Position numbers and translations under genes: made by a program
DNA from: Catenuloplanes indicus
Lineage (GTDB): Bacteria > Actinomycetota > Actinomycetes > Mycobacteriales > Micromonosporaceae
Reading direction: 5' to 3'
Length of the DNA stretch: 64,000 nucleotides
NCBI RefSeq assembly: GCF_030813715.1
Contig: NZ_JAUSUZ010000001.1
Coordinates: 62,001-126,000 of the forward strand
Part shown: piece by piece, positions 1 through 64,000 of the stretch
Numbering within the stretch: the stretch's first letter is position 1
Layout: each line of letters opens with the position of its first letter
The notes under the pieces: model-generated
Database searches by the model: none
Seen by the model: the letters and a program-made list of their open reading frames with translations, nothing else
Told to the model about the DNA's origin: nothing

Positions 1-1
1 C

Positions 2-181
2 GGCGACGACGGCGTGCGGGTGCTGGTCGACGGCGTGCTCGTGATCGACGGCTGGTCCGACCACGGGCCCGCCACGTTCACCGCGGACGTGCCGCTCGAC
101 GCGGGCGCGCACACCGTGGTCGTCGAATACTACGAGCGCGGCGGGGGCGCGCTCGCCCGGTTCGGTCAGATACGCATCTAG
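2..181 (+). CDS. PA14-domain protein, C-terminal end (partial)
   Basis: The gene enters from the left edge; only the last 59 codons and the TAG stop are visible. The residues GDDGVRVLVDGVLVIDGW followed by a VEYYERGGGA-type strand match the conserved end of PA14 domains, which are beta-barrel carbohydrate-binding modules found in secreted glycosidases and adhesins. The downstream glycosyltransferase gene starts 20 bp later, so the two are probably co-transcribed and this protein is likely an extracytoplasmic sugar-binding or sugar-cleaving product of an envelope polysaccharide locus. The catalytic or anchoring part lies outside the window, so no enzyme activity can be named. Confidence 0.75.
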   Translation, partial: GDDGVRVLVDGVLVIDGWSDHGPATFTADVPLDAGAHTVVVEYYERGGGALARFGQIRI

Positions 182-200
182 CAGGGAGGACACACCGGTC

Positions 201-2123
201 ATGGCGGATATCGCGCCCACCCGGATCAGGCCCGCCGAGACCGCCGCGCCACCCGCGGTCAGCGTCGTGGTGCCGACCCGCAACGAGGCCGGCAACGTCC
301 GGCCGCTGGTCGACCGGCTGCGCGCCGCGTTCGGCAGCACACCCACGGAGATCGTCTTCGTGGACGACAGCGACGACGACACCCCGGCCGCGATCGCCGG
401 GACCGGTGCGCGCCTGGTGCACCGGCCGGCCGGGCAGCGCGCCGGCGGGCTCGGCGGCGCGGTCGTCGCCGGGTTCCGCGCCGCCACCGCGCCCTGGGTG
501 GTGGTGATGGACGGCGACCTGCAGCACCCGCCGGAGACCGTGCCGGACCTGCTCGCGGCCGGGGAGGTGGACAACGCGGACGCGGTCGTCGCCAGCCGCT
601 ACCGGGGCGCGGGCAGCGCGGGCGGGCTCTCCGGCCGGTTCCGGCGGCTCGTCTCACGGGCCACCGGCGCGCTGGCCAAGCTGGTCTTCCCGCTGCGGCT
701 GCGCGGCGTCACGGACCCGATGAGCGGGTTCTTCGCGGTCCGCCGCGACGCGGTGCCACCGGACGCGCTGCGCCCGGACGGCTACAAGATCCTGCTGGAG
801 GTGCTGGTCCGCGGCCGGATCGGCCGGGTCGTCGAGGTGCCGTACACGTTCCGGTCCCGGCTGGCCGGCGAGAGCAAGGCGTCGCTGCGCGAGGGCCTGC
901 GGTTCGGCCGGCACCTGCTCACGCTGCGGCTGTCCCGGCCGCGGATCGCCGGGTTCGCGCTGGCCGGCGCGTCCGGGATCGCGGTCAACTCGGGCGCGCT
1001 GTGGCTGTTCGCGCTCGGCCTGCCGTACCTGGTCGCGGCCGTGCTCGCGGTGCAGGTCGCGATCGGCTGGAACTTCCTGATCATCGACCGGCTGGTGATG
1101 CCGCCCGGCCGGCGGACCCGGCTGCGCCGCTTCGGCCGGTTCCTGCTGCTCAACAACACGCTCACGCCGATCCACGTCGGGTTGCTGTACGCCATGGTCA
1201 CCTACGGCGGGCTGCACTACCTGGCCGCCAACGCGATCGCGATCATGGTCGTGTTCGCGGTGCGCTACCTGGCCACCAGCCGCTGGGTCTACGGCGAGGT
1301 CGCGATGCCCGGCATGCGCGGCGTGGCCGGGGCCGTGCGGCGGGCCGCGCTGACCCGGCTGCTGCTGGCGTTCACGCTGACCACGGTCGCGTTCCCGGCG
1401 CTGGCCGGCTCGGTGTGGGACGCGCTGTGGGAGCGCGGCGGCACCGTGCCGCTGCTGATCCCGCTCGTGGCCGCGTCCGCGCTGGTGGCGGCGCGGCTGC
1501 GGCCGTCGTCGCGGGAACCGGACGTGCACGACCGGCAGGTGGACGGGCTGCTCGCGGCCGCGCTGCTGGTCTGCGCGGGCACACTGGTGCTGGTCACGCC
1601 GGAGCTGACGCTGGTCGCGGGCGTGGCGTTCCAGGCCGGCGCCGCGATCCTGCTGCTCGGTACGCGGGCCACCGCACGGCTGCGCTGGGTGATGCTGTTG
1701 CCGCTGGTCGCCGCGATCCCGACCCCCGGCGTGGTACGGCCGGGAGCGCTGGTCCCGCTGCTCGGTGCGGTGCTGTGCGTGACGGTGTGTGCCGGTGTCC
1801 TCGGTGTGCGGCGGGCCGGGCGGTCGTTCGTACCCTCGTTGCTGTCCTTGATCGTGGTTGCTCTTCTGCCCGCGCTGCTGGGCCGGATGCTGGACGCCGT
1901 GCCGCCACCCGGCGTGACGGATGTGCTGCTCGCCGTCATGGTCGCGTTCTGGGCCGTGCGGTGGGGACGTGCGGAAACGCCCGCGATCGCGCGGCAGTAC
2001 CTGCCCCGGGCCCGGTTCGCGGCGGTGGTGCTGGTGGTGATCGCGCTGGTGCTCGGCTTGCGGGCGCTCCCCGAGGTCACGCCGCTGCCGGCCCGGCTGT
2101 CGTTCGCGGAGGTGGCCGAATGA
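201..2123 (+). CDS. GT2 glycosyltransferase fused to GtrA-like membrane domain
   Basis: 640 aa. Residues about 15-240 form a GT2 domain of the dolichyl/polyprenyl-phosphate mannose synthase type: VSVVVPTRNEAGNV at the start, VDDSDDDT, the catalytic DGDLQHP near residue 105 and the DPMSGFF motif near 175. Residues about 250-375 are a GtrA-type four-helix membrane domain, and the remaining 260 residues are a run of further hydrophobic helices. The likely reaction is transfer of a sugar from a nucleotide donor to polyprenyl phosphate at the inner membrane face, with the GtrA part helping flip the product. The ATG has a good ribosome binding site (GGGAGGA). It overlaps the next gene by ATGA, indicating an operon. 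The long third membrane module is unusual; GT2-GtrA fusions normally end after GtrA. Confidence 0.85.
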   Translation: MADIAPTRIRPAETAAPPAVSVVVPTRNEAGNVRPLVDRLRAAFGSTPTEIVFVDDSDDDTPAAIAGTGARLVHRPAGQRAGGLGGAVVAGFRAATAPWVVVMDGDLQHPPETVPDLLAAGEVDNADAVVASRYRGAGSAGGLSGRFRRLVSRATGALAKLVFPLRLRGVTDPMSGFFAVRRDAVPPDALRPDGYKILLEVLVRGRIGRVVEVPYTFRSRLAGESKASLREGLRFGRHLLTLRLSRPRIAGFALAGASGIAVNSGALWLFALGLPYLVAAVLAVQVAIGWNFLIIDRLVMPPGRRTRLRRFGRFLLLNNTLTPIHVGLLYAMVTYGGLHYLAANAIAIMVVFAVRYLATSRWVYGEVAMPGMRGVAGAVRRAALTRLLLAFTLTTVAFPALAGSVWDALWERGGTVPLLIPLVAASALVAARLRPSSREPDVHDRQVDGLLAAALLVCAGTLVLVTPELTLVAGVAFQAGAAILLLGTRATARLRWVMLLPLVAAIPTPGVVRPGALVPLLGAVLCVTVCAGVLGVRRAGRSFVPSLLSLIVVALLPALLGRMLDAVPPPGVTDVLLAVMVAFWAVRWGRAETPAIARQYLPRARFAAVVLVVIALVLGLRALPEVTPLPARLSFAEVAE

Positions 2124-3520
2124 GTGCGCCGGTCGACCTCCGGACGCGCTGGCCGGACCACTCGGCGCACGTGGTGCTCAGCCGGGTGCAGCGCGGCGGG
2201 TTCGCGGTGCTGCTCGCGGTCGTGCTGGCCGGGCTGGTGCTGCGGCCGATGCTGGTGGTGCAGGCCGTGGTCGCGCTGATCACGCTGGCCTACACCGCGG
2301 CGATCGTGTTCCGGGTGGTGCTCGTCTACGCGGCCGGGACCGGCGAGCACCGGGTGCGGGTCAGCGACGCGGACGCGCTGGCCGAGGACGACCTGCCGGT
2401 GTACACCGTGCTGGTGCCGGCCTACCGGGAGCCGCGTGTGATCGGGCTGCTGATGGAGCACCTGGCGGCGCTCGACTACCCGCCCGGCAAACTCGAGGTG
2501 ATCCTGCTGCTGGAGGCGGATGACGCGGAGACGATCGCGGCCGCGGAGGCGGCGCTGCCCGGGCCGCACGTGCGCATCCTGGTCGTGCCGGAGTCGCAGC
2601 CGCGCACCAAGCCGAAGGCGTGCAACGTCGGGCTGGCGGAGGCGCGCGGCGAGTTCGTCACCATCTATGACGCGGAGGACATCCCGGAACCGCTGCAACT
2701 GCGGCGCGCGGTCGTCGCGATGCGCCGGCTCGGCCCGTCCTACGTGTGCCTGCAGGCCGAACTCGGCTACTTCAACACCGACCAGAACCGGATCACCCGG
2801 TGGTTCGCGCTGGAGTACGCGTCCTGGTTCCGGTCGCTGCTGCCCGGCCTGGTCGCGCTGCGCATGCCGATCCCGCTCGGCGGCACCAGCAACCACTTCC
2901 GGGCCGCCGCGCTGCGCGACCTGGGCGCGTGGGACCCGTTCAACGTGACCGAGGACGCGGACCTCGGCATGCGGCTGGCCCGCGCCGGATACCGGGTCGG
3001 CGTGCTCGACTCGGTCACGCTGGAGGAGGCGAACTCCGACTTCATCAACTGGATCAAGCAGCGGAGCCGGTGGTACAAGGGCTACCTGATGACCTGGCTG
3101 GTGCACCTGCGCGCACCCCGGGCCACGGTGATGCAGCTGGGCTGGCGCGGGCTGCTCTGCCTGAACCTGTTCGTCGGCGGTACGCCGCTGGCCGCGCTGC
3201 TGAACGCGGCACTGTGGGCGACGACCGCGCTGTGGTTCCTGGACCGGCCGCCGATCCTCGAACAGATCTTCATCCCGCCCTACTACTACCTCGGCCTGGC
3301 CTGCCTGGTCTTCGGCAACGCCACGGTGATCTACCTGAACCTGCTGTCCGTGCGCACCATGGACCGGCCGGACCTGCTCGGCACCGCGCTGCTGTCGCCG
3401 CTGTACTGGGCGATGATGAGCCTGGCCGGCGCGAAGGCCGCGTGGCAGCTGGTGTTCCGGCCGTCCTACTGGGAGAAGACCACGCACGGCCTGCACCTGG
3501 AGTCGTCCCATGCCGCGTAG
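2120..3520 (+). CDS. Cellulose-synthase-like GT2 glycosyltransferase
   Basis: 466 aa processive-type GT2 enzyme. Two hydrophobic helices (about residues 25-75) precede a cytoplasmic catalytic domain with the D, DxD, D, QxxRW pattern: YDAEDIPEP near 183, TEDADLG near 277 and KQRSRWYKG near 312. Three to four hydrophobic helices follow. This is the architecture of cellulose synthase/hyaluronan synthase relatives that polymerise and extrude a beta-linked glycan, although monofunctional members exist. The start is the ATG in an ATGA overlap with the preceding gene, and the gene overlaps the next one by 11 bp, so the three glycosyltransferase genes are translationally coupled. The sugar specificity cannot be read from sequence. 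Confidence 0.88.
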   Translation: MSAPVDLRTRWPDHSAHVVLSRVQRGGFAVLLAVVLAGLVLRPMLVVQAVVALITLAYTAAIVFRVVLVYAAGTGEHRVRVSDADALAEDDLPVYTVLVPAYREPRVIGLLMEHLAALDYPPGKLEVILLLEADDAETIAAAEAALPGPHVRILVVPESQPRTKPKACNVGLAEARGEFVTIYDAEDIPEPLQLRRAVVAMRRLGPSYVCLQAELGYFNTDQNRITRWFALEYASWFRSLLPGLVALRMPIPLGGTSNHFRAAALRDLGAWDPFNVTEDADLGMRLARAGYRVGVLDSVTLEEANSDFINWIKQRSRWYKGYLMTWLVHLRAPRATVMQLGWRGLLCLNLFVGGTPLAALLNAALWATTALWFLDRPPILEQIFIPPYYYLGLACLVFGNATVIYLNLLSVRTMDRPDLLGTALLSPLYWAMMSLAGAKAAWQLVFRPSYWEKTTHGLHLESSHAA

Positions 3521-5054
3521 GATCTGGATCGTCCCGGTCGTGCTGCTCTACCTGGCCGTCGCGCTCTGGTTCTGGGACGCGCGACTGGTGCCCGGCGACT
3601 CGACCAGCCGGGTGGCGAACGCGTACTACACGCTCTACAGCCGCGATCCGCACCTGGCCGCGATCGGGTTCGTCTGGAACCCGCTGCCGTCGCTGGTGCT
3701 GCTGCCGTTCCTGCCGCTGCGGCACGTGTTCCCGGCACTCACCCAGGAGTCGCTGCTGCCGGTGCTGGCGTCCGCGGTGTTCATGGCCGCGGTCGTCTGG
3801 CTCGTGCACGACGTGCTCCGCCGGGCGTCCGTGGCACCGGTGCCGCGCGCGCTGCTCACGGCCGCGTTCGCGCTGCACCCGATGATCGTGGTGTATGCCG
3901 GGAACGGGATGAGCGAGGCCTGCTTCCTGCTGTGCCTGCTGCTCGCGGTGCGATATCTGCAGGAGTGGCTGACGTCGGCGCGGGTCACGCTGCTGGTGCC
4001 GCTCGGGCTCGCGGTCGGGCTCGCCTACGGCGCGCGCTACGAGGCGCTGGCACCGGCCGCTGCCGTACCGGTGCTGGTGTTCCTGGTGACCTGGTGGCGC
4101 ACCCGGTCGGCCGCGCTGGCCCGGGTGGACGCGGTGATCGTGGCGTTCCCGGCCGCGCTGGCCGTCGCGGTGTGGGCGCTGGCCAGCCGGCTGATCGTCG
4201 GCCAGTGGTTCGCCACGTTCTCCAGCGAGTACGGCAACTCCGCGCAGGTGACGGCGAACGCGTCCGGCATCTCGTCGGTCACCGGGACGGACCTGGCGTC
4301 CCGCGCGATGTACGGCTGGCAGCAGCTGCTCGGGCTGTCGCCGTTCGTCGCGGTGCTGCTGGTGGCGGCGCTCGTGCTGGCCTGGCGGCGGCGGTCGGCC
4401 GGGGTGCTGGCACCGGTCGCGGTGCTGGGGGCGGTGCTGGCGTTCGACGCGCTCGCGTTCCTGAGCGGCACGTCGTTCGGGTGGCTGCGGTTCCACATCG
4501 CGGTGATCCCGCTGGCGGTGCTGCTGGCGGGGTACTGCCTGCCGTCCGGCCGGGTTCCGGCCCCGGGAGCGGCGGCGGGCGGGGTCCGGCGGCGGACCGT
4601 GGCCGCGGTGCCGCTGCTGCTGGCGGTGGCGGCGGTCCCGGCCGCGCTGGTCACGCTGAGCCGGCCGGAACTGGCGCGGGAGGAGTCGGAGTGGTTCACC
4701 GCGTCCGGTGCGGCCCGGACGGCCGGGCTGGCCGAGGTCAACGCGACGGTGGCCGCGGACCTGGACCGGCTGGGGTTGCCGGAGGGCGCGGTGGTGACGG
4801 ACGCGGCGTACGCGTTCGGCGTGATCCTGGCCAGCGACAACCCCCGCCAGTTCGTGATCACCCCGGACCGCGACTTCACGGCGACGCTCGCGGCGCCGCG
4901 GGAGTCGGGGGCGCGGTATCTGCTGATCTCGGCGAAGGGCGCGGCGGACGCGGTGCGGCGCAGCGCGTTCGGCGAGGCACCGGTCACGGTGCCGGGGGCG
5001 TGGAGCTGGCACGATCCGGCGGGGAACGTGCAGTGGACGCTGGTGCCGATCTGA
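3510..5054 (+). CDS. GT39-like polytopic membrane protein
   Basis: 514 aa, with about ten hydrophobic helices and acidic residues in the first periplasmic loop (DARLVPGDSTSRVANAYYT), as in GT-C fold glycosyltransferases of the GT39/ArnT/PMT group that use a polyprenyl-phosphate sugar donor. The C-terminal quarter (about residues 385-514) is soluble and outward facing. It begins inside the preceding gene (11-bp overlap) and ends the cluster. A reasonable reading is that the first enzyme makes the lipid-linked sugar and this one transfers it outside, but that is inference. The protein could also be an orphan membrane protein without transferase activity. Confidence 0.65.
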   Translation: MPRRIWIVPVVLLYLAVALWFWDARLVPGDSTSRVANAYYTLYSRDPHLAAIGFVWNPLPSLVLLPFLPLRHVFPALTQESLLPVLASAVFMAAVVWLVHDVLRRASVAPVPRALLTAAFALHPMIVVYAGNGMSEACFLLCLLLAVRYLQEWLTSARVTLLVPLGLAVGLAYGARYEALAPAAAVPVLVFLVTWWRTRSAALARVDAVIVAFPAALAVAVWALASRLIVGQWFATFSSEYGNSAQVTANASGISSVTGTDLASRAMYGWQQLLGLSPFVAVLLVAALVLAWRRRSAGVLAPVAVLGAVLAFDALAFLSGTSFGWLRFHIAVIPLAVLLAGYCLPSGRVPAPGAAAGGVRRRTVAAVPLLLAVAAVPAALVTLSRPELAREESEWFTASGAARTAGLAEVNATVAADLDRLGLPEGAVVTDAAYAFGVILASDNPRQFVITPDRDFTATLAAPRESGARYLLISAKGAADAVRRSAFGEAPVTVPGAWSWHDPAGNVQWTLVPI

Positions 5055-5177
5055 GGATCGGGTTTCGGCGGGGCCCCGGCGGTCAGCCGAGGTCCCGCTG
5101 GACCCGCCGGCTGCCGCGCTGATCAGCACGCCGGTACGGAAATTCGCTGGCCGCCGGTCGATACGCTGAAGAGCGAC

Positions 5178-5726
5178 ATGGACATCAAGCGGATCAGTAA
5201 ACGCCTCTCCCTCGTCCTCCGGCACCGCCCGGAGAGCATCGGCGTCACCCTCACCGCGGACGGCTGGATCCCCGTCCCTGCCCTGCTCGCGGCGCTTGCC
5301 CGGCACGGGCTCCCGCTGACCCGGGACCAGCTCGGCCGCGTCGTCGACGAGAACGACAAGAAGCGATTCACGATCGAACGGACATCCGGCGGCGAGCGCA
5401 TCCGGGCGAACCAGGGGCACTCGGTCGCCGTCGAGCTCGGCTACGCGGCCGAGGCGCCGCCGGGCACGCTCTACCACGGGACCGCGGACCGCAACCTCGC
5501 GTCGATCCGGGAGCGGGGTCTGGTCAAGGGCGGCCGGCACCACGTGCACCTCTCGCCGGACCCGGCCACGGCCCGGACGGTCGGCACCCGGCACGGCCGG
5601 CCGGTCGTGCTCACGGTCGCGGCCGCGCGCATGGCGGCCGATGGGCATGCGTTCTTCCGGAGTGCGAACGGGGTCTGGCTGACCGACGCCGTACCGCCGG
5701 AGTACCTCGACGTACCGCGCTCCTAG
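5178..5726 (+). CDS. kptA: RNA 2'-phosphotransferase (KptA/Tpt1 family)
   Basis: 182 aa, the usual length for bacterial KptA. The N-terminal winged-helix lobe has the family signature LSLVLRHRP, carrying the catalytic Arg15, His16 and Arg17. The C-terminal ADP-ribosyltransferase-like lobe has LYHGT near residue 96 and RGLVKGGRHHVHLS near 113. The family transfers an internal RNA 2'-phosphate to NAD+, giving ADP-ribose 1''-2''-cyclic phosphate and nicotinamide. Bacteria lack the tRNA-splicing pathway that makes this substrate in fungi, so the physiological target here is unknown. It stands 123 bp after the glycosyltransferase operon and 9 bp before the methyltransferase gene, so it may be co-transcribed with the latter. 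Confidence 0.93.
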   Translation: MDIKRISKRLSLVLRHRPESIGVTLTADGWIPVPALLAALARHGLPLTRDQLGRVVDENDKKRFTIERTSGGERIRANQGHSVAVELGYAAEAPPGTLYHGTADRNLASIRERGLVKGGRHHVHLSPDPATARTVGTRHGRPVVLTVAAARMAADGHAFFRSANGVWLTDAVPPEYLDVPRS

Positions 5727-5735
5727 ACTGAGCCG

Positions 5736-6749
5736 ATGAGCGCCACCTCCGAGGAGCACACGGATCCCCGGATCGTGGCGCTGCACGACGCGCTGCACCC
5801 GCAGCCGCGGGAACATCCGTTCTACGTCGACCTGGCCGCGCAGCTGCCGGCGGTGTCGGTGGCGGACGTCGGGTGCGGCACCGGGCGTCTCGCGGCCGAG
5901 CTGGCCCGGCGTGGCCACCGGGTGACCGCGGTCGACCCGTCCGCGCCGATGCTCGACCTGGCCCGGCGGCGGCCGATCGGCGCGCTGGTGACCTGGCTGC
6001 GCGGCGACGCCCGTACCCTGCCGGAAAACGCGTTCGACCTGGTCGTCCTGGCCGGGGGTGTGGTCTCGGAGATCACCGACGACCGGGAGCTGATCGCCTC
6101 GTTCGCGGCGGTCCGGCGGGCGCTGCGGCCGGGTGGGCGGCTCGCGTTCGACGCCCGCCGGTACCGTGCCCGGGACTGGACCCGGTGGACGCGCGCCGCG
6201 TCGTACCGCCGGCTCGCGGACGGTGCGGCGGCGTGGCGGGAGGACGCGCGGGCGGACGGCGACCGGATCCGCTACCGGGCCGGGTACCGGCTCGCGGACG
6301 GCACCGAGCTCGCGTTCGACCGGGAGGTCCGGCTGCGCTCCGACGTCTGGTACCAGACCGTGCTGACCGAGGCCGGTTTCCGCGTCGACCCGGCCGACGA
6401 CGACGCGGACGGGCTGCTCGTGCTGGCCGCGGCCGGCCCGCCGCGGCGCGCGTCCGGGCTGCGGTTCGAGCGGGCGGCGGACCGGCTGTGGGCGGTGGTC
6501 GACGACGACACCGGCCGCCCGGCCCGGGTGCCGATGCCGGACGACTCGCTGGAGATCATCGCTCGGCTGCGGCGAATGGGGGTGGCGCTGGACCAGGTCG
6601 TGGCCGCGGCCCGGGACGCCGGGCTGGACTGGGATCCGGCCGGTGAGGTCCGGGCCCGTTCGGAGGCCGGCATGGACGAGTGGCGACGCCGGGACCGCGA
6701 GGAACGGGAGCGACGGAAGCAGGCGTTCCGTGACAGAATGGCGCGGTGA
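5736..6749 (+). CDS. Class I SAM-dependent methyltransferase
   Basis: 337 aa. The SAM-binding motif I is VADVGCGTGRLAAEL near residue 45, with the acidic motif II residue in TAVDPSAPML and a post-I GDARTLP stretch near 95. The methyltransferase fold ends near 235. The remaining hundred residues are a separate segment ending in a very charged helix (EWRRRDREERERRKQAF) that is not part of the core fold and might contact substrate or a partner. The substrate is unknown. It lies 9 bp after kptA and overlaps the next gene by GTGA, so it is part of a three-gene run. Confidence 0.82.
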   Translation: MSATSEEHTDPRIVALHDALHPQPREHPFYVDLAAQLPAVSVADVGCGTGRLAAELARRGHRVTAVDPSAPMLDLARRRPIGALVTWLRGDARTLPENAFDLVVLAGGVVSEITDDRELIASFAAVRRALRPGGRLAFDARRYRARDWTRWTRAASYRRLADGAAAWREDARADGDRIRYRAGYRLADGTELAFDREVRLRSDVWYQTVLTEAGFRVDPADDDADGLLVLAAAGPPRRASGLRFERAADRLWAVVDDDTGRPARVPMPDDSLEIIARLRRMGVALDQVVAAARDAGLDWDPAGEVRARSEAGMDEWRRRDREERERRKQAFRDRMAR

Positions 6750-7690
6750 ACGCGGCCGATGTCCGCGACGCGGCGGCTCGTCTCGCCGGAGTCGCCCACC
6801 GTACCCCCGTGGCCGTCTCCCGGACCTTGAACGCGCGCACCGGGACGGAGGCGTTCCTGAAGTGCGAGAACCTGCAGCGTGTCGGCGCGTTCAAGTTCCG
6901 CGGCGCGTTCAACGCGATCTCCCGCCGCACGCCGGAGGAGCTCTCCCGCGGCATCGCGGCCTACTCGTCCGGCAACCACGCGCAGGCGGTGGCGCTGGCC
7001 GCGCGCGAGCTGGGCGCCCGTGCGGTGGTGCTGATGCCGGCGGACACGCCCACGTCCAAACGCGACGCGGTCCGCGACTACGGCGCCGAGATCCACACCT
7101 ATGACCGCTACACGCAGGACCGCGTCGCACTCGGCGAGGCTCTGGCCGCGGAGCGCGGCCTGACGCTGATCCCGCCGTACGATCATCCGCACGTGATGGC
7201 CGGCCAGGGCACCGCCGCACTCGAACTGATCGAGGACACCGGCCCGCTCGACACGCTGCTGGTCCCGGTCGGCGGCGGCGGCCTGATCGCCGGCTGCGCC
7301 ACGATCGCCAAGGCGCTGCTGCCGGACATTCGCGTGATCGGCGTCGAACCGGCCGTCGGCGACGACACGCTGCGCTCGCTGCGCGCGGGCGAACGCGTCC
7401 GCATCCCGGTGCCGCGCACGATCGCGGACGGCATGGCCGCCGACACGCCCGGCACGCTCACCTTCGAGGTCAACCGCCGCCTGGTCGACGACGTCGTTCT
7501 GGTCACCGACGAGGAGATCCGCGACGCGATGCGCTTCGCCTTCGACCGCATGAAACTCGTCCTCGAGCCGAACGGCGCCACCGGCCTCGCCGCCCTCCTC
7601 CAGGGCCGCGCCCCCGCCGCGCACCGCGTCGGCGTCCTGCTGTCCGGCGGCAACATCGACGTCACCCGCTTCATCGACCTGCTGGCCTGA
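6746..7690 (+). CDS. Threonine/serine dehydratase-like PLP enzyme
   Basis: 314 aa fold-type II PLP enzyme. The Schiff-base lysine is in AFKFRGAFNAI near residue 51, the SSGNHAQAVA loop near 75 binds the substrate carboxylate, and the glycine-rich phosphate loop is VGGGGLIAG near 175. There is no C-terminal ACT domain, so it resembles the catabolic threonine dehydratase or serine racemase group rather than the isoleucine-feedback-regulated biosynthetic IlvA. The reaction would be deamination of L-threonine or L-serine to a 2-oxoacid, or racemisation. The GTG start overlaps the methyltransferase stop. Confidence 0.86.
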   Translation: MNAADVRDAAARLAGVAHRTPVAVSRTLNARTGTEAFLKCENLQRVGAFKFRGAFNAISRRTPEELSRGIAAYSSGNHAQAVALAARELGARAVVLMPADTPTSKRDAVRDYGAEIHTYDRYTQDRVALGEALAAERGLTLIPPYDHPHVMAGQGTAALELIEDTGPLDTLLVPVGGGGLIAGCATIAKALLPDIRVIGVEPAVGDDTLRSLRAGERVRIPVPRTIADGMAADTPGTLTFEVNRRLVDDVVLVTDEEIRDAMRFAFDRMKLVLEPNGATGLAALLQGRAPAAHRVGVLLSGGNIDVTRFIDLLA

Positions 7691-8011
7691 CCCTTCCCGG
7701 CGGCTCAACCCCGACACCAAGCCCTTGATCTTCCCACTTCCGGCGTGGTGCGGCCCGCACGCTCCCGCGGGCACCGGTCGTCGCTGGCGCTCCTCCCTGC
7801 AAGTCCCGTCGCCGGTCACCACAGGACCGGAGCCCTCCCGAAGCCGCCGCCCGAAGGCCCCGCACGCCGGCGTCATCCCCGGCAGCTGGGCACCGCGCGC
7901 GGCGGCACCGCATGCCGGATATTCGGCCATATCTCGGGCGTAAGGCCGCCCAAACGCAGCCCGCGGCAGGGGCGCGCACTTCCCGCCTGTGAGGCGGGAT
8001 GGGTGGGGCGG
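7691..8011. other. Intergenic region between two convergent genes
   Basis: 321 bp between the convergent dehydratase and acyl-CoA dehydrogenase genes. Open frames crossing it show no recognisable protein features. It contains one copy of a 23-bp sequence that recurs near 24.65 kb, also just downstream of a gene. No clear intrinsic terminator stem stands out, although the stretch is very GC-rich and could fold. Confidence 0.6.
7737..7759 (+). repeat. 23-bp intergenic repeat, copy 1
   Basis: The 23 bases starting CTTCCGGCGTGGTGCGGCCC occur identically at 24654-24676. Both copies lie shortly after the stop codon of a plus-strand gene and are preceded by a similar TCTTCCC stretch. Confidence 0.7.
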
Positions 8012-9148
8012 TCAGGGTTTGGCGAGGGAGCGGGCGATGACGAGGCGCTGGATCTGGTTGGTGCCCTCGACGATCTGAAGGAGTTTGGCCTCGCGGAACC
8101 AGCGTTCGACCGGGTGGTCGGTGACGTAGCCGGCGCCGCCGAGGATCTGGACGGCGTCGGTGGTGACGCGCATGGCGGTGTCGGTGGCGAAGAGTTTGGC
8201 CTGGGCGGCCTCGGTGCTGAACGGCAGGCCTGCGTCGCGGAGGCGGGCGGCGGTGTAGAGCAGGGCGCGGGCGGCGCTGATGCCGGTGGCGGCGTCGGCG
8301 AGCAGGAAGCCGATGCCCTGGAAGTCGATGATGCGGGAGCCGAACTGGGTGCGTTCGCGCGCGTAGGCGACGGCGTGGTCCAGGGCGGCCTGGGCGAGGC
8401 CGACGGCGCAGGCGGCGATGCCGAGGCGGCCGGCGTCGAGCGCGGACATCGCGATCCGGAAGCCCTGGCCCTCGGCGCCGACCAGGCGGTCGGCGGGCAC
8501 CCGGGCGCCGGTGAGCACGACCTGGGCGGGTGCGCCGGCGTGCAGGCCCATCAGGCGTTCGCGGGGCTGTGGCGCGAGGCCGGTCGTGGTGGCGTCGAGC
8601 AGCAGGCAGGAGATGCCGCGCGGGCCGGGCTCGCCGGTGCGGGCGAAGACGGTGTAGAAGTCGGCGCTGCCGGCGTGCGTGATCCAGGCCTTGGTGCCGT
8701 CGACGACGTAGTGGTCGCCGTCCCGGACCGCCCTCGTGGTCAGCGCGGCGGCGTCGGAGCCGCCGGCCGGCTCGGACAGGCAGTACGCGCCGAGCAGCTC
8801 ACCGCCGATCATGTCGGGTACGAGCTTGCGCAGCCGGTCGTCGCCGTGGACCGCGGCCGGATAGCAGGAGAGCGTGTGCACGCTGACCGCCTCGGCCACG
8901 GTCAGCCACCGGTACGCGAGGCGCTCCAGCACCCGCAGGTACACCTCGTAGGGCTGGCCGGCGCCGCCCAGCTCCGCGGGGTAGGGCAGGCCGAGCAGGC
9001 CGGCCCGGCCGAGCGTGCGGACGATCTCGCGGGGGAACTCGCCGCGTGCCTCGTGATCGGCGGCGGCCGGCGGGGTCAGCTCGCCGTCGGCGATCTCTTC
9101 GACGAGGCCGAGCAGGTCGCGGGCCTCCTCGGAGGGTGGGATCCACAT
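8012..9148 (-). CDS. Acyl-CoA dehydrogenase
   Basis: 378 aa, full length for the family, with the N-terminal helical, middle beta and C-terminal helical domains. Visible signatures are YCLSEPAGGSDAAAL near residue 145 (flavin/substrate contact), QILGGAGYVTDHPVERWFRE near 335, and the catalytic base glutamate in IVEGTNQIQR near 362. The enzyme oxidises an acyl-CoA thioester to the 2-enoyl-CoA with FAD, passing electrons to ETF. Chain-length preference cannot be judged, but the glutamate position is that of short/medium-chain types. It is transcribed divergently from the aldo/keto reductase across a 52-bp gap with ACGGTCG repeated twice, a possible regulator site. Confidence 0.93.
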   Translation of the reverse strand: MWIPPSEEARDLLGLVEEIADGELTPPAAADHEARGEFPREIVRTLGRAGLLGLPYPAELGGAGQPYEVYLRVLERLAYRWLTVAEAVSVHTLSCYPAAVHGDDRLRKLVPDMIGGELLGAYCLSEPAGGSDAAALTTRAVRDGDHYVVDGTKAWITHAGSADFYTVFARTGEPGPRGISCLLLDATTTGLAPQPRERLMGLHAGAPAQVVLTGARVPADRLVGAEGQGFRIAMSALDAGRLGIAACAVGLAQAALDHAVAYARERTQFGSRIIDFQGIGFLLADAATGISAARALLYTAARLRDAGLPFSTEAAQAKLFATDTAMRVTTDAVQILGGAGYVTDHPVERWFREAKLLQIVEGTNQIQRLVIARSLAKP

Positions 9149-9200
9149 CGGCCAAGGTTAACGGTCGTTAGGGCGTACGGTCGAGTAACGTCTCCAGATC

Positions 9201-10178
9201 ATGGAGTACACGCGGCTCGGCTCGACCGGTCTGAAGGTTTCCCGGATCTGCCTCGGCATGATGACCTACGGTTCGCCGTCCTGGCGCGAATGGGTGCTGG
9301 ACGCGGAGGCCGGCAAGCCGATCGTGCGCCGCGCGGTCGAGCTCGGCGTGACGTTCTTCGACACCGCGGACATGTACTCGGTCGGCGGCAGTGAGGAGGT
9401 CACCGGCCGGCTGCTGCGCGCGTTCTTCCACCGCCGGGACGACTACGTGCTGGCGACCAAGGTCTACCACCCGATGGGCGACGGGCCGAACGACCGCGGC
9501 CTCTCCAGGAAGCACATCCTCTCCTCGATCGACGACTCGCTGCGCCGGCTCGGCACCGACTACGTCGACCTGTACCAGATCCACCGGTGGGACTACGACA
9601 CGCCGATCGAGGAGACCATGGAGGCGCTGCACGACGTGGTGCGTGCCGGCAAGGCCCGCTACATCGGCGCGTCCAGCATGTTCGCCTGGCAGTTCGCCAA
9701 GGCGCAGCACGTCGCGGCGGTCAACGGCTGGACCCGGTTCGTGTCCATGCAGCCGCAGTACAACCTGGTCTACCGCGAGGAGGAGCGGGAGATGCTGCCG
9801 CTCTGCGCGGACCAGGGCGTCGGCGTGATCCCGTGGAGCCCGCTCGCCCGCGGGCTGCTGGCCGGCTCGCGGACCCGGGAGGGCCTGCACACCACCCGGG
9901 CCCGGACCGACGCGATCGCCCGCGACCTGTACACCGACGACGATCTCACGGTCGCGGAGGAACTGCGCCGGATCGCGGACGCGCGTTCGCTGCCGCCGGC
10001 CCAGGTCGCGCTGGCCTGGTTGCTGTCCCGGCCGGTGGTCACCGCGCCGATCGTGGGCGCGTCCCGGACCGCGCACGTCGAGGACGCGGCCGCGGCGGTC
10101 ACCGTGTCGCTCACCCCGGAGGAGATCGCGGCGCTCGAGGCGCCGTACCGGCCGCACGCGGTGACCGACCACGGCTGA
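9201..10178 (+). CDS. Aldo/keto reductase
   Basis: 325 aa (beta/alpha)8 NADPH-dependent oxidoreductase. The start MEYTRLGSTGLKVSRICLG is typical of the AKR branch related to potassium-channel beta subunits and YajO/Gpr. The tetrad is visible: Asp and Tyr in FFDTADMYS near residue 56, Lys in LATKVYHPM near 87, His in YQIHRWD near 129. The C-terminal NADPH-binding segment is PIVGASRTAHVEDA. The carbonyl substrate is unknown. It is divergent from the acyl-CoA dehydrogenase and 56 bp before the glycoside-hydrolase-like gene. Confidence 0.93.
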   Translation: MEYTRLGSTGLKVSRICLGMMTYGSPSWREWVLDAEAGKPIVRRAVELGVTFFDTADMYSVGGSEEVTGRLLRAFFHRRDDYVLATKVYHPMGDGPNDRGLSRKHILSSIDDSLRRLGTDYVDLYQIHRWDYDTPIEETMEALHDVVRAGKARYIGASSMFAWQFAKAQHVAAVNGWTRFVSMQPQYNLVYREEEREMLPLCADQGVGVIPWSPLARGLLAGSRTREGLHTTRARTDAIARDLYTDDDLTVAEELRRIADARSLPPAQVALAWLLSRPVVTAPIVGASRTAHVEDAAAAVTVSLTPEEIAALEAPYRPHAVTDHG

Positions 10179-10234
10179 CCGGCCAACTTCCCGGAAACCC
10201 CGGACAAAAGCGAATACGGCGACAAAATGATCAG

Positions 10235-12520
10235 GTGACGGGATCCCATCGTGCGCCGGGCCGACACCACCAGATCCAGCCTGCGGGCAACTCGCGCTGG
10301 CGCTGGCTCGTCGGCATGGGCGCGGTGATCGCGCTCGGCGCGTTCGGCGTGCACCAGGTGCTGGCCGACGAGGCCCCGCCCGCCACGCCGGTCCCGGAGT
10401 TCACCAGCCGGATCGCCGGTGTGACCGGCCTGCCCGCGCCGCCCGCGGACGCGGCGAGCTGGGCCGCGCACCGGCGGATCGCCGGGAACGGGCTGAAGGT
10501 GGTCGCGCAGGCGATGGGCGAGCAGTTCGTGCTGCACACCGCGTCCGGCAGCAAGACGTTCCTGCCCGGCGTCAACCTCGGCTCGACCACGCCCGGCCAC
10601 CAGCCGGGCGAGCTGGCGATCACGGCGGAGGACTACCGGGCCTGGTTCGCCGCGATGGACCGGATGGGCATCCGCGTCGTCCGGATCTACACGATCCACC
10701 CGCCGGCGTTCTACCAGGAGCTGGCCGCGCACAACCGGAAGAACCCGGACCGGCCGCTCTACCTGAGCCAGGGCGTGTACCTGCCGGACGAGTCCTACGC
10801 GCGCACCGGCGACCTCTACGACGACGCGGTCACCACTGCGTTCATCCGGGAGCTCAAGGACGCGTCCGCCGCGGTGTCCGGCGCGCTGGAGCGCGAGCCG
10901 CAGCGAGGGCGTGCGCACGGCACCTGGACCGCGGACGTCAGCCCGTGGCTCGCCGCGTGGATCATCGGCGTGGAGTGGGACCCGAACGGCGTGCACGAGT
11001 CCGACCGGAAGAACGCGAAACGCCCGCTCTTCGCCGGCCGGTACTTCGCGGCGACCGCGAACGCCTCGCCGACCGAGCGGTGGCTGGCCACCCGGATGGA
11101 CAATCTGGCCTCGGCCGAGGCCGCCCGCGGCCGCAGCGCGCCGATCGCGTTCGTGAACTGGCCGACCACCGACCCGCTGCGGCACCCGGAGGAGCCGCTG
11201 CCGCAGGAGGACCTGGCCGGCGTGGACGCGAACCACGTGCGGGCCACCGAGGCGTGGCCGGGCGGCACGTTCGCCAGCTACCACGCCTACCCGTACTACC
11301 CGGACTTCCAACGGCACGAGCCGGCGTTGCAGCAGGCGATCTACAACGGCCGGCCGGACGCGTACGCCGGGTATTTGACCGCGCTGCGCCGCCACCACGC
11401 GGGCATGCCCGTGATGATCACGGAGTTCGGCGTACCGTCGAGTCTCGGCACCGCGCACGCCGGACCGCTCGGCCGCGGCCAGGGCGACCACAGCGAGCGT
11501 GAGGCGATGACGATCAACGCGGAGCTGCTGCGCGTCATCCGCGGCACCGGCATGGCCGGTGGTTTCCTGTTCGGCTGGGCCGACGAGTGGTTCACGTTCA
11601 CCTGGAACACGATCGCGCACCAGCTGCCCGCGGACCGGCGGCAGCTGTGGCACGACCCGCTCACCAACGAGCAGCATTTCGGGATCGTCGCGACCGACCC
11701 GACCGGGCCGCCGGAGGGCTGGCCGCAGCAGGTGCTGGACGCGCCGGAGTCGCCGATCGCGACGCGTGCCGTGGCCGCGGTGGACGAGTCGTACCTCTCG
11801 CTGGGTCTGGTTCTGGCGAAGCCGGCGCCGAAGGCGCTGACGCTGGGCCTGGACGTGATCCCGGAGATCGCCGGCAGCCCGCCGCCCGGCTCCACCGACG
11901 AGGGCGCGGACCTGGCGATCCAGCTGGACCTGGCGGCGCTGACCGGTCAGGTGTGGGTGCGCGAGCAGCTGGACCCGATGCCGCTGGACTACCAGGTGCC
12001 GGCCGGGCTGCGGCCGAAGCCGGTCAACGGCTGGCAGCGCTACCAGCTGATCATCAACCGGGACCTGACCGTGCCGTCCACCGGGCGGAAGCTGCCGGCC
12101 GAGCTGTTCGACGTGGGCCGGCTCAACCACGGCGTATGGGACCCGGCCGGGCAGGACGCGGACAACCGGAACCTGTGGCGGCTCACCGACGACGGCACGC
12201 TGACCATGCGCATCCCGTGGGCGTTCGCCGGCTTCGCCGACCCGTCGTCGCTGCAGGTGCTGGTTCCGGACGGGAACGTCGCGACCACCAGGACCGCCAC
12301 CGGGGTACGGGTCCGGCTGGCCGCGGACGGCAAGCTGGAGCCGCTGGAGGAGATCGCGTGGGAGCCGTGGAACCGGGTCTACTACACCGAACGGCTGAAG
12401 GCCGGTGCCGAGCTGCTGCGCGAGGCGCTGATCGAGACCGCGGCCGGTGCACTGCCCGCGCCGTCCTCGTCCCCGGCACCGTCCGTGACGACGTCCCCGA
12501 ATGACGGCACGGTGGGTTAG
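10235..12520 (+). CDS. Membrane-anchored glycoside hydrolase-like protein
   Basis: 761 aa from the GTG at 10235; a later ATG at 10316 would cut into the hydrophobic anchor (about residues 20-40, WRWLVGMGAVIALGAFGV). The exported part resembles clan GH-A TIM-barrel enzymes: FLPGVNLGSTTPG near 110, RMGIRVVRIYTIHPP near 150, an acid/base candidate in IIGVEWDPN near 245, and a nucleophile candidate in MPVMITEFGVPSS near 395. The C-terminal 260 residues are a beta-rich module. It probably hydrolyses or remodels a glycan at the cell surface, which fits the nearby envelope glycosyltransferases. The exact GH family is not assignable by eye. Upstream Shine-Dalgarno pairing is weak. Confidence 0.7.
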   Translation: MTGSHRAPGRHHQIQPAGNSRWRWLVGMGAVIALGAFGVHQVLADEAPPATPVPEFTSRIAGVTGLPAPPADAASWAAHRRIAGNGLKVVAQAMGEQFVLHTASGSKTFLPGVNLGSTTPGHQPGELAITAEDYRAWFAAMDRMGIRVVRIYTIHPPAFYQELAAHNRKNPDRPLYLSQGVYLPDESYARTGDLYDDAVTTAFIRELKDASAAVSGALEREPQRGRAHGTWTADVSPWLAAWIIGVEWDPNGVHESDRKNAKRPLFAGRYFAATANASPTERWLATRMDNLASAEAARGRSAPIAFVNWPTTDPLRHPEEPLPQEDLAGVDANHVRATEAWPGGTFASYHAYPYYPDFQRHEPALQQAIYNGRPDAYAGYLTALRRHHAGMPVMITEFGVPSSLGTAHAGPLGRGQGDHSEREAMTINAELLRVIRGTGMAGGFLFGWADEWFTFTWNTIAHQLPADRRQLWHDPLTNEQHFGIVATDPTGPPEGWPQQVLDAPESPIATRAVAAVDESYLSLGLVLAKPAPKALTLGLDVIPEIAGSPPPGSTDEGADLAIQLDLAALTGQVWVREQLDPMPLDYQVPAGLRPKPVNGWQRYQLIINRDLTVPSTGRKLPAELFDVGRLNHGVWDPAGQDADNRNLWRLTDDGTLTMRIPWAFAGFADPSSLQVLVPDGNVATTRTATGVRVRLAADGKLEPLEEIAWEPWNRVYYTERLKAGAELLREALIETAAGALPAPSSSPAPSVTTSPNDGTVG

Positions 12521-12538
12521 CGCGGTAGGTTCTTCGGC

Positions 12539-13000
12539 GTGGAGGAGATCGACGGGGCGATCGTGACGGCGCTGACCGCGGACGGGCGGCTGTCGTACAC
12601 GGACCTCGCGGAACGCGTCGGCCTGTCGGTGTCGGCCGTGCACCAGCGGGTGCGTCGCCTGGAGCAGCGCGGCGTGATCAAGGGCTACACCGCGCGCGTC
12701 TCGTACGAGGCGATCGACCTGCAGCTCACCGCATTCGTGGCGATCCGGCCGTTCGACCCGTCGCAGCCGGACGACGCGCCGGAGCGGCTGGCCCACCTGC
12801 CGGAGATCGAGTCGTGCTACTCGGTGGCCGGCGAGGACTTCTACATGCTGCTGGTCCGGGTGGCCAGTCCCGGCGAGCTGGAACGGCTGCTGCAGCAGAT
12901 CCGCACCGCCGCGAACGTGACCACCCGCACCACCGTGGTGCTCTCCACGCCGTACGAGGGACGCCCGCCGACGGTCAGCGCGAGTTCCACTCCAGAATGA
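12539..13000 (+). CDS. Lrp/AsnC-family transcriptional regulator
   Basis: 153 aa with the classic two-domain layout. An N-terminal winged helix-turn-helix (IVTALTADGRLSYTDLAERV then VSAVHQRVRRLEQRGVIKGY) is followed by an AsnC/RAM ligand-binding domain (FVAIRPF, IESCYSVAGEDFYMLLVRV). Such proteins are octameric feast/famine regulators that sense amino acids. The gene starts with GTG 18 bp after the preceding stop and its end overlaps the convergent phosphatase gene by 26 bp. Lrp-type regulators often control neighbouring amino-acid genes, so the lysine aminomutase locus 3 kb away is a possible target. That is inference only. Confidence 0.92.
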   Translation: MEEIDGAIVTALTADGRLSYTDLAERVGLSVSAVHQRVRRLEQRGVIKGYTARVSYEAIDLQLTAFVAIRPFDPSQPDDAPERLAHLPEIESCYSVAGEDFYMLLVRVASPGELERLLQQIRTAANVTTRTTVVLSTPYEGRPPTVSASSTPE

Positions 13001-13541
13001 CCGGCCGGCCGTGCTCGAACCCGAGCCGGCACAGCGTGGCGGTGTCCAGCCGGAGCCGCCCGCCGACGCGGACCGGCTCCTCGATCCACCGGGCCCCGGC
13101 CACACGCAGCGCGTGACCGTGCGCGACCAGCGCGACGTCGCCGTGCCGCAGGTGTTCCCGGGCACGCGCCAGGACCCGGTCGAGGCGGGCACCGATCCGC
13201 TCCGGTGACTCGCCGCCGGGGACGCCGTCGTCCCAGAGGTACCAGTCCGGGTCGGTGCGGTGGATCTCGGCCGTGGTGATGCCCTCATAGGCGCCGTAGT
13301 CCCACTCGGCCAGGTCGTCGTCGATCGCGGTCACCCCGAGGCCGGCCAGCTCCGCGGTCCGCCGCGCGCGGATGCGCGGGCTGCACAGCACGGCCGCGAA
13401 CTCGCGTCCCTTGATCTTCGCGCCGATCGCGCGCGCCTGCTCCTCGCCCGCGGCCGTGAGGGGGATGTCGGTGCGGCCGGTGTGCCGCCCGGCGACGCTC
13501 CACTCGGTCTGCCCGTGCCGTACGAGAACGATCTCCGCCAT
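12975..13541 (-). CDS. Histidine phosphatase (phosphoglycerate mutase-like)
   Basis: 188 aa. The catalytic RHG motif is at residues 8-10 (IVLVRHGQTEW) and the second histidine is in LVAHGHALRVAGARW near 150. The WDYGAYEG segment near 88 is the conserved acid/phosphate loop of this superfamily. The family removes phosphate from small sugars, alpha-ribazole phosphate or proteins via a phosphohistidine. With a B12-dependent aminomutase nearby, a cobalamin role (CobC-like) is possible but not supported by specific residues. The 3' end overlaps the Lrp-type gene. Confidence 0.88.
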   Translation of the reverse strand: MAEIVLVRHGQTEWSVAGRHTGRTDIPLTAAGEEQARAIGAKIKGREFAAVLCSPRIRARRTAELAGLGVTAIDDDLAEWDYGAYEGITTAEIHRTDPDWYLWDDGVPGGESPERIGARLDRVLARAREHLRHGDVALVAHGHALRVAGARWIEEPVRVGGRLRLDTATLCRLGFEHGRPVILEWNSR

Positions 13542-13672
13542 GGTCGTCAGTCAACCAGACCGGGTTTCCGGCTAGCCTCCTAGGAAGGACACGCCACGGT
13601 CTGTTTGGCGGCCGGGCAGAGTGGAGACGTTCCGGAGTGCAGGTCAACGACGCAGACACCGGAGGTACGACG

Positions 13673-13873
13673 ATGAGCTTCACCGACAAGATCCGGAACA
13701 AGGTCGACGAGCTGAAGGGCGAGACCAAGGAGAAGGCGGGCGACGCGACCGACAACCCGCGTCTGCAGGCCGAGGGTTCCGCCGAGGCGACCGCGGCCCG
13801 GGGCCGTCAGGCCGGCGAGCACGTCAAGGACGCCGCCCGCGACGTGAGCGACGCGATCCGCGGACACCGCTGA
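13673..13873 (+). CDS. CsbD-family stress protein
   Basis: 66 aa, hydrophilic, beginning MSFTDKIRNKVDELKGE. The KxKxxELKGxxKEKxGDAT pattern and the short acidic/basic helix content are typical of CsbD-like proteins, which accumulate under general stress in many bacteria; their molecular role is unknown. The ATG at 13673 is chosen because GGAGG lies 7 nt upstream; an upstream GTG at 13637 has no such site. A strong hairpin follows immediately, so the gene is a single unit. Confidence 0.85.
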   Translation: MSFTDKIRNKVDELKGETKEKAGDATDNPRLQAEGSAEATAARGRQAGEHVKDAARDVSDAIRGHR

Positions 13874-13880
13874 ACGTCAC

Positions 13881-13920
13881 CGTCGAGGGGCCCGGACAGG
13901 TGAGTCCGGGCCCCTCGACG
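13881..13920. terminator. Strong hairpin between convergent genes
   Basis: A perfect 16-bp inverted repeat (CGTCGAGGGGCCCGGA and its complement) with an 8-nt loop lies 7 bp after the CsbD-family stop. The convergent amine oxidase gene ends at 13994. The stem can serve both directions; there is no U-tract, as is usual in high-GC actinomycetes. Confidence 0.8.
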
Positions 13921-13993
13921 TGGGCAGCGCGTGCATGACCTGGCCACGGCGGTGAAGCCGGCGCGGGGTGCGGCGGGCCGGCCGGTGCGGCGA

Positions 13994-15151
13994 TCATGCG
14001 GCGGCGTGCAGCACGTCGGTGAGCACGCGGGTGGTGATGTCGTGGTCGGTGCCGGTCCAGAGGGTGTCGAGCCAGGGGCCGGCGAGGAGCCCGACGAGCG
14101 TGGGGGTGCCGTCCGCGTCGGTGGCGTCGAGCCATTCGCTGATCGCGCCGTCCGTGGGTCCGTGGATGCGGAAGTACCCGGTGTGCGGCCAGAACCGGTC
14201 GGTGGCGCGGAGGATGATCTTTTCGACGCGTCCCATGCCGAGGTGGCCGAGCGCGGTGCGGTGCGCGGCCGGGAGCGCGGGAGTGAACGTGATGTCCGGC
14301 AGTGCGCCGATCGGTACGGTGACGATCACGGCGTCGGTCCGGAGTCCGTCGACGGACACGCCGTCCGCGGTGTCGGTGATGGTGCGGACGGGTGTGCCGA
14401 GGCGGATGTCGAGGCCGTCGGCGAGGTGGTCGACGAGGCGCTGGTAGCTGCCGATGATCCATCGGTCGCCGTCGCCGACGCCGGGCTCGAAGCCGTGGCG
14501 GGCGCTGAGCCAGCCGAGGTCGGCGCCGGTGTCCATGACGATCTCGGAGTCGACGAGCCGGCGGAGTGCGGCCGGTGGTGCCGGCCAGGCGGCGAGGACG
14601 TCGGCGACGGACGCGTGTTCCGGTGCGGCGGCGAGCCGGGCGCGCAGTTGGCGTTCCAGGTCGTCGAGACCGGACCCGAATGCCGTGGGTACGACCGGGA
14701 GCGCGAGCTTCTCGGCAAGGCGCGCGAGGACGTTGTCGTCGTACTGCTGGAGCCAGTTCGCGCCGAGGTCGAAGGTGAACCCGCCGACGTCGGTGCCGGT
14801 GGTGCGGCCGCCGGTGCGGTGCCGGGCCTCAAGGACACGCGTGGTGATGCCGCGGGCGCGCAGGTGCTGTGCGGCGCCGAGGCCGGCCATGCCGGCGCCG
14901 ATGACGGTGACGTCGCGGTGTCCGTGGCCGGCGGCCCAGGCGGCGGCCTCGATGCCCTGTTCGTGGGCGCCGTGGGTCATGCCGGCGCGGGTCGGGTGGG
15001 TGGCCTCGCCGGCGAGGCGGATGCGGTCGCGGATCGGGGTGCCGAGCGTGGCGCGGTCGGCGGGGCTGCCGTGCCGTCCGATGAGGCTCCAGGATCCGCG
15101 GCTCCAGGGGTTGTCGGCCCAGTGGGTGACGGCGCTGGCGGTGATCGGCAC
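13994..15151 (-). CDS. Flavin amine oxidase with circularly permuted FAD domain
   Basis: 385 aa. Canonical MAO/polyamine-oxidase proteins start with the Rossmann GxGxxG motif and end with a second FAD-contacting stretch (W, RGSY, GEAT, HGA, SG). Here the second stretch is at the N terminus: THWADNPWSRGSWSL (9-23), RLAGEATH (46-53), MTHGAHEQGIEAA (58-70). The dinucleotide motif follows (VIGAGMAGLGAAQHL at 83-97, with GGRTTG at 114-119). The C terminus stops at LVGLLAGPWLDTLW...DVLHAA, exactly where the moved segment normally begins. All parts are present once, so this looks like a real permutation and not a truncation. The GTG start lies 10 bp after the kamA stop with no good Shine-Dalgarno, implying translational coupling. 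Likely an FAD amine oxidase acting on an amine linked to lysine metabolism; substrate unknown. Confidence 0.82.
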   Translation of the reverse strand: MPITASAVTHWADNPWSRGSWSLIGRHGSPADRATLGTPIRDRIRLAGEATHPTRAGMTHGAHEQGIEAAAWAAGHGHRDVTVIGAGMAGLGAAQHLRARGITTRVLEARHRTGGRTTGTDVGGFTFDLGANWLQQYDDNVLARLAEKLALPVVPTAFGSGLDDLERQLRARLAAAPEHASVADVLAAWPAPPAALRRLVDSEIVMDTGADLGWLSARHGFEPGVGDGDRWIIGSYQRLVDHLADGLDIRLGTPVRTITDTADGVSVDGLRTDAVIVTVPIGALPDITFTPALPAAHRTALGHLGMGRVEKIILRATDRFWPHTGYFRIHGPTDGAISEWLDATDADGTPTLVGLLAGPWLDTLWTGTDHDITTRVLTDVLHAAA

Positions 15152-15161
15152 GGCGGGGAGG

Positions 15162-16496
15162 TTAGCAGTGCGTGGCCCAGTGGTCGCGGCCTTTTCGGGG
15201 GAGGGTGTGGATCGGGTCGTAGTAGTGGTGGCGGGCGTCGACGGTGTCGTCGGTGAGGGTGGTGCGGTAGTTCTTGGTCCAGTGCGTGATGCCGAGGTCG
15301 CGGTCGTAGCCGGTGGCCATGTGGACCCAGCGTTTGCCGACGTAGGGGACGTCGCAGACGATGCGCGGGGTGGCGTAGCCGGGCAGGTATCCCATGATGT
15401 CGTGCTGGAGGGTCTGGGCCCGGTGGACGGGCAGCCGCCAGTGCTCGGCGCCGGGGATCATGTCGCACAGGTAGAGGTAGTAGGGCAGGATGCCGGCGTC
15501 GTCCTGCAGGGCGAAGCAGAGGTCGAGCAGGTCGTCGGCGGTGTCGTTGACGCCGTGCAGCAGGACGCCCTGGTTGCGGACGTCGCGCACGCCGATGTCG
15601 AGCATGGCGTGTGCGGCGCGGGCGACCAGCGGGGTGATGCTGTTCGCGTGGTTGATGTGGGTGTGGACGGCGAGGTTGACGCCGCGGCGGGCGGCGGTGC
15701 GGGCGACGCGTTCGAGGCCTTCGACGACGTGCGGCTGGAGCCAGTGCTGGGGTAGTCCGGCGAGGGCCTTGGTGGCGAGGCGGATGTCGCGGACGGTGTC
15801 GAGGTCGAGCAGGCGCATGAGGTAGGTCTCGAGTTGCCGCCAGGGGACGTTGGCGATGTCGCCGCCGGAGACGACCACGTCGCGGACCGTGGGGTGGGCG
15901 CGCAGGTAGTCGAGGTGGGCGTCGTGCCGGTCGACGGGTTTGAGCGCGAGTTTGAGCTTGGTGACCGCGGGGGTGTCGGTGCCGACGAGGTCCATCCGGG
16001 TGCAGTGCCCGCAGTATTGCGGGCAGGTGGGGACGAGTTCGGCGAGGACCTTGGTGGGGTAGCGGTGGGTGAGCCCGTCGGCGACCCACATGTCGTGTTC
16101 GTGGAGTGAGTCGCGGGTGGCGTACGGGTGGTCGGGTAGCCGTTCGCCGGCGAGCGGGAGCATGTAGCGGCGGATCGGGTCGGCGCGCAGGTCGGCGGTG
16201 TCCATGGTGTTGAGCATCTGGGGTGGCAGCAGCATGGTCATGGTGGCGCGGGTCGCCTGGTCGGCGGCGAGGTCGTCGTAGAAGGTGTCGTCGGCGAGGT
16301 CGCCGAGGACGTGCCGCAGCTGGCGGATGTTCCGGATGCAGTGGGCGCGTTGCCACTGGGCGGATTCCCACTGGTCGCGGGTGGTGTGCCGCCAGCCGGG
16401 GAGGCGGGTCCAGTCGGGTTCGTGGAGGGGACGGCGGGTGTAGGTGTAGGGCTGCCGTACTTCGTGGAGTGTGCTGGTCACGACGGCCTCCGACAT
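15162..16496 (-). CDS. kamA: Lysine 2,3-aminomutase (KamA family radical SAM)
   Basis: 444 aa. The radical-SAM cluster motif is CPQYCGHC (Cys158, Cys162, Cys165), in the CxxxCxxC form. Further KamA-type features are VVVSGGDIANVPW near 225, NQGVLLHGVND near 325 and YYLYLCDMIPGAEHWR near 350. The family uses SAM, a 4Fe-4S cluster and PLP to convert L-lysine to L-beta-lysine. Glutamate or arginine 2,3-aminomutases are close relatives, but the neighbouring kdd, kamDE and kal genes favour lysine. The ATG at 16496 is chosen for its GGAAGA site and the match of its N terminus; a longer frame would run across the divergent promoter region into kdd. It is followed after 10 bp by the permuted amine oxidase gene. 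Confidence 0.9.
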   Translation of the reverse strand: MSEAVVTSTLHEVRQPYTYTRRPLHEPDWTRLPGWRHTTRDQWESAQWQRAHCIRNIRQLRHVLGDLADDTFYDDLAADQATRATMTMLLPPQMLNTMDTADLRADPIRRYMLPLAGERLPDHPYATRDSLHEHDMWVADGLTHRYPTKVLAELVPTCPQYCGHCTRMDLVGTDTPAVTKLKLALKPVDRHDAHLDYLRAHPTVRDVVVSGGDIANVPWRQLETYLMRLLDLDTVRDIRLATKALAGLPQHWLQPHVVEGLERVARTAARRGVNLAVHTHINHANSITPLVARAAHAMLDIGVRDVRNQGVLLHGVNDTADDLLDLCFALQDDAGILPYYLYLCDMIPGAEHWRLPVHRAQTLQHDIMGYLPGYATPRIVCDVPYVGKRWVHMATGYDRDLGITHWTKNYRTTLTDDTVDARHHYYDPIHTLPRKGRDHWATHC

Positions 16497-16544
16497 TGGT
16501 TTTTCTTCCGTATGCCGCAGATTACTGGAAATCCTCCGGCACAG

Positions 16545-16554
16545 AGAATATTCT
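16545..16554. promoter_or_regulatory. AT-rich perfect palindrome in kamA-kdd divergent promoter
   Basis: AGAATATTCT is a perfect 10-bp palindrome in an 86-bp divergent gap that is far more AT-rich than the surroundings (for example AAGTTTTATTG at 16560-16570). Such a site is a plausible operator or the core of overlapping divergent promoters for both arms of the lysine locus. No regulator can be named with confidence. Confidence 0.4.
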
Positions 16555-16582
16555 GCCGTAAGTTTTATTGTCGGAGGTGGAT

Positions 16583-17584
16583 GTGGTGGTCGACGTTCCG
16601 GGCGCGCACCGCGTCCTCGGCCCGCCGGGTGTGCTGCCCCAGGCGGCGTGGCGGCTGGATCCCGATCCGGCGTTGAAGGACACCGCCGAGACACGGGTAC
16701 GGGTGGAACGGCTGAACCTCGACGCGGCGAGTTTCCGGCAGCTGCGGGACGCGCACGGTGACCGGGTGCGCGACGAGGTTCTGCGGATCGTGGCCGAGCG
16801 CGGCAAGATGCACAACCCGGTGACCGGTTCCGGCGGCATGCTGATCGGCGTGGTCGAGGAGTCCGGTCCGGACGCGACCGTGGGCGTGCGGCCGGGGGAC
16901 CGGATCGCGACGCTGGTCAGCCTGACGCTGACGCCGTTGACGATCACGGACGGGCTGGCCCGGTGGGACGGCCGGGCGGAGCAGGTGCCGTGCGACGGGT
17001 TCGCGATCCTGCACGGGCGTACCGTCGCCGCGGTCCTGCCGGGCGATCTGGATGCGGCGCTGGCGCTGGCCGTGTTCGACGTGTGCGGCGCGCCGGCGCT
17101 GACCGCGCGCGTGGTGGCCGGCTACCACCGGCCGGTGGTCGCGGTGATCGGCGGGTCCGGGAAGTCCGGTTCGCTGTCGCTGGCCGCGGCCCGGCGGGCC
17201 GGCGCGAGCCGCACCGTCGGCGTCTGTCCGGACGGGACCGAGGCGGCGCGGCTGCGCGAGTCCGGCCTGGCCGACGAGATCGTGGTCGCGGACGCGCGCG
17301 CGCCGATCGGCGGGGTCCGCGCGGACGTGACGGTCGTGTGCGTGGACGTGCCCGGCTGCGAGCACGCCGCGATCCTGGCCACCCGGGACGGTGGCACGGT
17401 GGTGTTCTTCTCGATGGCGACCAGTTTCACCGCGGCCGCGCTCGGCGCGGAGGGCCTGGCCGCGGACGTGACGCTCCTGATCGGCAACGGTTATGTGCCC
17501 GGCCACGCCCGGATGGCACTGGACCTGATCCGCGCCACGCCGGGCCTGCGGCAGTTGTTCACCCGGCGACTGCGGGCAGACTGA
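16583..17584 (+). CDS. kdd: L-erythro-3,5-diaminohexanoate dehydrogenase
   Basis: About 333 aa. The N terminus (DVPGAHRVLGPPGVLPQAAWRLD) resembles the family opening with a THRVIEPKGVLPQPAWKLD-like pattern, and a Rossmann motif VIGGSGKSGSLSLAAARRAG lies near residue 190. Kdd oxidatively deaminates 3,5-diaminohexanoate to 5-amino-3-oxohexanoate with NAD(P)+, the third step of lysine fermentation. The start is either GTG 16583 or GTG 16586, 5 or 8 nt after GGAGG; an earlier TTG at 16568 precedes the ribosome site and is unlikely. It is divergent from kamA, and a repeat-bearing gap follows. Confidence 0.88.
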   Translation: MVVDVPGAHRVLGPPGVLPQAAWRLDPDPALKDTAETRVRVERLNLDAASFRQLRDAHGDRVRDEVLRIVAERGKMHNPVTGSGGMLIGVVEESGPDATVGVRPGDRIATLVSLTLTPLTITDGLARWDGRAEQVPCDGFAILHGRTVAAVLPGDLDAALALAVFDVCGAPALTARVVAGYHRPVVAVIGGSGKSGSLSLAAARRAGASRTVGVCPDGTEAARLRESGLADEIVVADARAPIGGVRADVTVVCVDVPGCEHAAILATRDGGTVVFFSMATSFTAAALGAEGLAADVTLLIGNGYVPGHARMALDLIRATPGLRQLFTRRLRAD

Positions 17585-17594
17585 CCGAATGAGC

Positions 17595-17642
17595 GAGCTT
17601 GCGAGCGAATCATCGGCTCAGCGCCGGCCACCACGACACCGC
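17595..17642 (+). repeat. 48-bp direct repeat, copy 1
   Basis: Begins GAGCTTGCGAGCGAATCATC and ends CCACGACACCGC; identical over 48 bases to the copy at 17670-17717. It lies 10 bp after the kdd stop in the gap before the amidohydrolase gene. Confidence 0.9.
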
Positions 17643-17669
17643 CGCATGTCCGGGGAGCCCGGCACATGT

Positions 17670-17717
17670 GAGCTTGCGAGCGAATCATCGGCTCAGCGCC
17701 GGCCACCACGACACCGC
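17670..17717 (+). repeat. 48-bp direct repeat, copy 2
   Basis: Second identical copy, offset by 75 bases from the first, ending 20 bp before the amidohydrolase ATG. It therefore also forms the immediate 5' leader of that gene, which shows no clear Shine-Dalgarno except GTGGGGGA. Confidence 0.9.
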
Positions 17718-17737
17718 GGCGGCGTGGGGGATCCGGC

Positions 17738-19249
17738 ATGAGCGTTCTCTACAGGAGCGGCGTCGTCCATTCCGCCGCGGATCCGCGGGCGACCGCACTG
17801 CTCGTCGTCGACGGGAAGATCGCCTGGCTGGGCGCGGACGATGACGCGCCGTCCGCGGACCGGGTCGTCGACCTGGACGGCGGGCTGGTCACGCCCGCGT
17901 TCGTGGACGCGCACGTGCACGCCACGTCGACCGGCCTGAACCTGGCCGGCCTGGACCTGACCGCGGCCCGGTCCGCGCGCGACGTGCTGGACGCGGTCGC
18001 GGCCAAGGCCGGCGAGCTGCCTGCGGACGGGGTGCTGCTCGGCCACGGCTGGGACGAGTCGACGTGGGAGTCGCCGGAGCTGCCGTCCGCGCACGAGATC
18101 GGCGTGGCCGCCGGCGGCCGGCGCGTCTACCTGTCGCAGGTGTCCGTGCACTCCGCGCTGGTGTCGTCCGCGCTGCTGGAGGCCGACCCGACGATCACGG
18201 CCGCGGCCGGGTTCGACTCCTCCGGCTGGTTGCGCGTCGACGCCCACCACACGGTCCGCGACCTTGCCCTGGCATCGGTCACGCCGGCGCAGCGCCGGCA
18301 CGCGCAGCACGTCGCGCTCGCCCACGCGGCCACGCTCGGCATCGGTGCGGTCCACGAGTGCGGCGGCCCGCGGATCTCCAGTGAGGACGACTTCACCGAC
18401 GTGCTCGCCGCGGGCGGCCCGGCGCACGGCCACCCGGAGGTGTTCGGCTACTGGGGCGAGCTCGGCGCGGCCGCGAAGGCGAGGGAGCTGGGCGCGGTCG
18501 GGGCCGGCGGTGACCTGTTCGCGGACGGCGCGCTCGGTTCCCGGACCGCGTACCTGGAGCACGCGTACGCGGACGAGCCCGGCAGCCGCGGTCACGGCTA
18601 CCTGACCGCGGCACAGGTCCGCGATCATCTGCTGGACTGTCACGCGCACGGGATGCAGGGCGGGTTCCACGCGATCGGGGACGCCGCGATCGGCGCGGTC
18701 CTGGCCGGGATCGGCGAGGCCGCGGAGAAGGTCGGCAACGAGGCGGTCCGGGCGGCCCGGCACCGCATCGAGCACGCGGAGCTGCTGGACCGGACGCTGA
18801 TCGCCCGGATGGTCGAGCACGGCGTGGTGGCGTCCGTGCAGCCGGCGTTCGACCGGCTGTGGGGCGGCGGGACGCGGATGTACGCGGCCCGGCTCGGCCG
18901 GGAGCGGGCGCTGACCGCGAACCCGTTCGCCGCCATGCACAACGTGGGCGTACCGCTGGCATTCGGGTCGGATGCGCCGGTGACGCCGCTGGACCCGTGG
19001 GGCACGGTCCGCGCGGCCGTGCACCACCACACCCCGCACAGCCGGATGGGGGTGCGGGCCGCGTTCGCCGCGCACACCCGCGGCGGCTGGCGGGCGCTGC
19101 CGGGCACGGTGGCCGGTGGCGCGGTCGAGCCGGGCGCACCGGCGACGTTCGCGGTCTGGGACGCGGTGGCGGACCTGGCCGCCGCGGTCGAGTCGACGCC
19201 GGTGTGCCGGCGGACCGTGGTGCACGGGAGCACGATCCACGACATCTGA
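17738..19249 (+). CDS. Amidohydrolase family metal-dependent hydrolase (YtcJ-like)
   Basis: 503 aa of the Amidohydro_3 type. A small beta-sandwich start (VLYRSGVVHSAADP) leads to the first metal motif TPAFVDAHVHAT near residue 55. Further metal/catalytic residues are in GGFHAIGDAAIGAV near 310, RHRIEHAEL near 345, and FGSDAPVTPLDPW near 410. These enzymes hydrolyse C-N bonds of amides, formamides or cyclic ureas with one or two zinc ions. Its place between kdd and kamD, in the same direction and 17 bp before kamD, suggests it acts on a lysine-derived lactam or N-acyl compound. It is not a BKACE/Kce protein, which would be expected in this pathway. Confidence 0.85.
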   Translation: MSVLYRSGVVHSAADPRATALLVVDGKIAWLGADDDAPSADRVVDLDGGLVTPAFVDAHVHATSTGLNLAGLDLTAARSARDVLDAVAAKAGELPADGVLLGHGWDESTWESPELPSAHEIGVAAGGRRVYLSQVSVHSALVSSALLEADPTITAAAGFDSSGWLRVDAHHTVRDLALASVTPAQRRHAQHVALAHAATLGIGAVHECGGPRISSEDDFTDVLAAGGPAHGHPEVFGYWGELGAAAKARELGAVGAGGDLFADGALGSRTAYLEHAYADEPGSRGHGYLTAAQVRDHLLDCHAHGMQGGFHAIGDAAIGAVLAGIGEAAEKVGNEAVRAARHRIEHAELLDRTLIARMVEHGVVASVQPAFDRLWGGGTRMYAARLGRERALTANPFAAMHNVGVPLAFGSDAPVTPLDPWGTVRAAVHHHTPHSRMGVRAAFAAHTRGGWRALPGTVAGGAVEPGAPATFAVWDAVADLAAAVESTPVCRRTVVHGSTIHDI

Positions 19250-19266
19250 TCAATCTGGAGGGTGCG

Positions 19267-20838
19267 ATGGCCGGGAAGCTCGATCTGGACCCGGAGCTGG
19301 TGGCGCGGGCCCGGACGTTGGCGGCGCGGGCCGGGCGGCCGGTCGTCGACCTGGCCCGCACGCACACCACGGTCAGCGTGGAGCGGGCGATGCTGCGCCT
19401 GTTCGGGCTGACCGGCGCGGACGCGGACGGCACGCCGTGGGTGAACCGGCTGACCGACGCGGTGACCGCGCAGACCGGCCTGACCCACGGCGTGGTGCTG
19501 CCGGTGCTGCACGCGCTGCGCCGGTTCCAGCCGCTGTCGGCACCCGCGGCCGCGTACGGTGACGGGTTGCGGACGCTGGCGGAGAAGGCGCCGTCGATCG
19601 ATTTCACGCTGCCGTCCGGCCGGGACGCGGTGACCGTGCGGAACGCGGCCGGGCGGTTGGCCCGGCACGCGGTGAAACGGCTGGACGCGGCCCGGGCGAC
19701 CCGGGAGCGGCTGATCCGGCGGTACGGGGACCCGCCGCGCCGGCCGTGGATCTACCTGATCGTGGCGACCGGTGACATCCACGAGGACGTCCCGCAGGCG
19801 GTCGCGGCGGCCCGGGCCGGTGCGGACGTGATCGCGGTGATCCGGTCGACCGGCCAGTCACTGCTGGACTACGTGCCGGAGGGCGCGACCCGGGAGGGCT
19901 TCGCCGGCACGTACGCGACGCGGGAGAACTTCCGGCTGATGCGGGCCGCGCTGGACGGCGTGTCCAGGGAGCTGGGCCGGTACGTGCGGCTGACGAACTA
20001 CGCCAGCGGCCTGTGCATGCCGGAGATCGCGGCGCTGGCCGGGCTGGAACGGCTGGACATGATGCTCAACGACAGCATGTACGGGATCCTGTTCCGGGAC
20101 ATCAACCCGATCCGGACGTTCGTCGACCAGCGGTTCTCCCGGCAGATCCACGCCCGCGCCGGGATCATCATCAACACCGGTGAGGACAACTACCTGACCA
20201 CCGCGGACGCGGTCACCGAGGCGCACACCGTGACGGTGTCGCAGTTGCTCAACGAGTACTTCGCGCACGAGGCCGGGCTGGCCGACGCGCAGCTCGGGCT
20301 CGGGCACGCGTTCGAGATCGACCCGGACCTGCCGGACTCGCTGCGCCTGGAGATCGCGCACGCGCTGCTGGCCCGGGAACTGTTCCCGGACGCGCCGCTG
20401 AAGTGGATGCCGCCGACGAAGCACATGACCGGGGACGTGTTCCGCGGGAACCTGCTCGACGGCATGTTCAACCTGGTCGGCGCGCTGACCGGGCAGCAGA
20501 TCCTGCTGGTCGGGATGATGACCGAGGCGGTGGTGACGCCGTGGCTGTCCGACCGGGACATCGCGCTGCAGAACGTGCGGTACGTGCTGTCCGCGGCCGG
20601 GAACATGGCCGAGGACCTGGTGCCGGCGCCGGGCGGGTTCGTGCAGCGGCGCGCGCACACGGTGCTGGCGGAGGCGGTCGCGCTACTGGAACGGATCGTG
20701 GACGAGTCGCTGCTGACCGCGATCGGCCGCGGCACGTTCGGGATCATGAAGCGGCCGCCGGACCGGGGGCGCGGGCTGTCCGGCGTGGCCCCGATATCGC
20801 AGATGTACCACAATCCGTTCGAGGGGTTGCTGTCATGA
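19267..20838 (+). CDS. kamD: Lysine 5,6-aminomutase alpha subunit
   Basis: 523 aa, the expected size for the large PLP/adenosylcobalamin-binding TIM-barrel subunit. Recognisable stretches are GKLDLDPELVARARTLA at the start, DLARTHTTVSVERAMLRLFG near 40, LTNYASGLCMPEIAALAG near 245, and LKWMPPTKHMTGD near 380. The enzyme moves the terminal amino group of D-lysine or L-beta-lysine from C6 to C5. With kamA present, beta-lysine to 3,5-diaminohexanoate is the likely reaction. GGAGGG precedes the ATG and the gene overlaps kamE by ATGA. Confidence 0.93.
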   Translation: MAGKLDLDPELVARARTLAARAGRPVVDLARTHTTVSVERAMLRLFGLTGADADGTPWVNRLTDAVTAQTGLTHGVVLPVLHALRRFQPLSAPAAAYGDGLRTLAEKAPSIDFTLPSGRDAVTVRNAAGRLARHAVKRLDAARATRERLIRRYGDPPRRPWIYLIVATGDIHEDVPQAVAAARAGADVIAVIRSTGQSLLDYVPEGATREGFAGTYATRENFRLMRAALDGVSRELGRYVRLTNYASGLCMPEIAALAGLERLDMMLNDSMYGILFRDINPIRTFVDQRFSRQIHARAGIIINTGEDNYLTTADAVTEAHTVTVSQLLNEYFAHEAGLADAQLGLGHAFEIDPDLPDSLRLEIAHALLARELFPDAPLKWMPPTKHMTGDVFRGNLLDGMFNLVGALTGQQILLVGMMTEAVVTPWLSDRDIALQNVRYVLSAAGNMAEDLVPAPGGFVQRRAHTVLAEAVALLERIVDESLLTAIGRGTFGIMKRPPDRGRGLSGVAPISQMYHNPFEGLLS

Positions 20839-21545
20839 AGGTCCGGCCCTACGGGGACACCACCGGCGACGGGATGGTGCAGACGTCGTTCACGCTGCCC
20901 GTCCCGGCCGGGAAACGCGCCGACGGCGCCGCCCTGCAACTCGCGGCCGCGATGGGCCTGGACCCGGCGATGCTGGTGCACGCGCGGCCGGTCGGTGCCG
21001 GGCACACGTTCTTCGTCGTCTACGGCCGGGTCCGGCACCTCGTCGACCTGGACGCGGTGCGGGTCACCGCGCGCGACTACCCGCTGCTGTCCGCGGCCGC
21101 GGTCAACGCCGCGGTCCGGCGCCGGCTGCGCCGCAAGCTCACGGTCGTCGGCGCGTGCATCGGCACCGACGCGCACACCGTCGGCATCGACGCGATCCTC
21201 AACCTCAAGGGCGTCGCGGGGGAGAAGGGCCTGGAGTGCTACCGGGAACTGTCCGTGACGAACCTCGGCGCGCAGGTGCCGATCGCGGACCTGGTCGAGG
21301 CGGCCGCCGGTGCGGACGCGGTCCTGGTGTCCCAGGTGGTCACCCAGCGCGACGCCCACCTGCACAACGTGCGGGAGCTGGCCGCGGCGTTCCGGACCCG
21401 GCCGGGCCGGCGTCCGCTGCTGATCGTCGGCGGCCCCCGGTTCGACGAGACGATGGCCGCGGACCTCGGCGTCGACCGGATCTTCGGGCGCGGCACCACG
21501 CCCCGGGAGGTCGCCTCCTACCTCGTGCACCGGCTCGCCGCATGA
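20835..21545 (+). CDS. kamE: Lysine 5,6-aminomutase beta subunit
   Basis: 236 aa. The Rossmann-like cobalamin domain carries the base-off/His-on motif DAHTVG, with His114 as predicted cobalt ligand (IGTDAHTVGIDAIL). Lys125 stands eleven residues later, the spacing of the PLP-binding lysine relative to the ligand histidine in clostridial KamE (His133/Lys144). The end (LLIVGGPRF and DRIFGRGTTPREVASYL) is typical of B12-binding domains. It pairs with KamD, to which it is coupled by ATGA, and it overlaps kal in the same way. Function requires adenosylcobalamin; no B12 synthesis genes are in the window. Confidence 0.93.
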   Translation: MKVRPYGDTTGDGMVQTSFTLPVPAGKRADGAALQLAAAMGLDPAMLVHARPVGAGHTFFVVYGRVRHLVDLDAVRVTARDYPLLSAAAVNAAVRRRLRRKLTVVGACIGTDAHTVGIDAILNLKGVAGEKGLECYRELSVTNLGAQVPIADLVEAAAGADAVLVSQVVTQRDAHLHNVRELAAAFRTRPGRRPLLIVGGPRFDETMAADLGVDRIFGRGTTPREVASYLVHRLAA

Positions 21546-21979
21546 TCGGCCTGACCGTCAGCCACCGCCGGTACGTGGCGCACGCCCACTACGGCGGCGG
21601 GCTCGTCGACGGCGCGTACGCGCTCGCCCTGTTCGGGGACGTCGCCACCGAGGTGTGCATCCGCACCGACGGTGACGAGGGCCTGTTCGCCGGGTACGCC
21701 GACGTGCGCTTCCTCGCCCCGGTCCGGGCCGGTGACGTGGTCGAGGCGACCGCGGTCGTGGTCGCGGCCGGCACCCGCTCCCGGCGGCTCGACCTGCGCC
21801 TGACCGTGCTCTGCCGGGCCCGCCGCGACCTGCGCCCGTCCGCGGCCGAGGTCCTCGACCCGCCGCTGCTGGCCGTCACCGCCACCGGCACGGTCGTCGT
21901 CCCGATCGGACACCCGCACGGTCCCACGGAAGTGGGCAAGGAGGGAAACGCAACCAAAGAGAAAGCAAACCCCGGTTGA
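21542..21979 (+). CDS. kal: 3-aminobutyryl-CoA ammonia-lyase
   Basis: 145 aa hot-dog-fold protein. The stretch HAHYGGGLVDGAYALALFGD followed by ATEVCIRTDGDEGLF and FLAPVRAGDVVEA matches the lysine-fermentation deaminase Kal more closely than generic thioesterases. Kal converts L-3-aminobutyryl-CoA to crotonyl-CoA plus ammonia. It is the last gene of the operon, starting inside the kamE stop. Its presence implies that 3-aminobutyryl-CoA is made in the cell, which in the known route needs the acetyl-CoA-dependent cleavage enzyme Kce, not seen here. Confidence 0.88.
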   Translation: MIGLTVSHRRYVAHAHYGGGLVDGAYALALFGDVATEVCIRTDGDEGLFAGYADVRFLAPVRAGDVVEATAVVVAAGTRSRRLDLRLTVLCRARRDLRPSAAEVLDPPLLAVTATGTVVVPIGHPHGPTEVGKEGNATKEKANPG

Positions 21980-22006
21980 CGGGTAACCGACCCCAGCGCG
22001 TAAAGT
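21976..22006 (+). promoter_or_regulatory. Candidate promoter upstream of lnt
   Basis: TTGACG (21976-21981) and TAAAGT (22001-22006) are separated by 19 bp, at the very end of kal, in an AT-richer stretch. The next gene is lnt at 22394, so the transcript would have a leader near 380 nt. The spacing is slightly long. Confidence 0.4.
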
Positions 22007-22393
22007 TCTTGAGTCCACACGCGGGCAGGCGATCCCACGTTCGCTCCAGCCCCTTCGTCCGCTGGCCGACCAGGCCACGCAGGCGGGGGTCGGCGGGGCG
22101 GCGCGAACCGGGGCCGTCGCCGGCGGAACGAACGGCGAGGAACGCGCGGCCAGTAGACAACGGCCACACGGGGGCAACCAGCCGTCGTGAGGTCGGTCCG
22201 AAGGTCTCGTCACCTCGTCCGACGCGCCGGACCGCTCTGGGCCAGGGAGCAGCGGGGCGCGGCCGACCACGGCCGGGCTCCGCTTTCCCGTCCCCACCGA
22301 CGACGAGCGCAGCGCCCGGCCGGGCACCGGCCCGCCCCGCTGCGGCGCGGTACCCTTGGTCGCCGCGACGTCGAGACACTGGGTGAGGCACGG
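21980..22393. other. Long leader/intergenic region before lnt
   Basis: 414 bp without a supportable gene. Apart from the candidate promoter at its left end I see only GC-rich sequence. Open frames through it have no family features, and no riboswitch class or RNA gene was recognised. Confidence 0.5.
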
Positions 22394-23995
22394 GTGACGA
22401 AGGTCGACACAGCCCCGGAGGCCGGCACCGCACCCACCCGGCAGGACCGGCCGGTGATCCGCCCGCTGTGGGCGTCGATCCTCGCCGCGGCGCTGGCCGG
22501 GCTGGCGCTGCTGACGTCGTTCCCGCCGTACGGGCAGTGGTGGCTCGCCCCGGCCGGCGTCGCGCTGCTGGCGCTGGCCGTGCACGGGCGGCGGATGCGG
22601 GCCGGGGCCGGCCTCGGATTCATCGCCGGCCTGCTCATGTTCGCCCCGATGATCAGCTGGACGAACATCCACGTCGGGAACGTGCCGTGGCTGCTGCTGT
22701 CCGTGCTGGAGGCCGGCTACCTCGCCCTGATGGGCGCGGCCTACGCGTACGCCGCGCCGCTCGCCGACCGGCGGCGCTGGCTGACCCCGCTGCTCATCGG
22801 CACGCTGTGGGTGGCGCAGGAGGCGCTGCGGTCCCGGACGCCGTTCGGTGGGTTCCCGTGGGGCAAGCTCGCGTTCGGGCAGGGCGAGGTGCCGCTGCTG
22901 CGCTGGGCCGTGCTCGGCGGCGCGCCGCTGGTCACGTTCATGGTCGCGGTCACCGGCGGGCTCGTCGCCACCGCCGCGCTCACCGTGCTGCGCCGCGCCG
23001 GCGACGCCGTACCGTCGAAGCGCTTTCTTGCCCCGGTGGCGTGGGTGGCCGGCGCGGTCGTGGCCGCGCTCGCCGGTGCGCTCGTCCCGGTCGCCCGGCC
23101 GGCCGGTGACCCGGTCACCGTCGCGTTCGTGCAGGGCAACGTGCCGCGGCTCGGCTTCGACTTCAACGCGCAGCGGCTCGCCGTCCTCGACAACCACGTC
23201 CGGGGCACGCTCGACCTGGCCGCCCGCGTCGCCGCCGGCCAGGAGAAACGGCCGGACCTGGTGGTCTGGCCGGAGAACGCCAGCGACGTCGACCCGCTCA
23301 ACAGCCAGGTCGCGGCCGCGCAGATCTCCCGCGCCGCCGACGCGATCGGCTCGCCGATCCTGGTCGGCGGCGTCACCGACGGCTCCACGCCGCGCAACGT
23401 GCGCAACATCGGCGTGCTGTGGTGGCCGGACCGAGGCGCCGACCTGGACCAGCTCTACGTCAAACGGCACCCGGTCCCGTTCGCGGAGTACATCCCGCTG
23501 CGGTCGATCGCGCGGATGGTGAGCAAAGAGGTCGACCGGGTCAGCCGCGACTTCGAACCCGGCGACCGGCCCGGCGTCGTCGACAGCGGAGCGACCGTGA
23601 TCGGCGACGTCATCTGCTTCGAGATCGCCTACGACGGCCTGGTCCGCGACGTCGTGACCGGCGGCGCGCAGATCCTCGCCGTGCAGACCAACAACGCCAC
23701 GTTCAACACCGCCGAGGCCGAGCAGCAGCTGGCCATGGTGCAGCTGCGTGCCGTCGAGCACGGCCGGGACACACTGATGGCCTCCACGGTCGGCGTGTCC
23801 GCGTTCGTCGGCGCGGACGGGCACGTGCACGACCGGACCGTGTTCAACACCGCCGCGGTCGTGGTCCGCGACCTGACCGAGAGCACCGCGACGACCGTCG
23901 CGACCCGGCTGGCGTACTGGCCGGAACTGGTCCTCACCGTGATCGGCCTCGGGCTGCTGGCCGGCGCCGCGACGATCCGGCTGCGGCGGCCGTAA
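22394..23995 (+). CDS. lnt: Apolipoprotein N-acyltransferase
   Basis: 533 aa from GTG 22394 (VTKVDTAPEAG). About six hydrophobic helices (residues 25-225) precede the periplasmic nitrilase-like domain. The catalytic triad is visible: Glu in VVWPENASD near 293, Lys in LYVKRHPVPFAEYIPLR near 356, Cys in VICFEIAYDGL near 408. A last helix ends the protein. Lnt transfers an acyl chain from a phospholipid to the N-terminal diacylglyceryl-cysteine of lipoproteins; actinomycetes commonly have one. It stands alone, with fxsA 70 bp downstream. Confidence 0.93.
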   Translation: MTKVDTAPEAGTAPTRQDRPVIRPLWASILAAALAGLALLTSFPPYGQWWLAPAGVALLALAVHGRRMRAGAGLGFIAGLLMFAPMISWTNIHVGNVPWLLLSVLEAGYLALMGAAYAYAAPLADRRRWLTPLLIGTLWVAQEALRSRTPFGGFPWGKLAFGQGEVPLLRWAVLGGAPLVTFMVAVTGGLVATAALTVLRRAGDAVPSKRFLAPVAWVAGAVVAALAGALVPVARPAGDPVTVAFVQGNVPRLGFDFNAQRLAVLDNHVRGTLDLAARVAAGQEKRPDLVVWPENASDVDPLNSQVAAAQISRAADAIGSPILVGGVTDGSTPRNVRNIGVLWWPDRGADLDQLYVKRHPVPFAEYIPLRSIARMVSKEVDRVSRDFEPGDRPGVVDSGATVIGDVICFEIAYDGLVRDVVTGGAQILAVQTNNATFNTAEAEQQLAMVQLRAVEHGRDTLMASTVGVSAFVGADGHVHDRTVFNTAAVVVRDLTESTATTVATRLAYWPELVLTVIGLGLLAGAATIRLRRP

Positions 23996-24065
23996 GGCTC
24001 ACAGCCGGGGCCCAGGATTGCGTGGCATGCTGTCAAGGGCCACCTCACGCAGGGAGAGATACAGC

Positions 24066-24614
24066 ATGCAAGCCACCCCGGTGACCAGCCCGCGGCGCGG
24101 CCGCCTGCTCACCTGGGCGCCGCTCGGCCTCGCCGGGTTCGCGGTCGCCGAGATCGCCGTCTTCCTCCTCATCGCCCATCAGATCGGCTATTTCACCACG
24201 ATCCTGGCCGGGCTGCTGCTGTCCGCGGTCGGCGGTCTCGTGCTGCGCCGCGAGGGGATCCGCGGCTGGCGCCGCTTCCGGGACGCGGCCCGTGGCGGGC
24301 GGCACCCCGGCACCGAGGGCGCCGACGGCGTCATCGGCATCGTCGCCGGCCTGCTGCTGTCCGTCCCCGGCTTCCTCACCGACCTGGCCGGCCTGCTGCT
24401 GATCATCCCCCCGATCCGCGCGCTGGCCCGCCGCTCCCTGATCCGCCGCGCCGAACGCCGCATGACCTCCGCCCAGGCCGGCGACCTGTTCGGCCCCCGC
24501 CGCGTCCGCCCCGCCAACGACTACGCCCACGCCGAGCCGAAACCCGCCCCCACCAGCGCCGGCAACACCGGCACGGCTTCCGGCGACGAGGTCATCGAAG
24601 GCGAGATCGTCTAA
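24066..24614 (+). CDS. fxsA: FxsA family membrane protein
   Basis: 182 aa. About four helices over residues 15-130 with the family pattern AEIAVFLLIAHQIGYFTTIL, GLLLSAVGGLVLRREGIRGW, a GADGVIGIVAGLLLSVPGFL loop and LLLIIPPIRALARR. The tail is soluble. E. coli FxsA alleviates F-exclusion of phage T7; the general cellular role is unknown. ATG 24066 has GGAGAGAT upstream; an earlier ATG at 24018 lacks a site. Confidence 0.9.
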   Translation: MQATPVTSPRRGRLLTWAPLGLAGFAVAEIAVFLLIAHQIGYFTTILAGLLLSAVGGLVLRREGIRGWRRFRDAARGGRHPGTEGADGVIGIVAGLLLSVPGFLTDLAGLLLIIPPIRALARRSLIRRAERRMTSAQAGDLFGPRRVRPANDYAHAEPKPAPTSAGNTGTASGDEVIEGEIV

Positions 24615-24653
24615 CTGCTTCCGCGGGAGAACCACAGTTCCTGGTCTTCCCCG

Positions 24654-24676
24654 CTTCCGGCGTGGTGCGGCCCGCA
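24654..24676 (+). repeat. 23-bp intergenic repeat, copy 2
   Basis: Identical to 7737-7759, 40 bp after the fxsA stop codon. Confidence 0.7.
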
Positions 24677-25285
24677 TGCTCGGAGCGGGCCAACCTCGCC
24701 GGCCGGCAAGCGGAGTCTTGCCGGCCGGCATCGGAGCCGGTTTCCCGCGCCGCCGGAAAGGCCATGCGGGCTCCGCGGTGCTACCGGCCGCCGGCGGGTG
24801 CCGGCCGCTGAGCGCCCTACCCGGTTTCGTGCCGGGTCGGCGATCGCGTCGTCCGGCGGCACCGGTCCGGTGCCACTCGGCTTTGTTTGATCTTGAAATG
24901 GGCGTCGTGCGGTCGCGCGTTTCCCAGCTGCGGGAATGATCCCTCCCTACCGCCGGAGGCCGGTGCGGCGTTTCGCCGGAAGTACCGGTGATCAAGTCAG
25001 TCGAGTGGCGTGGGTCGCGACGGGGGCCGCGCCTACGCCTGCCGCAGGCCGCTCGCTGTGACATCCACACAGCTGTCGCTGGGTGGCGGAAAGGCGTGGT
25101 GGCCCTTGTGCCGATGGGTTCGAGGGCCCATGATCGCCTGGATTGTCGCGGTGGCCCGGTGTGGTATGCGGCGCGGAGCCGGGCCAGGAACCCCGACACC
25201 ACTACGCGAGAGCCGGAATGCCCGCCCGCCGGCCGGATGCCGAAACTGTGCTGGCCTGTGCGGGATGCCGTGGAGTGGGCAGCGA

Positions 25286-25317
25286 AAAGCCCTCCGCCCG
25301 GGTGGGTGGAGGGCTTT
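25286..25317 (-). terminator. Intrinsic terminator of rbpA
   Basis: A 10-bp perfect stem (AAAGCCCTCC/GGAGGGCTTT) with a 12-nt loop, followed on the minus strand by TTTTC. It begins 15 bp after the rbpA stop codon. Confidence 0.85.
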
Positions 25318-25331
25318 GTCGTGGATCTGGG

Positions 25332-25676
25332 TCAGGCGACCTGGCCGCGGCGGGCCCGGACCTCCTGCAGGCGCTCCTGGAGGATGTCCTCCAGCTCCGC
25401 GATGGAGCGGCGCTCCAGCAGCATGTCCCAGTGGGTGCGCGGGGGCTTGACCTTCTTCTGCTCCGGCTCGGTGCCGTCGACCAGGCGTGCGACGCTGCCG
25501 TCGAACTTGCACTCCCAGGTGATCGGGACCTCGGCGTCGACCGCGAACGGCACCTCGAAGCGGTGGCCCTTCGCGCACAGGTACTCGCGCGTCTGCCGGG
25601 GCGCCAGCTCCGTGTTGCGGTCCGACTCGTAGCTGACTGCGCCCAGACGGCTGCCGCGCAACATGCGCTCGCCCAT
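25332..25676 (-). CDS. rbpA: RNA polymerase-binding protein RbpA
   Basis: 114 aa. The N-terminal tail starts MGERMLRGSRLGAVSYESDR, the core zinc-associated residues are Cys34, His38 and Cys56 (YLCAKGHRF, ITWECKFDG), and the C-terminal sigma-binding helix is ERRSIAELEDILQERLQEV. RbpA is an actinobacterial factor that binds RNA polymerase and the housekeeping sigma factor, stabilises the open complex and affects rifampicin tolerance. The ATG has GAGGGGAAG upstream. A sigma-R-type promoter lies about 90 bp upstream and a good terminator follows. Confidence 0.96.
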   Translation of the reverse strand: MGERMLRGSRLGAVSYESDRNTELAPRQTREYLCAKGHRFEVPFAVDAEVPITWECKFDGSVARLVDGTEPEQKKVKPPRTHWDMLLERRSIAELEDILQERLQEVRARRGQVA

Positions 25677-25767
25677 GAAGCTTCCCCTCGCTCGGTGCTG
25701 ATCTTGCTTGGTACGACGTGGTGGTACTACAAGGTATCGATGTGGCGCCACCCGTGCCCGGGGTGTG

Positions 25768-25794
25768 CAACGATCCGGCCGCCCCGACGATTCC
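25768..25794 (-). promoter_or_regulatory. Sigma-R-type (disulphide stress) promoter of rbpA
   Basis: On the minus strand GGAAT (25794-25790) is followed after exactly 18 bp by GTT (25771-25769), the consensus of Streptomyces SigR and mycobacterial SigH promoters. rbpA is a known SigR target in Streptomyces coelicolor, and the site sits at a normal distance from the rbpA ATG. Confidence 0.75.
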
Positions 25795-25902
25795 CCCGGA
25801 TCGGCTGTTGTGTCGGCAGTGTTAACAGTATTGAGGGTAACCGGCCGGTAGACGGTTCGTCGATCTAGGGCAAACCGCCCGGCCGGGCACTCGTGGGCAG
25901 GA

Positions 25903-27027
25903 CTACCCCGAATCGGGCCCGCCAAGCGCGGACCGGCTGCCCAGGTTCGCCAGCGCGGACGCCAGGTTGGAGACCTGGCCGGCCAGCTGACCGGCCTGCG
26001 CCACCGCCGCGTCACGCTCCGCACGCAGCGTGGTGAGCTGGTCGTTCAACCGGGCGATCTCGCCGTCCCGGGCCGCGACCGCACCGGCCAGCGCGCGGGC
26101 GTCGGCGAGTTCGGTGGTGAGTTGCGCCACCCGGGCGTTCTCCGCGGCGAGCGCGGCGCGGACGCGTACCGTGTCGGCCTCTCGGTCCTTGGTCTGCTGC
26201 TCCTGGGCGGCGAGGTCGCGGCGGGCGGCGGCGGTCTCCTCGCGGGACGTGGCCAGGTCGCCGTGCGCGGCCGCGAGCGCGGTCACCGACTCGCGCAGCC
26301 GTGCCTCGACCGCGGCGTGCGCGTCCGCGGCCCGCTCCAGGTCGGTGGTGAGCGCGGCCCGGGCGGCGCGGGTGATCTCCAGGTCGCGGGACAGCTCGTC
26401 CTGGTAGCGGCGCTCCGACTCCAGCTCCCGGCGCAGCGCGGTCACCTCGGCACGGGCGGTGTCGAGGTCGTCGGCGGCCTGCCGGCGCAGCGCCTCCGCG
26501 CCGGTCGCGGCCTGCTCCGCCGCGAGCCGGGCCGCGCGTGCCTCGCGGGCGGCGGACTCGGCCGCGGTTGCGCGGGCCCCGGCCGCCTCGGCCCGCCGGT
26601 CCGCCTCGGCCGCCTCCTCCCGCGCGGCCGCGGCATCGTGCGCGGCGAGGGTCGCGGCGGAGCGGGCCGCGTCGGCGTCCTCGCGGGCCTCGTCCCGGGC
26701 CGAGTGCGCGGCCGCGACCTGCGCGGCCGTCTCCGCGCGGACCTCGGCCAGCTGCCGTTCCACCCCGGCCGGGGAGAGTTCCGCGTGCAGCGCGTCGCTG
26801 AGCGTGGTCACCAGCTGATCGAGCCGGTCGACCGCCTCCCAGGTACGGGCCACCTGGCCGGCCAGGCCGGGCGCGGACCGCTGCCGCATCCGTGACGCCC
26901 GGGACGCGCGCTGGCACTCGCCGTCGTTGTCCCGGCAGTAGCGGAACGGGCGTCCCGCGCTCGCCTTCTGCGGCACCGGCCGGCCACAGTGCGCACACGG
27001 ACGCGTGATCTCTTCCGCCGTCTCCAT
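25903..27027 (-). CDS. Zinc-ribbon-like plus long coiled-coil protein
   Basis: 374 aa, no recognised family. Residues 8-38 carry CAHCGRP, then RYC and GEC, a C-x2-C...C...C arrangement resembling a small zinc ribbon of a type seen in some DNA-binding proteins. From about residue 55 to 360 the sequence is almost entirely Ala, Glu, Arg, Gln and Asp with heptad patterning, i.e. a long coiled coil that ends LGSRSALGGPDSG. No signal peptide or membrane segment. It may be a structural, KfrA-like or chromosome-associated protein; this is inferred from the architecture alone. It stands 226 bp upstream of rbpA on the same strand. Confidence 0.75.
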   Translation of the reverse strand: METAEEITRPCAHCGRPVPQKASAGRPFRYCRDNDGECQRASRASRMRQRSAPGLAGQVARTWEAVDRLDQLVTTLSDALHAELSPAGVERQLAEVRAETAAQVAAAHSARDEAREDADAARSAATLAAHDAAAAREEAAEADRRAEAAGARATAAESAAREARAARLAAEQAATGAEALRRQAADDLDTARAEVTALRRELESERRYQDELSRDLEITRAARAALTTDLERAADAHAAVEARLRESVTALAAAHGDLATSREETAAARRDLAAQEQQTKDREADTVRVRAALAAENARVAQLTTELADARALAGAVAARDGEIARLNDQLTTLRAERDAAVAQAGQLAGQVSNLASALANLGSRSALGGPDSG

Positions 27028-27173
27028 CGCGGCCGGAGTCTAGCGGGAAACTGTCACACCCTCGTGGGAGGCTCACCCGGACTCGCATCCCGGACCTGAC
27101 TCGCCGTCCTTGACCTCTAGCGCGGATGAGGTTCTACGGTCGGGATCGAGCGCTCTCGAGGGGGATTTCGGGC

Positions 27174-29066
27174 ATGAGCATGGAGATGACCGCGTGGAAC
27201 TCGCTGTACCACGCGATGAACGCCCAACAGGGGCAGAGACCGTTCAGCCGGGCCACGCTGCGGCGCATCCTCGCGTTCGCCCGCCCGCACCGACGTAAAC
27301 TCGCCGCGTTCCTCGCGGTCGGCGTGCTCACCGCGCTGCTCGCGGTCGCGGCGCCGGTGCTGGCCGGGCGGGTCGTCAACGCGATCGTCGACGGCGCGCC
27401 GTTCGGCACCGTTCTCACGCTCGCGCTGCTGATCGGCGCGATCGCGATCGCCGAGGCCGGGCTCGGCCTGGTCAACCGGTGGCTGTCGGCCGGGATCGGC
27501 GAGGGGCTGATCCTCGACCTGCGGACCGCCGTGTTCGACCACGTGCAGCGCCAGCCGGTCGCGTTCTTCACCCGCACCCGCACCGGCGCGCTGGTCAGCC
27601 GCCTCAACAACGACGTCATCGGCGCACAGCGGGCGTTCTCCGACACGTTGTCCGGTGTGGTCGGCAACACCGTCACGCTGCTGCTCACGCTGGTTGTCAT
27701 GATCGGCATCTCGTGGCAGATCACGCTGCTGGCGCTGGTGTTGCTGCCGGTGTTCGTGTTCCCGGCCCGGCGGATGGGCGGGCGGATCGCCCGGCTGGAA
27801 CGGGAGGCGGCCGCGCACAACTCGGCGATGAGCACCCAGATGACCGAGCGGTTCTCCGCGCCCGGCGCCACCCTGATCAAGCTGTTCGGGCGGCCGTCCG
27901 CGGAGTCGGCCGAGTTCGCCACCCGCGCCCGCCGGGTCCGGGACATCGGCGTGCGTACCGCGATGGTGCAGTGGGTGTTCATCACCGCGCTGACGCTGGT
28001 GTCCACGCTCGCCCTCGCGGTCGTCTACGGCGTCGGCGGGTTCTACTCGCTGCGCGGGCAGCTCGACGCCGGTGCGGTCGTGTCCATGGCACTGCTGATC
28101 ACCCGGCTGTACGCGCCGCTGACCGCGCTCGCGTCCGCCCGGGTCGAGGTGATGAGCGCGCTGGTCAGCTTCGACCGGGTCTTCGAGATCCTCGACCTGC
28201 GGCCGCTGATCGAGGAGCCGGCCGCGCCGAAGCCGGTGCCGGACGGGCCGTTGTCCGTCGAGTTCGACAAGGTGCGGTTCGCGTACCCGGCCGCGGACAA
28301 GGTGTCGCTGGCGTCGCTGGAGGAGGTGGCGGTCCTCGACACCCGCGGCGGCACCGAGGTGCTGCACGAGGTGTCGTTCACCGCCGCGGCCGGGGAGATG
28401 ATCGCGCTGGTCGGGTCGTCCGGTGCCGGGAAGTCGACGATCGCGCAGCTGCTGCCGCGGCTCTACGACGTGGACTCCGGCGCGGTCCGGATCGGCGGCG
28501 TCGACGTGCGCGACCTCGGCTTCGCCGACCTGCGCGACACGCTCGGGCTGGTCACCCAGGACGGGCACCTGTTCCACGAGTCGGTCCGGGCGAACCTGCT
28601 GCTGGCCCGGCCGGAGGCGGGGGAGGACGAGCTGTGGGACGTGCTGCGCCGCGCCCGCCTCGACGACCTGGTCGCGTCGCTGCCGGACGGGCTGGACACG
28701 ATCGTCGGTGAGCGCGGCTACCGGCTGTCCGGCGGCGAACGGCAGCGGCTGACCATCGCCCGGCTGCTGCTGGCCCGGCCGCGCGTCGTCGTGCTGGACG
28801 AGGCGACCGCGCACCTGGACAACACGTCCGAGGCCGCGGTGCAGGCCGCGCTCGCCGAGGCGCTCGCCGGGCGGACCGCGGTGGTGATCGCGCACCGGCT
28901 GTCGACGGTTCGCGCCGCCGACCAGATCCTCGTCGTCGAGGCCGGGAACATCGTCGAACGCGGCCGGCACGAGGAACTGCTCGCGGCCGGTGGGCGGTAC
29001 GCGGAGCTGTACCGGACGCAGTTCGCGGCCGGCGGCGCACCGGAGCCGGCCACGGTCGCCGGGTGA
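27174..29066 (+). CDS. ABC exporter, fused permease and ATPase
   Basis: 630 aa from ATG 27174 (MSMEMTAWNSLYHAMN), preceded by GAGGGGGA. Six helices span about residues 40-330. The nucleotide-binding domain has Walker A GSSGAGKST near 413, the signature LSGGERQR near 519, Walker B VVVLDEAT near 537 and the H-loop VIAHRLSTVR near 565. A half-transporter of the MsbA/LmrA-like group that would work as a dimer. The substrate is not predictable. Possible promoter TTGACC-17-TCTACG at 27110-27138. Followed after 115 bp by carbonic anhydrase. Confidence 0.93.
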   Translation: MSMEMTAWNSLYHAMNAQQGQRPFSRATLRRILAFARPHRRKLAAFLAVGVLTALLAVAAPVLAGRVVNAIVDGAPFGTVLTLALLIGAIAIAEAGLGLVNRWLSAGIGEGLILDLRTAVFDHVQRQPVAFFTRTRTGALVSRLNNDVIGAQRAFSDTLSGVVGNTVTLLLTLVVMIGISWQITLLALVLLPVFVFPARRMGGRIARLEREAAAHNSAMSTQMTERFSAPGATLIKLFGRPSAESAEFATRARRVRDIGVRTAMVQWVFITALTLVSTLALAVVYGVGGFYSLRGQLDAGAVVSMALLITRLYAPLTALASARVEVMSALVSFDRVFEILDLRPLIEEPAAPKPVPDGPLSVEFDKVRFAYPAADKVSLASLEEVAVLDTRGGTEVLHEVSFTAAAGEMIALVGSSGAGKSTIAQLLPRLYDVDSGAVRIGGVDVRDLGFADLRDTLGLVTQDGHLFHESVRANLLLARPEAGEDELWDVLRRARLDDLVASLPDGLDTIVGERGYRLSGGERQRLTIARLLLARPRVVVLDEATAHLDNTSEAAVQAALAEALAGRTAVVIAHRLSTVRAADQILVVEAGNIVERGRHEELLAAGGRYAELYRTQFAAGGAPEPATVAG

Positions 29067-29181
29067 CCCCCGGTGGCGTGGCAGGCGTCACGTTGTCTGC
29101 CCTTACCGGTGCGTACGCGCGACAGTACGGTCCCTGTCTGGCACTCTCGGGCAGACCCCGACGTACCTGGTGGAGGCCGAC

Positions 29182-29811
29182 GTGAGCGAAGTGACGGCAC
29201 CGAAGATCGCCCGGACCCCGGCCGCGGCGCTGGACGACCTGATCGCCGGTAACGAACGATTCGTCACCGGCGTCAGCGTCCACCCGAACCAGGACGCGGC
29301 CCGCCGCGCCACGCTCGTCGACGCGCAGGCGCCGAAGGCCGTGCTGTTCGGCTGCTCCGACTCCCGCCTCGCCGCCGAGATCATCTTCGATCAGGGGCTC
29401 GGTGACCTGTTCGTCGTCCGTACCGCCGGGCACGTCGTCGGGCGCGAGGTGCTCGGCAGCATCGAGTACGCCGTGTCGGTGCTGCACACGCCGCTGATCG
29501 TGGTCCTCGGGCACAACTCGTGTGGTGCGGTGCAGGCCGCGCGGGAGGCGGAGGCGACCGGCGCGTCCCCGACCGGGCACCTGCGCGCGGTCGTCGACGC
29601 GCTGATCCCGAGCGTGGAACTGTCCGCGGCGCGCGGTGTCACGGACGTCGACGGGATAGTGGACGTGCACATCCAGAGCACCGTCGACCAGCTCCGGGCG
29701 AACTCGGCCGCGCTCGCCGGCGCGGTCTACGCCGGCACGTGCGCGATCGTCGGCATGTCCTACCAGCTCGACGCGGGCCGTGCCCGGCTGATCACACCCG
29801 ACCCGCGCTGA
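29182..29811 (+). CDS. Beta-class carbonic anhydrase
   Basis: 209 aa. Zinc ligands Cys58 and Asp60 (FGCSDSR), His111 and Cys114 (LGHNSCGAV), which is the complete beta-class set. The enzyme interconverts CO2 and bicarbonate in the cytoplasm, supplying bicarbonate for carboxylases. The GTG start (VSEVTAPKIARTP) follows TGGAGG by 5 nt. Its leader contains a TCTGCCC...GGGCAGA inverted repeat spanning about 60 nt, which may form a long hairpin. Confidence 0.94.
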   Translation: MSEVTAPKIARTPAAALDDLIAGNERFVTGVSVHPNQDAARRATLVDAQAPKAVLFGCSDSRLAAEIIFDQGLGDLFVVRTAGHVVGREVLGSIEYAVSVLHTPLIVVLGHNSCGAVQAAREAEATGASPTGHLRAVVDALIPSVELSAARGVTDVDGIVDVHIQSTVDQLRANSAALAGAVYAGTCAIVGMSYQLDAGRARLITPDPR

Positions 29812-29898
29812 CGCCCGTCCGGGCCGGTCCCCGCCGGAATTGTCGGGGGCCGGCCCTATCCTGCGGACCGAACACATCGGACCGTGGGAAGGGCATCA

Positions 29899-32457
29899 AT
29901 GGAGATCCCGCTGCCGGCCTCGTGGTCGGCGCCGCTACCGCGCCGTGCCGACGCCGGCGACGTCACCGGCACCGTCGCACCGGACCCGGGCGCACCGGCC
30001 GCGGTCGCGGCGCTCTACGCGGAGCATCCCGGGCGGCGGGCGGAGTGCCTGGCGATCGCCGGCACCGACCCGGAGCTGGCCGCAGCCGACCCGGACAGCC
30101 CGCTCGGCGCGGCCGTCAGCGCGCACATCCACCAAGCGGCCGGTGACTACCGCTACTCGGCGCGGCTGATCGCGGTCCTCGCCGACGCCTGGCTCGCCGC
30201 GCACGGGCCGGTGTTCGCGGCCGAGGCCGCCGCCGCCCTGTTCGGGCTGCGGGACGTGTACGACCCGCGCACCGCCCAGGGTGCCCCGGCCGCGGTCGCC
30301 TGGCGGGCCGAGACCGGCCTCGCCGACTGGGAGGCGCTGCGGCTGCGCCTCGCGGTCGTCCACCGGGTCCGGGACGCGCTCGCCGCCGCCACCGAGGACG
30401 TCTACACCGACGCGGTCGCGGTCCTGGCCGGGATGCTCGACCGGTCCCGGCAGGTGCGGCTCGCCGCCACGTTGCTGCACCCCGGCGAACCGGACTGGGC
30501 CGCGCCGCTCATCGACGAACAGGCCACGGCGGTGTTCCCGAGCCACATGCTCGGCGCGCTGCTGGCCGCCTGCCCCGGCTCCGGCGGCGTCGACCGGATC
30601 GGCGACCTGAAGATCACCCTGCGGGTGTACCTGCTGGACCCCGGCCGGCGGCTGCTGCCGACGATCCTCGCCCGGGGTGGCGCACCCGCCATGATCCGGC
30701 TGTTGCAGGACACCGACGAGCCCGCGTTCCACCTGCTGCTGGCGTTCCTGCCGGACGACGCGGCGTTCGTCGCGCTGCGCAACCGGGCCGCCGAACGTGA
30801 GATCCGCGAGCCGCTGCGCCTCGCCGCGGACCTGCGGCCCGAACGCGCGGTACGGCTGTTCGCCGAGGGCGCCGGGCGGCGGCTCGGCCCGGACCTGCTG
30901 CGCTGGCACGTCACGCTGCACCCGAAGGCCGCCGCGGCCGTCGCACCCACGCTCACCGGCGACGCCGCCGACCGCGTCACCGCGCTGCTCGACGAGCTCG
31001 CCGCCCGCACCGACGCGCCGCCCACGGCCGTCCCGGACCTGGCCGGTGACGTGCCGGCCAAGCCTCCCGTGATACCGGAGTGGATGCACGACGGCGTGCT
31101 GCCGCCGCTGTTGCGCGACGGCGCCGGCGCGCTTCCGGCCGCGCACGTGCCCGCGCTGCTGACCGCGTGCGCGCTCGGCCGGACCGGCACGGTCGCCGGG
31201 GCGTTCGACCGGGCCGACTTCGCCCGGTACGCGTGGGACGTGTTCTTCCGCTGGTACTACCTCGGCGGCACCGCGAAGGAGAACTGGACGCTCGGCATGC
31301 TGGCCGCGGTCGGTGACGACGACACGGTCCGGCGGCTCACCCCGACGATCCTGGCCTGGCCGGGTGAGGCCGGGCACGCCCGCGCCGTCGCCGGTCTCGA
31401 CGTCCTCGCCACGATCGGGACCGAGACCGCGCTGATGGCGCTCAACCGGATCGCGCAGCGCGCCGCGTTCAAAGGGCTGAAGAACGCGGCCCGGCAGAAG
31501 ATGGACGCCGTGGCCGCCGGTCTCGGCCTGGATGGTGACCAGCTCGCCGACCGGCTCGTGCCCGACCTCGGCCTCGACCCGGCCGGGCGGACCGTGCTCG
31601 ACTACGGGTCGCGCGCGTTCACGGTCGGGTTCGACGAGACGCTCACGCCGTACGTGACGGACGCGGCCGGGAAACGCCTGAAGGCGCTGCCGAAGCCCGG
31701 TGCCAACGACGACCCGGTGACCGCGCCGGCCGCGCAGAAACGGTTCACCGCGCTGAAGAAGGAGGTTCGCGGGATCGCCGCCGATCTCGTCGCCCGCCTG
31801 GAACGCGACATGATCTACGAGCGGCGGATCAGCGGCGCGGAACTCAAGGCCTACTACGTGACGCATCCGCTGGTGCGTCACCTGGCCGGGCGGCTGGTGT
31901 GGGGCGTCTACGACGGCGAGGGGCGGCTGACCGGGGCGGTCCGGGTGGCGGAGGACGGGTCGATCGCGGACGCGGCCGACGAGCCGGTGGACCTGGCCGG
32001 TGTCGCGCGGGTCGGTGTCGCCCACCCGATCCATCTGACCGGCGAGATCGCGGCCGGGTTCGCGGAGGTGTTCGCCGACTACGCGATCCTGCAGCCGTTC
32101 CCGCAACTGGCCCGCGAGGTGTACCGGCTCACCCCGGACGAGGCCGCCGGGCGGGACCTGCACCGCCTCGCCGGGCGGAGCGCACCCGAGGGCCGGCTGA
32201 TCGCGCTGGAGAAACGCGGCTGGCTGCGCGACAGTCCGCAGGACGCCGGGATCATCAACGCGATCGGGCGGGCGCTGCCCGGCGGCGCCGAGATCAGCGC
32301 CGCGCTCGACCCGGGCATGACGTACTACGAGCCGGGCGGGCACCAGACGTTGCGCCAGGTGCGGCTGTTCGGTCCGGTCGCCCGGCTCGGCGAGCTGAAC
32401 CCGCTGCTGGTCTCCGAGGTCATCCGCGATCTCCTGCTGGCCACCGCGGAGGACTGA
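29899..32457 (+). CDS. DUF4132-containing large protein
   Basis: 852 aa soluble protein. The C-terminal part (about 600-790: LKALPKPGANDD, AAQKRFTALKKEVRGIA, RLERDMIYERRISG, VGVAHPIHLTG, YAILQPFPQLAREVYRL) matches the DUF4132/MolR-like domain found in large bacterial proteins of unknown role, sometimes linked to WGR domains. The N-terminal 500 residues look like helical repeat sequence (many LL/AA-rich amphipathic helices). No catalytic motif is visible. The ATG at 29899 has GGGAAGGG upstream. It appears to be a single-gene unit. Confidence 0.78.
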   Translation: MEIPLPASWSAPLPRRADAGDVTGTVAPDPGAPAAVAALYAEHPGRRAECLAIAGTDPELAAADPDSPLGAAVSAHIHQAAGDYRYSARLIAVLADAWLAAHGPVFAAEAAAALFGLRDVYDPRTAQGAPAAVAWRAETGLADWEALRLRLAVVHRVRDALAAATEDVYTDAVAVLAGMLDRSRQVRLAATLLHPGEPDWAAPLIDEQATAVFPSHMLGALLAACPGSGGVDRIGDLKITLRVYLLDPGRRLLPTILARGGAPAMIRLLQDTDEPAFHLLLAFLPDDAAFVALRNRAAEREIREPLRLAADLRPERAVRLFAEGAGRRLGPDLLRWHVTLHPKAAAAVAPTLTGDAADRVTALLDELAARTDAPPTAVPDLAGDVPAKPPVIPEWMHDGVLPPLLRDGAGALPAAHVPALLTACALGRTGTVAGAFDRADFARYAWDVFFRWYYLGGTAKENWTLGMLAAVGDDDTVRRLTPTILAWPGEAGHARAVAGLDVLATIGTETALMALNRIAQRAAFKGLKNAARQKMDAVAAGLGLDGDQLADRLVPDLGLDPAGRTVLDYGSRAFTVGFDETLTPYVTDAAGKRLKALPKPGANDDPVTAPAAQKRFTALKKEVRGIAADLVARLERDMIYERRISGAELKAYYVTHPLVRHLAGRLVWGVYDGEGRLTGAVRVAEDGSIADAADEPVDLAGVARVGVAHPIHLTGEIAAGFAEVFADYAILQPFPQLAREVYRLTPDEAAGRDLHRLAGRSAPEGRLIALEKRGWLRDSPQDAGIINAIGRALPGGAEISAALDPGMTYYEPGGHQTLRQVRLFGPVARLGELNPLLVSEVIRDLLLATAED

Positions 32458-32559
32458 CCGCCCGGGGCGCCACGCAGCCGGGGACGGTGGGCGTCTCTCC
32501 CGTGCCGGAGCGGGTGGACGCACGTACCCCCGTTGATCTTTGTTTGGGTTTATTGTCAG

Positions 32560-32572
32560 ACCGACGGTCGGT
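32560..32572. promoter_or_regulatory. Palindromic operator of the TetR-type gene
   Basis: ACCGAC-G-GTCGGT is a perfect inverted repeat 18 bp before the tetR-like start, embedded in an AT-rich stretch (TTGATCTTTGTTTGGGTTTATTGT) that probably holds the promoter. Autoregulation is the usual arrangement for TetR regulators. Confidence 0.55.
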
Positions 32573-32590
32573 TTGGGAAAGGGGGCGGGC

Positions 32591-33262
32591 GTGGCGCGGA
32601 CGGTCGATCCGGTGGCGCACTCGCAGCGGCGCGAGGCGTATCTGGACGCGGCGCAGCGGATCATCCAGACCAAGGGGTACGAGGCGCTGAGCATCCAGGA
32701 CGTGCTGGCCGCGACCGGCACGTCGAAGGGCGCGTTCTACCACTACTTCACCGGCAAGCCCGCACTGCTCGACGCGATCGTGGCCCGCATGGTCGACGCC
32801 GCCGCCGCGCAGCTCGCCCCGGCCGGTGGAAGCGCGCTGGACCGGCTCGACGGCGTGTTCGCCGGGCTCGCCACGTTCAAGGCCGGGCAGAAGGACCTGA
32901 TCGTGGCCATGGTCAAGGTCTGGATGTCGGACGAGAACGCGGTGATGCGCGAGCACTTCCGGCGCCGCGCGATCGCCGCACTGACCCCGCCCCTGGCGGA
33001 GATCATCCGGCAGGGCGCGGACGAGGGCGTCTTCGACGTGGCCGACCCGGACGCCACCGCCGGTGTGTTCGCGGCCATGGTCCTCGGCGCGAACGACGCC
33101 GCCACCGCACTGATCGGCCAGCACGCCACGTATGAGCAGGTCATCGACCGGCTCGGTGCGTTCGGCACGGCGTTCGAGCGGGTGCTCGGCGCCGCACCGG
33201 GCGCGCTGCGGTTCGACCGGCGGCTCGCCACCGTCCGGGAATGGTTCGACGCGATCGCCTGA
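32591..33262 (+). CDS. TetR-family transcriptional regulator
   Basis: 223 aa from GTG 32591, with AAAGGGGG upstream. The N-terminal helix-turn-helix is visible as AAQRIIQTKGYEALSIQDVL followed by GTSKGAFYHYFTGKPALLDA, a strongly typical TetR DNA-reading helix. The C-terminal ligand domain is helical. It lies 12 bp before an ABC ATPase and permease in the same direction and probably represses that exporter until a toxic ligand binds. Confidence 0.94.
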   Translation: MARTVDPVAHSQRREAYLDAAQRIIQTKGYEALSIQDVLAATGTSKGAFYHYFTGKPALLDAIVARMVDAAAAQLAPAGGSALDRLDGVFAGLATFKAGQKDLIVAMVKVWMSDENAVMREHFRRRAIAALTPPLAEIIRQGADEGVFDVADPDATAGVFAAMVLGANDAATALIGQHATYEQVIDRLGAFGTAFERVLGAAPGALRFDRRLATVREWFDAIA

Positions 33263-33274
33263 GAGAAGGCAGAA

Positions 33275-34155
<881 letters not shown>

Positions 34156-34159
<4 letters not shown>

Positions 34160-35754
34160 TCACCGTGTGGTCGCGTGCGCTCACGGACTCCCGGCGCGGG
34201 CTGATCACGCTGCTGATCCTGCTCGGCGGGCTGGTCTTCGCGGTGCTCGGCGGCGTCGCCTCCGCCTACCCGACCACGGCGGCCCGCACGGAGATCGCCA
34301 GGATCGCGGAGTCGCTCGGCACCGCCTCGACCGGGCTGACCGGGCCCGCGGTCGGCGTCGGCACCATGGGCGGGTACGTGCAGTGGAAGTACGGCACGGT
34401 GCTCGTCATGATCGCCGCGAGCTGGGCGATCCTGGCCCTGACCCGGGTGCTCACCGGCCGGCACCTCGACCTGCTCGCCGCCACGCCGGTCGGGCGCCGC
34501 CGGATCGCGCTGGCCACGATCGGCGCGCTGCTGACCGTGCTCACCACGGCCTGCGCGGCCGCGACCGCGGGCGCCTGGCTGGGCGGGCTCGCGTTCGCGC
34601 GGCTGCCCGGCGATGCCGTGCCGTTCGCGGACGCGGCCGGGCTCGGCGCCTGGCTGTGGGTGATGGCGGTCGCGTTCGGCGGGCTCGCGTTCGCGCTCGC
34701 GCCGTGGCTCGGCCGCGGCGCCGCGGCCTGGATCGCCGGGGTGGCGCTGGTCGGTGGGCTGGTCGCGGTCGGCTACCGCGGGGTCAGCCCGGCCCTGGAC
34801 GCGCTCGCGCCGGTCACCCCCTGGGACTGGACCTACGGCCATCTGCCGCTGGCCGGGCGGCTGGACTGGGCGTCGCTGGTGTGGCCGCTGCTGGCCGGCG
34901 TGCTGCTGCTGACCGCCGGCGTGGAGACGTTCGCCCGCCGGGACCTCGGCGCGGTGCTCGCCCTGCCCCGGGTGCGCCCGCCCGCGGCCGGGCTGCGCGG
35001 CGTGGCCGGGCGGGTGTTCGCCGAACGGCTGCCGGCCGCGCTCGGCTGGGGGAGCGGGCTGGCCGTGCTCGGGTTCGTGCTCGCCGCGTCCAGCGCCACC
35101 ATGGCCGCGCAGTTCACCCGGTCGCCGGGGTTGCGGGAATCGTTCGGCGCGATCTTCCCGGACTTCGACATCAGCACGCCGGGCGGGTTCCTGCAGCTGG
35201 TCATGCAGCTGCTGTTCGTGCTCGCCGGGTTCGCCGCGGTCAGCCTGCTCGCCGGGTGGGGCGCGGACGAGGACGCCGGGCGGGTCGAGATGCTGCTGGC
35301 CACGCCGGTCACCCGGGCCGCGCTGATCCTGCGCGGCGGGCTCGGGCTGCTCGGCGCGGTCGCGGCGGTCACCGCGCTCGCGTCCGCCGGGGTCGCGGCC
35401 GGTGCCGCCGCGTCCGGCAGCGCCGAGATTTTTCGGCCCGCCGCCGGCACCGGCGTGCTCGGCCTGTTCGCGGTCGCGGTGATCGGCGTCGGCGTGGCCG
35501 CCGGCGGGCTCGCCCGGATGTCCGCGGCCGGGACCGTCGCCGGGATCGCGGTCCTGGTCACCTACCTGATCGACCTGGTCGCGCCCGCGTTGCAGATGCC
35601 GGACCGGGTGCACGAGCTGGCGCTCACCGCGCACCTCGGCCGGCCGCTGGTCGGCGAGTGGAACCTCGCCGGGGTGGCCGCCTGCCTGATCCTCGCGGTC
35701 CTCGGCGTGCTCGCCGGCGCCGCCGGTCTCACCCGCCGGGATCTCAGACACTGA
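34156..35754 (+). CDS. ABC-2 type exporter permease (12 helices)
   Basis: 532 aa with about twelve hydrophobic helices in two repeats of six, separated near residue 270. This duplicated ABC-2 permease is the kind that accompanies stand-alone ATPases in tetronasin/polyketide-type exporters of actinomycetes. Together with the ATPase and the TetR protein it forms a regulated efflux operon. No adjacent biosynthetic genes suggest a product, so a general drug or lipid export role is as likely. Confidence 0.88.
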
Positions 35755-35757
35755 GAC

Positions 35758-35806
35758 GGTACGGCCGGGGTGAGCGCAGCGTGACGAGCGCCCGGCCGGC
35801 CGTACC
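35758..35806 (+). terminator. Possible terminator of the TetR-ABC operon
   Basis: An 11-bp perfect stem GGTACGGCCGG/CCGGCCGTACC with a 27-nt loop directly after the permease stop codon. Confidence 0.5.
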
Positions 35807-35900
35807 CCCTGGTCATGGTTTGATGGTTTTTGGGGCCGGGGTTGCGGTGCCAGCCGGTGAGCCCGGCGGCATCGGCGATCGGGTAGTCTTGGCGACCGGG

Positions 35901-35989
35901 CCGAGAGGCGCTGCGACGGGGCCCACCCCCGCCACGCTCGACCTGGATCGACTTGTCAAGGGCGCCTCCGAGACGGACTTCGGAGGGGG
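35901..35989 (+). promoter_or_regulatory. S-adenosylhomocysteine riboswitch of metH
   Basis: The core CCGAGAGGCGCTGCGAC (35901-35917) and GCCACGCTCGAC (35931-35942) follow the SAH riboswitch consensus (GAGGAGCGCUGC...GCCAGGCUCG...AACGGCGCUC). P1 pairs CGAG 902-905 with CTCG 937-940, P2 pairs CGGGG with CCCCG, and the pseudoknot pairs GAGGCGC 905-911 with GCGCCTC 962-968. CCTCCGA (965-971) can instead pair with TCGGAGG (980-986), burying the metH ribosome binding site. The two pairings share bases 965-968, so ligand binding should free the site and switch metH on. Confidence 0.85.
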
Positions 35990-35995
35990 TCGACA

Positions 35996-39589
<3,594 letters not shown>

Positions 39590-39601
39590 GCGTCCTCCGG
39601 C

Positions 39602-39640
39602 GGCCGTGACCCGGATCAGCCACCGATCCAGGTCACGGCC
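39602..39640 (+). terminator. Intrinsic terminator of metH
   Basis: A 16-bp stem with a single mismatch (GGCCGTGACCCGGATC against GATCCAGGTCACGGCC) and a 7-nt loop, 12 bp after the metH stop. Confidence 0.85.
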
Positions 39641-39675
39641 TCGCCGTACCCGGCGCGGCACTATGCTCGGGCACC

Positions 39676-40338
39676 ATGCAAGATCGTGCCCTCGATGCCT
39701 TCGCGGCGGAGTCCTCGGCGCTCGTCGCGGCGCTGGCCGGCGTACCGGCGGAGGGTTTCGATCTGCCGTCGCCGTGTCCGCCGTGGACGGTCGGCGGGCT
39801 GCTCGGGCACGTGATCGTGACGGTGGGGCGGGTGCCGGGGATGCTGGCCGAGCCGGCGCCGGCGGTGGCGACGGTCGACGCGGCCGGGTATTACCGGCGG
39901 GACGAGCGGTCCTCGGCGGCGGCGAACGCCGCGCGGATCGCGGCCGGTGACGACCGTGCCGCGCGGCCGGGTGCGTCGCTGGTCACCGAGTTCACCACCA
40001 TCAGCGGGTACGTGGTGGAGCTGTGCCGCCGCGAGCCGGCGGACCGGGTGGTGCGCACCCGGCACGGTGATGCCATGCTGCTGGCCGACTTCATGCTGAC
40101 CCGGGTGGTCGAGGTGGCGGTGCACGGGCTGGACCTCGCGGCCGCGCTCGGCCGGCCGGCCTGGACCACACCGGCCGCGGTCACGGCGGTCAGCGGGCTG
40201 CTGCTCGGCGACACGCCGGTGCCGCTCGGCTGGGACCGGCTCACGTTCCTGCGCAAGGCGACCGGGCGGGCGCCGATGACCGCGGCGGAACGGGCGGCGG
40301 CCGGACGGCAGCGGATCCGCTGGCTCGCCCTCGGGTGA
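39676..40338 (+). CDS. DinB-like maleylpyruvate isomerase family protein
   Basis: 220 aa. The N-terminal segment DLPSPCPPWTVGGLLGHVIV near residue 30 is the conserved opening of the mycothiol-dependent maleylpyruvate isomerase/DinB_2 domain, with the metal-ligand His in LLGHV and a second in VAVHGLDLAAALG near 150. These proteins form four-helix bundles that may use mycothiol, the actinobacterial thiol. The specific reaction is unknown. Single gene after the metH terminator. Confidence 0.8.
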   Translation: MQDRALDAFAAESSALVAALAGVPAEGFDLPSPCPPWTVGGLLGHVIVTVGRVPGMLAEPAPAVATVDAAGYYRRDERSSAAANAARIAAGDDRAARPGASLVTEFTTISGYVVELCRREPADRVVRTRHGDAMLLADFMLTRVVEVAVHGLDLAAALGRPAWTTPAAVTAVSGLLLGDTPVPLGWDRLTFLRKATGRAPMTAAERAAAGRQRIRWLALG

Positions 40339-40365
40339 GTTCGTGCGGTATTCGTGAAAAAGTCA

Positions 40366-40394
40366 TTGATCTGCGTACACACCGAGTGTATAAG
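40366..40394 (+). promoter_or_regulatory. Promoter and overlapping operator of the PadR operon
   Basis: TTGATC (40366-40371) and TATAAG (40389-40394) are 17 bp apart, a near-consensus housekeeping promoter. TACAC-N5-GTGTA (40376-40390) overlaps the -10, and the larger pair GTACAC/GTGTAC (40375-40380 and 40399-40404) brackets it. A PadR-type dimer could block transcription here. The predicted start point leaves a leader of only a few nucleotides. Confidence 0.65.
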
Positions 40395-40414
40395 CGAGGT
40401 GTACAGTGGCGGGC

Positions 40415-40939
40415 ATGTCAGTGGGATTCGCGTTGTTGGGGCTGCTCGAGACCGGGCCCAAACACGGCTATGACCTGAAGCGGACCTACGACGAGCGGTT
40501 CGGCGCCGGGCGGGCACCGCTGCACTACGGCCAGGTCTACTCCACGCTCGCGCGGCTGCTCAAGCACGGCCTGGTCGAGGTGGAGTCCGAGCCGGGCGAC
40601 GGGCCGGACCGCAAACGCTATGCGATCACCGACGCCGGCATCACCGACGTCTCCGAGTGGCTCGGCCGGCCGGAGAAACCGGAGCCGTACCTGCAGAGCA
40701 CGCTGTTCACCAAGATCGTGCTCGCGCTGCTGACCGGCCGCGACGCGAACGATCTGCTCGACACCCAGCGCCACGAGCACCTGCGGCTGATGCGCGAGCT
40801 GACCCAGCGCAAGATGAGCGGTGACCTCGCCGACGCACTGATCTGCGACCACGCGCTGTTCCACCTGGAGGCCGACCTGCGCTGGCTGGAGCTGACCGCC
40901 GCGCGCCTCGACCAGCTCGCCGAGCGGGTCACCCGATGA
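40415..40939 (+). CDS. PadR-family transcriptional regulator
   Basis: 174 aa. The N-terminal winged helix opens MSVGFALLGLLETGPKHGYD and contains YGQVYSTLARLLKHGLVEVE and DRKRYAITDAG, the PadR signature. The C-terminal helical part is the Vir_act_alpha-like dimerisation domain. Start ATG 40415; GTG 40406 is an alternative adding three residues. Coupled by ATGA to the ABC ATPase gene, so it very likely represses this operon through the palindrome in its own promoter. Confidence 0.92.
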   Translation: MSVGFALLGLLETGPKHGYDLKRTYDERFGAGRAPLHYGQVYSTLARLLKHGLVEVESEPGDGPDRKRYAITDAGITDVSEWLGRPEKPEPYLQSTLFTKIVLALLTGRDANDLLDTQRHEHLRLMRELTQRKMSGDLADALICDHALFHLEADLRWLELTAARLDQLAERVTR

Positions 40940-41610
40940 CCCTGCTGACCGCGACCGACCTGCGGCTGAGTTTCGGCCCGACGAAGGCGCTGGACGGCGC
41001 CTCGCTGACCGTGCACGCCGGGGAGGTGCTGGCGCTGATGGGGCCGTCCGGCTCCGGCAAGTCCACGCTGCTGCACTGCCTGGCCGGCATCCTGCGCGCC
41101 GAGTCCGGCACGGTCACGTTCGACGGCCGCGAGCTGGCCGCGATGACCGACGCCGCGCGCAGCGAGCTGCGCCGCACCGCCTTCGGGTTCGTGTTCCAGT
41201 TCGGCCAGCTCGTGCCGGAACTGACCTGCCTGGAGAACGTGGCGCTCCCGCTGCGGCTGTCCGGCACCGGCCGCCGCGCCGCACACGCCGAGGCCGCGAG
41301 CTGGCTGGAGCGGCTGGAGGTCGCCGACCTGGCCGGCAAACGCCCCGGCCAGGTCTCCGGCGGGCAGGGCCAGCGGGTCGCGGTCGCGCGGGCCCTGGTC
41401 ACCCGGCCCCGCGTGGTCTTCGCGGACGAGCCGACCGGCGCGCTCGACTCGCTCAACGGCGAGCGCGTCATGCAGCTGCTCACCACGGCCGCCCGCGACA
41501 CCGGCGCCGCCGTGGTGCTGGTGACGCATGAGGCGCGCGTCGCGGCCTACTCCGACCGGGAGGCGATCGTCCGCGACGGCCGGGTCCGCGAGCAGGAGTT
41601 CGCCCGATGA
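40936..41610 (+). CDS. MacB/LolD-type ABC ATPase
   Basis: 224 aa. Walker A GPSGSGKST near residue 38, Q-loop FVFQFGQL near 90, signature VSGGQGQRVAVARAL near 140, Walker B VVFADEPTGALDS near 160. The spacing and the DEPTGALD motif are those of ATPases that partner FtsX-like permeases. Coupled on both sides by ATGA. Confidence 0.95.
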   Translation: MTLLTATDLRLSFGPTKALDGASLTVHAGEVLALMGPSGSGKSTLLHCLAGILRAESGTVTFDGRELAAMTDAARSELRRTAFGFVFQFGQLVPELTCLENVALPLRLSGTGRRAAHAEAASWLERLEVADLAGKRPGQVSGGQGQRVAVARALVTRPRVVFADEPTGALDSLNGERVMQLLTTAARDTGAAVVLVTHEARVAAYSDREAIVRDGRVREQEFAR

Positions 41611-43868
41611 GCGTGCGCCGCCGCGCCGCCGACCTGCTGCTCGGCATGCGGCTGTCGGTCGCCGGCGGCCGCGCCGGCTGGACCCGGCTGGGCCTGATCG
41701 CGGTCGGCGTCGGCCTCGGCGTCGCCATGCTGCTGATCACCGCGAGCATCCCGACGTTGGTCGCCGCGCGCAGTACCCGGCTGGCCGAGCGTGCCGAGGC
41801 GATCGACATCTACCGGCCGGTGCCGCCCGGCGACCACACCGTGCTGGTTCAGCCCGCCGACACCGACTTCGCCGGCCGGTCGATCCACGGCCGGCTGCTG
41901 CAGGCCGACGGCACCAGCCCGGTGCTGCCGCCCGGCGTCACCGTCATGCCGCGACCCGGCGAGATGGTCGTCTCCCCGGCGCTGGCCGCGCTGCTGCGCT
42001 CGGACGACGGCGCGCTGCTGCGCGAGCGGTGGGCCGCGCGCACGATCGGCGAGATCGGCCCGGCCGGGCTGGCCGGCCCCGGCGAGCTCGCGGTCTACCT
42101 CGGCACCGACCGGCTCGCCGGTGACGACTCGCGCCGCGTCGACCGGTTCGGCCGGCCGGAGCTGGACGAGGGCAACGACCCTACGCTCGTGCTGCTCGGC
42201 GCGGTCGGCCTGGCCGTGCTGCTCGTCCCGGTCGCGGTGTTCGTCGCGACCGCGGTCCGGTTCGGCGGCGAGAGCCGCGACCGGCGGCTCGCCGCGATCC
42301 GGCTGGTCGGCGCGGACGCGGAGATGACCCGGCGGATCGCGGCCGGCGAGACGCTCACCGGCGCGCTGCTCGGCCTGCTCACCGGCACGATCGGGTACGC
42401 GGTGGTGGCGTGGGCCGGCGGTGGTGCGGTACCGGCCGGCATGAGCTACTACGCCGCCGACGCCCGCCCGCACCCCGCGCTCGCGATCCTCACCGTGTTG
42501 CTGGTGCCGTCCGCGGCCGTGCTGGTCACGCTCGTCACGCTGCGCCGCGTCGTGGTCGAGCCGCTCGGCGTGGTCCGGCACAGCGCCGACCGCCGGCGGC
42601 GGCTGTGGTGGCGGCTCATCCTCCCGGCCGTCGGCCTCGCACTGCTCTGGCCGATCCGCGACGGCATCGGCGACGACGACGTCGGCTTCGAGGTGCCGGT
42701 CTTCGCCGGCCTGGTCGCGCTGCTGCTCGGCGTCGCGCTGCTGCTGCCCTGGTGGGTCGAGGCGACCGTGCGCCGGCTCGGCGGCGGCAGCGTCGCCTGG
42801 GAACTCGCCGTCCGCCGCCTTCAGCTGGACAGCGGCACCGCGGTCCGCGCGGTCTCCGGCCTCGCGGTCTCCGTCGCCGGCGCGATCGCGCTGCAGGGCC
42901 TGATGCTCGCGTTCCAGGCGCAGAACACGCTCGACTTCGGCCGCAGCACCGCCGACTTCCAGGCCTCGGTCTGGCCCAGCGACCTCGACACCGACCGCTG
43001 GCTGCCCGCGCTGCGCGCCGCTCCCGGCGTCACCGCCGTCACCACCGAGACCACCGTGGCCGGCACCGACGTCACCAACGACGAGGTCGTCCGGCTCACC
43101 ATCGGAGACTGCACCATGCTCCGGCAGTACGCCACCATCGAGACCTGCACGGACGGCGACACGTTCATCGCCGCCGGCGCACCCGCGGCGCCCGGCGCGG
43201 TCTACGCGCTCGACGGCGGCGACGCGCCGTGGACGCTGCCCGCCGACGCGGTCACGGTCACGCCGATCGGCAACGAGCTGCTCGGCATCGCGCCACAGGT
43301 GCTGGTCACCCCGGCCGTGCTCGCCGGGACGCGGTACGAGCCGTACCGGCTGGAGTACTACGCCGCACTCGAACCGGCCGCACCGGATGCGATCGAACAC
43401 CTGCGCAACGCCGCCGCCACGGTCGACCCGGCCGCGCGGGTGAGCCTGATCAGCGACAGCGCGATCACCCCGATCCTGGCCGGCGTCCGCCAGGCCATGT
43501 TCGTGCTCGCCACCGCACTGCTGCTGCTGATCGGCGCCAGCATGGTCGTCAACATCGGCGAGCAGCTCACCGTACGCCGCCGGCCGCTGGCGATCCTGGT
43601 CGCGTTCGGCACCCGCCGCCGCACCCTGGCCGCGTCGATCCTGTACCAGGTCGCCGTCCCGGTCCTGCTCGGCATGACCCTGGCCGTGCTCACCGGCACC
43701 GGGCTCGGCGCGATCCTGCAGACCGCGGCCTCCGCCCCGATCAGTTTCGACTGGCCCGGCATTACGCTCACCACCGGCGCCGCCGTCCTCGTCATCCTCC
43801 TCACCACGACCGCCAGCCTCCCCGTCCTCTGGCGCCTCACCAAGCCGGACGGCTTACGCACCGAATAG
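41607..43868 (+). CDS. FtsX-like ABC permease
   Basis: 753 aa. A first helix (about 20-45), a large extracytoplasmic domain, then groups of helices near 205-310 and 335-420, a second outer domain (about 435-610) and three final helices (620-745). This is the duplicated FtsX/MacB permease found in actinomycetes. MacB-type systems use ATP to transmit force across the membrane and often export or defend against peptides and drugs. PadR control suggests a stress-inducible defence transporter. Confidence 0.9.
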   Translation: MSVRRRAADLLLGMRLSVAGGRAGWTRLGLIAVGVGLGVAMLLITASIPTLVAARSTRLAERAEAIDIYRPVPPGDHTVLVQPADTDFAGRSIHGRLLQADGTSPVLPPGVTVMPRPGEMVVSPALAALLRSDDGALLRERWAARTIGEIGPAGLAGPGELAVYLGTDRLAGDDSRRVDRFGRPELDEGNDPTLVLLGAVGLAVLLVPVAVFVATAVRFGGESRDRRLAAIRLVGADAEMTRRIAAGETLTGALLGLLTGTIGYAVVAWAGGGAVPAGMSYYAADARPHPALAILTVLLVPSAAVLVTLVTLRRVVVEPLGVVRHSADRRRRLWWRLILPAVGLALLWPIRDGIGDDDVGFEVPVFAGLVALLLGVALLLPWWVEATVRRLGGGSVAWELAVRRLQLDSGTAVRAVSGLAVSVAGAIALQGLMLAFQAQNTLDFGRSTADFQASVWPSDLDTDRWLPALRAAPGVTAVTTETTVAGTDVTNDEVVRLTIGDCTMLRQYATIETCTDGDTFIAAGAPAAPGAVYALDGGDAPWTLPADAVTVTPIGNELLGIAPQVLVTPAVLAGTRYEPYRLEYYAALEPAAPDAIEHLRNAAATVDPAARVSLISDSAITPILAGVRQAMFVLATALLLLIGASMVVNIGEQLTVRRRPLAILVAFGTRRRTLAASILYQVAVPVLLGMTLAVLTGTGLGAILQTAASAPISFDWPGITLTTGAAVLVILLTTTASLPVLWRLTKPDGLRTE

Positions 43869-44150
43869 CGGCGACCCCGGTCAGCGCTCACAGCCGAGCG
43901 GAGTCGCCACCCGCGTGGTGGGCCGCGATCACGCTCGCGGTCGCGGTCGGCGGCTCTGCCAGAACGCGCGGCATGGACGTTCGGGATCCGGAGCGTGCTG
44001 TTCGGATGATGGGCGAGGTCCTCGAACCGCTCTCCGATCGTGACCGGCCGGGCGCGGCACGGATTCCTGCCGCTGGACCTGGTGGTGGATGTCCGTGAGT
44101 TGCTCCTGCGGGCTGTCACGCGTCTCAACCGGGGTGTGGCGCCATAGTGG

Positions 44151-44786
44151 ATGATCGGCGGCGTGACGGGGAGAGCGCGAACGTATCGGTGGAGTCAGCC
44201 GGTGGCGCTGTGGCTGATCGTCGCCGTGATCGAGTTCCGGCGGCCGGCGTATCACACCGATGAATGGCTTTTCGCCTGGCCGATCCGGGTGATCGAGGTG
44301 ATCGCCTGGCTGGTGGCGGTGGTGGTGACGGTCGTGCTGCTGGTGCGGCGCAGGCGGCGGATCGCCGGTGGTGTCGCGGTGCTGGTGCTGGCACCGGCGG
44401 TGCTGCACTTCACCAGCTGGGCGCTGTGGCATCCGGAGTCCTACTACGCGACGCACCGCTACGCGTTCGCGGCCGCCGCGGAGGGCGTGCGCACCGGCGA
44501 GATCGGCTGGGTCGACGGGCCGGGTGAGCGGCTGCCGTTCCATCTGCGTGACCTCGCCATCGACGGCGAGGTCACGATGCTCGGGCGGCAGGTCCTGCTG
44601 CTTCGGCAGGCGCGGCGGCCGTACCCGGGCGTGCCGGAAGGGTTTCTGTTCCACGAGGGCCGGCCGGCGGCCGGGACCCGGTTCCTGATCGACGGCCACT
44701 ACTACGACTTCCCGGCCACGCGCGCGCTGGGGGACGGCTGGTGGTATCTGCGGCCGTACGCGCTCGGTCCGCGGGCCGTGGCGTAA
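44151..44786 (+). CDS. Hypothetical membrane protein
   Basis: 211 aa with three hydrophobic helices in the first 100 residues (PVALWLIVAVIEF, VIEVIAWLVAVVVTVVLLV, GGVAVLVLAPAVLHFTSWAL) and a soluble tail containing several paired aromatic stretches (YYATHRY, HYYDFPA, GWWYLRPY). No family was recognised and no catalytic motif is apparent. It is separated from its neighbours and has no evident partner. The coding direction is supported by the membrane pattern and by strong third-position GC. Confidence 0.6.
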   Translation: MIGGVTGRARTYRWSQPVALWLIVAVIEFRRPAYHTDEWLFAWPIRVIEVIAWLVAVVVTVVLLVRRRRRIAGGVAVLVLAPAVLHFTSWALWHPESYYATHRYAFAAAAEGVRTGEIGWVDGPGERLPFHLRDLAIDGEVTMLGRQVLLLRQARRPYPGVPEGFLFHEGRPAAGTRFLIDGHYYDFPATRALGDGWWYLRPYALGPRAVA

Positions 44787-44860
44787 AACCCGGTGCGGGA
44801 CCGCGCCGTACCGGCCTACCCTCGCGGAGGAAGCGACCCGCACGGAGAAGGAGATCGATC

Positions 44861-44965
44861 ATGACGGCTACCGGTGGCATCCCCGGTCCCCTGTGTGATC
44901 TCTCTGCCGGAAAGGCACTTCGTGTTACGTCTCTTCGAGAACCCGACCGATCCCTTCACGCATGA
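44861..44965 (+). CDS. Possible 34-aa leader peptide before ABC exporter
   Basis: A short frame with an excellent ribosome site (AAGGAG, 7 nt before ATG 44861) encodes MTATGGIPGPLCDLSAGKAL and 14 more residues. Its last 44 nt overlap the start of the following ABC exporter in a different frame. It may be a translated leader that couples or regulates exporter translation, or an exported peptide. No homology is recognised. Confidence 0.35.
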   Translation: MTATGGIPGPLCDLSAGKALRVTSLREPDRSLHA

Positions 44966-46817
44966 CGACCGGCCGCTCGCACGGAGCGTGCGCCGGTTCC
45001 TGATCGATGAACTGCGGCCGCTGCGACCGGTCGCCGCGGTCGCGGTGACCAGCACGATCCTGTGCGCGGTGCTGGAGGTGTGGCTGATCGCGTACGCCGG
45101 GCGGCTCGTCGATCTGCTCGCGGCCGGCCGCCCGGACACGTTCTGGGACGCGCGCGGCGCCGAACTCATCGCGGTCGCGGTGCTGACGCTGCTGGTCCGG
45201 CCGGCGCTGAACCTGGCCAGTGAGGCGCTGGACGACATCGCGTTCCGGGCCAACGCCCGGCCGCTGGCCCGCTGGCGGATGCACCGGCACGTGTCCCGGC
45301 AGTCGATCGGCTGGTTCCGCGGCGACTTCGCCGGGCGGATCGCCAGCTGGGTCCGCGACGGCGGCGACGCCGCCGCGACCGCGGCGTACTCGGTCATCCA
45401 CACGCTGGTGTACGTGACCGCCTACGTCGCCGGGTCGGTGTGGGTGATGGCCGCGATCGACGTGCGGCTGCTGCTCCCGCTCGGCGCGTGGCTCTCGGCG
45501 TACGCGCTGCTCACGGTGGTGCTGGTGCCGCGCTACCGGCGGGCGTCGGAGCGGCTGCAGGAGGCGGAGTCGGCACTGACCGGGCTGCTCGTCGACGCGT
45601 ACGCGAACGCGGACACGCTCGCGCTGCTCGGCGAGCCGGCGGCGCGCGTGGCGAACGACCGGGCGATCTTCCGCCGGGCGCGGCGGGCGCACCTGGACCT
45701 GCAGCGCGTCGAGGTGACGATCAACGGCACGATGATGGCGCTGGGCAGCGCGCTGCTGGTCGGGCTGGTCGGCTACGGGATCGCGCTGTGGCGTACCGGT
45801 GCGGCGCCCCTGGGTCTGGTCGCGGCCGCGCTCGCGCTCAGCTTCCGCATCACGTCGATGGCGGAATGGCTGCTGGACGCGGTGTCGTCGCTGTTCGGCG
45901 CCGTGGGCGCGCTCCGCCGTGCGCTGCGGACCGTCGCGCAGCCGCTGGCGGTGCGGGACAGACCGGGGGCCACCCCGCTGCGGGTACGTGGCGGAGCGAT
46001 CACGTTCGCGCGGGTCAGCCATCACTACGGTCGCGGCGCCGGCGGGCTCGACCGGCTGGACCTGCACGTGCGGGCCGGGGAGCGGGTCGGGATCGTGGGC
46101 CGGTCCGGTGCGGGCAAGTCCACGCTGGCGGGTCTGCTGCTGCGGTTCCACGACGCCGAGCGCGGCACGATCACGATCGACGGCACCGACATCACCACGG
46201 TCACCCAGGAGAGCCTGCGCTCCCGGATCGCCATGGTCGCGCAGGAGGCCACGCTGCTGCACCGCTCGATCCGGGAGAACATCGCCGGTCCGGGCCCCGC
46301 CGATCCGGCCGCGGTGTGGAAGGCCGTGGAACGCGCGTCGGCCGGGTTCGTGGCGGACCTGCCCGGCGGGCTGGACGCGCTGGCCGGCGAGCGCGGCGTG
46401 AAACTGTCCGGCGGGCAGCGGCAGCGGATCGCGCTGGCCCGCGCGTTCTACCGGGACGCGCCGATCCTGGTGCTGGACGAGGCCACGTCCGCGCTCGACT
46501 CCGAGGCCGAGGCCGCGATCCACGACACGCTCGACGAGGTGCTGCACGGCCGTACCGTGATCGCCATCGCCCATCGGTTGTCCACGATCGCGCGGATGGA
46601 CCGGATCGTGGTGCTGGACGCCGGCCGGATCGTCGAGGCGGGCACGCACGCGGACCTGCTGCGCCACGGCGGTCTCTACGCGCGGCTGTGGGCCCGGCAG
46701 TCCGACGGTTTCCTCGGCACCGACGACAATGGCGGGCGTGCGCGCGTCGAGGCTGATGAACCTGGTACTGCTGTTGCAGGCGCGGGGGACGCTGACCGCC
46801 GCCCAGATCGCCGCTGA
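44922..46817 (+). CDS. ABC exporter, fused permease and ATPase
   Basis: 631 aa from GTG 44922, chosen because GGAAAGG lies 6 nt upstream and the protein then begins with the common FENPTDPF motif. Six helices span about 45-330. Walker A GRSGAGKST near 398, signature LSGGQRQR near 495, Walker B ILVLDEATSALDS near 515, H-loop AIAHRLSTIARMD near 550. A half-size exporter of unknown substrate. Its last 29 codons overlap the start of the WYL regulator gene by 89 nt, an unusually long overlap. Confidence 0.9.
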   Translation: MLRLFENPTDPFTHDDRPLARSVRRFLIDELRPLRPVAAVAVTSTILCAVLEVWLIAYAGRLVDLLAAGRPDTFWDARGAELIAVAVLTLLVRPALNLASEALDDIAFRANARPLARWRMHRHVSRQSIGWFRGDFAGRIASWVRDGGDAAATAAYSVIHTLVYVTAYVAGSVWVMAAIDVRLLLPLGAWLSAYALLTVVLVPRYRRASERLQEAESALTGLLVDAYANADTLALLGEPAARVANDRAIFRRARRAHLDLQRVEVTINGTMMALGSALLVGLVGYGIALWRTGAAPLGLVAAALALSFRITSMAEWLLDAVSSLFGAVGALRRALRTVAQPLAVRDRPGATPLRVRGGAITFARVSHHYGRGAGGLDRLDLHVRAGERVGIVGRSGAGKSTLAGLLLRFHDAERGTITIDGTDITTVTQESLRSRIAMVAQEATLLHRSIRENIAGPGPADPAAVWKAVERASAGFVADLPGGLDALAGERGVKLSGGQRQRIALARAFYRDAPILVLDEATSALDSEAEAAIHDTLDEVLHGRTVIAIAHRLSTIARMDRIVVLDAGRIVEAGTHADLLRHGGLYARLWARQSDGFLGTDDNGGRARVEADEPGTAVAGAGDADRRPDRR

Positions 46818-47670
46818 GCTCGGCGTCTCCGAGCGGACCGTGTACCGGGACGTGACCGCGCTCAGCGGCGTGGGCGTCCCGGTCTACGCGGAGCAGGGCC
46901 GGGCCGGCGGCTACCGGCTGGTCGACGGCTACCGGACGCGGCTGACCGGGATGAGCCCGACCGAGGCCGAGGCGGTGTTCCTGCTCGGCCTGCCCGGCCC
47001 GGCCCGCGACCTCGGGCTCGGCGACCTGGTCACCGCCGCGCACCTGAAGGTCGTCGCCGCGCTGCCCGCGTCCGCCCGCGCGGTGCAGCGCTTCCACCTG
47101 GACGTGCCCGGCTGGTTCGGCGACCGGACGGTGCCGCCGGTGCTGGCCGACCTGGCCGCGGCGGTCTGGACCGACCGCGCGGTCGAGATCCGCTACCGTG
47201 GCGCCGCACGCCGGCTCCTCCCGTACGGTGTGATTCTGAAGGCCGGTGTCTGGTACCTGCTCGGCCGCGTCGGCGACGACCTGCGCGTCTACCGCGTCGA
47301 CCGGATCGACGCGCTCGCCGTGACCGAGCAGGCGTTCACCCGGCCGCCGGACTTCGACCTGGCCGCCGCCTGGGCGGTGCGCGCGGACGCGTTCGTGCGC
47401 GGCATGCTCACCGGCACGATCGAGGTGCGCCTGCACCCGGACGGCGTCCGCGCGCTCCGCTGGGCGGTCGAACCGCAGGCAGTCGCGGGCATGCGGGTGA
47501 CCGGCGTCGACGCGCACGGCTGGACCCGCGCGCACCTGCCGGTCGAGTCGGTCGACGTCGCCTACGACCAGATGCTGTGCCTCGGCCCGCTCGTCGAGGT
47601 CCTCGCCCCGGCCGTGCTCCGGGACCGGATGCGGGAGGCGGCGACGCTCACGGCCGCGCTCTACCGCTGA
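46729..47670 (+). CDS. WYL-domain HTH transcriptional regulator
   Basis: 313 aa. N-terminal HTH_11 domain (RLMNLVLLLQARGTLTAAQI then SERTVYRDVTALSGVGVPVY) and a WYL domain (about 140-220; GVILKAGVWYLLGRVGDDLRVYRVDRI), followed by the WCX extension. Such YafY/PafBC-type regulators bind ligands or nucleic acid through WYL. The start may be ATG 46729 or ATG 46756; the former overlaps the ABC exporter by 89 nt. The 3' end overlaps the convergent TIGR03086-like gene by 23 bp. Confidence 0.92.
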   Translation: MAGVRASRLMNLVLLLQARGTLTAAQIAAELGVSERTVYRDVTALSGVGVPVYAEQGRAGGYRLVDGYRTRLTGMSPTEAEAVFLLGLPGPARDLGLGDLVTAAHLKVVAALPASARAVQRFHLDVPGWFGDRTVPPVLADLAAAVWTDRAVEIRYRGAARRLLPYGVILKAGVWYLLGRVGDDLRVYRVDRIDALAVTEQAFTRPPDFDLAAAWAVRADAFVRGMLTGTIEVRLHPDGVRALRWAVEPQAVAGMRVTGVDAHGWTRAHLPVESVDVAYDQMLCLGPLVEVLAPAVLRDRMREAATLTAALYR

Positions 47671-48211
47671 GCGCCAGCGCCTCGCCGAACGCGTCCGCGC
47701 CGTCCGTGACCGGCTGCGCCGCCGCGAAGATGCCCATCTCCCGGCCCCGCGCCGCGGACCCGGCCACGAACTCCCGCGTCACGTCCGCGACCGCCGGGTC
47801 GACCGCGTACGGCTGGCCGGTCGCCTGCGCCAGATCCCAGCCGTGGATCGCCAGGTCGCTGATCAGCATCGACACGGTCATCCGCGCGGGCATCGCCATT
47901 CCGCCCATCGCGATCGTCCCGTCCCACGCGGACGGCTGCGACCACGCCTCCAGCGCGGCCCGCCGGTCGTCGTCGAAGCCGTCACCGGGCCCGTCCGCGG
48001 TCATCAGGTCCCGGCCCCACAGCTCCGCCGGCACCGGCAGCCGCCGCCCGGCCAGGCTGAGCGCGGCCGCGACCTGCAGCAGGTGGTTGGTCAGCGCGCG
48101 TACGTCCCAGTCCGTGCACGGGGTCGGCATTCCCAGCTGCTCCGGCGCGACCCCGTGCACCACCGCGGCCGTACCCGCGAACGCCCTGCGCAACACCTCG
48201 TGAAGTTGCAT
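47648..48211 (-). CDS. TIGR03086-like DinB/mycothiol family protein
   Basis: 187 aa. VAPEQLGMPTPCTDWDVRAL then TNHLLQVAAAL is the recognisable TIGR03086/DinB_2 opening, with the expected second histidine in LAIHGWDLAQATG near 128. Actinobacterial members are predicted metal-binding four-helix bundles, some mycothiol-dependent. Substrate unknown. It ends inside the WYL regulator's 3' end on the opposite strand. Confidence 0.85.
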   Translation of the reverse strand: MQLHEVLRRAFAGTAAVVHGVAPEQLGMPTPCTDWDVRALTNHLLQVAAALSLAGRRLPVPAELWGRDLMTADGPGDGFDDDRRAALEAWSQPSAWDGTIAMGGMAMPARMTVSMLISDLAIHGWDLAQATGQPYAVDPAVADVTREFVAGSAARGREMGIFAAAQPVTDGADAFGEALALSGRARP

Positions 48212-48336
48212 ATGTGCAGGCTAGACGCGAGCGGGACGCACGTTCGGCGAACGCCGGGAGCAGGGTCGTACGGCAGACTGCCCTCGTGTCCCACCACGTG
48301 CGGACGGCTGGCTCGCACCTCGGCGGGGATGCCGCG

Positions 48337-49104
48337 CTATGCGCCGATGGTGATGCCACCGTCCACGGGAATCACGGTGCCCGTCAGGTACGCGCTTGCC
48401 CGGCCGGCGAGGAACACGGCGATCCCCGCCATGTCATCGTCGCGGCCGATCCGGCCCAGCGGAGCCATTGCCGCGATCGCGTCGCCGCGCTGGTCGAGGA
48501 TCTCGGCGGTCATCGAGGACCGGAACGGTCCCGGCGCCACCGCGTTCACGGTGACGTGCTGCGGTCCCAGTTCCCTGGCCAGGACCCTCGTGAGGTGGTG
48601 CAGTCCGGCCTTGCTGCTGGAGTAGGAGTAGTTGGGCCGGTGCGGAACGTGGATGGCCCCGATGCTGCCGATGTTGATGACCCGCGCCGGATCGTCGGCG
48701 GAGCCCGCCTTGCGCAGCGCCGGCAACAGCTCCTGGACCAGCCAGAACGGCGACTTCAGGTTCACGTCGACGACCGTGTCCCAGGCCTCGTCCGGGAACG
48801 TCTCCAGCGGCGCGTCCACCAGCGCGCCCGCGTTGTTGACCAGGATGTCGAGCCGCTCCGCGCCGGCCGCGACGAGACCGGCCAGCCGCCGGCACTCATC
48901 ATGGCGCGACACGTCAGCGACGACGGCCCGCACCGCGCCGAACGCGGACAGGTGTTCCTGCGCCTGAGCGCACGCTTCGGCGTTGCGTGAGCTGATGATC
49001 ACGCTCGCGCCGGCCTGCAGAAGGCCCCGCGCGATCATCATCCCGATGCCCTTGGTGCCACCGGTGACGAGCGCGCGCTTTCCGGTCAGATCGAAGAGTT
49101 CCAT
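48337..49104 (-). CDS. SDR-family oxidoreductase (FabG/gluconate dehydrogenase-like)
   Basis: 255 aa from ATG 49104 (MELFDLTGKRALVTGG). Cofactor motif TGGTKGIG near residue 15, NNAG near 92, catalytic Ser near INIGSIG and Tyr/Lys in YSYSSSKAGL near 162. The C-terminal GTVIPVDGGITIG is standard. The MELFDLTGKRALVTG start is like 2-deoxygluconate/gluconate 5-dehydrogenases, so a sugar-acid or 3-ketoacyl substrate is plausible. An aldo/keto reductase remnant lies just upstream on the same strand, suggesting a former two-gene operon. Confidence 0.9.
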   Translation of the reverse strand: MELFDLTGKRALVTGGTKGIGMMIARGLLQAGASVIISSRNAEACAQAQEHLSAFGAVRAVVADVSRHDECRRLAGLVAAGAERLDILVNNAGALVDAPLETFPDEAWDTVVDVNLKSPFWLVQELLPALRKAGSADDPARVINIGSIGAIHVPHRPNYSYSSSKAGLHHLTRVLARELGPQHVTVNAVAPGPFRSSMTAEILDQRGDAIAAMAPLGRIGRDDDMAGIAVFLAGRASAYLTGTVIPVDGGITIGA

Positions 49105-49149
49105 GAGGTGCCTTTCTCGTTGATGGGTCGTCACTGCCATCGCGGCAGA

Positions 49150-49431
49150 CCCGCGTCGCGCGTGCGGCTGCGGGCGCCGTGGGATCGCCGTCCAGCGCGG
49201 CGATCCGGTTCATGTCCTCGGCATCGATCCGGAAGTCGAGGACGGCGATGTCCCCCCTGATGCGAGCGGGCGTGACGGATGTGGGCAGGGAAACGTTCCC
49301 CAGCCGGACGTGCCAGCGCAGGAGCGGGCCTGCCGTTAGCCGGCGTCGAGCGCGGTCCGTACCGCCTCGGCGGTTCTCGACGCGGGAATCCGGTAGACGC
49401 CGAGACCGGCGTGCGGGATGTCGTTGCCCAT
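49150..49431 (-). pseudogene. Aldo/keto reductase remnant with internal deletion
   Basis: On the minus strand an ATG at 49431 opens MGNDIPHAGLGVYRIPASRT and continues to LDAG before a TAA at 49336-49338. That is the N terminus of a DkgA-type reductase. Directly after it, in another frame, comes LLRWHVRLGNVSLPTSVTPA, then AVLDFRIDAEDMNRIAALDG, the conserved C-terminal cofactor segment. About 200 central residues, including most of the barrel and catalytic residues, are missing. It cannot be functional. The stretch 49432-49720 upstream holds an open frame (MSHPYRSRYGTRPAADMRHR...) of no recognisable family, possibly also a relic. Confidence 0.82.
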
Positions 49432-49770
49432 GCATCCACCGAAGCGTGTGTCGCGGTCGGGTGGGAGTCACGCCTCTTCCGGGTAACGCCAGTACCTCCC
49501 AGCGCCCCGCCGCGCGACCTACGCGGATCACGTGAGCGGGGCCGTACGCGGACCGCCAGCACTCGGCACCGGAGAACTCGTCGTAGCGGGTGACCGCCAG
49601 AGCCGCCGCAGCATCGGACAGACCGGCCCGGTCGGAGAGCACCAGCCGGGCGCGCGTCGACCGGTGTCGCATATCGGCAGCTGGGCGGGTGCCGTATCTG
49701 GATCTGTACGGGTGGCTCATACCTAGTGTGACCCCGGCTCGCGTGGCGGGACGACCAAGGACGGAGGGCC

Positions 49771-51279
49771 ATGATGACGGATCACCGCGACGATCAGGAC
49801 TTCTGGTACCCGGACAAGCTGACCGGGCGGCGGGTGCGGCTGCGGGCCAAACCCGGGGAGGCCGTGGTCACCGTGAACCGTGGTGACGGGCCGGACCGGC
49901 TGGTCGGTAACCCGGCCGTGCGGTCGCTCAGCCGCGGGGCGAACACGCGGCGCGGCTTCGCGGCCGTGCACGTCGCGCCCGGGCTGGCCGCGGCGGACCT
50001 GACCGGTGCGGACGGGATCACGGACTCGATTCCGGTGCTGGTGGACGAGGACGGCCTCGACCGGTACTTCCTGCCGGGCGAGCTCACGGTGCAGTTCCGC
50101 GACGGGATCAGTGACGCGGCCGCGGAGGAGGTGATCGCCGGCCTGGGCAGCCGGATCGTGGTCCGGCAGCGCACGCGGGGCTACTACACGCTCCGGGTGC
50201 CGGACGGGCAGGAGCTGTTCGCCACGATCCGCGCGTTCGCGGACCGGCCGGAGGTCGCGTTCGCGGAGCCGAGCGAGGCCGGTTTCGACGACGCGCTGCA
50301 CATTCCGGCGGACGCCGACTTCGGGCTGCTGTGGGGGATGCGTAACACCGGGCAGACCGTCAACGGCGTGGCCGGCACGTCCGGCATCGACATCGGTGCG
50401 ACCGTGGCGTGGGACGTGCTGCGCGGGGACCCGGACGTCATCGTCACCGTGATCGACACCGGTGCCGACCTGGATCACCCGGACCTGGCCGCAAACGTAC
50501 TGGCGCGCGGTGCCGAGGACTGGGACTTCGCGGACGCGGCCGACCCGAGCCCGGACGACACCGACGTGCACGGCACGCACGTGGCCGGTACCGCCGCGGG
50601 CGTGGAGGACGCGGGCGGCGTGGTCGGCGTCGCGCCACGCTGCCGGATCATGCCGCTGCGGATCGACCTGACCGCCGGCATGAACCAGAACCGGGCCGAC
50701 GCGATCAACTACGTGGTCGCGCAGGCCGGTGCGTTCCCGGACCGCCGCTACGTGATCAACTGCAGCTGGCGGACCAGCGGTGACCACGCCGGTGTGCGCA
50801 CCGCGATCCAGAACGCGGCCGGGAGCAACGTGGTCGTGGTCTTCGCGGCCGGCAACGCGAACGCGAACACGGACGTCACGCCGCAGTACCCGGGCGTCTA
50901 TCCCGAGGTGATCTCGGTGGCCGCGCTGGACCAGGACGGGGCCCGGGCCACGTTCTCGAACTTCGGGTCCACGGTGGACGTGGCCGCGCCCGGCGTCAAC
51001 ATCTGGTCCAGCATGCCGGACGACACGCACGGGTTCCTGGACGGTACGTCGATGGCCGCGCCGCACGTCGCCGGGCTGGCCGCGCTGGTCTGGTCCGCGG
51101 TGCCGGAGCTGTCCAGCGACGAGGTCCGCACGGTCGTCGAGGACACCTGCGACAGCGTCGACGCGCTCAACCCCGGCTTCGCCGGCCAGCTCGGCCGTGG
51201 CCGGATCAACGCCGGCCGTGCGGTCGGCCTGGCCCAGATCATGGCCGCGTACGCCGGTTCCCTTCCCGCAATGACCTGA
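49771..51279 (+). CDS. Subtilisin-like S8 serine peptidase
   Basis: 502 aa. The catalytic triad is intact: Asp in VTVIDTGADLDHPDL near 229, His in DVHGTHVAGTAAG near 268, Ser in GTSMAAPHVAG near 426, with the oxyanion Asn region FAAGNANANTD near 355. The N-terminal 175 residues include an inhibitor-like prodomain (LPGELTVQFRDGISDAAAEE). There is no signal peptide or membrane segment, so it is cytoplasmic or leaves the cell by another route. It heads a three-gene run with an SCP2-like protein 17 bp downstream and a 91-aa protein, an arrangement I do not recognise. Confidence 0.92.
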   Translation: MMTDHRDDQDFWYPDKLTGRRVRLRAKPGEAVVTVNRGDGPDRLVGNPAVRSLSRGANTRRGFAAVHVAPGLAAADLTGADGITDSIPVLVDEDGLDRYFLPGELTVQFRDGISDAAAEEVIAGLGSRIVVRQRTRGYYTLRVPDGQELFATIRAFADRPEVAFAEPSEAGFDDALHIPADADFGLLWGMRNTGQTVNGVAGTSGIDIGATVAWDVLRGDPDVIVTVIDTGADLDHPDLAANVLARGAEDWDFADAADPSPDDTDVHGTHVAGTAAGVEDAGGVVGVAPRCRIMPLRIDLTAGMNQNRADAINYVVAQAGAFPDRRYVINCSWRTSGDHAGVRTAIQNAAGSNVVVVFAAGNANANTDVTPQYPGVYPEVISVAALDQDGARATFSNFGSTVDVAAPGVNIWSSMPDDTHGFLDGTSMAAPHVAGLAALVWSAVPELSSDEVRTVVEDTCDSVDALNPGFAGQLGRGRINAGRAVGLAQIMAAYAGSLPAMT

Positions 51280-51296
51280 ATCCCTGGTGAGGTGTG

Positions 51297-51707
51297 ATGA
51301 GCACGCTGGAGCAGATGCGTAAATCCCCGGCCGTGGCGGACTTCTGTGAGCCGCTGCCGCGTCTGATCGACGCGGGCACGGCCGACCTGTCCCGCGGCTT
51401 CCGCCGGCTCGGCGAGCTGGCCGGGACCGGGCAGAAGGAGCCGGTCACGCTGGGCTTCCACATCGAGGGCGACACCGCGCGGTACTGGCGGCTGCGGGTC
51501 GGCCCGGACGGGCCCAGGCTGACCGAGGAGCCGCCCGACGACGTGAAGGCCCCGCGGCCGGACGTCGAGGTGTTCACCGGCGAGCAGACCTGGCGGGAGA
51601 TCGCCGAGGGCACGCTCGCCCCGATAACCGCGATCATCGCCGGCCGGATGCGTTTCCGCGGCGACGTGGCGGCGGCCCGCCGGGTCGTACGACTGCTTCG
51701 GCCCTGA
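51297..51707 (+). CDS. SCP2-like sterol/lipid carrier domain protein
   Basis: 136 aa. The C-terminal half (RPDVEVFTGEQTWREIAEGT followed by APITAIIAGRMRFRGDVAAA) matches the SCP2 fold ending (DV.I...E.F..LA.G.L.P..A...GK...GD...A). SCP2 domains form a hydrophobic tunnel for fatty-acyl or sterol-like lipids. ATG 51297 is preferred over GTG 51294; TGAGGT lies upstream. It sits 17 bp after the subtilase stop and 19 bp before the next gene, so it shares its transcript. Confidence 0.78.
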   Translation: MSTLEQMRKSPAVADFCEPLPRLIDAGTADLSRGFRRLGELAGTGQKEPVTLGFHIEGDTARYWRLRVGPDGPRLTEEPPDDVKAPRPDVEVFTGEQTWREIAEGTLAPITAIIAGRMRFRGDVAAARRVVRLLRP

Positions 51708-51726
51708 CATCGTGAAGGAGTGACCA

Positions 51727-52002
51727 GTGGCATCCCAGACCGGAAAAGTCGCCTGCATCCAGATCTTCTCCGACGACGTCGCGTGGACGCAGATCGTCGA
51801 CCCGGGCGGGGTCGGTGAGGTCTTCGTCCTGTGGTCGGACATCACCAATCCCAGCCCGCCGCTGAACGACCGGATCACCCGCAGCAACTGGATCTCCCTG
51901 CTGCGGCAGGCGATGGCCGACGACCTCGACGTGACGGTCGTCGGCGACAACGCCACCTCGGCGCTGACCACCAGCGTCCAGCTCGGCACGTTCACGCTCT
52001 GA
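51727..52002 (+). CDS. Small beta-rich protein of subtilase operon
   Basis: 91 aa, start GTG after AAGGAG. Predicted order by eye is strand (KVACIQIF), strand (AWTQIV), strand (EVFVLWS), helix (RSNWISLLRQAMADDL), strand (DVTVVG), strand (LTTSVQLGTFTL). This order is like the OB-fold B subunits of AB5 toxins such as SubB/PltB, which partner a subtilase (SubA) in subtilase cytotoxin, but there is no signal peptide and no clear residue-level identity. I cannot assign a family. It ends the three-gene run. Confidence 0.65.
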   Translation: MASQTGKVACIQIFSDDVAWTQIVDPGGVGEVFVLWSDITNPSPPLNDRITRSNWISLLRQAMADDLDVTVVGDNATSALTTSVQLGTFTL

Positions 52003-52015
52003 AGCGCCCGGCCGG

Positions 52016-52930
52016 TCAGCGGTAGCCCGTGACGTCCGCCGGCCGGCCGGGGTCCTGCACCTCGGTGAGGTAGCGCCACGCGTCCGGTCGGCTGCCGTCC
52101 AGGTCGGTGAAGCCGTACACCTGGGCGAGACCGCCGCTGGACAGCGACGCGCCGTTCCAGCGCGCGCGGTCCGGGTCGGCGGCGATCGCGGCGACGGCCC
52201 GGCCGGTGAACCGCGGCGTCTCGGAGATCGCGAAGTGCGGTTCCGTGGTGAGCGCGTCCCGCCACGTACCCTCGGTGACCTTGAAGTGGTCCAGCATGAT
52301 CTCCGAGCGCATCCATCCCGGGGTGAGCGCCACCGCGGTCGCGCCGAGCGGGCCGAGCTCCTGCGACTGCGCGTACGCCATCCGCAGCACCGACGTCTTG
52401 GCCAGGTCGTAGAAGAACGACACGCGGTAGTGGTCCCGGTTGTAGTCCGTGGTGCCGTCGGTCATCTCCACCACCAGCCCGCCGGGGGAGCGCAGCAGCA
52501 GCGGCAGCGCGGCGTGGCTGGTGATGATGTGCGTGTCGATCGCGAGCCGGAGGATGCGCAGCCCGTCGTCCAGCGAGTGCTCCCACAGCCGGTCCGTCCA
52601 GCTGAACAGCAGCTCACCACCCCAGATGTCGTTGACCAGCAGGTCCAGCCGGCCCTGCTCGGCCTCGATCCGGGCGACGACCGCGCGCACCTGGTCCGGC
52701 ACCAGGTGGTCGGCCCGGATCGCGATGCCGGTGCCGCCGGCCGCGGTGACCAGCTCCGCGGTCTCCTCGATGGTCTCCGGCCGGTCCATCTCCGAGCGGG
52801 CCGCGCGCGTGCTGCGGCCGGTCAGGTAGACCGTGGCGCCGGCCGCGCCCAGCTCGACCGCGATTCCGCGGCCGGCGCCCCGCGTCGCGCCGGCGACCAG
52901 CGCGACCTTTCCGTCAAGCGTGTGTCCCAT
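52016..52930 (-). CDS. SDR-family oxidoreductase
   Basis: 304 aa. Cofactor motif AGATRGAGRGIAVELG near residue 15 and an NADP-type basic patch after the second strand (GRSTRAARSE). Catalytic Tyr/Lys are in YRVSFFYDLAKTSVLRM near 190. Longer than the usual 250 aa because of a C-terminal extension (ARWNGASLSSGGLAQVYGFTD) typical of the SDR branch annotated in actinomycetes as short-chain dehydrogenase with VYGF/DxDGS endings. Substrate unknown. Convergent with the subtilase operon. Confidence 0.9.
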   Translation of the reverse strand: MGHTLDGKVALVAGATRGAGRGIAVELGAAGATVYLTGRSTRAARSEMDRPETIEETAELVTAAGGTGIAIRADHLVPDQVRAVVARIEAEQGRLDLLVNDIWGGELLFSWTDRLWEHSLDDGLRILRLAIDTHIITSHAALPLLLRSPGGLVVEMTDGTTDYNRDHYRVSFFYDLAKTSVLRMAYAQSQELGPLGATAVALTPGWMRSEIMLDHFKVTEGTWRDALTTEPHFAISETPRFTGRAVAAIAADPDRARWNGASLSSGGLAQVYGFTDLDGSRPDAWRYLTEVQDPGRPADVTGYR

Positions 52931-52975
52931 GCGCTCACGGTCGCAGGAAAACCTGACAACCGATGTCAGCCGACC

Positions 52976-53590
52976 TCACCGCATCGCGGCGGCGAGGTCG
53001 GCGGCGATCCCGAAGGCCGGTGCCGCCCGCGCGGTCTGGCCGGGGTCCAGCGCGACGTGCTCGATGCGGGCCAGCAGCGCCGACGCGGTCTCCCGCTCAT
53101 CGAGCGTCGCCGCCAGTTCGGCGCGGTACACCAGGCCTCCACGTGGGTGACCGGGTCGTCGTCGGCCTGCGGGCGGGCCAGCACGCTGTCGAGGATGCGG
53201 GCTGCCTGGCCGATGTCGCCCTTGGAGGCGGCCAGCACCACCGTGTTCGCCAGCGCTCTGCCGAGCCGGCCGGCCGGCTCGGGCGCCGGTGCCGTGGCGG
53301 TGTGCTCCGAAGACGCGGATCCAGTTGCCGCCCGGGTCGACGACGCTGAACCCGCCCGTCCCGCCGGCGTTCCTCCGCGCCCGGGGCCGGGTCATCCGTG
53401 GTGTGCCGGTCACCAGGACCCTGCCGTACGCGGCGCGCATGCCGGCCGCGAACGCCCGGTGCAGTTCCGCGATGTCCGGGTGAGCACGATGCAGGAGCCG
53501 TAGGACCGCTCCGGGTCGAACCCGGCGATCTCGAAGAACTGCAGCCGCAGGTCCTCGCGTTGCAGTCCCACGCACGGGTTGGGCCGGCTC
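52976..53590 (-). pseudogene. VOC (bleomycin-resistance-like) protein, frameshifted
   Basis: Pieces of one VOC protein are spread over two reading frames. NPCVGLQREDLRLQFFEIAG with SYGSCIVLT comes first (53490-53580), then HPDIAELHRAFAAGMRAAYG and GGFSVVDPGGNWIRVF. After another shift comes RLGRALANTVVLAASKGDIG and DPVTHVEAW, and after a last shift VYRAELAATLDERETASALL to the stop. At least three small indels are needed, and the proper start is lost. The C-terminal tetratricopeptide-like extension is typical of a large actinobacterial VOC group. This is a decaying gene. Confidence 0.82.
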
Positions 53591-53688
53591 CTTCCTAGGC
53601 GCTGCGCACGGCCGGACGCACATGGGAACAGCCGGTCATCGCCGGTGCCCGGCCGATCGGCCGATGCGAAGCACCGGGCGGGAGAAAC

Positions 53689-54360
53689 CTAGAAGGACGA
53701 CCAGAGCCAGCCGAGGTACGTGCGGAGCTCGGCCGGCGAGGCGAGCCAGCCGCGGGCGGTGTAGGTGATGATCCGGTGCACCTCGCCGGGCAGCAGCTCG
53801 TACGCGGTCGCGCCGGTCTCCGGCACCGGCGAGTCCGGTGACACCGCGACCGGCACCGGCCAGATCGGCACCCGCAGGCCGCGCCGGTCGAGTGCCTTCA
53901 GCACGGTCAGGTAGGCGCGCAGCAGGTGGTACGGCGATACGACCAGCCCGAAACTGCGGACGTGCAGCTCCGCGACCTGGGCGGCGATCCACCCGGCCTG
54001 CAGCGCCGTGTTCGGCGCCGGTTCGGCCTGCACGTGCACGCCGGCGGTCCGCCGCAGCCCGAGACCGCGCAGGTAGTCGAGGCTCAGCGGGTCGTACGTG
54101 GTCTCGGCCGGGTTGCCGTTGGCCACCAGCAGCAGACGCAGGTCCGGGCGGGTCTCCCAGAGCCGGATCGCGTGCGTGATCCGCCACTCCTCGCCCTGCC
54201 CGCTCGGCACGATCAGCGCGTCCGCGCGTTCCGCCTCCGCCTGCGGCAGGCTGAGCACCGCGGTCAGCGCGCGCATCACGTCCAGCATCGATCCGGCCGG
54301 GAACTCGCCGAGGTCGTCGTCCCGCACGATCCGGGGCGTGGTGGTGTTGCCGAGATGCAC
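53689..54360 (-). CDS. YdcF/DUF218-family protein
   Basis: 223 aa from GTG 54360, which has GGAG 5 nt upstream; an earlier TTG at 54381 is less likely. DUF218 features are ADALIVPSGQGEEWRITHAI near residue 52, TRPDLRLLLVANGNP near 75, EPAPNTALQAGW near 117 and GLVVSPYHLLRA near 140. No N-terminal helix is present, so unlike SanA/ElyC-type members this one is cytoplasmic. E. coli YdcF binds SAM; functions in this family are mostly unproven. Confidence 0.78.
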   Translation of the reverse strand: MHLGNTTTPRIVRDDDLGEFPAGSMLDVMRALTAVLSLPQAEAERADALIVPSGQGEEWRITHAIRLWETRPDLRLLLVANGNPAETTYDPLSLDYLRGLGLRRTAGVHVQAEPAPNTALQAGWIAAQVAELHVRSFGLVVSPYHLLRAYLTVLKALDRRGLRVPIWPVPVAVSPDSPVPETGATAYELLPGEVHRIITYTARGWLASPAELRTYLGWLWSSF

Positions 54361-54583
54361 CTGTTCTCCTGATCTGTGCAAGCCATGCTCGCACAGGAGA
54401 ACGGATGATCATGGGGGAGGTCACGTCACCGGCCGGTGCACCTGCGCCGGCGGCCCGGACGTCACCGTGCTCGCGTCGCGTCACGGTGGACCGGCGATGC
54501 CCGGTGCGGCACGTGCCGTTCGGCAGCGTCGCCCGGGAAAGTCGCGACGGCCGCCCGAGTCCGTGACGCATATCCTCTGCCCG

Positions 54584-55948
54584 GTGATGATCCTCGCGCT
54601 CGGTGCGCTCACCGTCAGTGCGCTCGACTGGCGGCTGCTCGTCGCCGTACCGGTCCTGTCCTACCTCGCCGGTTGCCGCCGGGCGCTCGGTGTTTCCGCG
54701 CTGGCCGGGCTCGGCGGCGTGCTCGTGCTCGGCACCGCGGTCCAGGCCGCGCGCGGCGCGGACGTCTACAGCTGGCTGGTGTGGATCGCCGGGGTGATCG
54801 TGTGCGGGCTGTTCCCGGCGCTGCTCGGCTCGTTCCGGCGGCTGCGGGCCGCGCTGGAACGCTCCGGCTGGGAGCAGGCCGCGCAGCTGGAACGCGAACA
54901 GCAGGCGGTCGCCGCGCAGGCGCGGCTGCGCGAGCGCGCGCGGATCGCGCAGGACATGCACGACTCGCTCGGCCACGAACTGGCCCTGATCGCGCTGCGC
55001 GCGGGTGCGTTCGAACTGGCCGCCACGCTGACACCGCAGCAGCGGACGGCCGCGTCGCAGCTGCGGGCCAGCGTGACGGACGCGGCCGAACGGCTCGCCG
55101 ACATCGTCGGGCTGCTCCGCGACGACGCCGACGAGGTGCCGCTGCACCCGGCCGGCGAGCGCATCGAGGACCTGATCGCCCGCGCGGCCGCCGCCGGGAT
55201 CCCGGTCACCCCGGACGTACCCGGGGAGCCCGGTTCCCCGGTTTTCCAGCGGGTGGCGCCGATGCAGTACCGGGCGGCGGCGCGAGTGGTGCAGGAAGGG
55301 CTGACCAACGCGGCCAAGCACGCGCCGGGTGCGCCGGTGACGGTGCGGCTCGCCGACGGCGGCGACGAGGTCACGGTGGTGGTCCGCAACGGCGCCGCGG
55401 CCACGGCGGCGCCGCCGGCGCGCGGCGGGCACGGGCTCACCGGGCTGCGGGAACGCGTCGGGCTCGCCGGTGGCGCGCTGCGGGCCGGGCCGCTGCCGGA
55501 CGGCGGGTTCGAGGTGGAGGCGCGGCTGCCGGTGAGCGCCGGGGCGGCGCTGGAACCGTTTCCCGCGGAGCCCGCCGGGCTCCGGCAGGCCCGCCGCCGG
55601 GCCCGGCGCGGGCTGACGCTCGCGGTCGCGCTGCCGCTGGTGTCGATCGTGGTGCTGACCGGCGCGCTGATGGGCGTCTACGCCTACGACAGTCTCACCT
55701 CGCACCTGTCCCCGGACCGGTTCCGCGCCCTGCAGGCCGGCGCGGCCCGGGACGACGTCGCCGGCCTGATCCCGGCCCGGCAGGTGCCGGAACGCCGCGA
55801 CGAGTCCGGGCCACCCCCGCCGCCCGGCAGCAGCTGCGAGTACTACCGGTCGGCCGCGGGCTTCGTGCCGGCGCCGTTCGACGTGTACCGTCTGTGCTTC
55901 CGCGACGGCCGGCTCGTGGCCAAGGACGCGTTCGCCCCGCCGACCTGA
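54584..55948 (+). CDS. NarL-type sensor histidine kinase with extra C-terminal domain
   Basis: 454 aa. Four helices (about 1-85), a short coiled coil, then the HisKA_3 phosphoacceptor in RIAQDMHDSLGHELALIALR near 125 and an HATPase domain (VVQEGLTNAAKHAPG near 240, GHGLTGLRERVGLAGGAL near 285). Unusually, a further transmembrane helix (LTLAVALPLVSIVVLTGALM near 345-365) and an outer tail of about 87 residues with two cysteines (SSCEYY, RLCFRD) follow the kinase. The tail could be the sensor. Start is GTG 54584 or GTG 54563; no clear Shine-Dalgarno. The partner regulator starts 17 bp downstream. Confidence 0.9.
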   Translation: MMILALGALTVSALDWRLLVAVPVLSYLAGCRRALGVSALAGLGGVLVLGTAVQAARGADVYSWLVWIAGVIVCGLFPALLGSFRRLRAALERSGWEQAAQLEREQQAVAAQARLRERARIAQDMHDSLGHELALIALRAGAFELAATLTPQQRTAASQLRASVTDAAERLADIVGLLRDDADEVPLHPAGERIEDLIARAAAAGIPVTPDVPGEPGSPVFQRVAPMQYRAAARVVQEGLTNAAKHAPGAPVTVRLADGGDEVTVVVRNGAAATAAPPARGGHGLTGLRERVGLAGGALRAGPLPDGGFEVEARLPVSAGAALEPFPAEPAGLRQARRRARRGLTLAVALPLVSIVVLTGALMGVYAYDSLTSHLSPDRFRALQAGAARDDVAGLIPARQVPERRDESGPPPPPGSSCEYYRSAAGFVPAPFDVYRLCFRDGRLVAKDAFAPPT

Positions 55949-55965
55949 GAGGACCCTCCACCGCC

Positions 55966-56628
55966 GTGATCCGCGTGCTGCTGGCCGACGACGAGACGAT
56001 GATCCGCGCGGGCGTCGCCGCGATCCTCGCCACCGAACCGTCGATCGAGGTGGTCGCCGAGGCCGGGAACGGGCGCGAGGCCGTCGACCTGGCCCGCCGG
56101 CACCGCCCGGACGTGGCGCTGCTGGACATCCGCATGCCGGTGCTGGACGGCCTGGACGCGGTCGCGGAGATCCGGCGCGCGGTCCCGTCCGTCGCGGTCA
56201 TCATGCTGACCACGTTCTCCGAGGACGAGTACATCGCCCGGGCGCTGGACGCCGGTGCCGCCGGTTTCGTGCTCAAGACCGGCGACCCCCGCGAACTCGT
56301 CACCGGCGTGCGCGCGGTCGCGGACGGCGGCGCGTACCTGTCCCCGAAGGTCGCCCGGCGCGTCATCACCCGCTTCGACGGCAGCGACACCGGCGGCCAC
56401 CTGACCCGCGGTGTGGCCGCCCGGGAGCGGCTGGCCGCGCTCACCGACCGGGAACGCGACGTGCTGCGGCTGCTCGGGTCCGGGCTGTCCAACGCGGAGA
56501 TCGCCGCCGAGCTGCACCTGGTCGAGGGCACGGTGAAGACGCACGTCAGCGCGATCCTGTCGCGTCTGGGCCTGCGCAACCGGGTACAGGCCGCGCTGCT
56601 GGCCTATCAGGCCGGCCTGACCGGCTGA
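55966..56628 (+). CDS. NarL/FixJ response regulator
   Basis: 220 aa. Receiver domain with acidic pair LLADDE at residues 5-10, phosphoacceptor Asp in VALLDIRMP near 54, Thr in MLTTFSEDEY near 82 and Lys in FVLKTGDPREL near 104. The LuxR-type HTH is LTDRERDVLRLLGSGLSNAE near 158 to the end. GTG start, GAGAGGA upstream. Partner of the adjacent histidine kinase. Its 3' end overlaps a convergent gene by 22 bp. Confidence 0.96.
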   Translation: MIRVLLADDETMIRAGVAAILATEPSIEVVAEAGNGREAVDLARRHRPDVALLDIRMPVLDGLDAVAEIRRAVPSVAVIMLTTFSEDEYIARALDAGAAGFVLKTGDPRELVTGVRAVADGGAYLSPKVARRVITRFDGSDTGGHLTRGVAARERLAALTDRERDVLRLLGSGLSNAEIAAELHLVEGTVKTHVSAILSRLGLRNRVQAALLAYQAGLTG

Positions 56629-57051
56629 CGCAGCACCGCGCGGGCGGCCTTGCCGGTGCCGGTGAACCCGGCGAGCCACCGTCGCAGCTCACCGTCCGGC
56701 ACCGGGACCGCCACGTCCGCCAGCAGTTCGGTCGAACCGAACACCCCCCGCGCGGGTACGGTCGAGCGCCGGCAGCAGCGCGGCCAGGATCGCCGCGACG
56801 TCGGCGCCCCGGCCGGCCTCGGCGACCACGCGCAGCGACGACGCCCACCGGTGCAGCGGCGTCACCGGCGCCAGCCAGGCCGTCGCGGCGCCCAGGCCGG
56901 CGGCCGGGAGGCGGTGCGGGACCAGATCCATCAGGGCGTCCACTCCGGACACGTCGGGACCTGTGCGTCCAGGTGCGGGGGCGGCCGCGACCGCGGTGCG
57001 GAAGGCCGTGGCGCGCTCGTCGATCAGACGCAGAAGATCAGCGAAATCCAT
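56607..57051 (-). pseudogene. Hypothetical protein broken by one-base shift at C6 tract
   Basis: From ATG 57051 the frame reads MDFADLLRLIDERATAFRTA and stays plausible to PALDRTRAGG. It then degenerates (RFDRTAGGRGGPGAGR). Reading with one base fewer in the C6 tract at 56744-56749 restores GVFGSTELLADVAVPVPDGE then LRRWLAGFTGTGKAARAVLR and a stop at 56607. The intact product would be about 147 aa, of no recognised family. Either a sequencing/assembly error or a real frameshift. Confidence 0.65.
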
Positions 57052-57171
57052 CGGAGCTGTCTACCATCGACCGTCCTTCGGGGCACGCGAGTTTCGCCGG
57101 CTGCCGTGGCGCACGCGGCGGCAGCACTCGCTCGAGGAAGGTCCGCACGCTGCGATGGCCGGTAAGCCTCG

Positions 57172-57543
57172 TCACCCTGGGCTCAGCACGCAGAACTCGT
57201 TGCCCTCCGGGTCGGCCAGCACCGCCCACGGCACGTCGCGCTGGCCGATGTCCGCCGGTGTCGCGCCGACCCGGATCAGCCGGGCCACCAGTTCCCGCTG
57301 ATGGTCCAGGGAGGTGGTGGCCAGGTCGAGGTGCACGCGGTAGTCCACGGTCTCCGGGTCCGGCACCGTGACGACGTCGACGTAGAGCACCGCCGGGTCG
57401 GGGTAGGTGAACCCGGCCGGTTCGACGTTGGTCACGCCCGGGCCTTCGCTGGAGGTGTCCCAGCCGAGCGCGTCCGCCCAGAACCGGCCGAGGGCCGAGT
57501 CGTCCCGGGCCTTGATGTTCACCTGCACCAGACGCAGCGGCAT
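57172..57543 (-). CDS. VOC-family (glyoxalase-like) protein
   Basis: 123 aa from ATG 57543 (MPLRLVQVNIKARDD). The paired beta-alpha-beta-beta-beta modules are visible, with SALGRFWADALGWDTSSEGP in the first half and PWAVLADPEGNEFCVLSP at the end, where the Glu is the usual metal ligand. This Glyoxalase_6-type group occurs in large numbers in actinomycetes with mostly unknown functions. Confidence 0.88.
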   Translation of the reverse strand: MPLRLVQVNIKARDDSALGRFWADALGWDTSSEGPGVTNVEPAGFTYPDPAVLYVDVVTVPDPETVDYRVHLDLATTSLDHQRELVARLIRVGATPADIGQRDVPWAVLADPEGNEFCVLSPG

Positions 57544-57553
57544 GCCGCACACC

Positions 57554-58513
57554 CTAACGCTGCCACCCGGCCGCACTGGCCGCGTACACCGCCCGGCGCG
57601 CCCGGTTGAGATTCCCCAGCGGCCGGAACCGCGCCGGGCAGTTCCACGGGCTGAACGCCATCGCGTGCACCCGCTCGTCGTCGAGCGCCTCCGGCCCCGG
57701 CACGGTCAGCGTCGCCACCGGCGTCCACGGCGCGTCCCACTCCACCGCGCCGTCCTCGATCGGCGTCCGCTCCTCGGACACGAACCGCTGCACGCTCAGC
57801 GTGAACCGCACCGGCCCCCGCGCCAGCCGCGCCCGGAACTCCACCCCCAACCCGTCGAAGCCCGCCACGGGTACGGCGGGCGCCGGGTCGAGCGGACTCA
57901 GCCGGAACCGCACCGGCCCCGCGTCACCCCAGAGGACCGCGCCCCGGCTCCAGTACGACTCCAGCGCCAGGCTCTCGCTGCGCCGGCTGGCCCGCCGCAG
58001 ATTCCCGGCGATCCGCAGCGTCTCCCGCACCCCGACCGCGGCCACCATCCGCGGCAGGGCCAGCGCGCGCGGCCCGGCCCCGATCTCCGCCACGGCCACG
58101 AACTGCTGCGCGTCCCGTACGTGCGACACCGGATAGCTGGTCATCAGCAGGTCGTGCACGCCACCGCCGGGCAGCGCGACCTTCAGCGCCGCGCCGCGCA
58201 GATCCGGTTCGGTGTCCGCCCGGGCCACCCCGGCGGCGTTGGACAGCCGTACCGTGGTGGCCAGCCGCGCCCCGGCGACGAACGCACCGGCGTGCCACGC
58301 CGCCGGCAGATCCGCGGCGAACGCCAGCTCGGCACCGGTCACCCCCACGACGGTCTTCGTGTGCAGCGTCCGGTGCGCCGCGGCCGAGCCCGCCGTCCGC
58401 GCATGCCTGGCCTGCACGTCGCGCATCCGCCGCGCGTACCCCTGGAACAGTCGCTCCTCGGCCTCGGCCGAGCCGCCGTCGTAGATCTCGCGCCACCCCT
58501 GGCTCTTCACCAT
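57554..58513 (-). CDS. Catalase-like heme protein
   Basis: 319 aa, much shorter than true catalases (about 480-750). The distal His is in AHRTLHTKTVVGV (His51). The conserved heme-pocket stretch is ATTVRLSNAAG followed by DLRGAALKVALPGG near 100, and SHVRDAQQFVAVAEIG lies near 130. The region around 255-310 keeps AVEWDAPWTPVATLTV. Such mini-catalase-like proteins are related to allene oxide synthase-type catalases and may be peroxidases or hydroperoxide isomerases. The proximal heme tyrosine could not be placed with certainty. Confidence 0.75.
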   Translation of the reverse strand: MVKSQGWREIYDGGSAEAEERLFQGYARRMRDVQARHARTAGSAAAHRTLHTKTVVGVTGAELAFAADLPAAWHAGAFVAGARLATTVRLSNAAGVARADTEPDLRGAALKVALPGGGVHDLLMTSYPVSHVRDAQQFVAVAEIGAGPRALALPRMVAAVGVRETLRIAGNLRRASRRSESLALESYWSRGAVLWGDAGPVRFRLSPLDPAPAVPVAGFDGLGVEFRARLARGPVRFTLSVQRFVSEERTPIEDGAVEWDAPWTPVATLTVPGPEALDDERVHAMAFSPWNCPARFRPLGNLNRARRAVYAASAAGWQR

Positions 58514-58635
58514 AGTGGTCGATCATGCAGCGTGCAGCCGTACCGTGATCAGGCGGGGCGGTGATCAGAGGTCGTCGGGGAACGCCGGGCGGTTACGCCG
58601 CGGCGAAACGTGACGCACCATGCGAGGATCGCCGC

Positions 58636-59139
58636 GTGCAGGAGCTGAACTACGTCGAGGGCGACGCCACCGATCCCGTCGGCGACGGTCCGCGGATCAT
58701 CGCGCATGTCTGTAACGACATCGGTGCCTGGGGCAGGGGAATCGTCCGGGTGATCTCCCGGCGCTGGCCGGAGCCGGAGCGGGAGTTCCGCCGGTGGCAC
58801 GGCGAGCCGACGTTCCGCCTCGGCGCGGTGCAGCTGGTGCCGGTGGCCCCGGAGCTCTGGGTGGCCAACATGGTCGGCCAGCACGGCATCGCCACCCGTC
58901 GTGGCCTGCGTACGGAGTCCGGCTACGAGGCCGATGCCGGGCCGCCGGTCCGCTACGAGGCGATCCGGGAATGCCTGACCACGCTGGCGGCCCACGCCCG
59001 TACCGAGCACGCCTCGGTGCACATGCCACGCATCGGCTGCGGTCTGGCCGGCGGCACGTGGGCCGAGATCGAACCGCGTATCCGCGAGACGCTGTGCGCG
59101 CAGGACGTGCCCACGGTCGTCTACGACCTGAAGGCGTGA
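58636..59139 (+). CDS. Macro-domain ADP-ribose-binding protein
   Basis: 167 aa from GTG 58636 (GAGG 8 nt upstream). YVEGDATDPVGDGPRIIAHV then CNDIGAWGRGIVRVI gives the Asn and the GxG loop of the ligand site, and VHMPRIGCGLAGGTW near 130 is the second phosphate loop. It resembles the TARG1/Poa1-like branch that removes ADP-ribose or cleaves ADP-ribose 1''-phosphate. That is chemically linked to the KptA product ADP-ribose 1''-2''-cyclic phosphate, although kptA is 53 kb away. Single gene with a terminator downstream. Confidence 0.9.
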   Translation: MQELNYVEGDATDPVGDGPRIIAHVCNDIGAWGRGIVRVISRRWPEPEREFRRWHGEPTFRLGAVQLVPVAPELWVANMVGQHGIATRRGLRTESGYEADAGPPVRYEAIRECLTTLAAHARTEHASVHMPRIGCGLAGGTWAEIEPRIRETLCAQDVPTVVYDLKA

Positions 59140-59204
59140 GGCCCGCCGCACCCTCGATCCCCGGAACGCATGCCGCTCGTCGTGGCCTGCCCGGACCGGG
59201 AGAC

Positions 59205-59255
59205 GCGCGCCGCCCCGCGCCGTAGAGGAACGCAGAGGGTGGCGGGGCGGCGCGC
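59205..59255. terminator. Hairpin between convergent genes
   Basis: A perfect 14-bp GC-only stem (GCGCGCCGCCCCGC and complement) with a 23-nt loop, between the ends of the macro-domain gene and the convergent Dabb gene. Confidence 0.65.
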
Positions 59256-59262
59256 TCCGGTC

Positions 59263-59676
59263 CTACGCGGCCGTCTCCGGCGCGCTGCTGCCGGTGTACT
59301 CGGGCAGGTCGGCGACGAGCTTGGTCAGCTCGGCGTCGTTGGCGTAGCGCCGCCGGTGCAGCTCGGCGATCCTGGCGCCCATCTCGGGGTCCGGGTCGTC
59401 GGTGATGTCGAACGAGTGGAACTTCTCCACCAGGGGAAGGCCGACCCGGTCGGTGTTGGAGTGTGCCGGGTGGGTCAGGTACTCCCAGTAGCCGTCCAGG
59501 TCCTCGATGACGAACACCGCGCCCCAGTCGAACTCGCCGCCGAAGTCCGGCCCGACCACGAACGACGTCACCGACGGGATCACCCGGCCCTGGTTGCGCA
59601 GGCTCTCCAGCGCGGTCTCCAGCTGCTCCGGCGGGACGCCTTCCTTGATCTTGATGCGGTTGCCGTGGTAGATCAT
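59263..59676 (-). CDS. Dabb-family (stress-responsive A/B barrel) protein
   Basis: 137 aa from ATG 59676, which has GAGGAG 6 nt upstream; ATG 59694 would add MTEEKK but lacks a site. The ferredoxin-like barrel is seen as NRIKIKEGVPPEQLETALES then VTSFVVGPDFGG, DWGAVFVIEDLDGYWEYLTH and HSNTDRVGLPLVEKFHSFDI. The family includes dimeric polyketide cyclases and stress proteins. It directly follows the broken MFS gene and was probably coupled to it. Confidence 0.82.
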   Translation of the reverse strand: MIYHGNRIKIKEGVPPEQLETALESLRNQGRVIPSVTSFVVGPDFGGEFDWGAVFVIEDLDGYWEYLTHPAHSNTDRVGLPLVEKFHSFDITDDPDPEMGARIAELHRRRYANDAELTKLVADLPEYTGSSAPETAA

Positions 59677-59690
59677 CTTCTTCTCCTCGG

Positions 59691-60631
59691 TCATGCGGAT
59701 CGGGTGGTTTCCCAGCGCCCGAGGTGGCGGGCGGTGAGGCTTGCCGCGGCGCCGCCGAGCAGGGCGACACCGGAGTACGTGAACGTCGCGGCGATGCCGA
59801 ACCGGTCGACCGCGGGCTGCATGACCAGCGGTGACAGGAACTGGCCGAGGAAGATCGCCGTGACCAGGCCGCCGAGCACGCGTCCGCGCCGGGCCGGTGC
59901 GGCGGTCTCGGCGAGGCGCGTGTTGAGGTTCGGCACCACGAGGCCGACGCCGCCACCGCCGATGAGCACGCCCGCGGCGATCTGCGCCGGCGTGTGCGCG
60001 GTTCCGGCGACCGTCCAGCCGGCACCGAGCAGCGCGACACCGAGCGCGGTGATCGTGGCCGGTGCCCGGCGCCGCCGCAGCCGCGGGAAGGCCAGCGCGC
60101 CGGCGACACCGGTCAGCGTGCTGCCGGCGATCACCACGCCGGTCACGGCCGTGCCGGCGCCGATCGTGGTGAGCCAGAACGGCAGCTGCGTGGGGGGCCA
60201 TGTAGAAGATGACCGTGGCGCCGGCCGCCAGGACGTACACCCCGATGATCTCCCGGCTCACGCCGGTCGCCGCGGTGGGGGGAGCCGTGCACCGCGCCGG
60301 TACGCCGGGCCGGCTCGCCCAGGAAGAGCGCGGCGGCCGGCAGGATCAGCGCGGCCGCGGCGTAGAGCGCCAGCGAGGCGATGAGCAGCGGCCGCCGTCC
60401 GACGCGGTCGGCGAGCAGCCCCGCGGCCGGCGCGGTCACCGCGATGGCCAGCGACGTCACGGTCAGGGTGAGGCGGACCAGGACCTCGGCCGCCTGGGTC
60501 CCGGCGTACGCGGCGGTCATGGCGGGCAGGCCGGGAGCGATGATCGCCGCCCCCATGATGGTCAGACTGGCCGAGGCCAGGACGGTGGCGCGCGCGGCGG
60601 TCGCCGGCGGCCGCGTCGAGATGGTCGTCAT
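59691..60631 (-). pseudogene. MFS transporter with two one-base shifts in G6 tracts
   Basis: A single MFS protein is readable across three frames. From ATG 60631 comes TVLASASLTIMGAAIIAPGL and LLADRVGRRPLLIASL, the first half with its A-motif. After the G6 tract at 60277-60282 comes GVSREIIGVYVLAAGATVIF. After the G6 tract at 60192-60197 comes QLPFWLTTIGAGTAVTGVVI to the end at WETTRSA. Removing one G from each tract gives one continuous frame of about 312 aa. This is short for a 12-helix MFS, but about ten helices are visible. Either both tracts are miscalled or the gene is truly frameshifted. Confidence 0.78.
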
Positions 60632-60661
60632 GGGTTCGTCCCCGCGGGCCGCACCGGCGCC

Positions 60662-60832
60662 TCAGGAGGCCGGGGCTTCGGCGGTCCGGCGCAGTAGCTC
60701 CAGCCAGGACACGATCGAGGCGTTCAGGGCCTGGCGCAGGTTGTCGGTGTCGGCGCGGACCGGGTTGCCGTCCCAGGACTCCGCGGTGCCGACGACGGTG
60801 GCGTCACCGTCGGCGGTGAAGGTCCACTCGTC
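60662..60832 (-). pseudogene. SRPBCC-family gene, 3' fragment
   Basis: Only the last 56 codons remain: DEWTFTADGDATVVGTAESW then RQALNASIVSWLELLRRTAE and a TGA. This is the closing strand and long C-terminal helix of a START/SRPBCC (polyketide cyclase-like) domain. The 5' part is absent: at about 60835 the sequence switches to an asnB fragment on the other strand. It sits 30 bp upstream of the MFS start, so the three genes were probably one operon that lost its promoter. Confidence 0.78.
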
Positions 60833-60837
60833 AAGCC

Positions 60838-61380
60838 GACCGGTACCGCGACGCGCTCGCCGAGGTCGAGCACCTGCCCGGCGAGGACGCGTGGGAGCGG
60901 CGGATGCGCGAGGTGAGCTATCTGGCCCAGATCTGGTGGGTGCCGTTCCTGCTCGCCCGCAAGGACCGGATGAGCATGGCGCACGGCCTCGAGGTCCGGG
61001 TGCCGTTCGCCGACCATCGACTGCTGGAGTACCTCTACCACGTACCGTGGGCGATGAAGTTCTTCGACGGGAAGGAGAAGAGCCTGCTTCGTGCGGCCGT
61101 CGCGGACCTGCTGCCCGATTCGGTGCTGCAGCGGCGGAAGAGTCCTTATCCGTCCACTCAGGACGCGCGGTACGAGCGGATGCTGCGGGCACGCGCCGGC
61201 GAGATCCTCGCCGACCCGGCGGCGCCGAGCGCCGGGCTGCTCAACGTGCCGGCGTTGACGGAGCTGTTCCGGTCGCCGCTGGAGAGCAGCGGGTTCGGGC
61301 CACGGCGGCGCTGCGCCGAGCTGGTGGCCGGACTCGACGACTGGCTGCGCCGCTATCCGGTGCGGTTGCGGCTGCCCTGA
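60838..61380 (+). pseudogene. asnB: Asparagine synthetase B, 3' fragment
   Basis: About 180 residues of the C-terminal synthetase domain: YRDALAEVEHLPGEDAWERR, RKDRMSMAHGLEVRVPFADH, MKFFDGKEKSLLRAAVADLL and RRKSPYPSTQDARYE. Full AsnB proteins have about 600 residues with an N-terminal glutaminase domain and a PP-loop, both missing. The frame is open from the junction with the SRPBCC fragment at about 60835, so the gene was cut by a deletion or rearrangement there. An internal ATG at 60904 exists, but a product from it would lack the ATP-binding part. Confidence 0.88.
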
Positions 61381-61393
61381 CCGGTGCGCCGCC

Positions 61394-62185
61394 TCACCCG
61401 CGGTCGGCGGAGATCTCCCGGGCCCAGGGCAGCAGCAGCCGTTCCAGGCCGGCGACCAGATAGAACAGGCCCGCGCTGAGCAGGGCGAGCAACACCAGGG
61501 CCACGAACGCCAGCGGCGTGTCGAACTGCGCGGACGCCTTGACGATGACGCTACCGAGACCGGAGTTCGGGTTGTTGGTCTCGGCCACGACGGCCCCGAT
61601 CACCGCGAGCGGCACGGAGAGCTTGAGCCCGACGAAGATCTGCGGCAGTGCCCACGGCAACCGCACCTTGACGTACGCCTGCCAGCGTGACGCGGCCAGT
61701 GACTCGATGAGCTCGCCCAGCTCGGCCGGTGTCGAGGCGAGGCCGGACATGGTCGTCACCAGCATCGGGAAGAAACAGATCAGGACGACCAGCACGACCT
61801 TCGGCTCGATGTCGAATCCGAGCCACACCACCAGCAACGGGGCCAGCCCCACCTTCGGTACGGCGTTGAGCGCCACGAGTACCGGCATGACCGCACGCTC
61901 GACACCGCGGAACGCGGCCAGCAGCACGGCCACGGCGAACCCGCCCGACATGGCGATGCCGAAGCCGGTCAGCGTCACCTCGACGGTCTCCAGCGAACGC
62001 TCCAGCAGGTACTGCCCGCGCCCCGCCGCTCGCAGCGACTCGACGAGGTCCGGTGGCCCGGGCAGGAAGAGCGGACTGACCTCGAACAACACGGTAACCA
62101 GCCACCACAGGCCGACTGCCACGGCGATCCCGAGCAGCGGCAGCCCGATCGCTGGCACGCGCCACCGTGAACGGCCGCCGTTCAC
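61394..62185 (-). CDS. NitT/TauT-type ABC transporter permease
   Basis: 263 aa, six helices, with the cytoplasmic EAA-like loop LGELIESLAASRWQAYVKVR then LPWALPQIFVGLKLSV. Member of the SsuC/TauC group that imports sulfonates, nitrate or aromatic/pyrimidine precursors. GTG start overlapping the substrate-binding gene stop by GTGA. No ATPase gene follows; the next sequence is the truncated asnB on the other strand, so the complex must borrow an ATPase from elsewhere or is defective. Confidence 0.92.
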   Translation of the reverse strand: MNGGRSRWRVPAIGLPLLGIAVAVGLWWLVTVLFEVSPLFLPGPPDLVESLRAAGRGQYLLERSLETVEVTLTGFGIAMSGGFAVAVLLAAFRGVERAVMPVLVALNAVPKVGLAPLLVVWLGFDIEPKVVLVVLICFFPMLVTTMSGLASTPAELGELIESLAASRWQAYVKVRLPWALPQIFVGLKLSVPLAVIGAVVAETNNPNSGLGSVIVKASAQFDTPLAFVALVLLALLSAGLFYLVAGLERLLLPWAREISADRG

Positions 62186-63210
62186 CCGTCACTCTCGGGA
62201 AGGAACCGGGTGTCGGCGACGTCGGCGGGGGTCAGCCCGGCAGGGATCAGGCCGAGTTCCTGCAACAGGGCGATGTTGCGCGCCATCCGGGCCTCGTCGA
62301 AGGTGCCCACCGCGACGCCGGCCGCCGGCAAGCTGTTCGGCTTGAGGATCGCCAGCTCCTGTGCCGCCTGGCCGGCGTCGGCCGTGTTGTCGATCCCGTG
62401 CAGGACCGTGCCGATCTCCTCCGGGTTGCTGACGCCGTACTTGACCCCCCGCATGATCGCCTGGTTGAACCGCCGGACCAGGTCCGGGTTCCGGTCGATG
62501 ACGTCCCGGTGCGTCATGATCGTCATGCCGTACAGGTCGGCGATGAAGTCGCTGTACGGGAACATGACCACCGGGCGGCCGCCGGCCAGCTTCTCCAGGC
62601 CGGGCTTCGTCGGCAACTGCGTGGCCAGCGCCGCCACCCGGTTGCTCGCCAGCAGGTTCCCGCTGTTCTGCGTGGTCGCGTCGATCCAGGTGATGCTCTT
62701 CTCGTCGATGCCGGCCAGCCGGGCGAACGCCGGGAACAGTGCTCTCGGGGCCGCGCCGACCACCGCGCCCAACGTCTTGCCCCGCAGGTCGCGTGGTGAG
62801 GTGAAACCCATGTCCGCGAAGGCGGCCACCGCGTTGAGGGTGCGCTGGTGCACCACACCGACGATCCGTAGCGAGCGGTCCTCCGGCTTCGCGGCCTTGC
62901 CGGCCCGGATGATCGCGCCGGCGGCGTCGATCGAGGCGAACTGGGCCCGGCCGGCGAGCAGCTGGTTGTGGTTGTAGTCGCCGGCCTGGCCGTACTGGAC
63001 GTCGACCTCGATCCCGGCGTCGGCGAAGTAGTTCTTGTGCACCGCGGCGTGGATGTACGCGTCCCGGCCGAGATTGCCGAAGGAGGTGAGGTACGTGACC
63101 CGGTCGAGCGTGCCGCCGCCGCTCCGGTCGTCGCGGGAACAGGCGGCGAGTGCCACGCCCGCGGCCGAAGCGGTCGCCGCGGCCATGAACGTCCTGCGCG
63201 AGAGCGTCAT
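62182..63210 (-). CDS. NitT/TauT-type substrate-binding lipoprotein (Tat)
   Basis: 342 aa. The signal peptide MTLSRRTFMAAATASAAGVA carries a twin-arginine motif (SRRTF) and a lipobox LAAC with Cys24, so it is a Tat-exported lipoprotein. The mature part is an NMT1/THI5-like binding fold (VTYLTSFGNLGRDAYIHAAV near 40, LRGKTLGAVVGAAPRALFPA near 145). The start at 63210 has GGAAG five nt upstream; ATG 63222 is an alternative. Ligand unknown. Coupled with the permease gene. Confidence 0.92.
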   Translation of the reverse strand: MTLSRRTFMAAATASAAGVALAACSRDDRSGGGTLDRVTYLTSFGNLGRDAYIHAAVHKNYFADAGIEVDVQYGQAGDYNHNQLLAGRAQFASIDAAGAIIRAGKAAKPEDRSLRIVGVVHQRTLNAVAAFADMGFTSPRDLRGKTLGAVVGAAPRALFPAFARLAGIDEKSITWIDATTQNSGNLLASNRVAALATQLPTKPGLEKLAGGRPVVMFPYSDFIADLYGMTIMTHRDVIDRNPDLVRRFNQAIMRGVKYGVSNPEEIGTVLHGIDNTADAGQAAQELAILKPNSLPAAGVAVGTFDEARMARNIALLQELGLIPAGLTPADVADTRFLPESDG

Positions 63211-63500
63211 CGCAGCTTCCATCCCGTGTGAGGTGACGTGCAGGGCCGGTGAGCCGGCCGTGCGCCCGGGTCGGCAGCACCGTCCGGACGCCAGCGGACG
63301 GGGAACGACGATCACCTGGGAACCGAGCGACAGCACTTCCCCGGTGTGCTGGTCCGGCGGGCCGACGCTACAACGTCCACCGCCGCCGGAGGACATCGAA
63401 GCCGGTCTTTCACAGGTGGTGCGAGATGTCAGCCCGGCGACGCAACAGCCGCCCGGCGGCGTGCATGATGCCGATCCGCCGGCCCGTTCCCGGTGGTGGC

Positions 63501-64000
63501 TCAGGCCGGGCCGGTGCGGCCGCGCAGCCGCACCTCCCACAGGGTGGCGCACACCGCGTCGATGCCCTGCCGCAGGTGACGCCGGTACGTACTGAACGAC
63601 ATCCCGGCCCGCCGGGCCGCCGCCTCCTGGGTGGGCACGCCGGAGAAGTACGTGGCGGTCAGCGCCTCGTGGGCCTTGAGCAGCTTCGGGTCCCGGCCGG
63701 CCTCGTCGACCGCGTCCCGCAGCAGCGCGCGCAGCGCCGCCACCGGATCGGCCGCGTCCGCCACCGGCCGCGAGCGCAGCAGCTCGCTGAGGGCGAACGC
63801 GCGCGGCGAACGCCAGTTCTGCAAGGCCTCGCGCACCGACCGGGCGAAGCCGGCGCGGGTGACGGCCGGCTCCGCCGCCGGTACCTCGGTCTCGTCGAGG
63901 ATGCGGTCGAGCCACATCTCGAACGGCACCTGCCGCCAGTCCGTGACGAACAGCCCGTACGTACGCTCGCCGACCCGTGGCCGTACACCGGCGTCGGTGA
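63501..64000 (-). CDS. HTH-containing protein, C-terminal part (partial)
   Basis: The frame is open to the right edge of the window and ends at 63501; 166 codons are visible. The first visible residues are TDAGVRPRVGERTYGLFVTD and QVPFEMWLDRIL. The C-terminal 60 residues, KLLKAHEALTATYFSGVPTQ followed by EAAARRAGMSFSTYRRHLRQ, look like a sigma-factor-region-4-type helix-turn-helix. It could be the C terminus of a larger actinobacterial regulatory ATPase, but that part is outside the window. Its position 290 bp upstream of the ABC pair, same strand, leaves a regulatory link possible. Confidence 0.65.
   Translation of the reverse strand, partial: TDAGVRPRVGERTYGLFVTDWRQVPFEMWLDRILDETEVPAAEPAVTRAGFARSVREALQNWRSPRAFALSELLRSRPVADAADPVAALRALLRDAVDEAGRDPKLLKAHEALTATYFSGVPTQEAAARRAGMSFSTYRRHLRQGIDAVCATLWEVRLRGRTGPA

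Follow-up and report, generated by a model that had tools for sequence, protein, structure and literature searches.

Sequence evidence for natural circular permutation of a predicted flavin amine oxidase in Catenuloplanes indicus and its relatives

The window, a stretch of 64,000 nucleotides from Catenuloplanes indicus, contains a gene whose product carries the motifs of flavin amine oxidases in an exchanged order. Its start lies 10 nt beyond the stop codon of a kamA-like radical SAM gene on the same strand. The genes kdd, an amidohydrolase gene, kamD, kamE and kal are divergent from this pair. Positions 15162-21979 of the window are a lysine-degradation gene set of the lysine-fermentation type in an actinomycete. 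The features referred to below are as follows.

13994..15151, minus strand: coding sequence of the probable permuted flavin amine oxidase, 385 aa, GTG start; the same order is found in relatives.
14939..15130, minus strand: canonical C-terminal segment, now N-terminal, residues 8-71; scored at 60.3 bits by an HMM built on 36 canonical C-segments.
14912..14938, minus strand: junction, residues 72-80, between the former C-terminal helix and Rossmann strand 1; placed by profile edges.
14018..14911, minus strand: part that is N-terminal and central in canonical enzymes, residues 81-378 (Rossmann part, substrate domain and conserved Lys region).
14882..14899, minus strand: GAGMAG dinucleotide-binding motif, residues 85-90; read from the translation.
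14219..14221, minus strand: Lys311, putative flavin-site Lys; from alignment rows.
15162..16496, minus strand: kamA-like radical SAM gene; below the NCBIfam cut-offs TIGR03820 and TIGR00238.
16568..17584, plus strand: L-erythro-3,5-diaminohexanoate dehydrogenase (kdd); over the NCBIfam cut-off.
19267..21545, plus strand: lysine 5,6-aminomutase alpha and beta (kamD 19267-20838, kamE 20835-21545); over the NCBIfam cut-offs.
21542..21979, plus strand: 3-aminobutyryl-CoA ammonia lyase (kal); over the NCBIfam cut-off.

Translation of the gene places the motifs W11, RGSW (18-21), AGEAT (47-51) and THGA (59-62) in the moved segment and, C-terminal to it, the Rossmann motifs GAGMAG (85-90) and RTGGR (112-116). 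Residues G85, A86, G87, A89 and G90, as well as R112, G114, G115 and R116, were invariant across 16 diverse aligned rows. In the moved segment W11, G48 and E49 were present in 100% of permuted and canonical rows alike and A62 in 100% of permuted and 97% of canonical rows; positions 21, 39 and 51 were looser in the permuted than in the canonical rows. K311, taken here as the Lys that LSD/PAO enzymes conserve at the flavin site, was found in 10 of 10 close rows and in 14 of the 16 diverse rows.

The exchange was also apparent in profile comparisons. The Pfam profile PF01593 matched the window protein with 163.6 bits (curated cut-off 19.8). When this profile was run against the genome of the strain, the window gene had pieces corresponding to profile positions 376-440, 1-69 and 195-361 along its chain, the C-terminal piece (376-440, E 7.5e-8) being upstream of 1-69, and three other genes of the same genome matched positions 1-442 as a single stretch. 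In a phmmer comparison with LSD2, query residues 64-153, 228-323 and 6-71 aligned with chain positions 322-412, 524-627 and 706-771, respectively. The third piece is weak taken alone (i-E 1.4); since the pieces align out of chain sequence, the order is exchanged.

HMMs made from the two segments of 36 canonical proteins found both parts of the window protein: the C-segment HMM covered residues 8-71, and the N-segment HMM residues 81-160 (85.5 bits) and 162-378 (140.6 bits). The canonical segments were cut out using a profile of permuted proteins (A2) and aligned jointly with those proteins; this profile supplied the boundaries of the segments, not their letters, and only canonical rows were used to build the HMMs. 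When residues 1-75 were moved to the end in silico, the PF01593 score rose from 163.6 to 178.7 bits and two of the three stretches merged. A single C-segment match per locus was present in 27 permuted loci scanned with ORFs of at least 25 aa taken in (at the window locus, positions 9001-20000), and a profile search of these 27 loci for a second copy of the segment found none.

The first-pass annotation had described this gene as a circularly permuted oxidase of the MAO/PAO family, with the motif set W, RGSW, AGEAT and THGA ahead of GAGMAG, each piece present once and nothing lost. Translation and the HMMs confirm this order, and the one C-segment match per locus shows that the moved segment occurs once. 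The permutation itself is supported by the canonical-row HMMs, the order of the Pfam pieces, the gain on rotation and the relatives described below. Homology of both segments, exchanged order, a single moved segment and a short linker, which are among the features that mark a natural permutation, are all found in the sequence. We conclude that the window gene very probably encodes a natural circular permutant within the flavin amine oxidase (PF01593) superfamily.

The same order recurs widely. Among 354 genomes of the family, 43 gave a match at E <= 1e-20, including 5 of 5 from Catenuloplanes and members of two further genera, and all 43 have a locus reading permuted, two of the copies being broken (G003 and G061). 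In the class, at least 26 of 394 genomes, the window's own included, matched the permuted profile in one pass (from profile position <=8 through >=387), a lower bound with few candidates scored per genome; all 26 were classified as permuted from DNA, repeats of earlier loci being merged. Altogether 126 distinct ORFs were classified, 76 as permuted and 50 as canonical, a few of them partial, and loci classified later added 1 permuted and 23 canonical; these loci were chosen by match score and are not a random sample. The permuted ORFs span 13 families (f1, f4, f8, f21, f29, f31, f70, f91, f98, f102, f105, f107 and Kineosporiaceae), and locus L017 of Kineosporia babensis is permuted. Both forms were found in one genome three times: G905 (L093 permuted, L131 canonical), G992 (L098 permuted, L156 canonical) and G815 (L111 permuted, L165 canonical). 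One locus, L170 of G778, matched profile 3-112 at a contig edge and is too short for classification.

Outside the phylum, 1 of 188 genomes of the phylum of a Polyangia MAG was permuted (G1132). These 188 genomes also served as a control for the permuted profile: 70 of them matched, the loci fetched from 20 were all canonical, one further genome was permuted, and the remaining 49 were judged by match spans only. The plasmid, viral and archaeal relatives that were fetched are canonical. Six plasmid records had joined pieces over 80% of the permuted query, and the plasmid loci fetched were canonical; the loci fetched from plasmids and archaea were Haloarcula L128, Synechocystis pSYSM L129 and Nostoc L130. 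On the viral side, the IMG/VR contigs fetched (L192-L194, classed there as viral) carry amine oxidase genes of canonical order, with about 30% identity to the query. The permuted oxidase of Actinoplanes xinjiangensis (L016 and L066, both at 5992-7395) has 467 aa, with an insertion of about 50-60 residues after the Rossmann part.

An ordinary oxidase could appear permuted through misassembly, a frameshift or chance motifs. The order is common to 76 distinct ORFs, the start context after kamA is conserved in L006, L007 and L010, Tat-like leaders stand upstream of the moved segment in relatives, and the permuted profile still yielded canonical loci from the 20 genomes fetched in the other phylum. 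Two broken copies speak for such an artefact, though segment order is untouched by them. We regard its probability as negligible: chance and misassembly are refuted by relatives with the same order, many of them independent, and the first-pass annotation's own refuting condition, misassembly or frameshift, is excluded by them. The swapped order is present in many other bacteria; it is a genuine arrangement, and sequencing error does not account for it.

The broken copies are of two kinds. In G003 (L009, ~1525-2055) residues ~1-178 are kept and followed by an in-frame stop, residues ~178-385 are deleted, and the downstream flank aligns again. In G061, residues 3-299 are matched at L045 (G061:C1:4348334-4349272) and residues 273-377 at G061:C1:4357344-4357670, about 8 kb apart and on opposite strands, as in a copy split by rearrangement. 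For the window gene, dN/dS against L010 (Catenuloplanes japonicus) was 0.25 in both segments. In the main part it was 0.22 against L006 and 0.43 against L007, and in the moved segment, where synonymous changes are few, 0.86 and 0.97. Over the first 75 codons (window 14927-15151) dS was 0.07 against L006 and 0.12 against L007, with 0.31 in the rest of the gene; this low dS was absent in the comparison with L010.

Of 76 permuted ORFs, 75 have a junction of 7-9 residues between the moved segment and the Rossmann part; the remaining one has 13. In canonical ORFs the gap from the N-part to the C-segment measures 8-27 residues in 47 of 50 cases and 74-78 in the other three; presumably it forms a loop in the folded protein, and it is within this stretch that the permuted chain is opened. 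Two observations bear on the position of the N-terminus. The L007 protein (80% identical) cannot have a longer N-terminus, because its ATG is preceded, 3 codons upstream, by an in-frame stop. Of the 31 permuted ORFs outside the window's clade, 29 (all except L052 and L098) have a Tat-like leader ahead of the moved segment, 20 with a lipobox, and leaders in this place mean that translation starts there. These calls were made with a home-made pattern, without a trained predictor, and some lipoboxes are missed. The leaders, most with a lipobox, are those of L046-L049, L051, L053, L093-L097, L099-L113, L167-L169 and L191, the leader of permuted L191 having been seen by eye. Of 45 ORFs in the window's clade, which comprises family f1 and Kineosporia, one showed the pattern, and this lone match (L034) is taken as spurious. 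The permuted oxidases outside the window's clade are a branch with predicted export. Tat-like leaders also occur in 14 of 50 canonical ORFs, so the permuted form has no monopoly on export.

A gene with the observed order would also result if the N-terminal segment were the remnant of an upstream oxidase fused to a copy without its own C-terminus; the protein would then be non-functional or altered in structure. A tandem duplication would have such a state as an intermediate, and in the Actinoplanes loci L021 (2728-4167) and L022 (2754-4160) a canonical-order oxidase is located directly upstream. These upstream copies, however, have C-segment matches of their own (16 and 20 bits) and share only ~31% identity with the window protein where the two align. 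Function is favoured by the wide conservation, by the export signals and by the motifs kept on both segments, and we consider such a remnant very improbable.

To ask about origins we used trees built on rotated sequences. The first comprised 77 rows (45 permuted, 32 canonical), taken from the 126 ORFs minus 5 short rows and near-duplicates. It required 3 changes between orders; permuted rows formed one group in 0 of 200 bootstrap trees, and forcing them into one clade cost 16.5 log units (AU p 0.153). For the second tree, of 74 rows (38 permuted, 36 canonical), the candidates were extended by L191 and the later canonical loci, and near-duplicates and the long canonical branches L021, L120, L121, L130 and L162-L166 were left out. 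Here there were 5 changes, of which the starred branches force at least 2, and permuted rows again formed one group in 0 of 200 bootstrap trees. One forced clade cost 28.7 log units (AU p 0.105); holding together the window clade and the largest other permuted clade gave p 0.139. A single origin with deep divergence and several origins at the same loop may both be compatible with these trees, one clade being unrejected by the AU test. Tentatively, the fold may have undergone permutation at this loop repeatedly, giving several separate lineages beside canonical paralogues in the same genomes (the window's without an export signal, the others Tat-exported and often lipoproteins), although we lean mildly against this. 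Tandem duplication followed by trimming, as the first-pass annotation had suggested, is a plausible route; among the loci examined, no intermediate of this process was found.

The permuted protein is best read as a working FAD amine oxidase, its activity being predicted. The sequence shows that the FAD-contacting segment that is C-terminal in canonical enzymes stands at the N-terminus and is joined by 7-9 residues to the first Rossmann strand; the chain ends near the former canonical loop into the moved segment. This architecture is kept in many relatives, both in the branch without an export signal, to which the window protein belongs, and in others whose members have Tat-like leaders and frequently a lipobox. 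The canonical termini are probably close together, so that joining them and opening the crossover loop would leave the fold and the FAD site intact. The enzyme would convert amine to imine by oxidation, the acceptor being O2, and its gene may have arisen by tandem duplication and trimming. Two structure models were of middling confidence (pLDDT 67.0 and 67.7), and their structural matches cover only residues ~76-385 (best VIA row, residues 76-385).

A protein of canonical structure could instead use another substrate, e.g. an amino acid, or be a dehydrogenase or an isomerase. PF01593 covers enzymes of several activities, the conserved Lys is absent from two distant rows, and the hint about the substrate is limited to the genus-restricted kamA adjacency. 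Against this, the nearest solved chains to the window protein are LSD2, spermine oxidase and putrescine oxidase, and all 10 close rows retain the Lys. We consider a different activity somewhat unlikely.

Constant proximity of homologues to kamA, which the first-pass annotation had named as a point to check, held within the genus and failed outside it. The neighbour test covered L001-L055, and only the genus loci L001 and L006-L010 were positive. The gene adjoins the permuted oxidase in 5 of 5 Catenuloplanes genomes, the truncated G003 copy counted. Outside the genus, tblastn found kamA near the oxidase in 0 of 34 loci (6 kb flanks for L011-L018, 1.5 kb for L020-L045), which include at least 4 repeats of one place. 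Thus kamA is rejected as a general partner of the permuted oxidase. Moreover, kamA is present in 351 of 354 family genomes, which makes its presence uninformative as a correlate. Because the adjacency is limited to the genus and kamA is nearly universal, lysine-related chemistry is only a weak guess for the window enzyme and carries no information on other permuted oxidases. That the Catenuloplanes oxidase is co-transcribed with kamA and acts on an amine derived from lysine or beta-lysine is a doubtful guess.

Among the flavin amine oxidases are drug targets as well as biocatalysts. Many of their structures have been solved, yet the permuted form was found undescribed in the literature searched. 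This search, on permuted flavoenzymes, among them oxidases of amines, monoamines, polyamines and amino acids, and with subscription papers mostly outside its scope, returned no permuted amine oxidase. Permuted order was also looked for among solved chains: in all of the 60 listed of 106, the best stretch starts at a profile position of at least 75, so that the permuted order is absent from each of these 60 stretches. How permuted proteins hide is illustrated by the window protein, which a domain search shows as three ordinary PF01593 pieces. A large natural permuted family would demonstrate exchangeability along the chain for both FAD-binding parts of the fold and would supply natural templates for engineering. 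The route and frequency of permutation would become testable against canonical paralogues of the same genomes.

In comparison with the known lysine fermentation gene set (KamA, KamDE, KDD, KAL), the genes for KDD, KamD, KamE and KAL beside the window gene score over the NCBIfam cut-offs, whereas its KamA-like neighbour scores below those of TIGR03820 and TIGR00238. To our knowledge, the permuted oxidase is no part of the known lysine fermentation pathway. The available passages of earlier reports describe natural circular permutation in SAM-dependent DNA/RNA methyltransferases (PMC1282579), glutathione synthetase (PMC2876114) and FMN-bind1 proteins (PMC11334425). According to these passages the fold is kept while the chain order is exchanged, as is proposed here; the families are unrelated to ours, and the passages never concern an FAD amine oxidase. 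The PF01593 enzymes (MAO, PAO, putrescine oxidase, LSD1/LSD2) are homologous over most of the window chain, as the 163.6 bits indicate, and the FAD motifs of both their segments are also in the window protein. In the canonical enzymes the Rossmann part comes first and the FAD segment last; in the window protein the order is reversed, and we file it as a permuted variant of this family.
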